Source: Aquilaria yunnanensis (Eukaryota > Streptophyta > Magnoliopsida > Malvales > Thymelaeaceae). From it: DNA of 64,000 nucleotides. The stretch covers positions 29,920,001 to 29,984,000 of the forward strand of contig CM077597.1 of NCBI GenBank assembly GCA_039654915.1, written 5' to 3'. Numbering within the stretch: the first letter of the stretch is position 1; the number at the start of each line of letters is the position of its first letter. Under the pieces are notes generated by a model. It worked only from the letters and a program-made list of their open reading frames with translations, had not been told where the DNA came from and ran no database searches. A program made the position numbers and the translations under genes. Below, piece by piece: positions 1-64,000 of the stretch.

Positions 1-115
1 GCTTTTTATGATCATTGCAGACACATCACATCTATTTTTTTATATTTCATAACTAATTTTTCAATGAAATCTTAGAAATTTTTGTCTGTTCTCATTTTTT
101 ATTGAATTTTTTTAG

Positions 116-136
116 ATTATTATTATTATTATTATT

Positions 137-172
<36 letters not shown>
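116..172. repeat. ATT/TTG compound microsatellite
   Basis: A run of ATT trinucleotides passes directly into a run of TTG trinucleotides. It is a simple-sequence repeat with no coding potential. Confidence 0.95.
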
Positions 173-1558
173 CTTATTACCATACTCTTAATGGACAATT
201 TATTTCAAGTTAATGGAACAACTATTATGTCAAACACTTTTAGTTATTAAAAAAATATATTTAATTGCTGATTTGTCAAGCGTATTTCATATCCAATTAC
301 ATACTGTACCTAGCTATTACATTTCATATGCTATAATTGAGATGCAATTCTCAAATAGTGATGTTATATATACTAAGTTCAATCAACAAAGTTTTATTCA
401 AAATTAAAAAAAATAATTTTTACCACATATAATTTTGTACAAGAGTTTAGTTAATTTAGCAAAGTATTGTCACCTCCTAGGAGCAATATAGTCAATTCAA
501 CCTATTATACGAGACAAGGAAAAAGAATTTTCATTTATTACATAAGAGGAAGTAAATGAAGAATTCATTAAATCCCAAGAGCAAAGTGAATGATCCCAAC
601 AAAAAAAAAAAAGGGAGCTAAGTGAAGTTTTCGTGAAACCCGAGGGGATATGTTGAAAATTACCCACGAAAACGGGACCGTGGGTCCATCGAGAAGCGAC
701 TAGAAAGATCAAAGCCGTGGAAAGACCAGTCAGTCACCTGTTTAGCCGACCTCTCAATTCACAAATTGTTTTTTTACTCTAATTTCCGATGTTTCGTTTT
801 GACATTTTAAAGTGGACCCTAATCAGTGCCATCTATGAGCTCACGTGTCCTCTTTATCCGTGCGTGTGTCATTCTTCACGTCACGGCACCTCCTCTCCCT
901 GGCATCGTCTCACCACCGAGTCACCGACAAATTTGAAGTTTTGAACTACAGATGATCTGTCCTATTATACTATTGCTAGTAGTTTAATTACCTCCCCCTT
1001 TCCACTTAGATGCTAGGCCTCTCAAAATTTAAAATTAGCCACTTTTACATTTTATCCGTTTATTAGAATTACATATTCCATATTGTATTTTTCTTTTTAA
1101 AATAGTTGGGTTTAAAATGGAATATAAGGAAAAAAATTCATATTGTTTCCGCTTTTTCCTCCAAATTTTATACACAGATATAAAAAATGAAAATGCAAAA
1201 TTAAAATTATAGTTTGAATAATAATATTTTTAAAATGATTTATTAAATATAGAAATATTCCATAAATTTGCGACAACCAAAAATAACAAATTTGAGACAA
1301 ATAAAGCGTTATTTGACTTCGAGTGTGCGTATAAAATACATTATGTAAATTACCTTAATTCATCTTTTATACAATGCTTTTGTCAAGTAAGATGAATAAA
1401 TATTATTTCAATAAAATATTACAATATTTGAAGATATCCTAAAATGAAAAGTCAAATAATTAATTGCTTTTTTAAAAAACATTATTGCTTCCTTCTCAAC
1501 CACAATAGTGGAGAGCGAAGCCACAACAAGCATTTGTATATAGGCAGGTTGATTCGAA
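173..1558. other. AT-rich host intergenic DNA
   Basis: No convincing gene is seen here. The short open frames are low-complexity and lack a recognisable domain. The stretch around 690-930 is less AT-rich and looks like promoter or 5' flank DNA; it is listed separately. Confidence 0.6.
835..900. promoter_or_regulatory. ACGT-core (G-box/ABRE-like) cluster
   Basis: A perfect CACGTG palindrome lies at 842-847. A second ACGT core follows within CACGTCAC near 879, and the sequence is locally less AT-rich. CACGTG is the G-box/ABRE core bound by plant bZIP and bHLH factors. No gene is visible on either side, so this may be an orphan promoter or one belonging to a gene to the left of the window. Confidence 0.25.
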
Positions 1559-1566
1559 CTCCTATC

Positions 1567-4500
1567 TAGTGGTGCCCGGTGGGTCGGCCTGGCCCAGACT
1601 CGGTCAAGTTTGGGTTGGGTTTTCCTGAACTCTAGGCACAACCTACTTCAGTGTAGGTTGGGCTTGGGCTTGGGCCCGAACTAGGGAGGGGCGGGTCCAA
1701 ACTGGGCCAAATTTTTCTAATTTTTAAAAAATATGTTTTAATATGTTTTGAAATGTTTTTAGATAGTAATTTTATGAAATATATTTTTATTTTAGGAGAA
1801 ACACCATCATCAGTATAAATTTTATTAATGAAAAAGTCAAACGGCATTAACATAATTTGGAATGTGTCATCCACTTGAAAATGAAAAAATGTTCCAGGAA
1901 AAAAAACGAGAAGGTAAAACTTAAGATCTGAGATTAACAGCATAATCAAATTGATTACAATCTTCAAATTTTAATGAAAACTTACATTCTACTCTTACGG
2001 ATCATCATCAAAGGGGACCTCATCATCTAAGCTTTTCATGTCTTGCTTTTTTAGAGCAGCAGGGGCTTAATCTTGGTTATAGGCGCAAACCTCAATAACC
2101 TCAAGTGTGAAGCTTATCGGTTTCTTCAAGATGACTCATTTTCCAACACTACAGGCAGCCTCGGAGGTAACGGTAGAAACTAAAACTACCAAGATCTCTT
2201 GCGCCAATATGGATAAGATCAGGAATCTTCCTATTTTGTTCTTCCACCACTGAAAGATGTCTTCCTCATTGTTTTCAAATGAAGTGCGGAGGTAATCACC
2301 TCATTCCGCCAATTTCGAGTTTGCAGGACTCGGTCGTTTGAAGATATTTGCCGCTAGGTTGAACCTTGATGATGATGAGAAGGTAGAATGTCAGGCGGGT
2401 GTTGGATCGGATGACCTAACCTTATCAGAATGCTTAACAGAGTAGAGTTTGTATAACGCTCTCAAATTATGGTCAGCTTCAGTAGAAATAGAAAGTGCAA
2501 AAACTTGTGCTTGACCTAAATATGTATGATAGTATGCTTATAATAATTTAAGACAACCCGTAATTTTGACATTGGGATCCAATGCACATGCAACAAGATA
2601 AATTTGTGGGATCTATTGAAAATAATCAAGCCATTTATTTTGCATTGCTTTAATAGTTGGTTGCAAAAACTCATCATCCTTGTATTGGTTGAAAATATAG
2701 ACGATGTTTACAAAAATATAACATTGCTTTGTACACTGTTGGATAATAAACCTCAGAAAAAAAGTTTGTTGTCTCTTAAAAATATCTAAACAACTCAACT
2801 AACTTAAAAACAATTTTCCCAAACCTCATCCGTTAGCCAGTTGCCTTGTACTTTTGAGTTCATAAACCGAGTCAAAAGATTTGTCCATGGTTGAGTGTCA
2901 TTTAACATTTCAAATATTGAGTTTCATTAAGTAGGGCAATTACTTTTAAACCTTTTCCAACAAAAATTCACCCCATTTTCAATACAAAATATTTTAAATT
3001 CATGAGCCAATTTGTTCCTAATTTTAACAAAAGCTAAAGCATTTCGAAATGGCTCGATTTCATTTTACAATTGTTGTAAATCATTTTGAACACATAAATT
3101 TAAAATGTGACACAAGCAACGAACATGAAAATTTTTTCCATCAAGTGGTGATTTTATTTTATTTATCAATTCTCTCACGGCCAACTCATTGTTTGAAGCA
3201 TTATCAAAAGAAATGAAAAAACTTTATTGAAAACAAAAAATTCACGCAGACTTTCAATAATCCAGTTGAAAATATTTCAACTCGTATGATTAGATTCCAT
3301 ACATTTAAAAGCAATGATTCATTTTTTAATAACTCAATCATCATCTATCTAATAAGCAGTTACACAATAGTAATTTTGTCTCATTGAAGATGCCTATATG
3401 CCATATGTAAATGACAGACAATGATCAATGATAGAAAAATATGCTTGCAAATCGCTTATCCTAGCTTCATATAGTTTAAAGTTTCTCTCCTAGCTATTTG
3501 CCTAGACTTTTTTTTTTATAAGCAAGATTTAGATTTTCTTGGATAAATCTTTTTAAGTGTTCATCCTCAACTTGTCTAAATGGTTTTTTCGTAATCATCA
3601 TCCAATTAATTAGACCTTGCCTAGCAGCTTTTGGATTATATCAAGAAATACCTAGACCGCTAGAGCTCCCAACGCCTGTCAATTGTGTTTGTCTACCGGA
3701 TATGCCACCGATATCTCAATAGACTTTGCTCAAGTACTACGTGAGGGTGCCCATCCTGGAGTTCAACTTGTGTTCAAATTTGTTGTCCCACTGTTTGCAC
3801 TTGGCATACCTCATGTCGCCATCTCAAAGTTTCTCAAAATGCGCCCAAACGAATGCCTTTAAATTCTCGCTTTTGGCTTAGGTCGCCTCAGGTTGCTTGC
3901 TTTGTGGCATCGATTGGGACCCCTTAGCACTAACTTAGGTCAGTGGAATTTCCTTGACGTCATCATCGGAAAGTTGATCATCAAGGCCTAAGTCGTATGC
4001 CATCATGTCAATGTTGGGATCATTACCGGCAACTTTCTGTGTATATAGACCTCAGTTTTTGTGAAACAAATGGCCTCGCAAAAATGAACTAACCTCGATG
4101 CCGGATGAGGAGAAGGCAACACCATAACCCTTGCTGGAGTTCTTCCCTTATGAAGCCATTAGTGAAAGAAAATAATTGAAGAGATAGAGAGATGGTTAGA
4201 AGGAAATTGAGAAAATATTAGTGAAAGATTAAAAAGTTTGGAGAAAGCTAGTAGAGAGAATGGGGGAATATTGTAGGAGATTGGAGAATAGAAGGTTGGT
4301 GTAAAGAAGTGTAGGGAGAAGGCTGCCTATTTATAGGAGAGGGAAAAATGTGTTTTGCCCAAAAAGCCCTAAAAATCTAGCCGTTAGTGGTTGTTGGGTG
4401 AGGGTAAAAAAGTCTGGAGCAAAAAAAAACTTTCTGGAGTTGTTAGAAGATCAAGCTGTTATTTTCCCATTTTGTTTGAAATTTTTTAAAAATCCAATTG

Positions 4501-4754
4501 TTTGCTAGAAAACTGTCAACCAAGATCGGGCTTGGCCCGGCTTGGCCAAGTCTCGGTCCGGTCCTAGTTATTCACTTTTTGGACTATGTCATGTTCACTT
4601 GGGCTTCCCCTCTCTTGCAGGCCCATATTTGCCCCACCCATTGCTGAATCTGCTCCATGTCTGGCCAAGCCCAAGTTTGATAGAGCCAGGTTGAGTTTAA
4701 CCCGAGCTGGGTTTGGGTTGGGCTTAGGTCAACCCGACCTAGTGGCCATTGTTA
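1567..4754 (-). mobile_element. Degenerate hAT transposon, copy 1
   Basis: The element is flanked by a perfect 8-bp target duplication, CTCCTATC, at 1559-1566 and 4755-4762. The imperfect terminal inverted repeats both begin with TA and share GGTCGG; they lead into GC-rich subterminal sequence full of GGCC, GGGTTGGG and their complements. An 8-bp duplication is diagnostic of hAT elements. The transposase is on the minus strand and is decayed. The 3188-bp length nearly matches the better preserved copy at 13614-16765 (3152 bp), and both proteins share peptide blocks. The two copies are therefore relatives, but this one is much older. Confidence 0.85.
2136..4159 (-). pseudogene. hAT transposase pseudogene (BED/RICESLEEPER type)
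   Basis: The minus strand starts with ATG at 4159-4157 followed by MAS and an immediate stop, matching the MASKG start of copy 2. A block reading YDLGLDDQLSDDDV near 3970-4010 matches YDLGLDNQLSDDEV of copy 2. A block at about 2613-2720 reads KAMQNKWLDYF and matches EAMRAKWLQYF in copy 2. Near 2140-2260 a hAT C-terminal dimerisation motif survives (FQWWKNK, then LAQEIL, then STVTSEAA) and runs into a stop at 2136-2138. Numerous stops and frameshifts make this a dead gene. The role would have been DNA transposition. Confidence 0.8.
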
Positions 4755-4762
4755 CTCCTATC

Positions 4763-6390
4763 ACTGTTATATGAATGTTGATTCTTTAATGATTAAAAAG
4801 TTTGTACTTTCCTTTTTATCTGAGTTTTTTTAAATCAGATTAATTGGGATGAGATTAGAAGAATTCTTTTACTATAATTTTTGTTGGTTCAATGTCATCA
4901 TATACCAAAATAAAGTATTTTAATGGTTTCAAGTTCTTTTATAATCACAAGGAATAAGAGTTATAAGATATTTGTATCTAAAGAAAAAAAAAACAAGAGA
5001 AATGCCCTATTTTTTTAGGGTAAGTCTAATATGCACCCTGCCCTTCATATTTATCTATATTTGTATTTCAATACTACCATTTATAACATAAAACAAGTGT
5101 GAATACATCATCTCATGTCTTCTTGATATGTATAAATTAGATACTAGATATGTATAAACTTGATGTATAAAGACAGTAAGAGATCAATACAAATAATGTG
5201 TGATATATGTATAAACGTGATCATAGATATGTTTTCAATAGTATGTACGGGCTCAATCTCCCATAAAAAACAAGTGTGAATGCATTAAATCCCGTTTTTC
5301 ACCAAAATTATATATATGTACAAAATCGGATGATAGATACATATAAAACTTGGTGTATAAAGCTAGTGATGGATATATACAAAACATATGATATATATAT
5401 ATATATATATATGAGATTAGAGATATGTTATAGATACATAAGTGAAGAAAATTTTACATATAAATTAATTATGTATTTGACATTATTTGTACAAATAAGT
5501 TTTGTAAATATGTGATTATATATTAGTATGATTCTATTTATTTGTTTATTTATATTATCATGTGCTATTAAAATTGTTTCTATACTATTGTGTATGAATA
5601 TAACTTCATGTATCATAATGTCTGAAAAAACATAAGGGATCAATTTGAAAATAAAAAGTAAAAATATAAAAGAGAAAAGAGATAGTTTCTCCCTTAAACC
5701 ATAATTCTAATTCCCTATATGCTACCTCCCAATCTTTAATTACCTGCATGATGTCTACAGCACAACTGCCTTCAACTCCCAAGATGGCCACTTTGTTGTC
5801 ATCCCTTTGTCGTCTTCTGGCCACTTTCATTCCCATCACTGCCCTGCCATGAATTAGGCCAAAGCTTGTCCATGGTATAATCTCTCTTAATTTTTCGTTA
5901 TCTATTTCTCAACTTCAACCCTCACTCATATGAAAGATAACGAGCGGCATGGCTAGAGACTTTGGTGAAAGACGGCAGCAGCGTGGCTGAGGACTATGGT
6001 CAGAGGTGAATTTGTGACTCTGTGAGAAGAAGAGAAAGTGATGAGCGATGGAGAGCCTAAGGACACATGTGCCATTACAAAATTCAGTAAGGGGATAGAG
6101 GTAATTGTAGGCATACGACACATGAGAGGTAAGGCGCATATCAGAACGTTACCTTTTTTTAGACATAAAAGATATCCAGACCGGCATTTAAGGACATTTG
6201 TGAGGAAAATGAGATATTGGGATTAGTACCCAAACCTCTTGTTGTCCTTTTCAATAATTTCAATTTCAATGACGGGAAACATGTTTTGAGAGAGTTTACC
6301 TTAAATTAGATCAAATGTGATTTATCTATGGATTAATAGGAGATCAATACAACCATTGAATAAAATAATATGTGAAAAACAAATATGACG
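4763..6390. other. Intergenic DNA, no gene seen
   Basis: The stretch is AT-rich and includes a short TA microsatellite near 5392-5412. Open frames here are short, overlap on both strands and have no recognisable domain. Confidence 0.5.
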
Positions 6391-6396
6391 TTCTAG

Positions 6397-7869
6397 TAGA
6401 GTAAATTCAACCGTAGGTTCCTTAACTTAAATTCATGTATTATCCTAGTCATGTAACTTCATTTTGTCCCAATGAGGTCCTTTAACTCATGTAGCACATT
6501 CTATTGAGGTTTTTTCATCATTTGACTTGTTAAATTTGATGGAATCATGGCAGAAAATTAAAACTCTAGCCCTAATTTTTCTTCATCATGCTTCAGAATA
6601 CCATTAAACTTGTAGATCTAACATGCCAATCATCATCTTTACCTCATACACTCTAAATGAAACTTTGGTACAATTGAGGGCTGATGTATTCTCGAGCCTA
6701 GGCCATCCGGTGATCTCAAAATCCAACCCATATAATTTCCTCTTGATCTTTTTTAAGATTCCATCAAAAACCCATGTCCCTCTCCTCCACCACCTTGATC
6801 AACAAATCAATCCCAAGCCAGTCCATAAATTCCTACAGCATTTAGTGGTGCAACCAGTTCTTGCCACAAGTTTAGCACTGTGCCTTTACTCCCGACAAAG
6901 ACGAGACCATCATCTGAGCCCGTGCTTGGTTATGGGAGAAATAGGCCACAATCGCCCGCCTCCTTAGTAGCTGGACCTACAACGCCATTAAAAACCAGTA
7001 AAACTCCATGTTAATCATAAGTGTTTTGTCAATGGGTGTGGATGGCTTCCTTGGGCTCAATGAAGGGTATGATGGTAGCTTCAGGGCCAAGTAGCAATAG
7101 CTGATGAAGAGATTAAATAGGCATTGATCAAAAAGCAAAAAAAAGCTAGATTTGAAGCTTCAACGTCAAAAAGAGGAAGAAATTCTCAAGACAAAGGAAA
7201 TCAAAAGAGGAAGAAATTCTTAAGACAAAGGAAATCAAAAGAGATTCAAAACCAAAGACAGCATTGAAATTGCGAAAACCCACTCATTTTTCCTCTTTGC
7301 CACATCATGGGCACTCCTCGATGGTGCTGGCATCAACACCATCAAAGCTTTGGCCTACTTCTCTCAATATTGGTTCAAATGTTAAGGGACGATAAGCTAG
7401 ATCTGCATGATGACAATGGAAATGAGATTCAAAGTTTGGGGCTTTGGGTGTGAATGAAATCCTCCATTATGGAGTGGTTGACTTGCATCTTTACACTGTT
7501 GACTTTGATTCACTCGCAGCCACCACTGCCGCCATCCCGCTTGACCACTCATCAAATAAGAACATTTTGGTGTCAAATTGGGGATTTTTTTATTAGAAGC
7601 GTGATTAGGATTTTAAAATGGTTTGTTTCAAAAAATTGTCTTCTGTTTATGTTGAATTAATGCAAAAAAGTAACTTTTGGGGGGTTTTCAAATTGATTTG
7701 GTGGTGTTTCTTGCTATTTTTTTCCAAAGAAATGGTGAAAAAATGACGGAAAAGACCTTGATAAGATGTGCTATATGAGTTAAAAGAACTTATTCAAATA
7801 AAAATGAAATTACATGACCTGAACAGGACACTAATTTAAGTTAAGAAACCTACAGTGGAATTAACTCTA
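6397..7869. mobile_element. DNA transposon with long terminal inverted repeats (MULE-like, non-autonomous)
   Basis: Long imperfect inverted repeats of about 130 bp lie at 6397-6525 and 7735-7869. The arms start TAGAGTAAATTC and TAGAGTTAATTC when read inwards. They are flanked by TTCTAG at 6391-6396 and 7870-7875, which may be a short or eroded target duplication. No transposase is visible. The roughly 1.2-kb interior has open frames of up to 114 codons but no domain I recognise. It may be captured host sequence, as in Pack-MULEs, but that is inference. The superfamily is uncertain because a clean 9-bp duplication is not seen. Confidence 0.6.
7168..7244. repeat. Two-copy 34-bp tandem repeat
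   Basis: A purine-rich unit (AAAAGAGGAAGAAATTCT followed by AAGACAAAGGAAATC) occurs twice in tandem with one base change. It lies inside the long-TIR element. Confidence 0.8.
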
Positions 7870-8164
7870 TTCTAGTAATTATAATCAAGTAATGTATGAA
7901 GACATGGCTATAAGAGTAGTAGTGACAAACATCCTAACGTGCTTTTTGGTCAGAAATACATAGAAAATGGCATGTTATAATCAAAATAAACCCATCAACT
8001 AAAAATCGTCTCTATATGTAATTTCTCTTCTCACTGTTTCTTTCTCATTTTTAAGTTTTAACTTTCACTTTTTTTCTCTTAACCCTTGTTGGTTGTTGAT
8101 GATGACTCCAATTTTGATAATTTGTAGTCTTTTCTTTAATTTCCATGAATAGAAACCGAATTGA

Positions 8165-8420
8165 GAGCTCCTGTGGGTTGCTAGGAAAATCTTATATGGC
8201 GAAGAAAAAAGGATTTTTTTTATATGGTGATGATGCTTTTCTATTCATTACCAATTGGTTAGGTTAAATGGTTTAACATGGTACCAGAGTCGTAGGTTTA
8301 CTGTTGCCCCATCCATTGCCAAAATAAGCCATGTGATAAAGTCAAACTGGCATACATGTGAGGGGATGTATTAAGTGAAGAAATCCTACATGGCCAAGAA
8401 AAGTATGAGACTACCAAAAT
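8165..8420 (+). mobile_element. TRIM-like LTR remnant
   Basis: A primer-binding-like sequence, TGGTACCAGAGTC, near 8280 resembles the initiator-Met primer sites of plant LTR elements. It is flanked by two related segments (CTTATATGGCGAAGAAAA near 8190 and CCTACATGGCCAAGAAAA near 8385). About 80 bp separate the primer site from a G-rich tract and the second segment. This layout fits a decayed miniature LTR element (TRIM). No target duplication was identified. Confidence 0.35.
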
Positions 8421-8654
8421 TATGAGGAAGAAGATAGATGTTTGGGTGTAGAGCATCGTACTAAAAGTATGAGATTGGATTGTTAAATTGAAGGGAAATT
8501 TTGAAGTAGCTTAGCAACTTTTAAGACATTCAGCAACTATAAATAGGCTAAATTTATAAGAATGTTATGACAGGATTCGAGATAAAAGTGCATAATAGCA
8601 TGACTATAAATTAATATGGAGCAAGTTGGCAGCTTTTAAGAATAATATAGTTTT

Positions 8655-9010
8655 TTGGATGCTACTACATGAAAACTTACCAACATAGGATAAGTTGCAG
8701 AAGTCAAAGTTAATAAGACAACCAACATATATTTTTTTGTGACAATGAAGAAAATAGTATGGAGCACTTGTTCTTTTACTGCCATTGGACAAAATTGGTG
8801 TAGAATGATATTTTGGAATGGTTAAACAAAAGTAGAAGGGTGCTGAGTTTGCAAAAGAAACTAAATTGATTTTTAGCAAAAGTTAGAAATTGTTATGCTG
8901 TTAATTAAACATGTAAAGAGAGCTGCTTTTCTTGCACCCACATATATTATATGGGAACCTAGAAATGATCGGCTATATGGAGGTAAAGGATATTACAGTG
9001 AAGCAGTGAT
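8655..9010 (+). pseudogene. LINE fragment with zf-RVT domain
   Basis: The plus strand reads ENLPT, then CDNEENSMEHLFFYCHWTKLV. This is the C-x-x-x-E...HLFF-x-C-x-W pattern of the zinc-binding zf-RVT domain found at the C-terminus of plant LINE reverse transcriptases. Stops interrupt the frame soon after. No upstream reverse-transcriptase core or poly-A tail is seen. The call rests on the motif alone. Confidence 0.6.
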
Positions 9011-9229
9011 TTAATCGGCCAAACCAAGTTTACTTTTCTTCAGGCTCTTTTGGCTGGAGCTTACAAAATGTTTTCTTTCATGAACAAGTACAGTTGTTTT
9101 CACTTAATTGTTATGGATGTATATCAAATATAGCACATATCATTAGGACTACTGGGACTTTAGCAAGACACACCATTAGAAAAAATGAATCAATTTTTTT
9201 CTAGGCATAATTTTTCACCACTGGTATTA

Positions 9230-10165
9230 CACAATATTGCTCCATTGGATTTGACCTTGTCCTATAGAACTAGTTCTAAAGAACTTCTACTTCATCTTTC
9301 ACCTATATCATCATAATCTCTAAAGCACCGTTATTTACGTAATCCTTCAATGCTTTATCCTTTAAGAATATAATGTTTTTTCTATGAAAACATTTTGGGT
9401 AACGAGATCCCACAAGTGATACCCCTTACAACATTAGCATATCCGCATATCATAACTTTGAAGACTATAGATGCATCCACTTTCTCTTGAAAGAAAACAC
9501 ACACCAACTTTTGATTTACTTTACACCATCAAATGATACACTTGTGCTTAGCAAACATCAAAGAAACCTTGCTCTTTGAGTATAATGTGTTGAAATCTAT
9601 AAGTATAAGGGCATATTTGATGATCTTGTGCTCAATTTTAAACTCATAACTAAAATTAGTCAATTATCTTTAGAAAATTGAGAGATTTTCCTTTTTTTTT
9701 TTCTTTTGTTTGCTTCTTGTTGCGATAACTAATTTACATAGGATTGCCATCATGTAATGTGCTTGCAATATTTCTTGAGGATCAGAATTTGTATTCCAAC
9801 ATTTTCTCTCCAAATCAACTTTATTGCCAAAGAGTGACATTTCAAATGCAGCTTTGTATGTTGCAAAGTGACTTGCATGTCATCCTTATTCTTGTGTCAG
9901 CTTTCTTTTTCAAAGATGACAGTTGCAACATCTTTAAGGACTAGGTCTGAAAGAACAATATTTTTCAAGTTGATGGTGAGTTGATTGTAAGAATTTGGTA
10001 ACATTTGGAGTAGAAGTTTTGCACTCTCATAAGGCTCTATTTTACCATTTTTCACTATCTAAGGACAATTATAAGTTTGGTCCTCAAGATTGTATATATA
10101 CTTATCTTTTTTCTTTAAAAGTTCATTGAATCCAAGACTAAGTCTTCAAATTTCTTTCTTCTTGT
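9230..10165 (-). pseudogene. Possible Ty1/copia gag remnant
   Basis: On the minus strand near 9960-10080 the frame reads KLLLQMLPNSYNQLTINL followed by VLKDVATVIFE. This resembles the LP-x-SYD-x-L...L-x-L-E-D-V block of copia gag proteins (UBN2-type). Farther on the reading is broken by stops and no zinc knuckle or pol domain can be claimed. It is a weak call from one conserved block. Confidence 0.35.
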
Positions 10166-10169
10166 TTTT

Positions 10170-11637
10170 TGTTTGATTTTGGGCTGAATTGCACCATTTA
10201 TTTGCAAACTATACACGTTGTTGCTAATATACACATTAATTAATGAATGTAGCGAAAGTACCTTTGAATTAACACAATACAAAAAAGCGTCTTCGCTTGC
10301 AGCCTCTTGTTTATCATTGACAAAAACTCAATGTGGGCAGCAAAAGAAACATAAATTTAGTGTTTAAGGGCATAGTCAAAAGGCTAAATTTCACCATCTG
10401 GCCAAAAACTATACCTATTGCTATAACTCTATACGTGAACTTTAACAAAAGAAGCAAAACTACTATTAAATCAACATGTTGTGGAAGAGTACCATTGACA
10501 AATGTATAAAAATATCAATGGATTCATCATTGCTTTGTCATCCTTTTATGTGTTAGAGGTCATAAATTTTGTCAATCTATTCCTTGAAAGCACCTAATCT
10601 AAGATTTCAAGTTATAAGTAGCAAGATGCTTTCTTCAGGCTTGGATAAAATGAGGATAAATATGCTTTCTTTTACAAATCTAACACCTCATACTTGAAAT
10701 ATAATTATTAAAATGAGTTAATCTTATTGGTTCCTGTGGATGCACCACCAAATTGATTTGGAGCAAGACTAGTATATTCTCGACCATGCTATGCATTTTC
10801 TAGATAATCAGTTCCAGTGGATTTTGAAAAATAATTTAACAAAGTTAAACCATTCAGATTCAAAGAGCTATTAGAGTTTCAAACAAGCATCTTTATGTTT
10901 TAACTCAAACTCACCTATTTTGAACGAAAGGCTACAAATGAAGGCCTATTTTTTGTAACAACATATTATTTTAATAGTACTTTTGCTTAGTTCATCATAG
11001 TTCAAGTGTAGCTTTGGAACAATGGGAATAGTTTAGGGAATGACGTAATATAAGCTTTTGACCATTGTCTTAAACATTAACTTTATGTCACACCGACTAG
11101 CACATCAGACTTTTGTCAATGATAGACAACAAGTTGCAAATAGAGGTTCATTTTTATGCATGTCACTTTAGTGGTACTCTTACACAAATGGTATTGTTTG
11201 ATTACGTTCTTATAGCAACAAGTGACATGTCTCGTTTTCCTTCCAAATGTGTAGCGTGTTAAGGCGTTTGTCCCTAGTAGAGATCATGGTTATACATGGA
11301 GACCAAAAACTAGAAATGACTAGATGAAGGTGGAGTGCGATGTGAGAGGCGACTGATTTTGAGGAAATAGCTCAATAGTTTTTTGTTTTTTTTCTACTTA
11401 TAATACTATTTGGTTGTACACTTCCATCTATCATTTTTATGCCACCAAATAACAACAAAAATTTCACTGTTACTTTTTTACTAAAAACTAATTTCTAATT
11501 GTTGATGGCTACTATAGATATAGCTAACTATGTTCATAGTTGCAAAATAATTAGTTCCCACAAAATTTTCAAAGACATGAGAAATTGAAATTTTGATTTG
11601 TGAATGGAATTCTGGGGTTTGGTGGTTTATGTAGTGA
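10170..11637. other. Intergenic repeat-like DNA, no gene seen
   Basis: Two segments of the same sense, near 10184 and 10392, begin GGCTRAATTKCACCAT and continue into AAACTATAC. They look like ends of a dispersed transposon family, but no inverted partner was found. The rest is AT-rich without recognisable coding content. Confidence 0.4.
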
Positions 11638-11640
11638 ACT

Positions 11641-12796
11641 CACTACAATAAGAAAAGGCCTATTGAAACATTTGTTATATGTTATAATAACTTAAAAAAA
11701 TGTCACAATAGTGGTGTAACATTTTTTACAAATGTCACATATATGTTGCTATATTCAGTGTCCCTTAAAGTTTAAGTGATATTTCCAACAAATGTTGATA
11801 CCCTATTTTTGTCACATTTTAAAAATGTTAAATTAAACAATTATAGAAAATAATGCAATATTGTTAAATTAAATATATTATATAATATTTTAAATATATT
11901 ATGTAATACAGGGGAGGACATGATCAGCCTTTTTATCCTTTCTTTTATACTCAATAGCCCAGACGAGCATCCAATCCATATGTCCTCTATGGTACTTATG
12001 TGCTTGATTTTTGTAATTAATTTAATATTAATTTCTAATTTAATTAAATTAAGTCAAATAATCAGATCTATTAATCAAAGAATCGAACCTGATACCTCCC
12101 ACAAAAGTTTGAACATGCTTGCCATCTTGCCACTTATTCTCTTCCCGTACAAACTCCTGATTTTAGTTTATTTAAGTACTGAAAATTTAAGATAAAGTGT
12201 CTGAAAAGAACCGAAAATGTATTAAAATGGTGGTATTATTAACTAGTAAATAAAAAAATGGCAAGAACGTGGGTGACCCAAATCTACGATTACTTGTTTT
12301 CTTGTTTTTAAGTTATGAGCATGATTCAATTAGTGGGGATTTTGGATATATTTAGATAATTAAAAAATCCATTTAAATAATTATTTAAGTATTTTATTAA
12401 AACTAATAATAGAATTAATTATATTTGATTTGAATAAAACTGAAGATACTTGTTACATGGTTATATTTTTATTTGGAATATTTAAATATTGAAAATAGTA
12501 TGTATTTTAACAAAAGGTGCTTGATTCTAGAATGCATTGAACATAATAATATTAACATCTACAAAACATTAGAAAAAAAATAAAAGAAAACGCTTAGAGC
12601 CACTTAAATTCCGCAAATGTCAGGAATTCACCTTTTAATTACATTCAAACAAATGTTCCTTGAGATGTTATAAAAATGCTAAGTTAAAGTGACATTTATC
12701 TTAAATGTCATTTTAACTATTTCTTAATTGTGTTTAGCAACATTTGTAAAAAATGTCCCTAGAAAAATATCACTAGAAACCTATTTTGTTGTAGTG
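11641..12796. mobile_element. Non-autonomous CACTA (En/Spm) element
   Basis: The left end is CACTACAATAAGAAAAGG and the right end, read inwards, is CACTACAACAAAATAGG. They are flanked by a perfect 3-bp target duplication, ACT, at 11638-11640 and 12797-12799. The subterminal regions hold many copies of AAATGTC/ACATTTGT-like motifs in both orientations, as expected for transposase-binding repeats. At 1156 bp it has no transposase. The interior contains a 91-codon open frame (11920-12195) with no recognised domain. Confidence 0.9.
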
Positions 12797-12799
12797 ACT

Positions 12800-13605
12800 T
12801 GAAAAGTATAGTTACAACATACATTTTAATTTATGCGTGTATACACACACACACTAATGTCAAAGTAAATAGCTGGCATTGATTTTCGTTTTAAAGAGAA
12901 CGATTGGTTTCAAAGCATTTACATTAACATTGAATAAGTGTATGCCTTGTCTCTTTCCGGATGTATACGAAACATAATAAGTGTAAATGTGATCGATAGG
13001 GTCAACAATGAACAATGTATTGTATGTTTAAGATAGATGACCATTTGCATAATTGGTTGTTGAATTAAAAGTATAAATGCCACAAAGAAACCTTAGCTTT
13101 ATTGGTGCATTCATTTAAATAGTTTAAAAAGATACAAAATTAATTCTCATTTGAAGTGTAAAATAGTGGGTATATTAGTATTACAAGTTAGGAAAAGAGG
13201 CATGTGAATTTTTATGAGACGAGAATGACTCAAATAAACTTTAGTGCAACATGATTTAAGGAGAGATAAGGCCAAAGTTTAAATTTTTGACCCTCTCAAT
13301 ATCACCCCAGCACTTTAGTTATTTTGCCAAGGATGAGGTATAAAAATAAATATAAATAGTTTCAGAAATATATGATGTTCTATAAATGTGGGACAAGTCA
13401 GGTTCACATGTATTATCAACTAAATCAAATATAGATTTAAACCTTTAATTGCCACATTAAATTGACTACAACCTTCAACCAATGTGAGATACATTTTGAG
13501 TCTATTATTTCCTGCTGCACACAATTTTAAAAAATTATCTTGAATAACCTCTGAGGGATTAATTAACTATTAGTACTTGTTCCATTATTCTAGGTGGATG
13601 GCAAT
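12800..13605. other. Intergenic DNA, no gene seen
   Basis: AT-rich sequence with a short AC microsatellite near 12842-12854. Nothing coding can be supported. Confidence 0.5.
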
Positions 13606-13613
13606 ATCTTAGG

Positions 13614-16600
13614 TAGAGGTAGGAGGTGGGCCGGGTTGGCCCAGACCGAATCGGGACCACCCCGCCGGTCAAACACACCCCGGATAGGTCAAACCCGCCC
13701 CAGACCTCCCCGGGAGAAGCCCGCAATATTATGGGTCGAGTATGGGCCCAATAGGAGGAGGGGGACGCAAAAAAGACCGGCTCGGACCAGTCAAAACCTG
13801 CCAAACCGGACCGTCCCGCCCCGCCGACCCGACCCGACCCGCTGCAACGGCTCCCTGCTGCATATAACGTAAACTTGTGATTTTTTTTTTTAAAAAGGGC
13901 TAATTACACAGTAGACCCTCCAACAGCTTTTTGCTCCATTTCAGCCCCCAAAATTTCATTTTTGCCCCTCCCAACAACTAATTTCAAGGACTTTTTGGTC
14001 AAACTAATTTTTCCCCTCCCCCTATAAATACCAATGTCATTTTCACTCAATCCTCACACAATTACTCAATATTTCTTCTTCATCTACTATATTCTCTCAA
14101 CCATTCTCCTTATTTTCTTAATCTCTTCCATATTTCTTACTAATCTCTTCCTAATATCTTCATAATCCTCTCTTGATTTTGCATTAATCACTACTATTAG
14201 TACGTGAGGCATGGCTTCAAAAGGAAAGGACAAGTCAACAGATAGTTCATCTTCCCACAACACCGGTCTCCGAGCCTTGTTCCGTCGCCGATCTCGGCCC
14301 GCCGATAAAGGCATTTCAATTCAAGAGTTTCACGACGACGATGCCGAAATCGGTATGACGAATTACGATTTAGGTCTCGACAATCAATTATCCGATGATG
14401 AAGTGGAAGAGTTGGATGCGATGGTGTTCGGGAATCCATCAACAGAACCGACACTTACAAGTCATGAACTCGACGTGGAGGAAACTCAAGCACAAGGTAA
14501 ATCTACGAGATTAACTGCTTGGGTTTGGGAGTATTATGAGCTTATAAACGAAAGAGAGTCGAGGTACGGAAAATGCAAACATTGCGGGAAAAATTTTGTG
14601 CATAGAAAGAATTCCGGCACTGGAACGCTGAAGCGGCATATTGAAAATCAACATGCTAACGTCCTCCCTAGTACCGGGACTAGTTATGGAGGACAAACAC
14701 AACTTGGGTCTACAACCGGCGCCGGCGGACCAGGTATATTTCGTTTTAACCAACAATCTTGTAGAGAAGGCATGGTAAATTGGATGATGCTTACCGAAAA
14801 ACCTTTTTCACAAGCTGAAGATGTCCACCTAGAATTTTGAATAAAATCACAATTAAATCCTGCATTTAGAAAAGTATCTAGGAAAACTGCTAGGAAAGAA
14901 AACTTTAGACAATTTGAAGCCGGAAAATCAGATTTGCAAGCATATTTTTCTGCTCTTGATCATTGTGTGGCATTTACTTCTAATATGTGGACATCACCTA
15001 TAGGCCAATCATTCTATTGTGTTACTTCTCATTGGATTGATTCTGATTGGATAATGCAAAAATGAATTTTGTCATTTAAGGTTATTGAAACAGATCATAC
15101 TGGTTTTCAAATATTTAATTGTATCTTAGAAACTTTACGTGATTATTTCTGTACTGATAAAGTTCTGTGCATTTCATTTGATAATGCTTCAAATAATGAT
15201 GTTGCCGCTCGCATTTTGAGTCAAAACTTAAAACCACTGCTCAACGGTGCATTTTTTCACGTTAAATGCATGTGCCATATTTTGAACATTTGTGTGCAAA
15301 AGGGTTTAGAAGTTCTTCAAAATGAGATTTTGCCTATTCGAAACTCATTAAAATATTTAATGTCCAGACCTGCTATTTTTCGTGAATTTAAAAGCTTTTG
15401 TATTGAAAATCAAAAACCATTTTCTTGGAAACGGTTTAAATTGGATTGCCCAACTCGCTGAAACTCCACATTTTTTATGTTGCAAGATGTATTACCGTAT
15501 GCAAATTTGTTGTCACATTTCATGAATTTAAAAATGGGTTCTGAATTTCTTACGACTAAAATTTGGGAGAAATGTTCCAAAACCGGTGAATTGCTTAAGT
15601 TTTTTTACGAGGCAACTGAATTTTTCTCTAGTGTTTACTACCCAACAAGTCATCAAGTTTTGTTTCATTTAGTGAACATCACATATGCTTTACATCAGTT
15701 TAAAAATGATGAGTTGTTAAAACCGACTGTCGAAGCCATGCGGGCTAAGTGGCTTCAATATTTCTCAAACATTCCACCTATCTTTTTAGTCGCTTCTTTA
15801 CTTGACCCGTATGTAAAATTAACGGGCACAACAACACTGCTTGAAGGAATTTTTCTTACTTATTTAGAAATGTCTCATATAAATGTTTTGGCTATGTCTG
15901 CTTCTGCTTCCGAGTACTTGTATTCTTTATACAAGTTATATTGTGAGCGGCATTCGGATAAGGTAAGATTCGAAGCTCCTCAAACCGAGCCTCCAAGGAG
16001 ATCAATCTCCTCAAGATTCAACCCGGCGCTCCAAATGCTCAAACGACCCCAACTGATGACATCAGGATTAGCTGAGGTCGATGACTATCTCAACACATCA
16101 TTCGAGACAAGCGACCTCGACATCTTGGAGTGGTGGAAACAAAAGAGATCAAGATTTCCGATCTTGTCGATAATCGCACAAGAGATTCTTGCCGTTCCAG
16201 TATCGACCGTCTCATCCGAGGCAGCGTTTAGTGCCGGAAAACGGGTGATAATAGAAAAACGGTCAAGATTGACACCCGACGGGGTAGAAGTATGAGTGTG
16301 CAACCGAGATTGGGGCCTCGCAGCACTCCGGCATTAAGACCAAAAGAGTTCGGATGATGAGGTAATATCCGATACTGAGAGTTAAATTTTTTTTTTCAAT
16401 CATACATGTAGTTTGTATTTGATTTGATTATGCTGTTCAGCACAGATCATAGGTTTCTATTATTTATCATTTCCGGAACGTTTTTGCCATTTTAAAATGT
16501 AAGGCACGTTCCGATTATTTATAAGTGCCGTTTGGATTTTTAACTTAATAAAACTTACACCGGAGGTGATGTTTTTTCTTAAAAAAATTTATGACTTATA

Positions 16601-16765
16601 TAATTAATAATTGTTCTATTATATATATATATATATATTAACAAAAAAAATGACACCCACCCCGCCCCGCCCCGGGACCGGCTCGGAACCGCCCCGCTTA
16701 CAACCGGTCGGAGCCTGGGCCTCAGGACCTAGGCCCAGGCCGGTCCGACCCGATTCCCACCTCTA
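13614..16765 (+). mobile_element. hAT transposon, copy 2
   Basis: A perfect 8-bp target duplication, ATCTTAGG, lies at 13606-13613 and 16766-16773. The terminal inverted repeats read TAGAGGTAGGAGGTGGGCC on the left and TAGAGGTGGGAATCGGGTC on the right (inwards). Both ends pass into GC-rich blocks of CCCGCC, GACCCG and GGCCCA motifs, while the element is otherwise AT-rich. A transposase reading frame on the plus strand occupies 14211-16337. A TA microsatellite lies near 16620-16638. The intact duplication indicates a younger insertion than copy 1. The stops in the gene show it cannot mobilise itself. Confidence 0.92.
14211..16337 (+). pseudogene. hAT transposase pseudogene with BED finger and dimerisation domain
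   Basis: The start MASKGKDKS at 14211 opens a 209-codon frame. Residues about 101-150 form a BED zinc finger with CKHC followed by HIENQH. After a stop at 14838-14840 the same protein continues: a block reading FTSNMWTSPIGQSFYCVT, a stop at 15063, a frame at 15069-15461 with FDNASNND and KCMCHILNI (the RNase-H-like catalytic region of hAT enzymes), and a frame at 15477-16295. That last frame ends in the hAT dimerisation domain (LEWWKQKRSRFPILS, then VSTVSSEAAFSAGKR). A stop at 16293-16295 interrupts the usual tail, which resumes as VCNRDW. At least four in-frame stops make it inactive. The family is RICESLEEPER/DAYSLEEPER-like. Confidence 0.9.
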
Positions 16766-16773
16766 ATCTTAGG

Positions 16774-18094
16774 CTAAACTTATTTAATTACTTTGGAGTT
16801 TGGATTATGTGGCCCCATGTTCCGGATGATTTAACACATCTCCACAGGTCCCCTCCTAAGGAAAAGAAACAGTTCCAAGATTTTTTTGTTAAGTTGAATT
16901 TTCTAAGTCTTCTCTCGTGAAAATGTGGTACATGTGCAGCTTCTCTCTAGCTTCTCTCTTCTTAGTATCTAACTACTGCTACTTTATGGCCACAGATTAT
17001 GCGTAATCTGTGTGCTTAAAGCTTGCTACTTCCTCCTGTCTTTATAAAACGCCGCGTTTCATTGTTGATGTTTTTTTTTTTACTATTTCTATGAAAAGTT
17101 TAACTCACATCATAAAAGTATAATCTTGATCGCCCAAAATTACTTATGTCTTAATCATGTTGTCCATTTTCGTTAATATTTTGATTATTATATTTTAAAT
17201 TTGATCAAACTGAAAGTTAAATCGCAAAAATCTATTCATCTTGGCTCATAAAACAGATAACTTTATTGTAACTTTTTAGGTTATGATTTTTTGTGAGAAA
17301 ATAATTTCAAAGAGATTACGTATAATTTAATATTAAGATTTCTTTTTTCAAAAAAATAAATATATAAATAAATGACCTTTAGTTCGTGGTATAAATAAAA
17401 TGTCATCATAAAGTATGCGAAACATCTCTTTCACGTAAATGTCCCCCTGTACATCATATGAGCCCCACAATATGAATAACCAGCTCAATTTCCTCCACTT
17501 CTTCCATTTTTCCCTCCACCTCCAACCTCCAGCTCCCAGAAGATGTAGACGAAGAAAAAGAAACATCTTTTAATATTATCTAAAAAGATTCTAAATTTTT
17601 TACTCCATTTTTTTAATTTATATTAAACTGAATTTATTTATATTATTATTTAATTTTTTTTAAATAATTATTTTAAAAAATGATAAATATTATAGTTTCT
17701 AAATATTTTATTTACGTGATCCCTATGTGTGTAAGAAGGGCATTGAAACGACAATACTCTCTTCATTTCAAATTACTTGGATTTTTATTTTTTCATGCAC
17801 TTCTAGAAAGTCACATTTTTCAATGTGTTTGTAGAAAAAAATTAAATAATAAATAAATGAATAATCTAAAAATAATAATATTTATTATTGTTCACCATTT
17901 ATTACTTCTACAAATAGATTAAAAGATACAATTTTTTTTTGAAATTACACGACAAAAAATAAAATAATAAAATAATTTTAGAGGGGCTGTTGTTTGATTT
18001 GAAACAGTTTCGAGACAAAAAAGTGGTATTGGCTAATACTGTATGAAAGTGAAAGTGAAATAGTCACTTGTGAATCAAAAAGCAAGCTTTGACA
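16774..18094. other. Intergenic DNA, no gene seen
   Basis: AT-rich DNA. A segment from about 17755 resembles one end of a Stowaway-type MITE (CTCTCTTCATTTCAAATTAC), but the opposite end is not convincing. No coding sequence is supported. Confidence 0.45.
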
Positions 18095-18103
18095 GAGACA
18101 AAA

Positions 18104-19233
18104 GGCCAAACTATATATTTGACCCCTAAACTTTTGCAACTCAAGCGAGTTAGTTTATAACTCACTACTCATTAAATATTGCCCCCCTCAACTATTCATG
18201 ACTTGCAAAATGCCTCTATAGCCCCTCTACCATTTTTTTTAGCCTAAACACCCATAATTTTTGGATCTAACAAAAGCACTACCTTCCTTGATTCACCCAA
18301 ACCAAACCCTGTGGCAAGTATGCTTGTTGGTAACTTAATTAATAAATAAATAGTTGTTCAAGAATTTCTACTAAGTTGCCCTCCTCATAACCATAAAGTA
18401 GAGGAAACAATAGAACCTTATTTACCATGGCATGAAATCTCTTTGCCGCCATGCTTCACCTCATCATTCGCTGTTGCCGCCTGTAGCTCTTCTCCATCTT
18501 CTCTACAGTTTCTGCTTGTCTGCACCTTGGGTTTCTTGCATTCTTTGTCTTCTCGCCCCTTCTCACCACCACAACTCCACCCATCCTCCTCCACTCATAT
18601 GCAAAAATTACAAGTTCCAATGCTTATTTAGTTGATTTTTTACATCTTTACTGATGAAAATAATGAAATTGATGTGGTTTCTCTTTGCCTTTCATCGATT
18701 TATAAAATAAAATCTATATCATTCTAGAATGTTTTGTGTATTTTGTACTCTTTGTCATATGCATCATTTTGATTGAGTGGCCAAGAATGTTATGCACTCT
18801 ATAATCATTTTTTATACTTTTGTATAATTCTTTACATTTTTTTGATAGATAGACATCTCTATAATTGATCTGTTTGGACAGTTTCTGTGGGTCAGGTAAG
18901 CAATGGAGGTTCCTCGGAGTCAAATTTCATCTTGGATATGTTGTTCAAAATTTCAGTATGAGATTTCAGGTGAACTGAAGAAAATAGTGTTTCGAGTAAA
19001 TTGAGAAAGGTAGTGTTTTTGATAGATTTGAAAGTTATGAGTTTTTAGGTCAAAGAAAACAGGTAAAGGGGCTGTAGAGATATTTTGGCCTGACACCGTT
19101 AGTCATGTACAGTACATTGTGGATTAATTCACAAATTTTTACAAAGTTCAGATGCCAATATTTAGTGAATAATGAGTTATGGACTAGCTTACTCGAGTTG
19201 TAAAAGTTCAGAGGTCAAATATATAGTTTGGCT
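18104..19233. mobile_element. MULE-like non-autonomous transposon
   Basis: Long inverted repeats of about 130-160 bp lie at 18104-18232 and 19075-19233. Their tips are GGCCAAACTATATATTTGACC and, inwards from the right, AGCCAAACTATATATTTGACC. The flanks are GAGACAAAA (18095-18103) and GAGATAAAA (19234-19242), a 9-bp duplication with one change. Nine bases is the Mutator-like signature. No transposase is present. The interior includes a C/T-rich open frame of 67 codons near 18432 with no recognised domain. Confidence 0.8.
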
Positions 19234-19242
19234 GAGATAAAA

Positions 19243-19970
19243 ATTGCTATTGATATTCTACGCTTGTCCTTGAACTATAACTTCTATTGTAAGACTGTCC
19301 TTAAAATAACAAATGTTACAAAATTTTCCTTAAAATAATCGTCTTATCCTCTATTTCTCATCCAACAAATTAATGCAAACAGTTAAAATAGAGTGTGATT
19401 GTAAAGAAAAAATGGAACAAAAATCAAATGCATACAAAATGTTCCCCAGAAGTAATTCACTACTAAATTTTCAAAATCTACATATTGTTATACAAACCAT
19501 TCAATTCACTGATATTTAATCTGATGATAATAACTTATTACAGAAAATAGATGTCACGACATCCTCTAGTTGTCCATCTAAGCTTTGATGCCAAAGACTA
19601 TGAAGTCGAGTGTTTGGAATAAAAACTCATATACAGTCCTATTCCAATTGTACCATAGAAACCAACAAGGGACCACAAACAATATAAACCTATCGACCAC
19701 TTCATAAAAGAACGCTCGGAAGCCATTCCTTCCCATAAAATAGAATATAGGCTAAATAATATGCCGATTTAACTAAAGAATTGGCCAAATAAAATGTTAT
19801 TTTAAGGACATATTAGTGTGTTTAATATTTTATGTGCATCCTTATCTTACACGGCGGTGATTGAAAATATGACAAAGAGCACCCCCCCGTGTTGTCAAAA
19901 ACTAGTCAGCAGATCAAACGCGTTTACATCTCAAGGACTTCTAGAATCCGTCACCCACCAATTCCTTCCC
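19243..19970 (+). other. Upstream region of the RMA gene
   Basis: This is the space between the MULE-like element and the TATA box of the RING gene. It becomes less AT-rich after about 19840. No separate gene is supported. The MULE-like insertion ends about 740 bp upstream of the TATA box, so it could affect expression; that is inference. Confidence 0.5.
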
Positions 19971-19979
19971 TTATATATT
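19971..19979 (+). promoter_or_regulatory. TATA box of the RMA gene
   Basis: TTATATATT lies about 190 bp upstream of the intron donor at 20161 and predicts a transcription start near 20005. It is followed by a C/T-rich leader typical of a plant 5' UTR. Confidence 0.55.
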
Positions 19980-20160
19980 CTCTGCCGAATCGCCGATGCC
20001 CAGTCATCTTATTACTGATCTGATACGTCTCCTCAATTCACTCGCACCCCTCTGTTATCTGAACAACCCCCTTTCTCTGTTTTACCTCTCCACAATCAGG
20101 ATAAATAAATCCCTGAATCAGATTTCATCTGTTGCTTAAACTTCGGTTCTTTGTTTCTGG

Positions 20161-20649
20161 GTAAGTTTTTTTTCTGGGTGTTTTTCTGATTTCCCTTATC
20201 TGACTGCTTTAATCGTCTTTCTATTGATTTCTTTTTATATCTGGGAATGATATGGGATGTCTAGCTTCTGAGAGATTAATGGCCTTTTGGGGTGCCTTCT
20301 GGTGATGATCTCGCTAATGGGGATTGAAATTTGGATGGCTAGTTTATTGTGGAATGTCCCAAATCATTATCTAGAACTTGTATTGGTTTGCCCTTAGGCC
20401 TTAGGTTTGATGATGGGTTGGTAAACAACTGGTTTTTTGTGGATATACACAGTTTTCTGATTTCCAAATGATTTAGATCATGGATTGTATCGACACAATT
20501 TGAATGCTAGACCAAGAGCTGTAATTTCGAATTGGGGTTTTTATTGATTCATCTAGTTGTTTGGGAACTAGGCTAGGATGATTTGATGCCCTTGTTTTTG
20601 TGCTTCTGATTGCCACAATTGTGCTGAAAGTTCCTGGTCTTTTTTGCAG
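20161..20649 (+). other. 5' UTR intron of the RMA gene
   Basis: The donor GTAAGT follows TTTCTGG at 20160. The acceptor TTTTTTGCAG ends at 20649, eight bases before the ATG. The interior is T-rich, as in plant introns. Leader introns just upstream of the ATG are common in plant ubiquitin-pathway genes and often raise expression. The splice is inferred from sequence only. Confidence 0.7.
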
Positions 20650-20656
20650 AGCGGCT

Positions 20657-21418
20657 ATGGCACACAACATGTTGGAGTCAGGGTTTATATCCGACAAAGA
20701 TGTTTCCTTTAGCCCAAAATGGAATTCGCTCTCCAAAACCTTGAAGGATGAGGAGAAGGATGTGGATGGATTTGATTGTAACATTTGCTTAGACTCTGCA
20801 AGAGATCCTGTTGTAACCTTCTGTGGTCACCTCTTCTGCTGGCCTTGCATTTCCAAGTGGATTAATGTCAAGTCAGTTGCCCCTGATGCGGATGAGAAGC
20901 ATCCCAACTGTCCTGTGTGCAAGGCTAGCATCTCCTCCTCCTCGCTGGTTCCACTCTATGGCTGCGGCAAATCTGCTTCGGAAGCTAAATCCGATGAGTC
21001 CAAATTGGATTCAGTGGTGGTACCTTCTAGACCACCACCTTCATTGAATACTTTTATGAACTCTCCACATCCAGGATATCGGGTTCATGAAAACTTGTTC
21101 CATGCTCCATCACAATCGTTTCATCACCAACAATATCTGCCTCACTCTTATGGAGATTATTCTGGTCTGGCATCTCCTAATCTTGGTGGCACAGCAGTGA
21201 CAAGCACCATCACTCCAACAGTTGGGATGTTTGGAGAGATGGTCTATGCAAGGATGTTTGGGACATCCGACCCGAGTTTGCTTTCGAATCCCTACCAAAA
21301 TTCCTTTCGAGGGAACAATCTTAGGATGAGACGGCAAGAAATGCAGCTAGATAGGTCCCTCAATAGGTTATCTACGTTTCTGTTGTGCTGCATTATTCTG
21401 TGTCTCCTATTGTTTTGA
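20657..21418 (+). CDS. RMA: RMA-type membrane-anchored RING E3 ubiquitin ligase
   Basis: The protein has 253 residues starting MAHNMLESGF. I chose this ATG because it immediately follows the predicted 5' UTR intron acceptor; an earlier in-frame ATG at 20600 lies inside the intron. A C3HC4 RING finger spans residues 41-88, with zinc ligands C41, C44, C56, H58, C61, C64, C85 and C88 and the hallmark FCGHLFCWPCI. A low-complexity Ser/Pro/Gly/His-rich middle follows. The C-terminus ends in a hydrophobic anchor (LSTFLLCCIILCLLLF, residues 238-253). This order is that of plant RMA proteins (RING membrane-anchor, related to animal RNF5). They sit in the ER membrane and ubiquitinate clients such as aquaporins in ER-associated degradation. 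Length and the single coding exon fit the family. The frame is intact and this is the one clear host gene in the window. Confidence 0.93.
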   Translation: MAHNMLESGFISDKDVSFSPKWNSLSKTLKDEEKDVDGFDCNICLDSARDPVVTFCGHLFCWPCISKWINVKSVAPDADEKHPNCPVCKASISSSSLVPLYGCGKSASEAKSDESKLDSVVVPSRPPPSLNTFMNSPHPGYRVHENLFHAPSQSFHHQQYLPHSYGDYSGLASPNLGGTAVTSTITPTVGMFGEMVYARMFGTSDPSLLSNPYQNSFRGNNLRMRRQEMQLDRSLNRLSTFLLCCIILCLLLF

Positions 21419-21740
21419 AGAAGCCCTATTTGAGCTGCTCTTTTGCAGAGCTATAAGAAGTTTGGCCATAGAGGCAATGTATATAAGTAAACATCAAGAC
21501 GAAGGTAGCTCAGTTTTGTCTTGCCGGATTCCGGGCATTTGCCGGTACGTGGTGCCGGTACCAATTTTGAGATGGCTGCACTATGTAGAATGATATTGCA
21601 TTCCTCTGTATAGTACATTCTGTTCCTCATAGATGATAGTTGAACTGTCATCTATGATGTATATTATGCTTGATTCATGAATATGTAGCTGTTGGCTCAC
21701 ATTCATAGTTGAGTACTTGTATAGTTGTATTTATCTAGCA
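21419..21740 (+). other. Probable 3' UTR of the RMA gene
   Basis: Sequence after the TGA remains of moderate base composition until about 21740, then turns AT-rich. T-rich and TGTA-like motifs suit plant polyadenylation, but the exact end cannot be fixed. A further AATAAA lies near 21829. Confidence 0.4.
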
Positions 21741-22079
21741 TTTCGTTGTGGATCGATCAACAGATTTACGAATTTTTCACGTTGATTACATTTGTAGAGA
21801 TTTTCTCTTTGAAAAATATGACTCTAAAATAAAGTCATAATTAATTGAAATCAGATCTTTTTTAAAAAAAATTGAAGCAGATTCAAGCTTTTGTAACAAG
21901 TTCAGTTTTTTATTTAAGCAAAAACCCGGGTATTAACTGTAACTCATACAAGTTCAGGACTCGTGAAAACAAAAAATTGAGGATATCTTTTTTGTTTACT
22001 GAGACAGAGTATAAAAAATGCCTGAATCTAAAGTTTGATGATCAAAAGATAGAGATGATAAAATCTGATCTAATCTGAT

Positions 22080-22350
22080 GACTTGACCCAACCAACTCAA
22101 ACATAAACCCAACCTGATCTGATTTGATAAAAAAAGTCAATGATCTAAACTCGATTGTACCCGACACAACCTGAACCCGAACTTGATTAAAGGGAAATTT
22201 GAGAAAATCCAAACCTAAATGACTCAGACTCAAAATACCCGAACTCGAAATAACATGAGATTGAGTTGACATGAACCCAAAATGACCCAAACTCGAGACT
22301 GACTTGACCCGAACCCAAGATGACCCGATGACTAAACCCTACAAGACCCG
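22080..22350. repeat. Degenerate GACCCGAAC-type repeat block
   Basis: The stretch is built from variants of GACCCGAACCCGA, AACTCGAAATGACCC and similar units of roughly 10-12 bp. The same motif family reappears at 23330-23560. The two blocks may be the subterminal regions of one decayed element (roughly 22076-23560), but no clear target duplication was found. Confidence 0.6.
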
Positions 22351-22379
22351 ATTTTAACCCACACCCTAAACCTTAACTT

Positions 22380-22765
22380 TCCTCTTTCATTATCTTCCAT
22401 ATTCAGTAAATCTTAAATATAAAAGTTTTCATGTTTAATAACTTCCATTTTTTTAGACTTTCATATTCAGTATATCCCATATTTAGAAATGGTGACTTTT
22501 GTAATTAGTAACTCCCATTTTTTGGTACTTCCATATTTAGTAAGTCTCATATTTAGGGAGATAACTTCCATATTTAGTAGTTCCAATTTTTTCAAATATT
22601 CATGTTTAGCAATTCTCATATTTTGATAGAGAATTTCCATATTTAGTAACTTCCATTTTTTGATGACTTCTATATATTGCAAGTATTATATTTGGGGAAG
22701 AAACTTCTATATTTAGTAAGTGTCATATTTGGATTTTTCTAAAAGAAGTAATTTTTATATTTAGT
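22380..22765. repeat. Degenerate AT-rich minisatellite
   Basis: Many diverged copies of a motif like CTTCCATATTTAGTAACT, alternating with CATTTTTTG, follow one another. The open frame on the minus strand here (22467-22682) is a by-product of the repeat. Confidence 0.7.
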
Positions 22766-22769
22766 AAGT

Positions 22770-23329
22770 TTAATGATCTTAATAGGCAATTGTTAAAATT
22801 ACAATATTCATTCATAAACTTTTAAGTATAGTAGAGTAAGTACCTAAATTTTACAAAATTTCATTTTAGTCACTCTTAATAATTACAACATGGGTCCTTG
22901 AACTTTTAAAATCTTTGCACTTTCACCCAAAATTTTTAAATTTCACAGTTTAGTCACTAATAGTGAACTTGATTTGTATTTCGTAGTAATTTCAAAGAAA
23001 ATTAGTTGAAACATAAGCATAGCAAAATTATTGTAGCATATGTTTGGGTGATAGCTGTGTGAGGATCTGAATGACCTGTGCAGTAATAGTTGAAGGGTAT
23101 GGGTTTAGAAAAACAATCAAGTATTACTAACAATGTTAAATTATTTAAATATGTACTAAACAATAATAAAAAAGATTTTTATCAATATTTTGATTAAATA
23201 TACTAAAAATGAAAAATTAATTTAAATTAAATCACACAAAAAATTGAATTCATTGATTTAAATTTTAACAAAAATTAAAAAAAAAATCGATTCAATCATT
23301 TTGGTCTACACGCCAGTAACTTAAACAAA
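22770..23329. other. AT-rich sequence between repeat blocks
   Basis: Nothing coding is seen. A segment near 22800-22970 reads like the end of a dispersed long-TIR element (phrases like AAATTTTACAAAATTTCATTTTAGTCACT) without a visible partner. Confidence 0.4.
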
Positions 23330-23560
23330 CACAAAGGTTAACTTGAGACCTAAAGTTACCTGAGACTGAAATTGATCCGACCTGTAGTAAACCCAAACCC
23401 AAATAAACCTAACACAATACAATCCGAACCTGAAATTAACTCAACCTGAAAATTAACCCGAACTCAAATGAACCGACCTGAACTTAAATTCATGCTAACT
23501 CGACTAGACCAGAACCTGAATGACCTAACCTAAACTTGATCCGACCCATCCAGTTGTCAT
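23330..23560. repeat. Second GACCCGAAC-type repeat block
   Basis: Same degenerate motif family as 22080-22350 (AACCCGAAC, GAACCTGAATGACC and so on). It ends near GACCCATCCAGTTGTCATCA. It may be the other end of the same decayed element. Confidence 0.5.
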
Positions 23561-23946
23561 CACTAGCAAAAGATATCAATATACACAAATAGAGGACTAA
23601 TTATGTAATTTACTCATTTTTTGGTTTTGAACGTATTGTGGACCGGAAAGGGGAAATGAGTTTTAGAAAAAAAAAAAACAGTAGCATAGGAGCCAAAACA
23701 CTATTCTTAGTATCGTATCAAAGACTTATTATGCCTTTAGCTAATATAACGAACACACATAATTTTCAATGCTAGACTGGAATTTAAATGCTTGGGATAA
23801 AATGCAGCGTTTAATTGTAAATGATACTAATTGTCATAATTAGTTGAACAATCAAAATCTTACTGCCCGATTAATGAATATACTACAAATCTTGATAATT
23901 ATTATAAAATAGTATAATAATAATAATAATAATAATTTTATCTAGG

Positions 23947-24040
23947 CACTACAAGAGAAATGGAAAAAACCAACCAGCGAGTTAGTCATAAATCGGTGGA
24001 AAATCTCAGATAGGCCAGGGTCGGTATTGACCCATTATTT
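23947..24040 (+). mobile_element. CACTA element terminus
   Basis: CACTACAAGAGAAATGG begins at 23947, preceded by AGG, and is followed by subterminal-like sequence with CAGCGAGTTAGTC and ATCGGTGG. This is the form of a CACTA left end. No matching right end lies within 400 bp. A diverged right end at 45968 is a possible partner, split by the large retrotransposon. Confidence 0.5.
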
Positions 24041-24680
24041 TCGTAACCATGATATCCTTTTACCTTTTGGGACAACAAATAGACTCACATAATTATGGTT
24101 CATAAAAAGAAAAGATAATTATTATACATATATTTGGAAAGTGTATTTTTGTATTTAATAAATTTATATTCATTTGATTTGGAAAGTGAACATTGTTACT
24201 ATATTAAAAATGAAAAGTATGCCACAAGTGTATAATTTTCTATTATAATTGTCTATTTTTTATCTTGAAAATAATTAGAGCAAAAATGCTATTTATAGCC
24301 CTTTAATACACACCAATCACATATTAAAATCTATCATGTACACGCACATACATATATGGATGCACAAAAAAATGTCAACACAAACTTGTACGATTATATA
24401 CATAGTGTGGCAACGTCGGGTTTTCTGGAGTCGCCACCAATCCGTTTACCTAGGTCGATTGGTCACCTTAAAATTGGTCTGTGAGAGTTCGGGGATCGGG
24501 AGTACGGTTACGCTAAAACAATATTGTTATAGCGCCCAAAATTGGCACCTTAGTTGATTTTAATTTTGTTTTACTTTGCTTTTAAATAATTCTCAGTTAA
24601 TTTTCAAAATTAGAAATTTTAACTGGATTAGTCGAAATGTGGATTTTTAAATTAATTAATTTGTATGAAATCTTATACTT

Positions 24681-25521
24681 CCGAACCATGGACTCTGCCG
24701 AGTCATTTGGACACGGAAGATTTGATTCTGAACCATGGACTCTGCCGAGTCATTTGGACACGGAATTTGGTGAAATTTTAAATAATTTGATCCATATCGT
24801 AAATATGGATTTTTATCTTTGTATTTTAATTTATTTAACTAAAAGTTTGTATATTTTTCCAAGCCATGAATCCTATCGGATCACCCGGACATGGATTTTA
24901 ATCTAAAACCTAGTTCATAATTTGTCATAAATTTTGTGAAATTTGGAAATTTTATTATTTTTTTATTGTTTTGTATTTTGTTTTGTTTTTAAAATTTTAT
25001 TTTTTTATTCTTTTGTTTGAAAAATTTTATTGAATAATCTAAATCTATAAATTTAAATCAAATACTTTAGAAAAATAATTTTTTTTTTTTGTGAAATCAT
25101 TTGGTTATGATTGATTTTTTTATTTATTTATTTTTATTTAAAAGAAACAAAAAAAATTAAATTTTTGTTATTTAAATGAATTAAAAAGATAAGTTTAATT
25201 ATTTTGTTATTTAAAGAAATAATAATATATATTCCAAATAATGATAAAGGGTGTTGGCTTTTGTTGTAATAGAAATAATAAAATAAGAATAAAATATGGA
25301 AGTAAGATGAGCGTCGTCACCAAATAAAGTAAAGTTAATCGTTCACATAAAGAAAAATAAAATTGCATGAAAATAAATAAATAAATAAAGTGGGGGCATT
25401 TAACCATTGACATGAAAATAAAACGTACAATAAAGTAAATAATTGCAGGAGATTAGATAAATAAAAGAAAAATGGGGCTTTTTGCCGTCTACTTAAAAAT
25501 AAAAAGAGGTATAATCTTCCA

Positions 25522-25556
<35 letters not shown>

Positions 25557-26350
25557 GATAAAAGTTAGTTGTTAGTAAAGTTAGTTGTTAGTATAACAAA
25601 AATTAAATGGTTAGTGATAACAATAATAATAAAAGTTAGCAGTTAGTAAAGTTAGTTGTTAATATAACAAAAATTAAATGGTTAGTGATAACAATAATAA
25701 TAAAAGTTAGCAGTTAGTAAAGTTAGTTGTTAATATAACAAAAATTAAATGGTTAATGATTTGAATGGAATAATAATAACAATGATAACAATAATAATAA
25801 TAAACATATAAAGATTATTGTTAGTTCTTCAGAAATAATAAAAAGGTTAACGACTTGTATAAAAAAAAACTGGAGGATTAAAGAGAAATTATACCGTGAA
25901 TTTTAAATCGACTCTTAATCGAGCTGAGGATTTGCGAACGGATTTTTGCCCCTGATTCGATGTCGAATGATGGCGAACGATTTACTTACGACTGGTGGTG
26001 GTTTTGTTGAATGTCGTGGCGATTATTATTTTTTATTAGAAGTTTAGGATATAATTTGTTCTTCCAAACCGTGAATCTTGCCGGATCATTCGGATATGGA
26101 ATTTAATATCCAAGCCATGGATTCTAACCGAATCATTTAGACATGGATATGATCCGTCTTAGGATCTCGTTATTTAATTTTATTTTTAATAATTAATATT
26201 TTTAGCTAATATCCAAACCATGGATTCTAACTGAATCATTTGGACATGGATATAGACGTCCTTAAAATTTCGTTATTTAATTTTATTTTATTTTTAATAA
26301 TCTTAGTTAATATCCAAGCCATGGATTCTAACCGAATCATCTGGACATGG
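24681..26350 (-). repeat. Seven dispersed hairpin units in the left LTR
   Basis: Seven related units of about 37 bp lie near 24681, 24729, 24858, 26062, 26108, 26212 and 26311. Each has an inner stem of five bases around a short loop: GACTC/GAGTC in two units, GATTC/GAATC in others, with the usual outer context TCCAAGCCATG...TTTGGACATGGA. The stem changes are compensatory. The right LTR has the same units about 15.6 kb to the right. Confidence 0.7.
25525..25790. repeat. AAT microsatellite and about 70-bp tandem repeat in the left LTR
   Basis: An AAT run is followed by about three copies of a unit containing AAAAGTTAGCAGTTAGTAAAG and CAAAAATTAAATGGTTAGTG. The same array is in the right LTR from 41160, with a shorter AAT run. 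Confidence 0.85.
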
Positions 26351-26513
26351 ATATGATCCGTCTTAGGACAGATTTCTAATAATTTGATACACATTTAATG
26401 CATTACAATAATTAAAATTAAACTATAAAGATAAATAAATAAATAAATACATATCAAATCAAAAATCTCATGTTATTCTCATACGTCAATTTTATGACCA
26501 AAATTATATAGTC

Positions 26514-27383
26514 TTAACCTTTTTCTTCGTCTTTGATTTTCTTGAATATCTCAAAATCCAAGTTCTCTAAGGATTCGCTCAGGAAGTCAGTAGCGCAGAA
26601 TACAATCATGTGGTCCCCCATGGCTTTCAGGATCTCTTTTATGTCTTCAAAAATATCTGCGTATCTTTTTGCACATAGAAGTTCCAGTTCAATAGTCTTA
26701 TTCTGGTAGTATGGCATGGATACAATCAGTGAAGTAGTGCAAGACAAATAGACGGATGACAAGAAAAACAGGAAGATCACCACCAGGTACTGCTTGCACA
26801 CAATAATTCATACAACAACATAAAACTATAGAAATAAAAAGAAAGGGTCTCCATACTCTAGGGTTGAAGGCATGAGAGTATCCACAAACTAGGTATCTCT
26901 ATTAAAACTATATGCCACCGTATACAAATGATCTTTATGACTTTATAATCCTGTCACTAAATGATTTGCACAGGAAGTGCTCAATATATAACATTAAACC
27001 CGACTATTGGAAAACCCTCCTACATAGGTTGATCAGTTAACAGAGAAGTAGGAAACTTCTAGAAGACTATTTCATAAAGCAAAATACCGCAGGGAAAACA
27101 TAAAACAAAAATCATGAGTGAAATATTTCAGTCAGCAATACACAGTTATCATGGATAAACGTTCTATACTTATGGCCTTGACAGTTCTTAGTTCCAAGAA
27201 ATTGGAATGAATAGAGAGATACTTCCGAGGAAAATTGTTCAGCTCTAGCGTCTGCATCTGGAACAGTTGTATTGTTCTCAGCTCACTTCTGAAAGATGGA
27301 ATAGAGTTCTTGAAGAGATCAATCCAGGCGGTTTCGGTGGGGGTGGCTCTGTGAGGGTTATTGTAGACGAGGAGAACGCCCAC
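26514..27383 (-). pseudogene. Exon-like segments of an unrecognised gene inside the left LTR
   Basis: Two open frames on the element's sense strand. One at 27132-27383 begins just after a plausible acceptor (TACTACAG) and reads GDVGVLLVYNNPHRATPTET, then AWIDLFKNSIPSFR. The other, at 26514-26801, has 95 codons with a hydrophobic start (YLVVIFLFFLSSVYLSC) and a later charged part. Codon use and composition are less AT-rich than the LTR around them, which suggests captured host exons with introns. I do not recognise the parent gene. The same segments occur at 42148-43017 in the right LTR. Confidence 0.4.
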
Positions 27384-27889
27384 GTCACCTCTGTAGTAAG
27401 CGGATCATGAAATGCTACTATGAATCAGTGTTCATTTTTTTTACCATCTGCAAAACACAGAATGCAAAACACAGCAAACAGTAAAAACCACAAAAGGAAT
27501 AACCATACTGCAATATAGACTACCATATAAATAAGCAATTTAATTAATCAAGTAATCAGGAGCAGTAAAGAAAACTAACAATCAAGCAATCACTACAATC
27601 TATATTCATCAGATCAACACAACAATCGATATTTAATCAGATCCACACAACAATTCACATTAATCAGATCTAAGCAAAAATCAAAAAAATAAAATAAATA
27701 AAATAAATAAATAAAGAGTTTTGCTGTCAGTGACGTATATGCAAGAATAAAATATGTTGATGACTTAAATGAATAAAACAAAAAGAAATAGGGGCTAAAC
27801 AAGGATTTTAGCCCATATATATATATATATATATATAATAAAATAAAATAAAATAAAATTTTACTCGGTAAAAAATTGAAAACGCGTAA

Positions 27890-28745
27890 ACGCGTCTCTT
27901 TTTTTTTTGGCTGTCTTCGTCTTCTTCTTTTGTTCTTCCGGCGTCGGGACGGTGGCAGTGCTACAGCAAAAGGGGACAACAAGGCAACTGAGAGCAGGAG
28001 GGGCGTAGCTGAGCGCAGAGAGATGAGGCAGAACGCCCGGGAGGGAACACGGCGGAGGGGCTGGCGGGAGCACGACGGCGAGGTTGAGAGCAGTGGAATC
28101 ACGGTGACGTCGCGAGGTTGGCGAGCTGGGATAGTGGAGGTCAACGGCTAGCAGTGGGCTTGAGAAGAAAAGAGGGAGAGAATCGAGGAGAGAGGAGCTG
28201 CGAGAGGAGGGAGATGGGCAGAGGGTGCGCGTGAGAGACAACCTGCTGTCAGATTGTGGCGACGACTAGCGGGAGCTGGGGCAAATCTGATCGCAAACTG
28301 AGGTGAGGGAAGGACAAGGTCAGCAGCGGCAGGGGAAGGGAGTCGGAGACGCGACAGTCGCAAACGATAAGGGGGGGGGCGACAGCGACAAGGGTGTGAT
28401 ACAGTCGACGGAGGAGGGAGAAAGAAGGAAAAAGGCGGCCGGGCGTGTTGAGGTGAGATCGATTCTGGGAGACAAGAAAGATCAGATTCTGGAGAGTGAA
28501 GTCTAAGACTGGGAGAAGGATAGAGAGAGATCGAAGGAGAGAGAGAGAGTTCGCGAGAAGAGAGAGAGAGAAGGAGAAACAGAGAGGGAGAAGGAGAGAG
28601 GAGAGCAAAGGAGAGAGAGAGAGTTCGCCAGAGAAGTCAGAGAGGGAGAGGGAAAAGAAGAGAGAGGGAAGAGAAGTGAGAGAGGGTCAGAGATCAGATG
28701 TGTGTGTGAGCTGTGTGTGTGTCTGCGTTGAGCGAGAGGGAGAGA
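27890..28745 (-). promoter_or_regulatory. GC-rich, strand-asymmetric block of the left LTR
   Basis: A sharp island of G/A-rich plus strand (C/T-rich on the sense strand) inside a strongly AT-rich LTR, ending in long GA tracts (28500-28680). A TA microsatellite lies beside it at 27815-27838. Composition suggests the promoter and untranslated leader region of the LTR. The overlapping open frames on both strands, rich in Ser/Pro/Leu or Arg/Glu, are most simply a result of this composition. Confidence 0.4.
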
Positions 28746-29131
28746 ATAGATGAAGATTGAGAGTGCGAGAGAAGATAAGGGATAAGGGGAGGGGGAGCCT
28801 CTGTCGGCCACCTTTCCCATTTATTATTATTATTTTTGTTTTTTTCTTCTTTTTTTTTTTAATTAATTAATTAATTAATAATTTTTAATTTTAATTAATT
28901 TAGATTTAATTTATTACTATTATTTTTTTCTTCTTCTTCCCTTTTTTTTTTTTCCTTTAACATACAAACTAAAAAAGAATGCCCCTAAAATAATATTGCC
29001 ATTATTACTATTATTATTTTTTAATTAAGTAATCAATTAATTAAGTAATTTAATAAATTTTTTTTAAGTTTTAATTTTTTAATATAATTAATTTTTTTTA
29101 TTTTTAAGCCGGACGAAATTGGGTGTCAACA

Positions 29132-29148
29132 GCTGCCCCCCTTTGCAT
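29132..29148 (-). other. Polypurine tract of the large retrotransposon
   Basis: On the minus strand, GCAAAGGGGGGCAGC abuts the TGTTGACACCC start of the left LTR. Purine-rich tracts directly upstream of an LTR prime plus-strand DNA synthesis, which fixes the orientation. Confidence 0.85.
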
Positions 29149-29237
29149 GCTTCATGGGACATGATGTATGCAAAGTTAGTTACCAAATTTCGTCCAGCTT
29201 AGCTAGGCATTGAAAACCTTCTCGCCGCCTAAACTCT
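29149..29237. other. Spacer between polypurine tract and tandem array
   Basis: Short non-coding segment with a near repeat of the tract sequence (CATGCTTCATGGGAC, GCAAAGTTAGTTACC). Confidence 0.5.
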
Positions 29238-31163
29238 GAGGTTTAAGGAAAGGTCCTTAGAACCTCTAACGATAGGAAAGGTTCTATCGTTGTAAGATAG
29301 ACTGAATAATTGTTTGTTTGTTTGAGGTTAAGGAAAGGTCCTTAGAACCTCTAACGATAGGAAAGGTTCTATCGTTGTAAGATGGACTGAATGATTGATT
29401 GTTTGTTTGAGGTTTAAGGAAAGGTCCTTAGAACCTCTAACGATAGGAAAGGTTCTATCGTTGTAAGATGGACTGAATGGTTGATTGTTTGTTTGAGGTT
29501 TAAGGAAAGGTCCTTAGAACCTCTAACGATAGGAAAGGTTCTATCGTTGTAAGATGGACTGAATGGTTGATTGTTTGTTTGAGGTTAAGGAAAGGTCCTT
29601 AGAACCTCTAACAATAGGAAATGTTCTATCGTTGTAAGATGGACTGAATGGTTGATTGTTTGTTTGAGGTTAAGGAAAGGTCCTTAGAACCTCTAACGAT
29701 AGGAAAGGTTCTATCGTTGTAAGATGGACTGAATGATTGATTGTTTGTTTGAGGTTAAGGAAAGGTCCTTAGAACCTCTAACGATAGGAAAGGTTCTATC
29801 GTTGTAAGATGGACTGAATGATTGATTGTTTGTTTGAGGTTTAAGGAAAGGTCCTTAGAACCTCTAACGATAGGAAAGGTTCTATCGTTGTAAGATGGAC
29901 TGAATGATTGATTGTTTGTTTGAGGTTAAGGAAAGGTCCTTAGAACCTCTAACGATAGGAAAGGTTCTATCGTTGTAAGATGGACTGAATGATTGATTGT
30001 TTGTTTTAGGTTTAAGGAAAGGTCCTTAGAACCTCTAACGATAGGAAAGGTTCTATCGTTGTAAGATGGACTGAATGATTGATTGTTTGTTTTAGGTTAA
30101 GGAAAGGTCCTTAGAACCTCTAACGATAGGAAAGGTTCTATCGTTGTAAGATGGACTGAATGATTGATTGTTTGTTTGAGGCTAAGGAAAGGTCCTTAGA
30201 ACCTCTAACGATAGGAAAGGTTCTATCGTTGTAAGATGGACTGAATGATTGATTGTTTGTTTGAGGCTAAGGAAAGGTCCTTAGAACCTCTAACGATAGG
30301 AAAGGTTCTATCGTTGTAAGATGGACTGAATGATTGATTGTTTGTTTGAGGTTTAAGGAAAGGTCCTTAGAACCTCTAACGATAGGAAAGGTTCTATCGT
30401 TGTAAGATGGACTGAATGATTGATTGTTTGTTTGAGGTTAAGGAAAGGTCCTTAGAACCTCTAACGATAGGAAAGGTTCTATCGTTATAAGATGGAAAAG
30501 TCCTTAGAACCTCTAACGATAGGAAAGGTTCTATCGTTGTAAGATGGACTGAATGATTGATTGTTTGTTTGAGGTTAAGGAAAGTTCCTTAGAACCTCTA
30601 ACGATAGGAAAGGTTCTATCGTTGTAAGATAGACTGAATGATTGATTGTTTGTTTGAGATTTAAGGAAAGGTCCTTAGAACCTCTAACGATAGGAAAGGT
30701 TCTATCGTTGTAAGATGAACTGAATGAATGATTGTTTGTTTGAGGTTTAAGGAAAGGTCCTTAGAACCTCTAACGATAGGAAAGGTTCTATCGTTGTAAG
30801 ATGGACTGAATGATTGATTGTTTGTTTGAGGTTTAAGGAAAGGTCCTTAGAACCTCTAACGATAGGAAAGGTTCTATCGTTGTAAGATGGACTGAATGAT
30901 TGATTGTTTGTTTGAGGTTTAAGGAAAGGTACTTAGAACCTCTAACGATAGGAAAGGTTCTATCGTTGTAAGATGGACTGAATGATTGATTGTTTGTTTG
31001 AGGTTTAAGGAAAGGTCCTTAGAACCTCTAACGATAGGAAATGTTCTATCGTTGTAAGATGGACTGAATGATTGATTGTTTGTTTGAGGTTTAAGGAAAG
31101 ATCCTTAGAACCTCTAACGATAGGAAAGGTTCTATCGTTGTAAAATGGACTGAATGATTGATT
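29238..31163. repeat. 86-bp tandem array, about 23 copies
   Basis: The unit of 84-87 bp runs GAGGTTTAAGGAAAGGTCC, then TTAGAACCTCTAACGATAGG, AAAGGTTCTATCGTTGTAAG and ATGGACTGAATGATTGATTG before TTTGTTT. I count 23 copies of the GTTCTATCGTT core, with one unit truncated near 30490. Each unit contains two nested inverted repeats, CGATAG...CTATCG and AGAACC...GGTTCT, and AAGGAAAGGTCCTT. Tandem arrays just inside the 3' end are known in Tat/Ogre elements and can seed satellite DNA. Confidence 0.97.
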
Positions 31164-31345
31164 GTTCTCGAGGCAAAGGTTCCATCCTTAAAACCTCAGA
31201 TTGATTGATTGATTTCGAGGCAAAGTTTCCATCCTTAAAACCCCGATGATGAAAATTGATTGTTTTTGAGGCAAAGGTTCCATCCTTAAAACCCCGATGA
31301 AAATTGATTTTGAGGCTAAGGAGCTTTCCTTAGGACCTCGAGCGA
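31164..31345. repeat. Short diverged tandem units next to the main array
   Basis: Three or four units of about 50 bp, with GAGGCAAAGGTTCCATCC and TTAAAACCCCGATGA, look like relatives of the 86-bp repeat. Confidence 0.7.
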
Positions 31346-31856
31346 AATTTATATGAAAACAATTGAAATTGGAATAATTTTCTTCGAAAGTATGAATTTT
31401 CATAATAGGTGAGTGCAAAAATTTGAACTTCGATAAGATGAGTGAATCTTGATGATGACAATAACACTGACAAATTATGTAAAGGGAACGGATGTTTGGA
31501 ATCAATATTCAAGGTTCATCTAATATTTTCTTCAGTAAATATAGATTCCCTTGTAAGATATGTCATCCGAATAAGGTTAAAACTTAACTACCCCAAAATG
31601 TTATGCCTAGTAGATCTAATAGGATGCGTCTCAAGAGTAACAAAAATTACTCTTTACTCAACCATTCCAATCTAAAGGCATTGTCCTATGGTTCTAATAT
31701 CAGCATCGACGAAACTATCTTATAAAAAAAAGAAATTCCTTGAAAATAAAAACTGAAACGCGAAAGAAAATGCTGATAATAAAACTAAAGGACAAGAAAA
31801 ACGGATCAGATCGCTTCTTTCTTCCACAATACTTCAACAGGGTGAGTAGAGAACCA
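31346..31856. other. Sequence downstream of the LOG gene
   Basis: Non-coding on present evidence. It probably includes the 3' UTR of the LOG gene on the minus strand. Small open frames lack recognisable domains. Confidence 0.4.
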
Positions 31857-32486
31857 TTATGGGAGTGAACTGGTCGGGAAAGACTGTCGTGTCCAGTCTA
31901 TCTGAATCATTGCTGGATCTGGTTCAGGAACAAAAGCTTGTATTTTATCTAGCAATTCTTCAACAGTTGTTGCGGATATTATGATTCGCCGTGCCACTCT
32001 TGATATGAAATTCTTCTGCATAGCATAATCCATAAAAGCTATCAGACCTGTAAAGAAATTGTTAACATTTAAAAGCCCAATGGGTTTCTTATGCAAATTA
32101 AGTTGGGCCATGGAAGCAATTTGAAAGACTTCTCCCAATGTGCCAAAACCACCTGGTAGAGCGATAAAAGCATCAGCATTTAAAAGCATTTGTAACACAC
32201 GCTCTTGCAAATTTTTAACCACTAATTCTTCTCCAATCGTGCCCCCAGAAACAAATTTCAAAGGTCCAGGGATGATGCCCAAAACTTGACTTCCTCCTAA
32301 AGATGCTGCTGATGCTACACCTCCCATTAATCCGACACTACCTCCTCCATAAACTAAATGTATTTTTCGCTCAGCTAATACTCTACCCAAATGGTTGGCT
32401 GCCTTTAAATACTCTTCATCTTTTCCAGGAAAAGCCCCAGAAAATACACAAATACTTCGGGATTTACGAGTTGGGGTTTTCTCCAT
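31857..32486 (-). CDS. LOG: LOG-type cytokinin riboside 5'-monophosphate phosphoribohydrolase, retrotransposon cargo
   Basis: The protein has 209 residues starting MEKTPTRKSR; I chose this ATG because it matches the normal LOG start and length (about 210-220), although the frame extends 29 codons upstream. Motifs: VFSGAFPGKDEEY at the start, the nucleotide-binding loop VYGGGSVGLMG, ERVLQM with the conserved active-site Arg, and the signature PGGFGTLGE, which keeps the catalytic final Glu but replaces the Glu before it with Gly. The family cleaves cytokinin nucleotides to free active cytokinin plus ribose 5-phosphate, in cytosol and nucleus. Plant LOG genes normally have several introns; this copy has none, so it likely arose from mRNA. 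It is intact and lies between the cysteine-rich genes and the 3' LTR. A TATA box lies just upstream. Activity cannot be judged from sequence. Confidence 0.9.
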   Translation of the reverse strand: MEKTPTRKSRSICVFSGAFPGKDEEYLKAANHLGRVLAERKIHLVYGGGSVGLMGGVASAASLGGSQVLGIIPGPLKFVSGGTIGEELVVKNLQERVLQMLLNADAFIALPGGFGTLGEVFQIASMAQLNLHKKPIGLLNVNNFFTGLIAFMDYAMQKNFISRVARRIIISATTVEELLDKIQAFVPEPDPAMIQIDWTRQSFPTSSLP

Positions 32487-32516
32487 TCCTATCCTTATCC
32501 TTGTGAGAAAAGAGGA

Positions 32517-32527
32517 TATATTTATAG
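32517..32527 (-). promoter_or_regulatory. TATA box of the cargo LOG gene
   Basis: The minus strand reads CTATAAATATA about 30-40 bases upstream of the LOG ATG. A start 30 bases downstream would give a very short leader, so either the leader is only a few bases or another start is used. Confidence 0.5.
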
Positions 32528-32564
32528 AGATGAAGAGATAAGGCAATAATTTTATTTTCAAGAG

Positions 32565-33035
32565 TGGATACATTATTGCCAGCTATACACAGTAGTCACG
32601 AGTATGACTCTGGTCAGGTATGGGTACACTATCGTTAAAAGAGGAGGAAAATTTTCAAAATAGCTGCTAGCATGTACAGTAGTCACTACTGTAGCTTACG
32701 TCAGGAGTAGGTACGTGATTGTTGGAAGGGAAGGAAAATTTCAAAAGTGGCAGCTATATACAGTAGTCCGTGTCAGGAGTGGGTACATTATTGCCAAAGG
32801 GGAGGAAAATTTCAAAAGCGACAGCTAGCACGTATAGTAATCGTAACTATGGCTCATGTCAGGAGTGGATACATTATCGCTGAAAGGGGAGGAAAATTTC
32901 AAAAGTGACAGCTAGTACGTACAGTAATCGTGACTTTGGTTCACGTCAGGAGTGGATACATTATTACCAAAAGGGGAGGAAAATTTCAAAAGCGACAGCT
33001 AGCACGTACAGTAATCGTGACTTTGATCCTCGTCT
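32565..33035 (-). promoter_or_regulatory. About 90-bp tandem array upstream of LOG
   Basis: Five to six diverged units of about 85-95 bp, each with GGAGGAAAATTTCAAAAG, CAGCTAGCACGTACAGTA and GTCAGGAGTGGATACATTA. Read on the sense strand they carry TGACGT (plus-strand ACGTCA at 32698-32703 and 32943-32948) and TACGTRC motifs, which resemble as-1/bZIP binding sites. The array lies directly upstream of the LOG TATA box, in the position of a repeated enhancer. One further unit lies at 33710-33800, upstream of the neighbouring gene. Confidence 0.6.
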
Positions 33036-33073
33036 TCCACTGGCTTTGCGTCCAGTAATGGCTTCAATGCTTT

Positions 33074-33622
33074 CTATGAATCGGTGATTTGCATCTCATC
33101 TAGCTTTCTCACAAACTGGCAAACAGGGTCGTTTAGGGTCAGATTCCCAAGACTGTAACGATCTCGTTCTTTTTGGAAAATTATCCATAATCCAACAACC
33201 TCAAATTGCACTATTCCGCAAGAATGCGCTTCAAGAACCTCTCGAATATCTTCTAGAGATTCCTTACGCAAGCCATTCTTAATGAATCTTATTCTATCAT
33301 TACGATTTCTGGTGATCACTCCTGGAGCACGATATTTATTGCCGCAAATCCACCATCCACAATTATGACAAACGCCTAGCCTCTTTGCTCTTCTTTTTTT
33401 GGCATAAGCGCTTTCACCAAAGCCGGGCATACGGGGAAAGAACGCTTCGGGAACTTCACCAGCTGAACGAACCTTAGCTTCAATTAGCCACCGCACATTA
33501 TCAGGAATGCCTTTGTGCATAAATAATCTGAATCGTTCACATCTAGCTTGATAAATCTTTTTAAGAACATTTATTGGGAAGGAAGGAAAATACTTTCGTA
33601 GGGCGGAAAGAGAAGACTCCAT
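33074..33622 (-). CDS. Cysteine-rich basic protein, copy B (flexivirus-NABP-like), retrotransposon cargo
   Basis: The protein has 182 residues from MESSLSALRK. This ATG matches the start of copy A; the frame extends five codons upstream. It is about 68% identical to copy A with no gaps (123 of 182 in my alignment). Residues 71-89 read SAYAKKRRAKRLGVCHNCG: a basic, NLS-like stretch followed by C85 and C88, then C93. The fourth cysteine of copy A (C97) is Tyr here. Farther on come PGVI and IRFIKNG (residues 111-117). The basic-plus-cysteine core followed by PG and FI...G resembles the cysteine-rich nucleic-acid-binding proteins of carlaviruses and related flexiviruses, some of which suppress RNA silencing. 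The last 65 residues are unlike anything I recognise. Family membership is inference. Confidence 0.6.
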   Translation of the reverse strand: MESSLSALRKYFPSFPINVLKKIYQARCERFRLFMHKGIPDNVRWLIEAKVRSAGEVPEAFFPRMPGFGESAYAKKRRAKRLGVCHNCGWWICGNKYRAPGVITRNRNDRIRFIKNGLRKESLEDIREVLEAHSCGIVQFEVVGLWIIFQKERDRYSLGNLTLNDPVCQFVRKLDEMQITDS

Positions 33623-33680
33623 TGATAAAGGAGGCAAAGAAAGAAATTAGTGATTGTAGGAAACGAAAATAACTAACACA

Positions 33681-33689
33681 TATTTATAG
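33681..33689 (-). promoter_or_regulatory. TATA box of cysteine-rich gene B
   Basis: The minus strand reads CACTATAAATATGTG about 60 bases upstream of the ATG at 33622, giving a leader of about 30 bases. The motif is very similar to the TATA box of the LOG gene. Confidence 0.55.
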
Positions 33690-33699
33690 TGATGAAAGG

Positions 33700-33805
33700 G
33701 ATAATGTGTTAATTACACTTACAAAAGCAAGTACATTATTGTCAAAAGAAAAGACAAATGACAGCTTATATGTACAGCAATCATGACTGTGGCTCTCATC
33801 TTCCA
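33700..33805 (-). promoter_or_regulatory. Single promoter-repeat unit upstream of gene B
   Basis: A diverged copy of the unit at 32565-33035 (AAGCAAGTACATTATTGTC, GACAGCTTATATGTACAGCA, ATCATGACTGTGGCTC). It lies between the stop of copy A and the TATA box of copy B, as the longer array does for LOG. Confidence 0.55.
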
Positions 33806-33838
33806 CTAGTTTATGTCTAGTAACGGCTTCAATGCCTT

Positions 33839-34387
33839 CTATAAGTCGGGGATTTGCTTTCCATTCAGTTTTCTTACAAGCTGGCAAACAGGGTCATTTA
33901 CAGTCAGATTCCCGGGACTGTAACGGTTTCGTTCTTCATGAAAAATGCTCCATAAACCAAGAAGTTCACGTTGCACAGATCCACAAGAATGCGTCTCAAG
34001 AGTCAATTGGATATCATCCAACGAGTCCTTACTCAGGCCATTCTTAATGAATCGTATTTTATCTTCTCGATTATCAGAGATCATCCCTAAAGAACGACAT
34101 TTAGTATTACAAGTCCACCGTCCACATTTATGGCAGACTTGTAACCTTTTCGCTCTTCGCTTTTTGGCATAAGAGCTTTTGCCTATACCAGGCATGTGAG
34201 ACACAAATGCCTCTAGGATTTCACCTGCCAAACGGACCTTGGCTTCGATTAACCACCGCACATCTTCAGGGATTCCTTTATGCATCAGAGCTCTTAATCG
34301 TTCACAGCGAACTTGGTAGATCTTTTTGAGGATGTTCATTGGGAGAGAAGGAAAATATTTTCGCAAGGCAGAAAAAGTAGGATCCAT
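33839..34387 (-). CDS. Cysteine-rich basic protein, copy A (flexivirus-NABP-like), retrotransposon cargo
   Basis: The protein has 182 residues starting MDPTFSALRKYFPS. The core at residues 71-89 reads SSYAKKRRAKRLQVCHKCG, followed by C93 and C97, giving a C-x2-C-x4-C-x3-C pattern that could bind one zinc ion. A basic stretch (K75-R81) precedes it and could serve as a nuclear signal or bind nucleic acid. A conserved IRFIKNG follows at 111-117. The same layout is seen in the small cysteine-rich proteins of carlaviruses and relatives, but cysteine spacing here is shorter, so the relation is tentative. Copies A and B have exactly the same length, with no indels in 546 coding bases, while the DNA between them has changed in length; this suggests selection on the protein. 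No strong TATA box is seen for this copy. Confidence 0.6.
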   Translation of the reverse strand: MDPTFSALRKYFPSLPMNILKKIYQVRCERLRALMHKGIPEDVRWLIEAKVRLAGEILEAFVSHMPGIGKSSYAKKRRAKRLQVCHKCGRWTCNTKCRSLGMISDNREDKIRFIKNGLSKDSLDDIQLTLETHSCGSVQRELLGLWSIFHEERNRYSPGNLTVNDPVCQLVRKLNGKQIPDL

Positions 34388-34540
34388 TTTCTAGGAGAAA
34401 GTAAAAGAAAGGAGGGAGGAAATGATCAGTTATTATGGGCAACTGAGAGAACCGACTTGAGAGTCACGGAGTACCGTATCCGCCGCTTAACCGGAAAAGT
34501 GAATCCTACTTTATTTTGATGTGATAGATATTCCATCCAG
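34388..34540 (-). promoter_or_regulatory. Upstream region of cysteine-rich gene A
   Basis: The minus strand has a C/T-rich leader (CCTCCCTCCTTTCTTTTAC) just before the ATG and a weak AT-rich motif (CCATAATAACTG) 45-60 bases upstream. No promoter-repeat unit is seen. It might instead be expressed from the LTR. Confidence 0.25.
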
Positions 34541-34544
34541 CTGA

Positions 34545-34895
34545 CGTCGATTCAGTCCTTGATTATTGAATCCATTGTCCGCTTTTGACGAATTTTCAAC
34601 GACAATATTTCTTGATGTCTGCCTTATCTTTGACCACAGCTATCTCTTATCTTGGATGCTGCTAAGCTGGCATCAATCCTATCCTTCCAGGTGTAGCCTC
34701 GATTATTGAATCAATTGTCAGGCTTTTGACAATATTGTCTACTTTATATTTTTTTTTTGATATCTGCCTTATCCTTGGCTATAGCTATCTCTTATCTTGG
34801 ATACTACTAGCTGGCGTCAATCCTTTCCTTCCAAGTGTAGCCTCGATTATTGAATCGGTAGCCAAGCTTTTGACAATATTGTCTACTTTATCCTT
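34545..34895. repeat. About 155-bp imperfect tandem duplication
   Basis: Two and a bit copies of a segment containing CTCGATTATTGAATC, GCTTTTGACAATATTGTC, ATCTGCCTTATC and AGCTATCTCTTATCTTGGAT. It is non-coding as far as I can tell. Confidence 0.8.
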
Positions 34896-35835
34896 GAATT
34901 CCTGATGCGGGTTGGTCCCGCATATTAGCTGTGTATCCAGTGATAGATTGGTAAGAGCTGATGACATTGAGATCTCAGCTTATACTGCTGTAACTGTGCT
35001 GTAAATGTGATTCCCGTTTGGTCCTTGTTATGTAAAGGCTATGTATGCATGATATGAAATGCATGAATGCAGAGCATGTGTAACTAATGGCTTTTTTTTG
35101 TATGGATCTAGTTCTTTATGTCTTTGTTTTACTGGATCCTCTTTGTGATGGCCTTCTTGAACTATCATTGAATCTCTTTATGATTCCCAGCTCTTGTCCA
35201 TTGCCTCAAAAGCCCAACTCTTTTCAAAGTCCGCTTTCTTTGACTTGTTCTTGAATTTTGGCCTCAATTTCTTTAATGTTCGCTCACCTCATACTTTATA
35301 TCTCTTCAAATACTCATCCCTTGTCATGGATTTCATACTATCAAAGGCTTAACTTTCAATGTTTCTTTGCCCATTTTCTTGTGGCCGTGCTGACACTTAC
35401 TTACCCCCATGTTACAGTCCGAATGATTGCTCTTCCTTAGACTCAGGTTCTGATCCATAAGACTTGCCCCCTTGTCTATTGAGCTTCTTTCTTGGCAGTA
35501 CTCTTCTTACGCTTCGTAGAGACTACTTTGCCCCCCTGAATATGGTATTTATGTGGATAAAAGATATCGTCTCGCCTTTGATTTAACAGAAGGTCGAGCA
35601 TTTCTAGACCTTTGTGATGGCACTTGATCGTAAATTTCTCTTACAAGAACCATATCTTATTAAAGAAAGACTCAAGCTATCTCCTCACTTTTAAGTCTAC
35701 ATACATTAATGAATAATGATTTGGCCTTAAAGAAAAACTTTCATCAATTTGCAAAGCTTGAAAAAGTAATTTACGGTCTTTGTTTTTAATTAAAATATCC
35801 TGCCATTCTTCCCTTTCCAACTCGAAGACATAAAC
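34896..35835. other. Internal retrotransposon sequence without recognisable genes
   Basis: No gag, protease, reverse transcriptase or integrase motif is seen on the sense strand. Two tracts resembling the polypurine tract occur on the minus strand, at 35461-35475 (ACAAGGGGGCAAGTC) and 35526-35540 (TTCAGGGGGGCAAAG). Confidence 0.5.
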
Positions 35836-36480
35836 TGTGCAAGGCAATAAGGTAGAAACATGCTTAACAAGGATAGCCTTTTAGCTGAATGACGATGGTA
35901 TCAAGAGGTAAGTGTTAGGTCCGAGGAACGTTAAGTTTGAGTGGTGTGAAAGAAGGGTCTTTTAATACTACTCGTGAGCAGTATTAAATAAGGTAGAAAT
36001 ATGATTCACAATGATAGTCTTTTGACTGAATGAGGATTTTAGGTCTGAGGAAAGTTAAGTTTAAGTGGTGTGAAAGAATGGTCTTTTAATACTACTCGTG
36101 AGCAGTATTAAACAAGGTAGAAACATGATTCACAATGATAGTCTTTTAACTGAATGAGGATGTTCGGTTTGAGAAAAGTTAAATTTAAGTGGTGTGGAAG
36201 AATGGTCTTTTAATACTACTCGTGAGCAGTATTAAACAAGGTAGAAACATGATTCACAATGATAGTCTTTTAACTGAATGAGGATTTTAGGTCTGAGGAA
36301 AGTTAAGTTTAAGTAGTGTGAAAGAATGGTCTTTTAATACTACTCGTGAGCAGTATTAAACAAGGTAGAAACATGATTCACAATGATAGTCTTTTAACTG
36401 AATGAGGATGTTCGGTTTGAGAAAAGTCAAATTTAAGTGGTGTGGAAGAATGGTCTTTTAATACTACTCGTGAGCAAATT
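35836..36480. repeat. 124-bp tandem array, about five copies
   Basis: The units contain AAGGTAGAAACATGATTCAC, AATGATAGTCTTTTAACTGA, GGTGTGAAAGAATGGTC and a near-perfect palindrome, AATACTACTCGTGAGCAGT plus ATT. Successive copies of the palindrome begin near 35964, 36087, 36211, 36335 and 36460. Confidence 0.95.
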
Positions 36481-37739
36481 TGATTATGGTGAAAAACTCA
36501 ATAGTGATGACCTCAACTTGCCACTTTTTCCAGAAAGTTAGACCTCATCTATTGTCCCCAACTATTGTGATCTTTATGCATGCTTGGTTTGAGGGTTGCT
36601 TTCGTGTTCTAAACCGCCTTTGCAGGTTTTCAGTTTAGAATCCATAGCTCACTTGTTTTCTTTTTTTTCTTTTGCTCTAGTTTGAGCCTTTTTTTTTTCT
36701 TTTTTGTTTTGTTTTTTTTTTGTTTCCCTTTTTTTTTTTTGTGAGCTATGGTGATGACATACTTGATAACTCTCTTGAAGTGAGATGACTCAAGTGGCCT
36801 TACTTGCTCGTGCTTGTTCTCAGTCCTTTTTGGTTTTGAATTTTCCCTTGTTGTCTTTTGATGGAAGGGATGAATTTCTCTTTTCGGAGTTTGTGTTGCA
36901 AAGAACTGAGATTCTTTTTTTTTTTTGTATTGAGCGTTTGTGAGAATTGGAAGGCCACTGAAGTCATTTAATATGAGAGCTACCTTGTTTGGAAGCTAAC
37001 CCCAGACTTCTTGCAAGGATGTTGATAACCACTATGAATTCTTTTTTTTGAGAGTTGGGGTGCAACATATGAAATCCTTCTTACTAGATTTGACAGCACT
37101 TTCAAGATCGCCACTATTAAATCTCCCTTAACTTTTTATTTTCACCCACGAGTAGTATCATTTTCAAAGTAAAGTGTGATAGCAATAATGGATAGTATAA
37201 TGGAAAGGAGTGAGAGATGGATGTAAAAACGGAATTTTTGGTAAGAAGTGGTAGAATGTGTAGGTGTAATAATTGAATTTTTGGTAAAAATTGGTAGAAT
37301 GTGTAGAAGTAATAATGAGATTAAAAAGTGGTAGAATGCACACGCAACATCTTTTTGTTAGAGAACAAAAAGAATTACCGGTTGTCGAAAAGTAAAGTGT
37401 GATGGCTATAATGGATAGTATAATGGCAAAGAGTGTAAAAATGGAAAGTAGCAGAATGCACGCATCACATCTTTTTGTTGTACCAGAAAAAGAATAGCAG
37501 GTGTCCATTTAACAAAGACTACACCCTAGATTCCGGACTAAATCTAGGAGATTTTTACTATTAAATTACTTTGTCAAGCTTTCAAAGATGCAAGCTTAGT
37601 AAAAGGATTCCCTGTTATTCAAAAGTGTGTGTGAACTGTTAGATCGGATCTGACTTAGAGTCCTTCCAAAATCAATGTAATTCCAGCTCGAAATCTTCAC
37701 TTTCAATTACCAATCACATCATGGCCTAGGAATTTAAAC
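36481..37739. other. Internal sequence with poly-T tracts
   Basis: T-rich runs lie near 36655-36740, 36914-36925 and 37041. A duplicated segment (GGTAGAATG, AGTGTGATRGCWATAATGG) occurs near 37160-37460. There is no recognisable pol coding on either strand. Confidence 0.5.
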
Positions 37740-38963
37740 TCGACCAACTATTGGACCTTGAGTTTCAGTGCTACACAATTTTCAATTAAATGCCCGATTG
37801 AACATTTTGTATTTGGCGTTTGGGTCATTCCAACTTGGAAGAGGAGGCTACTTGATCTTTGCTACCGTTGGTATGGGTGGTAGCAGGTTTGTAACTTGTG
37901 AAAATTGAATCGACTTGAGTAGCATTTCTTCCCATGAGTGGTATGTGGCACTGATGAGGGAGCCTTGAAGATTACAGTCTCAATAGGATATCCTTTCACT
38001 TGTAACTTGAGTGGTATTGGATCATTGGACTTGGAGATGATGTTTTGGATAGCTCCGGTTCTTTCATTGAAACATCCTTCAATTGAAGAATCGACCAGCT
38101 TTTCTGTTTTGATTCCAAATTCGATCTTTTCTCCAGATAAGACCACATTTGAAAAGCTACTTGAAGTGTTCCCAACTAGTTTTTCATAAAATGGTCTATT
38201 TAATGCTTGGGTAAACAGGGTGATCAATTCTCTTTCTATCATAGATGGTTGAACTTGTGCGGCTAAGTGTCTCCACCTTTATGCGTATTCCTTAAAGGTC
38301 TCTTGTTCCTTCTTCTCTATATTTTGGAGAATTTGGTGATCTAGGGGTAAGTCTATAACATGCTCACAGTTACTGATTGAGAGCTTAAACGAGGTCATTC
38401 CAGGCTTTGATGTTTCTCAGACCTTGACTTAGATACCATTGTAGCGCTGACTTTGTAAGATTTTCTTGAAAAAGTGCTATCAACACTTTCTCGTCTCTTG
38501 TGAGTGGTTGTATTTTCCTTAGAAACAGCGTAATATAATTGATGGGATAACTTGTTCCATCATATTTCACAAAGTCAGGTACCTTAAAGTATGAGGGAAT
38601 CACAACATCTGGTATCAAGCAAAGATTGTTCATCAAAAGAGATAAAGTGCCTCTTTCAATGGTCCGCAGTCTCTTTTCTATGATCTCGAGTTTTTTTAGT
38701 ATTCTCTTCTTCTTTAAGCAGGAGCTTCTTTTCTTCAAAAATTGGACTGTGCCTTAGATGAATGATATCAGATGGACCTGAGTCATGAAAGAGCTTCTCT
38801 TGAACTGAGACCTGTTCTGAGTCAATTGGGGAGGATAGGTTAGATCTTGTGGGTCATTGACGGGGACTTGGGTCGCTAACTCCATTAACTGTTTCATTTG
38901 CTCAGGCATACTTTCTATATTGGACTTCATATCTATGAGACATCCTTTGGTTTGTTCTGCCAT
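37740..38963 (-). pseudogene. Tat/Ogre-type gag, broken
   Basis: The minus strand starts MAEQTKG at 38963 and is stopped at 38754-38756, then resumes in the same frame with IPDVVIPSYFKVPDFVKYDG and ALQWYLSQGLRNIKAWNDLV, and is stopped again at 38385. After a frameshift the frame at 37862-38242 continues RPFYEKLVGNTSSSFSNVVL. Farther on comes a degenerate tail, IENCVALKLKVQ. These blocks are those of the retrotransposon gag protein of the Tat/Ogre branch of Ty3/gypsy. Gag forms the particle that holds the RNA. Two stops and at least one frameshift mean it is not functional. Confidence 0.85.
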
Positions 38964-40020
38964 TAATCTTATTTGGAGCCGAGCTGGATATCGGTGTTGA
39001 TGGCCAATTTTACCGTTTCTAAAGTGAGATTCATTTTATTAAACTTTATATGCAATTGATTGATGTGATGGATGTATGTAATACAAAATGAGATTATGTT
39101 TTTATCAGACTTTGTATGCATGTATTTAATGTAATGGATGCGTGCAATACAAAATGAGATTATGTTTTATCAGACTTTGTATGCACGTGATTGATGTAAT
39201 GGATGCATGCAATACAAAATGAGATTATGTTTTTATCAGACTTTGTATGCACATGATTGATGTAATGGATGCATGCAATAAGTGAGTTTGATTATCAACT
39301 ATCGTGGAACTTCGAGATTTGTAGTTGTCATTTAGAAAGATCAAAAGTTATTACAATTTGGTGCGTGGTTTTGATGCATGACGAAAAATTGTACAAAACA
39401 GAAGTATAACAAAAGAATAACAAGGTTAACAACGAGTTAGATATCAATTAATAACACATGAACTATTACGAAAAGAAGACTGAGCCATAAATATAAAACA
39501 CAAAGAAAACCAAGGATAAGGTAACAAAATTGGCATAACAATAACATGCTTATAGTGTTGGTGAAATGGTAGAAATTCTATGGTCAGTTCTATGGTTAAG
39601 TGGGGAATTCTATATGCATAAGGTGGCTTATCAAAAAGGCCAGGGATAGTTCCCGAATCCCGTCACTAAATTATAGTGACAGCCCGATTCCTTACCCTCT
39701 AGGGTTAATGTAAGGAATGGATTAATTCGAGTCGTAGCTTTTCGTGGGCCCATGCAGAGACTAACCGTCTCAGAAGGCAATACACTACTTTGCTACTTTG
39801 AAACCGGTGAAGGCTTGGAGACCGTGGCCTCACAAGGACAGCAACACCAATTCCGCTTAGAAAGAATCGTGTTTGATTTAAGGAAGCTCGGGTATAGAGC
39901 TTCATTTTGTGAATGCATTATGCATGTTTAGAATAAGTAAATATAACATATAAATTCACATAAAAATAAACAAAACAGAACAAAATAAATCAACTTTTAG
40001 GCTTGACTCACTAACCAGGT
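38964..40020 (-). other. 5' untranslated region of the large retrotransposon
   Basis: Lies between the primer site and gag. It contains three to four tandem copies of a unit of about 78 bp (39040-39285) with GGATGCATGCAATACAAAAT and TTATCAGACTTTGTATGCA. A 66-codon open frame at 39705-39905 has no recognised domain. Confidence 0.6.
39040..39285. repeat. About 78-bp tandem repeat in the leader
   Basis: Units share TGATGTAATGGATGCATGCA, AATGAGATTATGTTTTTATC and AGACTTTGTATGCA, with a few base changes. Confidence 0.9.
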
Positions 40021-40040
40021 TCCCCAGTGGAGTCGCCAAG
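40021..40040 (-). other. Primer-binding site of the large retrotransposon
   Basis: The minus strand reads CTTGGCGACTCCACTGGGGA, one base inside the ...TTGCCACA end of the right LTR. TGGCGACTCC...GGGGA-type primer sites are usual for Tat/Ogre elements (generally assigned to tRNA-Arg). This identifies the right LTR as the 5' LTR. Confidence 0.75.
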
Positions 40041-41158
40041 CTGTGGCAACGTCGGGTTTTCTGGAGTCGCCACCAATCCGTTTACCTAGGTCGATTGGTC
40101 ACCTTAAAATTGGTCTGCGAGAGTTCGGGGATCGGGAGTACGGTTACGCTAAAACAATATTGTTATAGCGCCCAAAATTGGCACCTTAGTTGATTTTAAT
40201 TTTGTTTTACTTTGCTTTTAAATAATTCTCAGTTAATTTTCAAAATTAGAAATTTTAACTGGATTAGTCGAAATGTGGATTTTTAAATTAATTAATTTGT
40301 ATGAAATCTTATACTTCCGAACCATGGACTCTGCCGAGTCATTTGGACACGGAAGATTTGATTCCGAACCATGGACTCTGCCGAGTCATTTGGACACGGA
40401 ATTTGGTGAAATTTTAAATAATTTGATCCATATCGTAAATATGGATTTTTATCTTTGTATTTTAATTTATTTAACTAAAAGTTTGTATATTTTTCCAAGC
40501 CATGAATCCTATCGGATCACCCGGACATGGATTTTAATCTAAAACCTAGTTCATAATTTGTCATAAATTTTGTGAAATTTGGAAATTTTATTATTTTTTT
40601 ATTGTTTTGTATTTTGTTTTGTTTTTAAAATTTTATTTTTTTATTCTTTTGTTTGAAAAATTTTATTGAATAATCTAAATCTATAAATTTAAATCAAATA
40701 CTTTAGAAAAATAATTTTTTTTTTTTTGTGAAATCATTTGGTTATGATTGATTTTTTTATTTATTTATTTTTATTTAAAAGAAACAAAAAAAATTAAATT
40801 TTTGTTATTTAAATGAATTAAAAAGATAAGTTTAATTATTTTGTTATTTAAAGAAATAATAATATATATTCCAAATAATGATAAAGGGTGTTGGCTTTTG
40901 TTGTAATAGAAATAATAAAATAAGAATAAAATATGGAAGTAAGATGAGCGTCGTCACCAAATAAAGTAAAGTTAATCGTTCACATAAAGAAAAATAAAAT
41001 TGCATGAAAATAAATAAATAAATAAAGTGGGGGCATTTAACCATTGACATGAAAATAAAACGTACAATAAAGTAAATAATTGCAGGAGATTAGATAAATA
41101 AAAGAAAAATGGGGCTTTTTGCCGTCTACTTAAAAATAAAAAGAGGTATAATCTTCCA

Positions 41159-41189
<31 letters not shown>

Positions 41190-42147
41190 AGATAAAAGTT
41201 AGTTGTTAGTAAAGTTAGTTGTTAGTATAACAAAAATTAAATGGTTAGTGATAACAATAATAATAAAAGTTAGCAGTTAGTAAAGTTAGTTGTTAATATA
41301 ACAAAAATTAAATGGTTAGTGATAACAATAATAATAAAAGTTAGCAGTTAGTAAAGTTAGTTGTTAATATAACAAAAATTAAATGGTTAATGATTTGAAT
41401 GGAATAATAATAACAATGATAACAATAATAATAATAAACATATAAAGATTATTGTTAGTTCTTCAGAAATAATAAAAAGGTTAACGACTTGTATAAAAAA
41501 AAACTGGAGGATTAAAGAGAAATTATACCGTGAATTTTGAATCGACTCTTAATCGAGCTGAGGATTTGCGAACGGATTTTTGCCCCTGATTCGATGTCGA
41601 ATGATGGCGAACGATTTACTTACGACTGGTGGTGGTTTTGTTGAATGTCGTGGCGATTATTATTTTTTATTAGAAGTTTAGGATATAATTTGTTCTTCCA
41701 AACCGTGAATCTTGCCGGATCATTCGGATATGGAATTTAATATCCAAGCCATGGATTCTAACCGAATCATTTAGACATGGATATGATCCGTCTTAGGATC
41801 TCGTTATTTAATTTTATTTTTAATAATTAATATTTTTAGCTAATATCCAAACCATGGATTCTAACCGAATCATTTGGACATGGATATAGACGTCCTTAAA
41901 ATTTCGTTATTTAATTTTATTTTATTTTTAATAATCTTAGTTAATATCCAAGCCATGGATTCTAACCGAATCATCTGGACATGGATATGATCCGTCTTAG
42001 GACAGATTTCTAATAATTTGATACACATTTAATGCATTACGATAATTAAAATTAAACTAGAAAGATAAATAAATAAATAAATACATATCAAATCAAAAAT
42101 CTCATGTTATTCTCATACGTCAATTTTATGACCAAAATTATATAGTC

Positions 42148-43017
42148 TTAACCTTTTTCTTCGTCTTTGATTTTCTTGAATATCTCAAAATCCAAGTTCT
42201 CTAAGGATTCGCTCAGGAAGTCAGTAGCGCAGAATACAATCATGTGGTCCCCCATGGCTTTCAGGATCTCTTTTATGTCTTCAAAAATATCTGCATATCT
42301 TTTTGCACATAGAAGTTCCAGTTCAATAGTCTTATTCTGGTAGTATGGCATGGATACAATCAGTGAAGTAGTGCAAGACAAATAGACGGATGACAAGAAA
42401 AACAGGAAGATCACCACCAGGTACTGCTTGCACACAATAATTCATACAACAACATAAAACTATAGAAATAAAAAGAAAGGGTCTCCATACTCTAGGGTTG
42501 AAGGCATGAGAGTATCCACAAACTAGGTATCCCTGTTAAAACTATATGCCACCGTATACAAATGATCTTTATGACTTTATAATCCTGTCACTAAATGATT
42601 TGCACAGGAAGTGCTCAATATATAACATTAAACCCGACTATTGGAAAACCCTCCTACATAGGTTGATCAGTTAACAGAGAAGTAGGAAACTTCTAGAAGA
42701 CTATTTCATAAAGCAAAATACCGCAGGGAAAACATAAAACAAAAATCATGAGTGAAATATTTCAGTCAGCAATACACAGTTATCATGGATAAACGTTCTA
42801 TACTTATGGCCTTGACAGTTCTTAGTTCCAAGAAATTGGAATGAATAGAGAGATACTTCCGAGGAAAATTGTTCAGCTCTAGCGTCTGCATCTGGAACAG
42901 TTGTATTGTTCTCAGCTCACTTCTGAAAGATGGAATAGAGTTCTTGAAGAGATCAATCCAGGCGGTTTCGGTGGGGGTGGCTCTGTGAGGGTTATTGTAG
43001 ACGAGGAGAACGCCCAC
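42148..43017 (-). pseudogene. Exon-like segments in the right LTR
   Basis: Same two open frames as in the left LTR, with identical predicted peptides of 95 and 83 codons. The plausible acceptor TACTACAG again precedes the GDVGVLLVYNN segment. Because this LTR is upstream, the segment would lie in or near the transcribed leader. Confidence 0.4.
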
Positions 43018-43447
43018 GTCACCTCTGTAGTAAGCGGATCATGAAATGCTACTATGAATCAGTGTTCATTTTTTTTACCATCTGCAAAACACAGAATGCA
43101 AAACACAGAAAGCAGTAAAAACCACAAAAGGAATAACCATACTGCAGTATAGACTACCGTATAAATAAGCAATTTAATTAATCAAGTAATCAGGAGCAGT
43201 AAAGAAAACTAACAATCAAGCAATCACTACAATCTATATTCATCAGATCAACACAACAATCGATATTTAATCAGATCCACACAACAATTCACATTAATCA
43301 GATCTAAGCAAAAATCAAAAAAATAAAATAAATAAAATAAATAAATAAAGAGTTTTGCTGTCAGTGACGTATATGCAAGAATAAAATATGTTGATGACTT
43401 AAATGAATAAAACAAAAAGAAATAGGGGCTAAACAAGGATTTTAGCC

Positions 43448-43478
<31 letters not shown>

Positions 43479-43527
43479 AAATAAAATAAAATAAAATTTT
43501 ACTCGGTAAAAAATTGAAAACGCGTAA

Positions 43528-44380
43528 ACGCGTCTCTTTTTTTTTTGGCTGTCTTTGTCTTCTTCTTTTGTTCTTCCGGCGTCGGGACGGTGGCAGTGCT
43601 ACAGCAAAAGGGGACAACAAGGCAACTGAGAGCAGGAGGGGCGTAGCTGAGCGCAGAGAGATGAGGCAGAACGCCCGGGAGGGAACACGGCGGAGGGGCT
43701 GGCGGGAGCACGACGGCGAGGTTGAGAGCAGTGGAATCACGGTGACGTCGCGAGGTTGGCGAGCTGGGATAGTGGAGGTCAACGGCTAGCAGTGGGCTTG
43801 AGAAGAAAAGAGGGAGAGAATCGAGGAGAGAGGAGCTGCGAGAGGAGGGAGATGGGCAGAGGGTGCGCGTGAGAGACAACCTGCTGTCAGATTGTGGCGA
43901 CGACTAGCGGGAGCTGGGGCAAATCTGATCGCAAACTGAGGTGAGGGAAGGACAAGGTCAGCAGCGACAGGGGAAGGGAGTTGGAGACGCGACAGTCGCA
44001 AACGATAAGGGGGCGGGGGCGACAGCGACAAGGGTGTGATACAGTCGACGGAGGAGGGAGAAAGAAGGAAAAAGGCGGCCGGGCGTGTTGAGGTGAGATC
44101 GATTCTGGGAGACAAGAAAGATCAGAGTCTGGAGAGTGAAGTCTAAGACTGGGAGAAGGATAGAGAGAGATCGAAGGAGAGAGAGAGAGTTCGCGAGAAG
44201 AGAGAGAGAGAAGGAGAAACAGAGAGGGAGAAGGAGAGAGGAGAGCAAAGGAGAGAGAGAGAGTTCGCCAGAGAAGTCAGAGAGGGAGAGGGAAAAGAAG
44301 AGAGAGGGAAGAGAAGTGAGAGAGGGTCAGAGATCAGATGTGTGTGTGAGCTGTGTGTGTGTCTGCGTTGAGTGAGAGGG
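43528..44380 (-). promoter_or_regulatory. GC-rich, strand-asymmetric block of the right LTR
   Basis: Counterpart of 27890-28745. Long GA tracts on the plus strand (C/T on the sense strand) run from 44140 to 44320. It probably corresponds to promoter and leader sequence; no transcription start can be assigned. Confidence 0.4.
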
Positions 44381-44936
44381 AGAGAATAGATGAAGATTGA
44401 GAGTGTGAGAGAAGATAAGGGATAAGGGGAGGGGGAGCCTCTGTCGGCCACCTTTCCCATTTATTATTATTATTTTTATTTTTTTCTTCTTTTTTTTTTT
44501 TATAATTAATTAATTAATTAATAATTTTTAATTTTAATTAATTTAGATTTAATTTATTACTATTATTTTTTTCTTCTTCTTCCCTTTTTTTTTTTTCCTT
44601 TAACATACAAACTAAAAAAGAATGCCCCTAAAATAATATTGCCATTATTACTATTATTATTTTTTAATTAAGTAATCAATTAATTAAGTAATTTAATAAA
44701 TTTTTTTTAAGTTTTAATTTTTTAATATAATTAATTTTTTTTATTTTTAAGCCGGACGAAATTGGGTGTCAACACATAGAAATTGTAGAACATATATTTA
44801 TAAATATATATACAAAAATATCATACAGTACAGGCATGTACAAGAACGTACAGAGACATTGTAAAGCATAAATTTACAAATATGTACATAGAAATATCAT
44901 ACAATATATGTATATATACGGATATATAGATACAGA

Positions 44937-45350
44937 CAGTGGCGAAACCAAGATGTTTGGTTCAAGGGGCCTAGTCTAGTGGAGAGTGACAACGTCGTGG
45001 TGAGGTAAAGCTGGAAATTGAGACTAAGTTGTACTAATTTAAAGATAAACGGAGCAACTCGTATGAGTTGAAAAAGTTAGAGGACTGATGGTGTATTTAG
45101 GCCATATGAAAATATCTGCTTAGGCAGTTAGGCTAGAGAGAATAATTACTCATTTGGTCCATACTTTCTTTAGAGTCTACCTCATTACCCTATCATCTTT
45201 ATATTCTTCCATCATTTTAGGGGTCAAGAATACATATTTAACCCTTAATTTCTTTTGAATTAACCAATTAAGTATATATTATCTAAACCTTTCCATTTGG
45301 GGGGGGGGGGGGGGGAGCAGCACCCGCTGACCAATGATGGTCCGCCATTG
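44937..45350. mobile_element. hAT-type MITE
   Basis: A perfect 8-bp target duplication, GATACAGA, lies at 44929-44936 and 45351-45358. The inverted tips are CAGTGGCGAAACCA and, from the right, CAATGGCGGACCAT. At 414 bp it has no coding capacity. It contains a 17-base G run at 45299-45315. Confidence 0.85.
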
Positions 45351-45358
45351 GATACAGA

Positions 45359-45734
45359 TATAGAAACACATATGTACAGACAAATTTGTACAAAACAAAT
45401 ATATGGTAGAATATCAAAGGTAGAATTATTAACTTGTATTGCATAAATGTACATATGTATATTAATATATTTATGTAATATTCTACTCATTTGAAGTCTG
45501 TTGGTTGTTAATTATCCAATTAATTCTTTATTTCAAAACATATTCCCATAACTTCTTTAGATCAGTTTCTTATGTCAAATTTCCACATTAGTTACATATG
45601 TAATTTCTTCCATGTTACCTCATGTTTTGGTTTGTAATTAATGGGGGCAAATTAGTTACATTTCTAATGGGCTCACTAAAACCTTCGTGTATGGTGGAGA
45701 ACCTCTAAATCGGTTGGTATTTTGCGTTTTGGCC
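45359..45734. other. AT-rich intergenic DNA
   Basis: Nothing coding is supported. Confidence 0.5.
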
Positions 45735-45968
45735 ATTGATTGACAATTGAATTGTTAGTCACAAAAAACTTGATTGCTTACATTCTAGCAGCAGAGTTAG
45801 CGACCAACTAGATCATTTAGCACCCAACATCGGTCGCTAACCATCTTTTTAGTGACCATCTTGTGACTAACTTGTAATCGATATTTTGATTGTTTTAGTG
45901 ACTATCACCAATATTTTGACGACTAAAAATTTGATCGCATTTTAGGTCAAATTTTCCCTATTGTGGTG
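45735..45968 (-). mobile_element. CACTA element terminus (right end)
   Basis: The right tip read inwards is CACCACAATAGGGAAAAT. The 230 bp inside it carry repeated TTAGCGACC, GTCGCTAA and TAGTGAC motifs in both orientations, the subterminal repeat style of CACTA elements. No left end is seen nearby; the terminus at 23947 is a possible diverged partner. Confidence 0.55.
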
Positions 45969-46474
45969 AGATAAGTTTGCAAGAACTTAGCTCACTTAAG
46001 AATTCTCCACGAGATCGACTCATTTTGCTCATGAATATGGGAGCAATTTTTCGGTATCCCGGTGCCACTCATTGGAAATTGTTTATGACCCGTTAACAAT
46101 ATATATATATATATATATTACTTCCCTAAGAAAAGTGAATGGTTTGATACTACTTACAGGCCCACTTAAATCCAGTTTGTTGTTAGTCGTTGCCTTACCA
46201 GACCCAAAGCGCGATAAGGCATAAGGCCATTATGCCCAAAATATAGGTCACACATTTTTTGACCATGTCGGGCAGTATTGGTTGGCTCCAATAACTGTCT
46301 CTCTCTCTCATTTTTGTAACTAACTAGAAAGGACCCGCACTTTACCACGGTTTTTAAAAGAGGAAAATTTTTTGGTTCCATTGGAGCAAGTGTTTGGTTG
46401 CAGTATGCATCAAGAAACAGTGATCGATCATAGAAATATGCATAGTACATAGTTATGGAGACAAAAGATATATA
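45969..46474. other. Intergenic DNA with a TA microsatellite
   Basis: TA repeats lie near 46102-46118. The 126-codon minus-strand open frame (46166-46546) has no domain and runs into the neighbouring MITE, so I do not call it a gene. Confidence 0.5.
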
Positions 46475-46476
46475 TA

Positions 46477-46702
46477 CTCTATTCATTCCAAAACTTTTGC
46501 TACATTTATTTTCGGTAATTAATTCAGGATTTTTTATTTTCAACATTTTAATATATAAATGAAAATATAAGAATGATAAATTAAGATATGTAGTTTCTAA
46601 ATATATATATATTTTTTAATTTTTTCTAACAAATAATAATATTATTAAATTTACATCAAAATATAATAAAAAATCAAATGAAGTAAAAATTTTGAGACGG
46701 AG
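46477..46702. mobile_element. Stowaway-type MITE
   Basis: A TA dinucleotide flanks each end (46475-46476 and 46703-46704). The tips are CTCTATTCATTCCAAAAC and, inwards from the right, CTCCGTCTCAAAATTTTTAC. At 226 bp, AT-rich and without coding capacity, it fits Tc1/mariner-derived Stowaway MITEs. Confidence 0.7.
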
Positions 46703-46704
46703 TA

Positions 46705-47099
46705 AGTAAAAAGAAGGTTCAGAGTTGTTAAGGTTGTGTAGATGTTGCAGAGTGATTTCTTCTGTTATGTTCTCCACTTAGCTGGAGGGCCATCATAATT
46801 CCTGTTTTTTTTTTAAAATGAGAAATATAATGATATTGAGAGCATATATTTGTGTACTATTTAGTGTAGGAGTACGGTGAAGGAAAAGAATAAGCATAGC
46901 GTAGAAAGCAAGAAATTGTTAATCGAGTAAAAGCAATAAAAATCTGAGAAAGAAATAAAAAAAATATAACACTCTGTGCTGAGAACTTTACGGTGAAGAA
47001 ATAAGAGAAAGCATCTATGAATACGAAGAATATGAAAAATGAGCAAAGAGGGAGCAATCCTTAGACAACAAGAATCCAGAAAAAAAAAAAAAAACTCAC
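46705..47099. other. Intergenic DNA, no gene seen
   Basis: AT-rich. Overlapping minus-strand open frames near 46857-47057 are Phe/Ser-rich with no domain. Confidence 0.4.
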
Positions 47100-47290
47100 A
47101 GTTTGCTGCCAGAAGTCTTAAGTGCTGGGTCGTTTATGTGGTACGTATCCTAGAGATGGAGGGCTTGATGATTCACCTATTTTCCTACAATTTGTAGAGT
47201 GTTGTGGCAATAGAAATATGAACGGTACCATCCTTGAGAGCAGTCAACATCTTTAATCGTAGCCAAGCAAGCAAACCTAGAATCCTGTCA
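47100..47290 (-). pseudogene. Possible RPA1-like OB-fold fragment
   Basis: The minus strand reads LATIKDVDCSQGWYRSYFYC. ATI...GWYY..C is the pattern of the C-terminal zinc/OB-fold region of plant RPA70-like proteins, including those carried by Helitrons. The cysteines that should follow are missing and a stop intervenes. The call rests on one block. Confidence 0.3.
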
Positions 47291-47545
47291 GGTGTAGAAA
47301 GATAATAAATTTTAAATTAGTTCCAATTAGAAAAATATGAAAATAAAAAAAATTTTAAATTAAACTAATTTAAGTTGAAATGAATTGACCCAAATGATAA
47401 TGTATATATGAAAGAATTGATTTATCTTTGTTTTTTACAGACAGTTGAAGAAATTTGGGATGGAACAACTCTCATATAGTAATTCTATTGTCCTTCTTTG
47501 AGTCTTGTGATCTTTGGCATATTTCTCATAGCGTGGGGTTATTTT
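47291..47545. other. Left flank of the copia element
   Basis: AT-rich, no gene. The last five bases, ATTTT (47541-47545), are the target duplication of the copia insertion. Confidence 0.5.
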
Positions 47546-47723
47546 TGTTGAATGTAGGTACTGTCCCATATTTAATAATATTATTATTATTTTGTCTTGG
47601 GCCTATATGGTTGGCTTGTGAAAGTCAAATCCAATGTGAAATGGTTTAAAGCCACGTGAGTGACTTATGGCAAATAGCCTGAATTGGGTTATACGAGTCC
47701 ACTTGGATTTGGTTTTCCAATAG

Positions 47724-47733
47724 GCTATAAAAG
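47724..47733 (+). promoter_or_regulatory. TATA box of the copia left LTR
   Basis: GCTATAAAAG lies about 180 bp from the LTR start. The same motif is at 57773-57782 in the right LTR. Confidence 0.6.
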
Positions 47734-47818
47734 CTAACATTGGCTGAATAGAATTGCATGAGAGAGACAACGAGACGATTATGAGACAGAGTGAAAATTA
47801 GACCAAGGGCGCAGCTAA

Positions 47819-48971
47819 GGTTGCGTTTAGTTGTTAAAGTTTTTTTAATTTTTTATTTTTAAAATTTTTTTTTATGAAAGATTAAATTTATAACATATTT
47901 TAAGGATGTGAAAAAGTTAGACTCCATTTAATTTAAGAAAATTTTCTATGTTTACTGGAAAAAATTTTGAAAATTAAAAAATATAAAGAAAATATGTTTA
48001 GAGGGTGAGTTTTCTTTTACTATTTTTTGAGAAAATAATTTTTCAAATTATAAAGGGTTGGAAAACACTATTTTTATTGTTTTCCTAATTTTCCATCTTC
48101 TTTCATCTCGTGGTCTTTCTCTGGAGTTGTTCATCCTTTCTCCCTGTTGCTCTTATTACCGACCTGGCATTTGGAAAACTTGTCATAGCCTCACGGACCA
48201 ACCGCAACCTTATTGTTACGGCTTGACCGATCTACTCATCACCATTGCCCAACCAGCTTCGTTGGAACCGGCAAGCAATAGCAATTGGAATCGGCAGCCA
48301 GCTTGGTTGGAATAATCAGGTCAACGTGGAAATTACAATCGACCACTCTTTTTGCTTCAAACAATGCCACTGATTATCTACAGTGCGAGAGCAAGCCGCA
48401 GCGATGGTTGGAGACGAGCGATTCGGAGGTCGAAGATGATGACAACGTCGGAGTATTGTGCTTTGGGGATGATGAAGATGGTGGCTTATATGTAAGGGAT
48501 AGAAAAGTTAGGAGCTACCCAGCAGAAAGCCAAAAGTTGGGATCTGACTTTGTAATTTTTTCCTTTTCACTTTTGCAGCTGATTGATTTAGGAAGATATC
48601 CATTTATAGTGCACAGAATTTTCTTCAACTTTCAACAAAGACACTGAAACTTTTTTTGTTTATGTGTATGTCTGATGTCATCTTTACTTATTCTGAAACC
48701 AGCAAACATGTTTTTTAACAAGTATCTTAGAAAACTTGTATAGAAAATGAAAAGGAAAATTGTTTTTCACAACCAAATGCCATATTTGTTTTCTAAATTT
48801 TGGAAAACTCATATGTTAAAAAGAAGACATCTAAAACAAGGTTTCCTATTTTATAACTTAAGTTTTCTAAAATTTAGAAAATAAGGTTTTCTACATTCTT
48901 AAAGCTAGCTATACACTCAAACTTCTATCAAAGAAAATTAAAAAAAAAAAAATTCAAATCCAAACACCACT
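47819..48971. mobile_element. PIF/Harbinger-like non-autonomous element
   Basis: TAA duplications lie at 47816-47818 and 48972-48974. The right copia LTR retains the empty site (GTAGCTAAGTCTCG near 57861), which proves the insertion. The tips are GGTTGCGTTTAGTTG and, from the right, AGTGGTGTTTGGATTTG. A 3-bp TAA target is typical of PIF/Harbinger. The interior holds open frames of 85 and 120 codons (48058-48647), the second with an acidic DSEVEDDDN stretch, but no transposase that I recognise. Confidence 0.8.
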
Positions 48972-49097
48972 TAAGTCTCAACAGTTTTGTACTATATGTC
49001 TCATTTTGGTAGTAGCAATTTTTTTTCATTGATCTTGTAATTTGGCAATGTTATTCTCTTGGGTTTGCAAGCATCAATCAAGGGGTATTAGTGTATT

Positions 49098-49425
49098 TAG
49101 ATCTTCATTGTGTGAGATTTTTGTAGGAACACTAGAGTGTTGAAGTTGCAATTTTTCTCAAATTATTGTGATATGTTTCAAGTTTGGACAATAAATTGGA
49201 TCGTGGACTTTGTACTCTCTTTTGTTGATAGTGGATTTTGCTACAAGTTTGTCTCGTGGTTTTAGATCTTCATTGTGTGAGATTTTTGTAGGAACACTAG
49301 AGTGTTGAAGTTGCAATTTTTCTCAAATTATTGTGATATGTTTCAAGTTTGGACAATAAATTGGATCATGGACTTTGTACTCTTTTTTGTTGATAGTGGA
49401 TTTTCCTACAAGTTTGTCTCGTGGT
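49098..49425 (+). repeat. 163-bp tandem duplication in the copia left LTR
   Basis: A segment beginning AGATCTTCATTGTGTGAG occurs twice in tandem (from about 49098 and 49261) with very few differences. The right LTR shows only one copy, so the duplication happened after insertion or was lost on the right. Confidence 0.9.
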
Positions 49426-49595
49426 TTTTCCCTCTGCACTGAAGGGTTTGCCATGTATATTATGGGTCTCCATTTGTTTCTGCATGATGCTATTTTTCTA
49501 ATTGTTTATGCTTGGATATGATTTATTGGCTTGAGTGTTTGTCGATTTTATCTTGAGGGGTTGAAGGTGATTATTTTGGGGTTCATCCCAACACA

Positions 49596-49607
49596 TGGTA
49601 TCAGAGC
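49596..49607 (+). other. Primer-binding site of the copia element
   Basis: TGGTATCAGAGC, two bases after the LTR end, is the usual initiator-Met primer site of plant copia elements. Confidence 0.85.
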
Positions 49608-49625
49608 CTATGGCTAAAGAGAAAA

Positions 49626-50290
49626 TGAGTGATAGTACATGTCCAATGCTCAGATTGAACGCATTGAATTATTCGATTTAGAAGCCAATGATAGCGAATC
49701 TAATTTATGGCATTGATTTGTATGATATGGCTTTAAGTGATTCAGCTAAGTCAAAGGACAAGATAGAAGACGATTGGAATAAGCTTAATTGCAAGATAGT
49801 TGGCACCATTAAAAGATGGGTGGATATCAGTGTGTTCCACCATGTTTCCACTGAGATGGATGCTTATACTCTATTAAAGATATTAGATGGCTTATTTGAG
49901 AGGAAAGCAGCTCAGAATAAAACTTTAACTATACGGAAGCTTGTAAATTTGAAGCTTAAAGGAGGGATAGCTTGTTTCCAAGCACTTGAATAATTTCCAT
50001 AACTTGATTAATTAGTTGACTACCACGAAGTTGAAGGTTGATGATGAGTTGCAAGCGTTACTTTTTTTGAGTTCCTTACTTAAGAGCGGGGGACTTTGGT
50101 TAAAAATTACTTGTTCAATGAGGAGACAAGGAGAAAGGAGTCAGGTTCTAAATATGCACAAGCTTTTGTCATTAAGAGCAAGGGTAGAAGCAAGAATAAA
50201 GCACCTAAGGGTGATCATGGTAAATCTGGTGATCGTTTAAAGTCTAAAGACGACGAATGTTGCCATTATTATAGGAACTTGGTCTTATAA
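49626..50290 (+). pseudogene. copia gag remnant
   Basis: After the start MSDSTCPMLRLNALNYS a stop interrupts. The frame at 49688-49993 then gives DDWNKLNCKIVGTIKRWVD, SVFHHVSTEMDAY and ERKAAQNKTL, the TNT1-like gag blocks. A shifted frame carries VDDELQALLFLSSL. Further on, RGRSKNKAPKGDHGKS precedes a degenerate zinc knuckle in which the cysteine and histidine ligands are partly lost (CCHYYRNL). Several stops and frameshifts make it non-functional. Confidence 0.85.
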
Positions 50291-50297
50291 AGAAACA

Positions 50298-50961
50298 TTG
50301 TTGGAAGAGGAAAAGGATGAGAAGAAGGGAAAAGCTCCTGAGGACAAAAATACTACTACAGTTGTTGAGTCAGATGTTGATGATCTAGCTACCCAAGTTT
50401 GTGCACAGAGGGATTGTGATCATATCGTAAATTTAAATGTCCAGTGGATAGTCAATTTGGATGCATCTTATCACATTTCTCCTAGGAAGGAATTTTTCAA
50501 TACTTATAGAAAGGTTAATCTCGGGATGGTGAAGATGGGTAGCATGACCAAGTCCAAGATCTTAAGGATTGGTGATGTTGTTGTGCAAACTAGTTTGGGT
50601 GTTATTTTGACATTGAGGGTTGTGCATTATGTTATGGACATATGGCATAACCTTATTTCAATGAATGCACTTGACCATGAAGATTATGATCAAAGTTTCA
50701 CTGATTAAATGTGGAAGTTGAAGCGTGGTTCTTTACTAGTGACAAAAGGTAATCTTTGTTGCACTTTATATAGGACACATGCTCATATTTGTGGGAGTGG
50801 TTCGCTGAATGTGGTTGGGAATGATGTTTTCATAAATTTGTGGCATAAGTTGTTGGCTCACATAAGTTAGAAATGGAGACTTTGGCAAAATAGTCCCTCA
50901 TTCCTATTGCTAAAAGTACCTTACTTGACCCCTATGATTTTTGTTTATTAGGAAAGCATCA
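50298..50961 (+). pseudogene. copia protease and GAG-pre-integrase remnant
   Basis: The frame at 50298-50708 contains WIVNLDASYHISPRKEFF: the active-site Asp-Ser-Gly triad of copia protease has changed to Asn-Leu-Asp. After a stop the next frame gives WKLKRGSLLVTKGNLCCTLY and NLWHKLLAHIS, the GAG-pre-integrase zinc domain. The coding is then cut by the solo LTR at 50962. Confidence 0.85.
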
Positions 50962-52276
50962 TGATGTTCACACAAATCTTTTCCCACTACACTAGTAAAT
51001 AGTGTGGATGCGTCAAATCTCTTTATACTTATAAATATGTGAACTCACAAGCAAGCTCATCTATCATCAATGTATACCAGTGACAAATATCAAGATCATT
51101 TTTCCCAAAGAATGGAGTTGTCCACCATACTCAACCTTTCTCTATTATCTACCCAACAATTAAAGGAATTTTTTTAATTAACAAAACATGAATTAACTAA
51201 ACTAACTAATGCAGTAAAAATAATAACTAATTATCTACTAGCAACGAAAAACAATTAGATAACCAACAATAATAAATTTCATACCTAGATATAAATCCCC
51301 CAAGAAATCACTTTTGTTGCTTTTAATTCGGTTTAACATGATTGTAATTAACTTGGACCATGGAGTACTACCTAATTTAGATACACCCTATTATTCACAT
51401 TCACTAACCCCTACCCTTAAGTTTCCATTAGAGTATCTAGGCTTACCGTGCTCCCTAATAATGAATTATTAGTCCTACGACCCAACAACTAGGCTTCATC
51501 CTAGTACGGAGGTTTTATATTGCATCTATTACTCTTAGTTATGAAAATATCCCTTCTATTCAACGGTGATCCATAACAAACACATTGGATACTACTTGCA
51601 CATATTTATCATCCTACATTGAATTAATAGGCTAACTACTATTAATCAACGCATAAAAGAACATTTAGTTCATAGTGTCATAAAATAAACACAACAAGGA
51701 CAAAGAAAAACTAGGAAAATAAGTCTTCACCTCTGAATTATTTCTCTTCCAACAAATCCTTGATCTAATGTGCATTGAACAGTGTTGATCATTGGAACTA
51801 CTTTTGGCTGCCTTCTTCTATGAAAATCCTTCTTTCTTTCTGTTTATTTTTTGCCTCTCCTTCTTTCTCTTTTCTGTTATGCTAAATAACCCAAACAAAA
51901 CCTTAACAGCATGCGAACATGGTTTAGGACACGACCATGTTCAAGGCCATGTTAAACCTTTGGAACTTAGAATCCCATAATTTATTGACATGGTTTGGAC
52001 CTTGGGTATGACACTCGGACACGGGTGTGTAATACTGGAAGATGGGCATGTAAAGCACTGACATAGGCATGTAACAGAGTGTGCCTACTCTAACTTTTGT
52101 CAAAACTTTTCATTTAGCTCCAAAACTTTGCAAAATCCTTCCTAACCCAGTTGAAGCCGAAATATGACTTGAAAATAAAATATGAACTAATTAAGCACCA
52201 AATCCTAGCATAAACACCTTAAAAGACAAGCAAATAATAAGGAAAAACATATAGAAAACTAAATATGAGCATGTCA
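50962..52276. mobile_element. Solo LTR 1 inside the copia element
   Basis: TGATGTTCAC...GCATGTCA, flanked by the perfect 5-bp duplication CATCA at 50957-50961 and 52277-52281. The copia coding (integrase) is continuous when these 1315 bp plus one duplication are removed. TG...CA ends and 5-bp duplications indicate an LTR. No internal region is present, so it is a solo LTR left by recombination. Confidence 0.85.
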
Positions 52277-52281
52277 CATCA

Positions 52282-52362
52282 TAGAGTTCTTTTTCATGTT
52301 CCCTCTACACAAAAGAAAACTAAACTTGAGCTAATACATTCTGATGTTTATGGTCCCATCGA
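52282..52362 (+). pseudogene. copia integrase fragment between insertions
   Basis: Reads RVLFHVPSTQ, then KLELIHSDVYGPI, the start of the integrase catalytic core (HSDVxGP, with its conserved Asp). It is continuous with the fragment resuming at 54794. Confidence 0.85.
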
Positions 52363-54788
52363 TGACGCAGTCGCCCGTGCCCCTGCCCAGGAAGCCCTGT
52401 GAGAGCTGGTCTCATTGTGGATTGCAATTGGCTAGTTGTATATGTGTGCAGATAAAATCCCATGATACTAGCTGATTAACCTAGAATATACAAGATGCAT
52501 GCTCTTCATGCTTTGACTTGGTTTATTAAAACCATAAAACATTAAATCATTAACTTGGCCAAGTAATTTCTACACAAAATAAGTACAAATAGCCAAAGCA
52601 TACAAAAATCAACATTTGTGTGAGTTTACTACACATAACAACTCGTGAGAACATTCATACATAAAGTAGACTAATGCCCTCACCCAAGAGCAATCCTAGA
52701 GTCGAGCACTCCTCATAACATAGACTATGGAGGCAACTAAAAGTATTGTATAAATATAAGCTTCTACTGAGATCTTTTTGACTTAACTCCCACCTTGGAT
52801 ACACGTTCCAGTGGTGAGTCTCAAAAGTCCTTTGCCAATGCTACTAGGCTCTACAGCCAAAGGAAGATACTAGTTAGTATTGTTACTTGACCAACAAGCC
52901 AACTAAGTACTTATGTAGACTAGAATCACAGGGATTCTCAACTGCCATACCTGTACACACAAAAGAGCACTACCGCGATAATCCTCAACGATTACCCGGT
53001 CCAGCAACTTCAGTCTTTGCATAACAAAAATAGGGAGTGAGAATTCGACAATTTTCAGTAAGGGGTCTTAATGTACCTACAAGAAAATTACTAGGACTCT
53101 TGCTGCGAGCTCACACAGCATGAGGGTTTATTATATGCACATATAACTAGGCCATAAGACCTCTCCTCAACTAGTCCTTCTCACGGTGCATCACTCCGTG
53201 CCTAGCGAGTTCTGATTACTAACCCGCTCCTAGCAAGCCGAAGCTTACTGGATGTAATCATGTTGCCTTCCCGTAGTCGTTATGCAGGAGAATTATGGTG
53301 GAACTTTGTAGACTAGGCTACAGGGCCTCGTTGTTGTAGACTAGATGAACAAGGTTTCGCCTTGTGACCTTGTGGCTACGGCACGGCTAGGCCAACAAGG
53401 GTTCTAAACCTCTCACTTGAGCTAGTGGTAGCTAGTTATGTTTGTTTGCAACATAGTTTCCTTGCTTGTTGCACAAGCAACATTAAAACTCTACAAAACT
53501 CAAGGAAACTTTTATATTTTGTGGGACTTTCGGAAGTCTCGGAGTACCCCCAGAATCCTTAAACCCCTAGGTACGCTAAGAACCCTCCTAGGTCTCACTT
53601 GGATCACTTGAGCAAAATGTGAAAAATTTAGCATTTTTGTCTGTGGCGATGCGTCGCCACAGTTGGTGACCTTCTGTGAAGTTTTGCTGGATTGGTGACG
53701 TGTCGCTGGGGTCGACCTGTAATTGGCGACATGTCACCAATCTGCAGAAATGCAGAAATTGGTGCATTTTGCTGCTATGAACTTTGGATGATTCCTACAC
53801 ATATCAAACATGCATGGAATGCCTCCAAATTTCATACACACATAGAACATGTTGCATAGAACATAACCAACTATCACAAGCTAAGCTATGATGTCTTGTA
53901 ACATTGATCCAATCCTCTCAAATCTTCTAGTCCACCACAATTCAACCAAAACGTTTAACTAATGCCATAGCTAAAACCACTCGAATTCTTCAAGCAAACT
54001 CAAGCTAATGGCATTAAATGAACTTGAAAACATATCTCCCTTACCTCAACTCCAAGTAACAAGAAAGAATCAATCCCCTTTTCAATCAACCAAGCTCACC
54101 AAAGTTCTACACAAGTTCCAATCCAAAAACAAAGCACTAATCACTAAAACTTCACTCTCTAACTAAAACCCAAGCTTCAAACTAACTAACAAACATGAAT
54201 TCAATCAAGAACACATTCCTTACATCGTTCAACAATAGGGGATGTGGAAAAATGCCCTCCTAAGCTTCAAAATCATGGTTTCAAGCTTGAAATGCACTCC
54301 TCCAAGCTTATATGCCTTGAATTGCACCTCTTGACACCAAGATCACTTGATTCCAAGCTTAATTTGAGAGAGAAATGAGTGAGGGAAGGTTGAAAACGTG
54401 GTTATGGCAGCCTCCCCTTCTCTTTCTCTTCTTAAACCCTTACTTAGCATCAAGGTCACCAAGGTTTCAAGTTTAATGCAATTAAGTCCCCCATCTTTAT
54501 AATTTAGTAATTCTTGATTAAATTCTTGTCTATTTTTCAAGTTTGAGTTAAGGTTGAAAGTTAAGTTATAAAAATTTATTTTAAAACACTCGGGACTCGT
54601 CCCGGCTATTCAGGATGTAAAATTATCATTTTGCCCCTGAACTTCATTCAGTGCTTTATTCTTCTCGGAACTTAGTGAACTTTGCTAAACTTCTCTATCC
54701 TTGCTATTTAAACTTGAATTAAGGTTTTAAACTTAATTTAAAACACTTTACCTCCTCAATTACGCTATCCACTAGAAGGGCCATAACA
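52363..54788. mobile_element. Solo LTR 2 inside the copia element
   Basis: TGACGCAGTCG...GGGCCATAACA, flanked by the 5-bp duplication ATCGA at 52358-52362 and 54789-54793. Removing it rejoins the integrase reading frame. At 2426 bp with no gag or pol it is best read as a solo gypsy-type LTR. A region near 53640-53750 repeats GGCGA and GTCGCC motifs. Confidence 0.85.
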
Positions 54789-54793
54789 ATCGA

Positions 54794-57195
54794 GGTGGAG
54801 TTGTAGGGTGGTAATAGGTACTTTGTGACTTTTATCAATGAAGCTTCACAGAAAACTTGGGTGTACTTGGTGAAAAGAAGAGTTCGGTATTTGATTGCTT
54901 CAATATTTTCCATGCCATGGTTGAAAGGGAGACAAATGTAACTTGAAGTGTCTAAATATGAATAATGGTAGGTAGTATACCTCTAATAAGTTTAAGAGGT
55001 ATTGCAAGGAGCATGGTATTTGCCATGAGAAGACGGAGCTCGATACTGTAACATAATGGTGTAGCTATGAGGTTAAGTCACACCATTATTGAGAAATTTA
55101 TATGCAAGTTAAGGATGTCTAAATTGCCAAAGGCATTATGGGGTAAATCTGTAAGTACTGATGTTTACTTGATTAACCAGACTGCATCGGTTTCTTTGGA
55201 TTTTCTAGTCCCAAAGAATGTGTGGACAAGTAGGAATGCTTCTTATTTACATTTGAAGGTGTTTGGTTGTAAAGCATTCATGCATGTGCCTAAGGAAAAA
55301 TGGTTAAAGCTTGTTAGTAAGGCCAAGCTGTGCATTCTTGTTGGTTATGGTGGTGAAAAGTATGGCTACTGGTTATGGGATCCAGAGAAAAGGGAAGATG
55401 GTTAGAATTAGAGATGTTGTCTTTAAACAGCATGAGAATATAAAAGATATTGGGTTACAAGAGGAGACTTTAGATATGGTGTTGATGATTTGACATACAC
55501 ACCTATTCCATCTAAGAATGTCATAGATAGAGGAGCTATAGAATATGGCAAAGTGTAACCAGCCACTATTGATGAACAGGTTCATGGTTATATAGCTGAG
55601 CATGATACTGGTACTGAGGAGGGGGAGCATCCCACTTTATTAGAAAAGGTAGTCTTAGCCAAAAAGATATATGAGAAAGCATCATCCATCTACTAGGTAT
55701 CATAATTTTGATTATGTCATTCTTGTTGATGACGACATGCATGAGAGTTTCCTAAATATGCAGTCTTGTGCAGATAAGGACCAGTGGATTACTGCAATGC
55801 AAAATAAGATGAATTCTCTTTAAAAGAACAACACATATAAGTTGGTGGATCTACTTAAGGGTAGAAAAGCATTGTAGAATAAGTGAGTGTTCAACTTGGA
55901 GAAAGATGATGATAAGCTAGTTAAGTAGAAGACTCGTTTTGTGGTGACTTTGATAGATCTTTTCCCATATAGTAAAGATGTGTTCCATTTAGGTTGTACT
56001 TGGACTAGCACCTGGTCTAAATCTTGAGCTTGAATAGCTCTATGTCAAGACTGCATTTTTGCATGACAACTTAAATGAGGAAATTTACATGGTTCAGTGA
56101 AAAATATTTAAAGTGAAAAGGAATAAGCACATTGTCTGTAGGTTAAAAAAGAGCCGTTATGCTGGAAGTAGGAATCTATATAGTGGTACTGCAAATTTGA
56201 TTCTCTTATGGTTGGCCATAACTATAAAAGAACTGATATAGATTCTTATGTCTATGTTTGAAAAATTTTCGATCATAACTTCATTATTTTTATACTTTAT
56301 GTTGATAATATGCTTATTGTTAGGCAAGATGATTTGATGATTCACAAATTGAAGAAGGAATTGTCCAAGTCTTTTTGACACGAAGTGTTTAGGGCTAGTA
56401 AAACAAATTTTGGGCATGAGAATTGTTTGTGCCAAGAAAGCTGATAAGCTATGGTTATCATAAGAGATTTATGTTGAACGAGTCCTTGAAATGTTCAACA
56501 TGACATATGTTAAGCTAGTTAGCACGCCTCTTACGAATCACTTCAAGTTGAGTAAAAAGTGTTGCCTAACTACTGCAAAGGAAAAGAAAAAAGATGTAAA
56601 CTATTCCTTGCTCCTCCACAGTTGGTTCTTTGATGTACGCCGTGGTTTGTACTCAGCCAGATATTGTACGTGTCATTGGATTGGTTAGTCAGTTTTTATC
56701 TAATCCAAGAAAATCTTACTAGAAAATTTGAAGTAAAATTTTAAATATTTGAAAGGTACTTCTAAATTGTGTTTGAGTTTTGGCGGTGCTAAACTTATCT
56801 TGGAAGGCTTTACTAATGCAGATATGGCAGGTGATCTTGAGGGTAGAAAATTTACATCATGTTATATTTTCATTTTTGCTAGGAGAGCTGTCTCGTAGCA
56901 GTCGAAGTTGCTGAAGTGTGTTGCTTTATCTACAGCTGAGATAGAATATATAGTAGCCAATAAAGTAAGTAAAGAAATGCTTTAAATGAATCGATTCTTT
57001 CACAAGTTTGGTTTGAAGCAAAATGAGTAGATGATACATTGTGACAGTCAAAATACTATTGATTTGAGTAAGAATTTAATGTGTCATGCTCACACTAAAC
57101 GCATTGAGGTGAGGTATAATGCAACTGACATATTGACAAAGGTAATTTTTAGGGAGAAGCTTGAAGCATGCAACCTAATGACCGGTATGTGTTAC
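54794..57195 (+). pseudogene. copia integrase, reverse transcriptase and RNase H remnant
   Basis: Integrase continues as NRYFVTFINEASQKTWVYLV and then, in the frame at 55067-55405, as KLPKALWG and HLKVFGCKAFMHVPKEKW. Reverse transcriptase blocks follow near 55740-56480: WITAMQNKMNSL, VFNLEKDDDKLVK, YVKTAFLHDNLNEEIYM and ILYVDNMLIV. The catalytic Tyr-Val-Asp-Asp box has become Tyr-Val-Asp-Asn. RNase H is seen near 56810-57130 (ALSTAEIEYI, then HTKRIEVRYN). Many stops and frameshifts show this is long dead. Confidence 0.88.
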
Positions 57196-57228
57196 GTGTA
57201 GAGAGCGGGATTGGTATGTCCTCCTAAT

Positions 57229-57245
57229 AGGATTGGAGGGGAGAT
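57229..57245 (+). other. Polypurine tract of the copia element
   Basis: GGATTGGAGGGGAGAT directly precedes the TGTTGAATATGGG start of the right LTR. Confidence 0.8.
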
Positions 57246-57294
57246 TGTTGAATATGGGTCCAATCCCATATTATTATTAGTATTATTATTATTA

Positions 57295-57629
57295 CTTCAT
57301 CGGTTTTACAATATTTGGCTTTTATTCCTTTTTTGGCAATTTTAAAATAGTTGTTCCCTTTTCATCTTTCCAAATAAGGTATCTTTTATTATTATTGTTA
57401 TATATATATATTAATCCTTAAAAGGAAAGAAGTTGAGAAAATTAAAGAGTAAAATTACATAGGACCCAATAAAAAGTACAAATGCTAGTAACTTTTTTTA
57501 GATAAGTACATGTACTTTATATAAAAATAAATAAACTAATAGTTTTATATTAAAAAACTAAGTAAAAAATAAAGAAGTTTTAATTTATGTGCAGTATCAA
57601 AGGGGACAGGGTTTATGAGACAGAGAGAG
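57295..57629. mobile_element. Stowaway-type MITE in the copia right LTR
   Basis: TA lies at each edge (57293-57294, 57630-57631). The tips are CTTCATCGGTTTTACAAT and, from the right, CTCTCTCTGTCTCATAAAC. It is absent from the left LTR, where sequence runs on from ATTATTATTATTTTGTCTTG, so it inserted after the copia element. Confidence 0.65.
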
Positions 57630-58020
57630 TATTATTTGTCTTTGGTCTTGATTGGCTGGTGAAGGTCAAACCCATTGTGCTATTGGAATGGCTTAAGAGC
57701 TAGGTGAGTGGCTTATGAATAATAGCCTGAATTCAGTTATACGAGTCTACTTGGGACTTGGTTTTGCAATAGGCTATAAAAGCTAACATTGCCACAATAG
57801 AATTGCATGAATGAGAGAGACGGTTACGAGATGGAGAGAAAATTAGAGCATAGGATGTAGCTAAGTCTCGACGGTTTTGTACTACAAGTCTCGTTTAGGA
57901 AGCAGCAATTTTTTTCATTGATCTTGTAATTTGGGAGTGTTATTCTCTTAGACTTATGAGCATTAATCCAGGAGTATTTGTGTCTTTAGGTCTGCATTGT
58001 GTGAGATTTTTTAGGGAATT

Positions 58021-59355
58021 TGATAAGCTTGCATTTGTTATATTTATTTCTCTCATATTTAGTATATTTTAATATGTTTTAAATCTTAAAGATCTACTTT
58101 GAGTATGTGTTGTAGCTTAGAGTATATCTGGACTCAATTGATTAAGAGTGGATTTAATTTGTAATTTTGCAAGTTTTAATTTAGTTGTGTTCTTTCAGGA
58201 TTTTGACAGATTGACAATGTTCTAGTAGGGAAATCATATCTTGAGCTATAGATATTGGAATTCAGTGATTCTTGATTCATTGAAAACCTAACATCTGGAG
58301 CTACAAATGACATGAAGACCATGAAACCCAATTCGCACAATAAAGGGGTCGAATTCATCTTCAGAGTTGCAATTTGTGAGCCATCGCTGGTTCAGAAGTA
58401 GTTGTGGTATTCTGGGCATATCTTTGGTTGTAGGTGTCTGTTTTATGTGATTAAGGTGTCATTTCGAAGCTAAGAAAGAGCTCTACAACTTTTCGGGTGA
58501 GTTTTGAGAGATAATGAATCATAAAGGTCGAATTTCAGCTTGAAGTTGTTGCTAATGTTCTTGAGCATTTTTTAGCTCATAACTCTGAAAACCAGTTTTG
58601 ATGTGGATTAATTCCAAAGGTTTCTAAACCATGTGGGTGAAAAATTCAAGCTGAAAGGCATTATTCTCTTGGTCACATTAAGGCATTCTAGTTATTTTTA
58701 ATCTTTTGCATTTATGTGGGATTATTTTAGAACAATACAAAAAGTTTTGGAAGTTTTCATTGTTTTTCTCTTTGAGGTTAGTTTTTATAAGAATTGGAGC
58801 AACAACAGTTGGTTCTCTTTGGCGGGCTCTCCCCCCTCTCCCCTAACTTGCTTTCGTCTCTTTTCTTGTTCCTTTTTTTTTTCTTTTTAGTGGTTTTCCA
58901 TGACCATGTCAAGCTAATTTTTTTATTCTTGGTTGAAGGAGACTGAAACCACTAAATTTCTATAATTGATCATCGATGCATAAGCAAATCAATCAAGCCT
59001 TTGAATATTCATTGGTATAGTGGTGAGTATTCCCACTTGTCATGTGGGTGACCCAGGTTCGATCCTTGGCAATGGTGCCAAATTTTTGGTCTGTCGTCAA
59101 AACCGTAAAAAATAATTCTGGTCTCACTAATAACATAGAATAAATAAATTTGTATTATAGGAGTGAAAACCATATTTAATCTCAAGAGAAATTTTTTAAC
59201 TGAAAGTTTTATGTCAGAAAACTAAAATAAAATATTAGGAGGGGATTTTTTGCAATCAACAATAAAATTAAAAGTAATCAGAGAACAAAAATTAAGAAAC
59301 CTATCAAATAAGAAATCAACAAAACAATCAAGAATGTAAACCTTGACATCACTCA
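58021..59355. mobile_element. Solo-LTR-like insertion 3, containing a tRNA-Asp-like sequence
   Basis: TGATAAGCTTGC...GACATCACTCA, flanked by GAATT (58016-58020) and GAACT (59356-59360), a 5-bp duplication with one change. The left copia LTR has no such sequence at the matching place (TGTAGGAACACTAGAG near 49128). At 1335 bp there is no gag or pol. TG...CA ends suggest an LTR. A tRNA-Asp-like sequence sits near its right side. Confidence 0.65.
59008..59080 (+). pseudogene. tRNA-Asp(GTC)-like sequence
   Basis: The D-arm (GTATAGTGGTGAGTAT), anticodon arm (CCCAC, loop TTGTCAT with GTC, GTGGG) and T-arm (B box GGTTCGATCC) are all tRNA-Asp-like. The acceptor pairs only over five bases (CATTG with CAATG), and the two linker bases between acceptor and D-arm are missing. 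It is followed by GCCA. It is therefore a pseudogene or tRNA-derived part of an element rather than a working tRNA, although both internal Pol III promoter boxes look intact. Confidence 0.7.
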
Positions 59356-59665
59356 GAACTCTAGATGGTTGAAGTTACAGTTTTTCTCAAATTACAGTGA
59401 CAGGGTTTAAGTTTAGGCAATAACTTGGAGAATGGACTTTGTACTATTTTTTTTGTTGATAATGAATTTTGCTGCTGGTTTGTCTCGTAGTTTTTCCCTC
59501 TATACTGGAGCGTTTTTCACGTATGTTGTGTGTCTCATTTTATTTCTACTTGGTGTTGCTTTTTTTTATTGTTTATGCTAAGTTATGATTTATTGGATTG
59601 AAAGTTTGTCAATTTTATCATGTGTGTTTGATGGTTATTGTTTTGGGGTCCATCCTAACAATTTT

Positions 59666-60222
59666 TTGAATCCTGACAATAATGTCTTTATGCCATAACA
59701 ATTGATATGTGAGTCTATATATTGTACTTATGATGTTGATAATTCTAATAATATAAGTAATAATGTGGATTATGCAATATAATTCTATTTGCAAATAGAT
59801 TTTAGTGATGTAATTATACCTGTCATGTATGTGTCACAATGCATTCTTTAAGCTGCACACTTGAAATCAATGAAGGTGAATCCATGAAGTGGGATAGATT
59901 TATCATCAGTAGTTGGTTCAATAGTTGCCCATCTATTGAGAATGATGCATATCCATGCTTGGTGGCTTTGTACTTTCTTTTGTTTGGAATTAGCATGAAT
60001 CCATGGATGGTAAGACAGATCCTTCAATAAAATGTCTCTAAAAAAAATCAATATCTCATAGTGGCTTGCATGTTGGTACCCTGAAAATAGAATCAAGATA
60101 TGTTTTTCAATGATTATAGCAATAATATGATATTGAGAATGTATATATTCAAACAGAAGCAAAAACTGATTGAAACAACCTATTTATCTATCAATAAACA
60201 ATTGATGCCAAGATTTATGGGT
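59666..60222. other. Intergenic DNA, no gene seen
   Basis: AT-rich. Open frames of 63 and 104 codons overlap on opposite strands and have no domain. Confidence 0.5.
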
Positions 60223-60539
60223 AGGGGGTGTAAGAATTCAGTTTTGGTTCGAGTTCGGGCCCAAACTTAATTTTTTTGGACACATAAGAAGATGTTATTT
60301 CTCAACCCAAACAGACTCAATTCTGCTTCTCAATCCGAATCAACAATAAACCTAAAATATAGGATTGGGTTTGAATTAGATCAGGTTTACTGATACCTCA
60401 CCTCCAGCTACTGCCACCTGCTGTCAGCAATCTAACCAACGGCGGTGAAGGAATGATGGCGAGGGAAGCAAGCTGAACGATGGCATAAGGGAAGGAGGAA
60501 GGGAGGCAAATGATGGAAAGTGAAGGTGATATGATCAAG

Positions 60540-61500
60540 GAAGACACAACCAAGGATGGCAAGGACCCATTGAAGATAACTAGTAGACCAATGACAAGGA
60601 AGAAGGCTAGGGAGCTCACTAGTGCATTTCAAGCCTTTGTCTCAAGCTATTTCATGGAGAATCGAATTGGAATTTTTCACAAGTAGTTGCTGGAACATTC
60701 AAGACATCTTGTGGAGATGATGGTCATGCTTAGTACTCAATTCTAGAGTGGCTAGAAAATTCACAAGACAAGGAACAACAACGGCACCCATCAAGTACAT
60801 CTTTAGAGCCCCCATGAAGTGTTCAAGAGCTTTTTTTTTGCCACAAGCCAAATCGTTGAGCCTTAAACTTTCAAGACCTTTTTTCAATATCTAATAGAAG
60901 GTATCAAGAAAATGGAACTCACTTATTCAAGATTGAAGTTGAAGACACAAGCAAGAACCCTAAGGAGCCCTTAAATGCACATGAGAAGACTATTTCGGGG
61001 TTTTTAGGGCTAATCTTTTGTTGTAACATCTTTTATTTTATTTTTCTATTTATTTATATTATTTAGGATGTAATTAGGGCCATGGAAGTGATTCAGGTCA
61101 CATAGGATGAGAGGTATTCACTGCACACATTAAACATGTGCAAATTAGGTGTTTGAGTCCTAGTTTGACTAGGTTTTCTTAATTCCTTTAAACTTAGGGT
61201 ATGGCTGAGAATTTTGGCCTATTTTTTGCCCTAGTTTTAGCCTATAAATAGGCACATATTCTAGTTGTAAAACATAGCCTTTAGATGAAATGATATTACT
61301 ACTTTGAGGAGAAAATCTCTTTTGTTCTTTGAGGACTACCTTGGTGCAAAAGTTGCTTGTGTTCTTGGTTTTCTTATACTTTTTATTTCTAATCACAAGT
61401 TGATTAAGGGTGAGGGTTTAAATCCAGTCTCTTCGATGTCTTGTGGAGTGTGGAAAACATCTTGGGTACGTTTCTTGGTCATTATACCAAAGGGGTCATA
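60540..61500 (+). pseudogene. Gypsy-type polyprotein tail and LTR-like fragment
   Basis: Near 60575-60650 the plus strand reads DPLKITSRPMTRKKARELTS, resembling the C-terminal tail of plant Ty3/gypsy polyproteins just before the 3' LTR. Downstream, at 61241, CCTATAAATAGGC is a strong LTR-style TATA box, followed by a leader-like T-rich region. The order (polyprotein tail, then LTR promoter) fits a truncated gypsy element. Ends and duplications were not found. Confidence 0.45.
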
Positions 61501-61740
61501 TTAGAGGGAGGTTGAGGCGTAGGACGACGAGGAGGGAGGCAAAAGGACAACACGAGGGAAGGAGGGAGGGAGGCAAACAACGGAAAAGGTCCAAAGGAGG
61601 GAGGCCGAGGTGGAGAGTAATGGCGACAATGAGTGGCGATGGGATGACGAATGGCAAGTAGTACGAACAGGCAAGATCTACAGCTGAGAAGGACGGACGA
61701 CAAGACGGGCATGACGGTTATGATGGGTGTGTGAGGTTGG
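61501..61740. repeat. Purine-rich GGAGG/GGCAAA segment
   Basis: GAGGGAGGCAAA-type motifs repeat and resemble the sequence at 60440-60530 on the other side of the gypsy fragment, as if one region had been split by that insertion. Confidence 0.4.
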
Positions 61741-62122
61741 TGTTTTCTAAGAGGAATGAAATGAATAGTTGAGCATCAGTAGAGCATTAGATTAATAAAT
61801 TCAGAGAGGAGAATGTGGCTGGCTTGGGGAATCGGGAATTGGGATGGTGATTTGGTTACTTAGTTTAAGGTCAGGCCTAGGTGTAATGGGCCATGCAAAA
61901 TATGTCAATGGGCTGGGCTAGGATTGGATTGGGAGGTTTTCGATGGTCCTAATAGTTGGGGCAATCGGGTGGTTTCGGGTGTAACTTGAACCAACTTAAC
62001 TTCTAAATTTTTGAATAGGATCAGGTTTGGGTTAGCCCAAATACTTATTTTCCACTCCACTAACTTGACCCTAACTAGACCCTATATGTCGAGTTTCGAA
62101 TTAGGGTTAAAATCTTTCACCC

Positions 62123-62775
62123 TTATTTGTGAGAGTAGGTTCTAGAATAAATGCATGCTATAACGGGATATCCCAATAGTAAGAATACCATTTGTGTTTT
62201 GTGGTGAAAGTTCTACTAGAGGGATAGTTTTCATTCTGAAATATTTTCTTGCTTGCAATAATAGATCACATGAGACTTAACTATTCACAAATAGTGCACG
62301 AAAAAAAAAATAGACAAAGCTCTTCTGGCAGGTAATAAAAAGTTAATATATACATTTGGTGTTTCATGTAAGATAGCTTATGCGGAAATGATCAATAATG
62401 TGTCAGTGGTTCCTTATGCATCTAGAAATGATAATAAAAGTAGTTGATTTATCAATGAATGGTGAGCAAGAGATAAAAGTATAACACATGCGGAGTATTT
62501 CTATCCTATATGAATATCAGCAGGTTGTTATGTATTAGGATTCTTAGTTTTCATAAAGGAAAAAGGTGTCCAAACATACTTAGCACTGTGTAACTATTCA
62601 CTGCTACATACAACAATACAAATATTAAGAAGCATTTTTATTCAAAGATGATATTCATCAATGGCATAAATGGAGAGAAAATAAGAAACATTTAAATTCT
62701 TTCCCAACATAATAAGTGCTCTACGGGAAAAGAGTCTAGCTTTTTAATTAGTTAGTATTTTTGTTTCTTAGTTTT
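62123..62775. other. Intergenic DNA, no gene seen
   Basis: AT-rich DNA with no recognisable coding content. Confidence 0.5.
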
Positions 62776-63300
62776 CTATTGCAGCAGTGCCTCATTCTCT
62801 TAAGCAAGTCTGATGCACTTATGTGCAATGTAATCATTTGTTTCACATAATGTTGTGTTCTCATTGTGAAGGTGAGTTACTTTAGCTTTCAGTTGAATTA
62901 TTTCTTGCTGAACTATTTTCTCAATAGTTGTCCTTTGTTAGCATTGCTGGTGAATTAGGGTAGCTAGGTTTTCTCACTAAGCTTGCATCTTTTCATGTAG
63001 ACCTTTATAGAACTCTTTCTAATTATATGAAAGGTCTTTGATGGTTAATTTGAAGACATCAGTGATGAGCTGGATGACATTTACAACAACTTCCTCTTCC
63101 ACATCTTCATAGGTATTGGTTGAGTAACCTTGTGTTGTGAAAGGAAATATAGGTGTCATAGCATCTATAATATCAATGTGAACTAAAAATCCATAGGGTA
63201 AGTAAGAGGCATCAGTGGGTGCATATCTTGGTGTTGGACAACCAAGTTTGTCAAGTAAATGTGTTAAAACTAATTTCCTGGATGGAGAAACGGGATCCAT
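62776..63300 (-). pseudogene. Unrecognised gene remnant with coiled-coil-like tail
   Basis: The minus strand starts MDPVSPSRKLVLTHLLDKLG at 63300. It continues through CPTPRYAPTDASYLPYGFLV and a segment ending EEEVVVNVIQLITDVFKLTI. After a stop at 63019 the same frame carries on as KEFYKGLHEKMQA, two stops, ENLATLIHQQC, a stop, and TTIEKIVQQEIIQLKAKVTH, ending at 62776 after one more stop. The first part vaguely recalls a dsRNA-binding fold (P-x-Y...G...A-x-x-A), but I cannot support that. The second part is heptad-like. Apart from five stops (TAG, TGA, TAA) the frame is coherent over 175 codons, so the decay looks recent. Confidence 0.5.
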
Positions 63301-64000
63301 TGTTTCTATATAGAGAAATCAGATCCATTGTTTCAATATGTTAATCACATAAAGTACATGCAATACTAGTTAGATCATGCAGGAGGTTAGAAGGAAAAAA
63401 TTGTGAATATAAAGATGCAGATGACTATCTATAAGAGGTTTTTTTTTTATCATAGTATAAGTATAATATGGGAGTAAGATATGTTTACATATGGTAGAAA
63501 AAAAGCCCAACAGGAGGCCCATAATGGACAAATCCGCATCTTGTGGCCTAAAAGGCCCAATAGACTAATAAGGGTAAATTTCACATCAGATAGAAAGTAT
63601 ATCCCAGAATCATGGGTGGACCTAAATAATTCCTATCTAAGAGCAATTCCCTAAGATCTCTCTCAGGTATATAAGCCAGCACAATTGCTGATCCCAAGGT
63701 ATTACATTCTGACTCTTTACCTTCTTGTTCTTCTCTGCTCACTGAAAGTCTAACTTGATCATCGGAGGGTTTCCCCCAGGAAAACATCCCAAGGCTTTGA
63801 CGTTGTCTTTGTGCATAGGACCATAATCTAAAGTTCACCAGACCTTTGGAGCAAGTCCACACAATCCTGTTAACTATCAATTTGGTGTTATTTATGGGAA
63901 CATTGTGAACACTTGGAAGTCCAGCATAGAGAATCAAGATCAATCGAGAAATGAACAGGAGAGCCATCGTTGTACTGGGTCCATAGGCCACATAGGTGAC
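63301..64000. other. Possible LTR or leader sequence at the window edge
   Basis: A minus-strand open frame of 136 codons (63581-63991) has no domain. Its middle reads CCCTCCGATGATCAAGTTAG on the DNA level, a phrase seen in leaders of plant LTR elements. It may be the edge of an element continuing beyond the window. I do not call a gene. Confidence 0.3.

What the first reader, a model, noticed from the sequence alone, without database searches (positions are those of the whole stretch)
31857..34387. Retrotransposon carrying an intact LOG cytokinin gene and two virus-like cysteine-rich genes
Inside one young, 20.4-kb LTR retrotransposon, in sense orientation between a dead gag and the 3' LTR, lie three uninterrupted genes: two 182-codon cysteine-rich paralogues and an intronless 209-codon LOG. 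Additional ORFs in Tat/Ogre elements are known as a class, but I do not recall this combination. LOG releases active cytokinin, and cysteine-rich proteins of the suggested viral type have been reported to suppress silencing or provoke cell proliferation. A mobile unit that can push cell division and perhaps blunt silencing would be new. Intactness beside dead gag and absent pol is directly visible; the function is inference.
Basis: partly seen in the sequence, partly recalled or inferred. Interest (0 to 1): 0.92.

Follow-up and report, generated by a model that had tools for sequence, protein, structure and literature searches.

The report
Retrotransposon carrying cytokinin and virus-like genes
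A plant jumping-gene family, in which no integrase was found beside the module in any of 20 sampled sister copies, carries and keeps under purifying selection one gene predicted to activate the growth hormone cytokinin and two to four genes resembling plant-virus cysteine-rich proteins, which would likely help it spread by promoting cell division and weakening gene silencing.

Summary
A complete 20,369-bp LTR element (24406-44774, minus strand; CATAG duplication; LTRs 99.3% identical) carries two cysteine-rich ORFs (Pfam Viral_NABP/Carla_C4) and a LONELY GUY (LOG) ORF in sense, beside a broken gag and no detected pol. In the same 842-Mb genome 20 of 20 other copies fetched (of 149 listed) hold the module in the same order: NABP genes, then LOG; LOG is stop-free in 17 of 20. 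Across 21 copies pN/pS is 0.24 for LOG, 0.12 for NABP2, 0.35 for NABP1-type genes; wrong-frame controls are higher. New here: TATAAATA stands 40-48 bp before LOG in 20 of 20 copies, so LOG likely has its own promoter; LOG relatives elsewhere mostly end in an EAR-like LxLxL tail (99 of 120; 0 of 120 cellular LOG1/3-type), which this family lacks; a NABP gene also follows an integrase ORF in another, probably plant, contig. Prior art: a LOG (YgdH) domain in Citrus and poplar Gypsy elements is in print; virus-like genes in such elements, and the pairing, I did not find in my searches. Function is inferred: no expression or activity data.

The parts
24406..44774 (-). complete LTR retrotransposon, 20,369 bp, flanked by CATAG
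40042..44774 (-). 5' LTR
24406..29131 (-). 3' LTR, 99.30% identical to the 5' LTR
24401..24405 (.). target-site duplication CATAG (second copy 44775-44779)
40021..40038 (-). primer-binding site TGGCGACTCCACTGGGGA (tRNA-Arg type: recalled)
29132..29144 (-). purine-rich tract before the 3' LTR
37865..38753 (-). broken gag, two pieces
   Evidence: an open 601-codon gag in a sister copy matches PF03732
33839..34387 (-). NABP2, 182 codons, carlavirus-type cysteine-rich protein
33074..33622 (-). NABP1, 182 codons, paralogue (68% identical), fourth Cys replaced by Tyr
31857..32486 (-). LOG, 209 codons, PGGxGTxxE motif kept, EAR-like tail absent
32519..32527 (-). CTATAAATA, 41 bp before the LOG start
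   Evidence: TATAAATA kept in 20 of 20 sister copies
33681..33689 (-). CTATAAATA, 67 bp before the NABP1 start
34426..34498 (-). leader of NABP2, shared with L001 (62 of 74 columns)
33784..33841 (-). stop codon and trailer of NABP2, shared with L001 (51 of 60 columns)
29157..31304 (-). 85/86-bp tandem repeat array beside the 3' LTR
35789..36532 (-). 124-bp tandem repeat array

Best explanation
This is a dispersed, multi-copy plant LTR retrotransposon family whose maintained cargo, two to four carlavirus-type cysteine-rich (NABP) genes plus one LOG gene, likely acts on the host cell: the LOG is predicted to release active cytokinin, and the cysteine-rich proteins are predicted to bind nucleic acids and blunt silencing. 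Shown: one complete element; the same module, order and strand in 20 of 20 sister copies fetched; purifying selection on each gene type; a predicted LOG fold and the catalytic motif; viral family matches; a TATA box kept before LOG in all copies examined. Inferred: LOG, and the NABP1 genes, are transcribed from their own promoters; reverse transcriptase and integrase come in trans from a relative; extra cytokinin and weaker silencing together keep cells dividing and the element expressed in meristem cells that lead to the germ line. It would work like T-DNA carrying a cytokinin gene (recalled), in a vertically inherited element.
For: Family matches above gathering scores; predicted LOG model, pLDDT 85, best match Arabidopsis At2g37210 E 2.5e-21; 49 of 50 columns conserved in both element-type and cellular LOGs kept; module in 20 of 20 copies; pN/pS LOG 0.238, NABP2 0.123, NABP1-type 0.350, wrong frames 0.50-2.26; TATAAATA 40 or 48 bp before LOG in 20 of 20 copies; broken gag shared by window, L023 and L027 while their accessory genes stay mostly open; carlavirus p12 is an activator and silencing suppressor (PMC7588395, abstract and opening seen).
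Against: No transcript, protein or activity was seen. LOG is broken in 3 of 20 copies and NABP2 in 2 of 20. NABP1 has lost a cysteine. The family lacks the tail that most relatives share. NABP2 has no TATA box in 20 of 20 copies. The NABP match to viruses is remote: Pfam E about 1e-5 to 1e-7, fold matches weak. Copies were picked by NABP2 similarity. One integrase query is a weak test for absent pol.
Confidence: 0.5

Rival explanations
1. The accessory proteins serve the element's own replication rather than host growth: NABPs act as RNA chaperone, packaging or nuclear-import factors, and LOG removes a nucleotide signal or precursor that hampers copying or triggers immunity.
For: All three gene types are under constraint; NABP has a basic motif beside a cysteine motif; retroviral accessory proteins have been proposed as models for such ORFs (PMC7264820 part 2); LOG belongs to the SLOG fold group (PF18306 match).
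Against: LOG catalytic residues are those of cytokinin-activating enzymes; no known replication role for LOG; own promoters would uncouple them from the genomic RNA.
Confidence: 0.25
2. Hitchhikers: captured genes that are only carried along; low pN/pS reflects recent descent from a few masters rather than selection for function.
For: The copies listed are 96-100% identical in NABP2; some genes carry stops; first-stage capture of host genes by LTR elements is known (PMC7264820 part 1).
Against: Mean silent divergence among copies is 0.06-0.09 per site, enough for the ratio to be informative, and each gene type has a low ratio; NABP1 and NABP2 have stayed constrained since duplication.
Confidence: 0.12
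3. The genes are host or virus genes domesticated by the plant, and the LTRs merely surround them.
For: ORFs are intact while gag is broken.
Against: Perfect target duplication and one LTR pair; the module recurs at many loci on eight large contigs, as mobile DNA does.
Confidence: 0.05

Closest known systems
YgdH/LOG-bearing Ty3/gypsy elements of Citrus and Populus (PMC9289625 section 12 read; Steinbauerova 2011 cited there, not held)
   Same: A LOG-type domain carried by Gypsy-type elements
   Different: That passage reports no NABP genes, promoters, selection test or tail; whether their LOG is the same lineage was not tested
Carlavirus cysteine-rich protein, e.g. chrysanthemum virus B p12 (PMC7588395 abstract and opening; PMC9650830 passages)
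   Same: Pfam Carla_C4/Viral_NABP match, basic motif beside a cysteine motif
   Different: 182 instead of about 100-140 residues; multiplied inside a retrotransposon; remote similarity
Grande gene23 and Retand antisense ORFs (PMC7264820 parts 1-2; PMC11963269 abstract)
   Same: Accessory genes in a long 3' region with tandem repeats; own promoter reported for gene23
   Different: Those are antisense and of other families; here sense, with known enzymatic and viral kin
Phalaenopsis Gypsy elements with an AlkB-type RNA demethylase (PMC9289625)
   Same: Giant Gypsy element with a captured enzyme thought to act on host control
   Different: Different gene; those elements keep gag-pol
Agrobacterium T-DNA with ipt (recalled)
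   Same: Works alike: mobile DNA bringing a cytokinin gene with its own promoter
   Different: Unrelated; ipt synthesises, LOG activates; no bacterium

Membership tests
LTR retrotransposon | LTR pair, target duplication, PBS, purine tract | tested here: met
Ty3/gypsy Tat/Ogre lineage | reverse transcriptase / second RNase H phylogeny | not testable with these tools
   no pol found in the window
Ty3/gypsy Tat/Ogre lineage | tRNA-Arg PBS and Tat-like gag | tested here: inconclusive
   PBS read, tRNA match recalled; sister gag matches PF03732 only generally
Non-autonomous gag-only LTR element | pol missing across the family | tested here: inconclusive
   no match to the L001 integrase in 20 of 20 stretches; frames before NABP2 read by eye; one query only, gag often outside the stretch
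LOG phosphoribohydrolase | PF03641, PGGxGTxxE, Arg, Rossmann-type LOG fold | tested here: met
LOG phosphoribohydrolase | cytokinin ribotide hydrolysis | not testable with these tools
   needs an assay
EAR-tailed LOG group seen here | C-terminal LxLxL | tested here: not met
   absent in window and 20 of 20 copies; present in 99 of 120 relatives
Flexivirus NABP / carlavirus cysteine-rich protein | PF05515 / PF01623 above gathering score | tested here: met
   both NABPs; 91 and 89 of 97 relatives at E <= 0.01
Flexivirus NABP / carlavirus cysteine-rich protein | four-cysteine motif behind a basic motif | tested here: inconclusive
   complete in NABP2, fourth Cys lost in NABP1
Flexivirus NABP / carlavirus cysteine-rich protein | silencing suppression, nucleic-acid binding | not testable with these tools
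   needs an assay

The most novel reading that the evidence does not exclude
A retrotransposon lineage that has dropped its own copying enzymes and become a carrier of host-manipulation genes: a hormone-activating enzyme and virus-type silencing suppressors, expressed from internal promoters and selected as a kit, a heritable counterpart of T-DNA that enlarges the pool of dividing cells in which it is copied. In sister lineages the enzyme gained an EAR tail that would recruit TOPLESS co-repressors, and the virus-type gene has moved between flexiviruses and at least two retrotransposon lineages.
Probability: 0.33. Interest if true: 0.93.

Novelty: new variant of a known kind. Interest (0 to 1): 0.8.

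Why it matters
Accessory genes of plant LTR elements are mostly of unknown use. Here three gene types show measurable purifying selection in many copies, and two of the families have known biochemistry, so what such an element does to its host becomes directly testable: cytokinin output and silencing suppression. It would also show a plant-virus gene family living on as a maintained retrotransposon gene.

Tried and rejected
Chance ORFs: rejected. Hitchhiking as the main reading: disfavoured by pN/pS. Solved structures like NABP: none at E <= 0.001 (best 0.33 by sequence; 4.8 by fold). Viral-contig scans with NABP2, the NABP alignment and the L001 integrase gave no relative. Leader RNA structure: no excess stability (z -0.47 and -0.73). 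A hairpin after the NABP stops has one compensated pair in three sequences and is not significant (175 of 500 shuffles as high).

Literature: ten counted searches of an open-access library. led to the papers on accessory domains; two searches gave no paper; one search gave two unrelated papers; (7 of 7; 12 of 740 listed; 15 of 16; 8 of 8) I saw listings and then read passages of a few. 'Not found in print' rests on these alone. Steinbauerova 2011 is not held and may list more.

Against my reading: LOG is broken in 3 of 20 sister copies, NABP2 in 2 of 20, and 3 of the 33 NABP1-type ORFs carry a stop; 17 of 33 NABP1-type ORFs and 20 of 20 NABP2 genes lack TATAAATA. LOG's first wrong frame gives 0.50, so that control is not at 1. 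At 65 columns conserved at 90% the window LOG departs at 4, within the range 0-6 of its relatives. In the 45-row tree the tail needs 4 changes.

Rows dropped: one search left out three partial NABP1-type or NABP pieces (one of L011, two of L019); one search examined 33 such ORFs, leaving out two of these three. The NABP alignment A3 used 94 of the 120 listed relatives plus L001 and the two window genes. LOG trees used 39 of 120 element-type and 19 of 120 cellular proteins, then 30 and 14, chosen by hand. The tail control is LOG1/3-type only; of the LOG8 chain I saw residues up to 206 of 216. Only 20 of the 149 other copies listed were fetched.
Full report
WHAT IS THERE. The window holds one complete LTR element on the minus strand, 24406-44774. 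The LTRs (4,726 and 4,733 bp) are 99.30% identical with 20 mismatches, K about 0.0042; at 1.3e-8 per site and year (recalled) that is about 0.16 million years, several times more at tree rates. The ends are TG...CA with a CATAG duplication. TGGCGACTCCACTGGGGA follows the 5' LTR and a purine tract precedes the 3' LTR. I read this PBS as tRNA-Arg type from memory; PMC9289625 gives that type for Ogre elements (passage). The internal region holds broken gag pieces, a 124-bp and an 85/86-bp tandem array and three intact sense ORFs. No pol domain was found among the internal pieces scanned with Pfam.

THE LOG. PF03641 at 3.4e-30. The predicted model (pLDDT 85) matches the Arabidopsis At2g37210 structure with E 2.5e-21 and TM 0.93 on the target. 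Of 50 columns at least 95% conserved in both 116 element-type and 95 cellular LOGs, the window departs at one, W126M; PGGxGTxxE and Arg96 are kept. Element-type and cellular LOG1/3-type proteins fall on opposite sides of a 100/100 branch in a tree of 45; in a tree of 62 with AtLOG8 and two bacterial LOGs the element-type branch has SH-aLRT 97. Among the 120 hits listed I count by hand 35 entries of Reevesia pubescens on 16 named chromosomes, as expected of a dispersed repeat. That the LOGs of other species lie in elements is inferred from this clade and dispersal; I did not see their LTRs.

THE TAIL. 99 of 120 element-type hits have LxLxL within the last 12 residues (such as KRKLDLTLRL); 0 of 120 cellular LOG1/3-type proteins do. 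This looks like an EAR motif, which recruits TOPLESS (recalled). The window copy and 20 of 20 sister copies lack it: this family has lost it, or its LOG never had it.

THE CYSTEINE-RICH GENES. Both match Viral_NABP and Carla_C4 above gathering scores; 91 and 89 of 97 aligned members do so at E <= 0.01. One search found 254 relatives; among the 120 listed, the five that name a plant are from Populus and Xanthoceras. C85-x2-C88-x4-C93-x3-C97 behind a basic stretch is at least 90% conserved; NABP1 has Tyr at 97. A fold search with a moderate model (pLDDT 71, pTM 0.40) scored weakly, best E 0.074 and no match at E <= 0.001, but 24 of its first 29 viral matches are named proteins of flexiviruses (my reading of the names; four are unnamed, one is a closterovirus protein). 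In a tree of 65, NABP1 pairs with P0012 and NABP2 with P0001, and the four form one 100/97 group: the duplication is older than this copy. NABP and LOG hits also share three contig lengths (2128, 4511, 8723) among 40 and 20 lengths of 2-15 kb, where 0.16 are expected, which suggests that the two genes sit together in other sources; I could not see those contigs.

OTHER COPIES. The genome search answered once: 842 Mb, 8,314 first-look candidates, the best 150 scored (the window's own and 149 others), all 96-100% identical, 148 without stops. I fetched 20 of the 149, each with about 4 kb before and 6 kb after the NABP2 start. All 20 hold NABP2, one to three further NABP genes (a few partial or with stops), then LOG, in one order and strand; LOG is stop-free in 17 (stops in L015, L024, L025); none of the stretches matches the L001 integrase. 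For six copies I took 3 kb further upstream. One has an open 601-codon gag frame (L033; PF03732 E 6e-12); L031, L032 and L035 have split or shorter gag frames; L034 has the same broken pieces as the window; L030 has a 1,000-codon frame that looks like a nested Copia insertion (recalled). The window's broken gag pieces recur at 98-100% identity in two of 20 copies, L023 and L027. The simplest reading is that this sub-family was copied after gag broke while its accessory genes stayed mostly open (NABP2 of L027 has one stop).

SELECTION. Over the window and 20 copies, mean pairwise pN/pS is 0.238 for LOG (codon bootstrap 0.162-0.327), 0.123 for NABP2 (0.055-0.240) and 0.350 for 33 NABP1-type ORFs (0.257-0.467); the same sets in wrong frames give 0.50 and 2.26, 1.29 and 1.67, 0.98 and 1.19. 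Copies were chosen among the best NABP2 protein matches, so NABP2's value is biased low; LOG was not selected on. NABP1 against NABP2 gives 0.19-0.24, NABP2 against L001 0.13-0.23; NABP1-NABP2 differences by codon position, 45/23/72, depart from equality (p 2.5e-6).

CONTROL SIGNALS. CTATAAATA occurs seven times in the window on both strands; in the element's internal region it occurs twice, both on the sense strand, 67 bp before NABP1 and 41 bp before LOG. TATAAATA lies 40 or 48 bp before LOG in 20 of 20 copies and before 16 of 33 NABP1-type ORFs (by my sorting, 15 of 16 that are at least 87% identical to NABP1 and 1 of 17 others), but before 0 of 20 NABP2 genes; the background, these sites included, is 0.028 per 110 bases. 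So LOG and NABP1 likely have their own promoters, as reported for Grande gene23 (PMC7264820 part 2), while NABP2 would depend on the LTR transcript or splicing.

A SECOND ELEMENT TYPE. L001 (3,330 bp) lies in a record titled as a bacterial MAG but encodes a retroelement integrase (PF00665, PF17921) and, about 0.2 kb behind its stop, a NABP 70% identical to NABP2. I take it for plant contamination. The integrase looks Athila-like to me (recalled, not tested). Leader and trailer of its NABP match the window's better than four-fold silent sites do: 62 of 74 and 51 of 60 columns against 57% of 47 sites. No LOG is on that contig. So the viral-type gene may serve more than one retrotransposon lineage, in the place where env-like genes sit.

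PRIOR ART. PMC9289625 (sections 12 and 17 read) reports the YgdH domain, otherwise found in LOG proteins, in Gypsy consensuses of two Citrus species, in line with Steinbauerova 2011, and in poplar when a filter is off. PMC3136472 (passages) reports a betaflexivirus replicase-like sequence as the one plus-strand case. PMC11963269 (abstract and one passage) does not mention LOG, cytokinin or NABP. I found no report of carlavirus-type genes in LTR elements, nor of the pair, in my searches.

MECHANISM. Shown: anatomy, recurrence, constraint, family membership by sequence, LOG fold by prediction. Inferred: LOG releases free cytokinin; NABPs act as CVB p12 does, a nuclear transcriptional activator and cytoplasmic silencing suppressor (PMC7588395; [quoted passage not shown] together they would favour dividing cells and expression of the element. 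pol in trans is inferred from its absence where I looked.

Noticed in passing
L001 (DAIEQH010000041.1) 194-2347: An integrase ORF followed in sense by a NABP ORF in a record filed as a bacterial MAG: probably plant contamination in a reference genome set, and a sign that NABP genes ride on a second retrotransposon lineage.
   Followed up: partly
LOG relatives P0121-P0240: 99 of 120 end in an LxLxL (EAR-like) tail that none of 120 cellular LOG1/3-type proteins has.
   Followed up: partly
window 33784-33841, 33019-33076 and L001 2345-2403: A conserved stretch after each NABP stop codon can form a short hairpin with one compensated pair; three sequences are too few to decide.
   Followed up: partly
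window 34388-34416: A pyrimidine-rich run ending in AG stands just before the NABP2 start, like a splice acceptor; the AG is not seen at that place in L001.
   Followed up: no
window 14211-16295: Three neighbouring plus-strand ORFs resembling a hAT-type transposase (recalled, not searched).
   Followed up: no
window 20600-21418: ORF resembling a membrane-anchored RING E3 ligase of the host (recalled, not searched).
   Followed up: no
window 50298-55405: ORFs resembling Copia polyprotein pieces (recalled, not searched).
   Followed up: no
L010-L029: NABP gene number per copy varies from two to four, with extra paralogues about 72-78% identical to NABP1 in many copies: repeated duplication inside the element.
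   Followed up: partly
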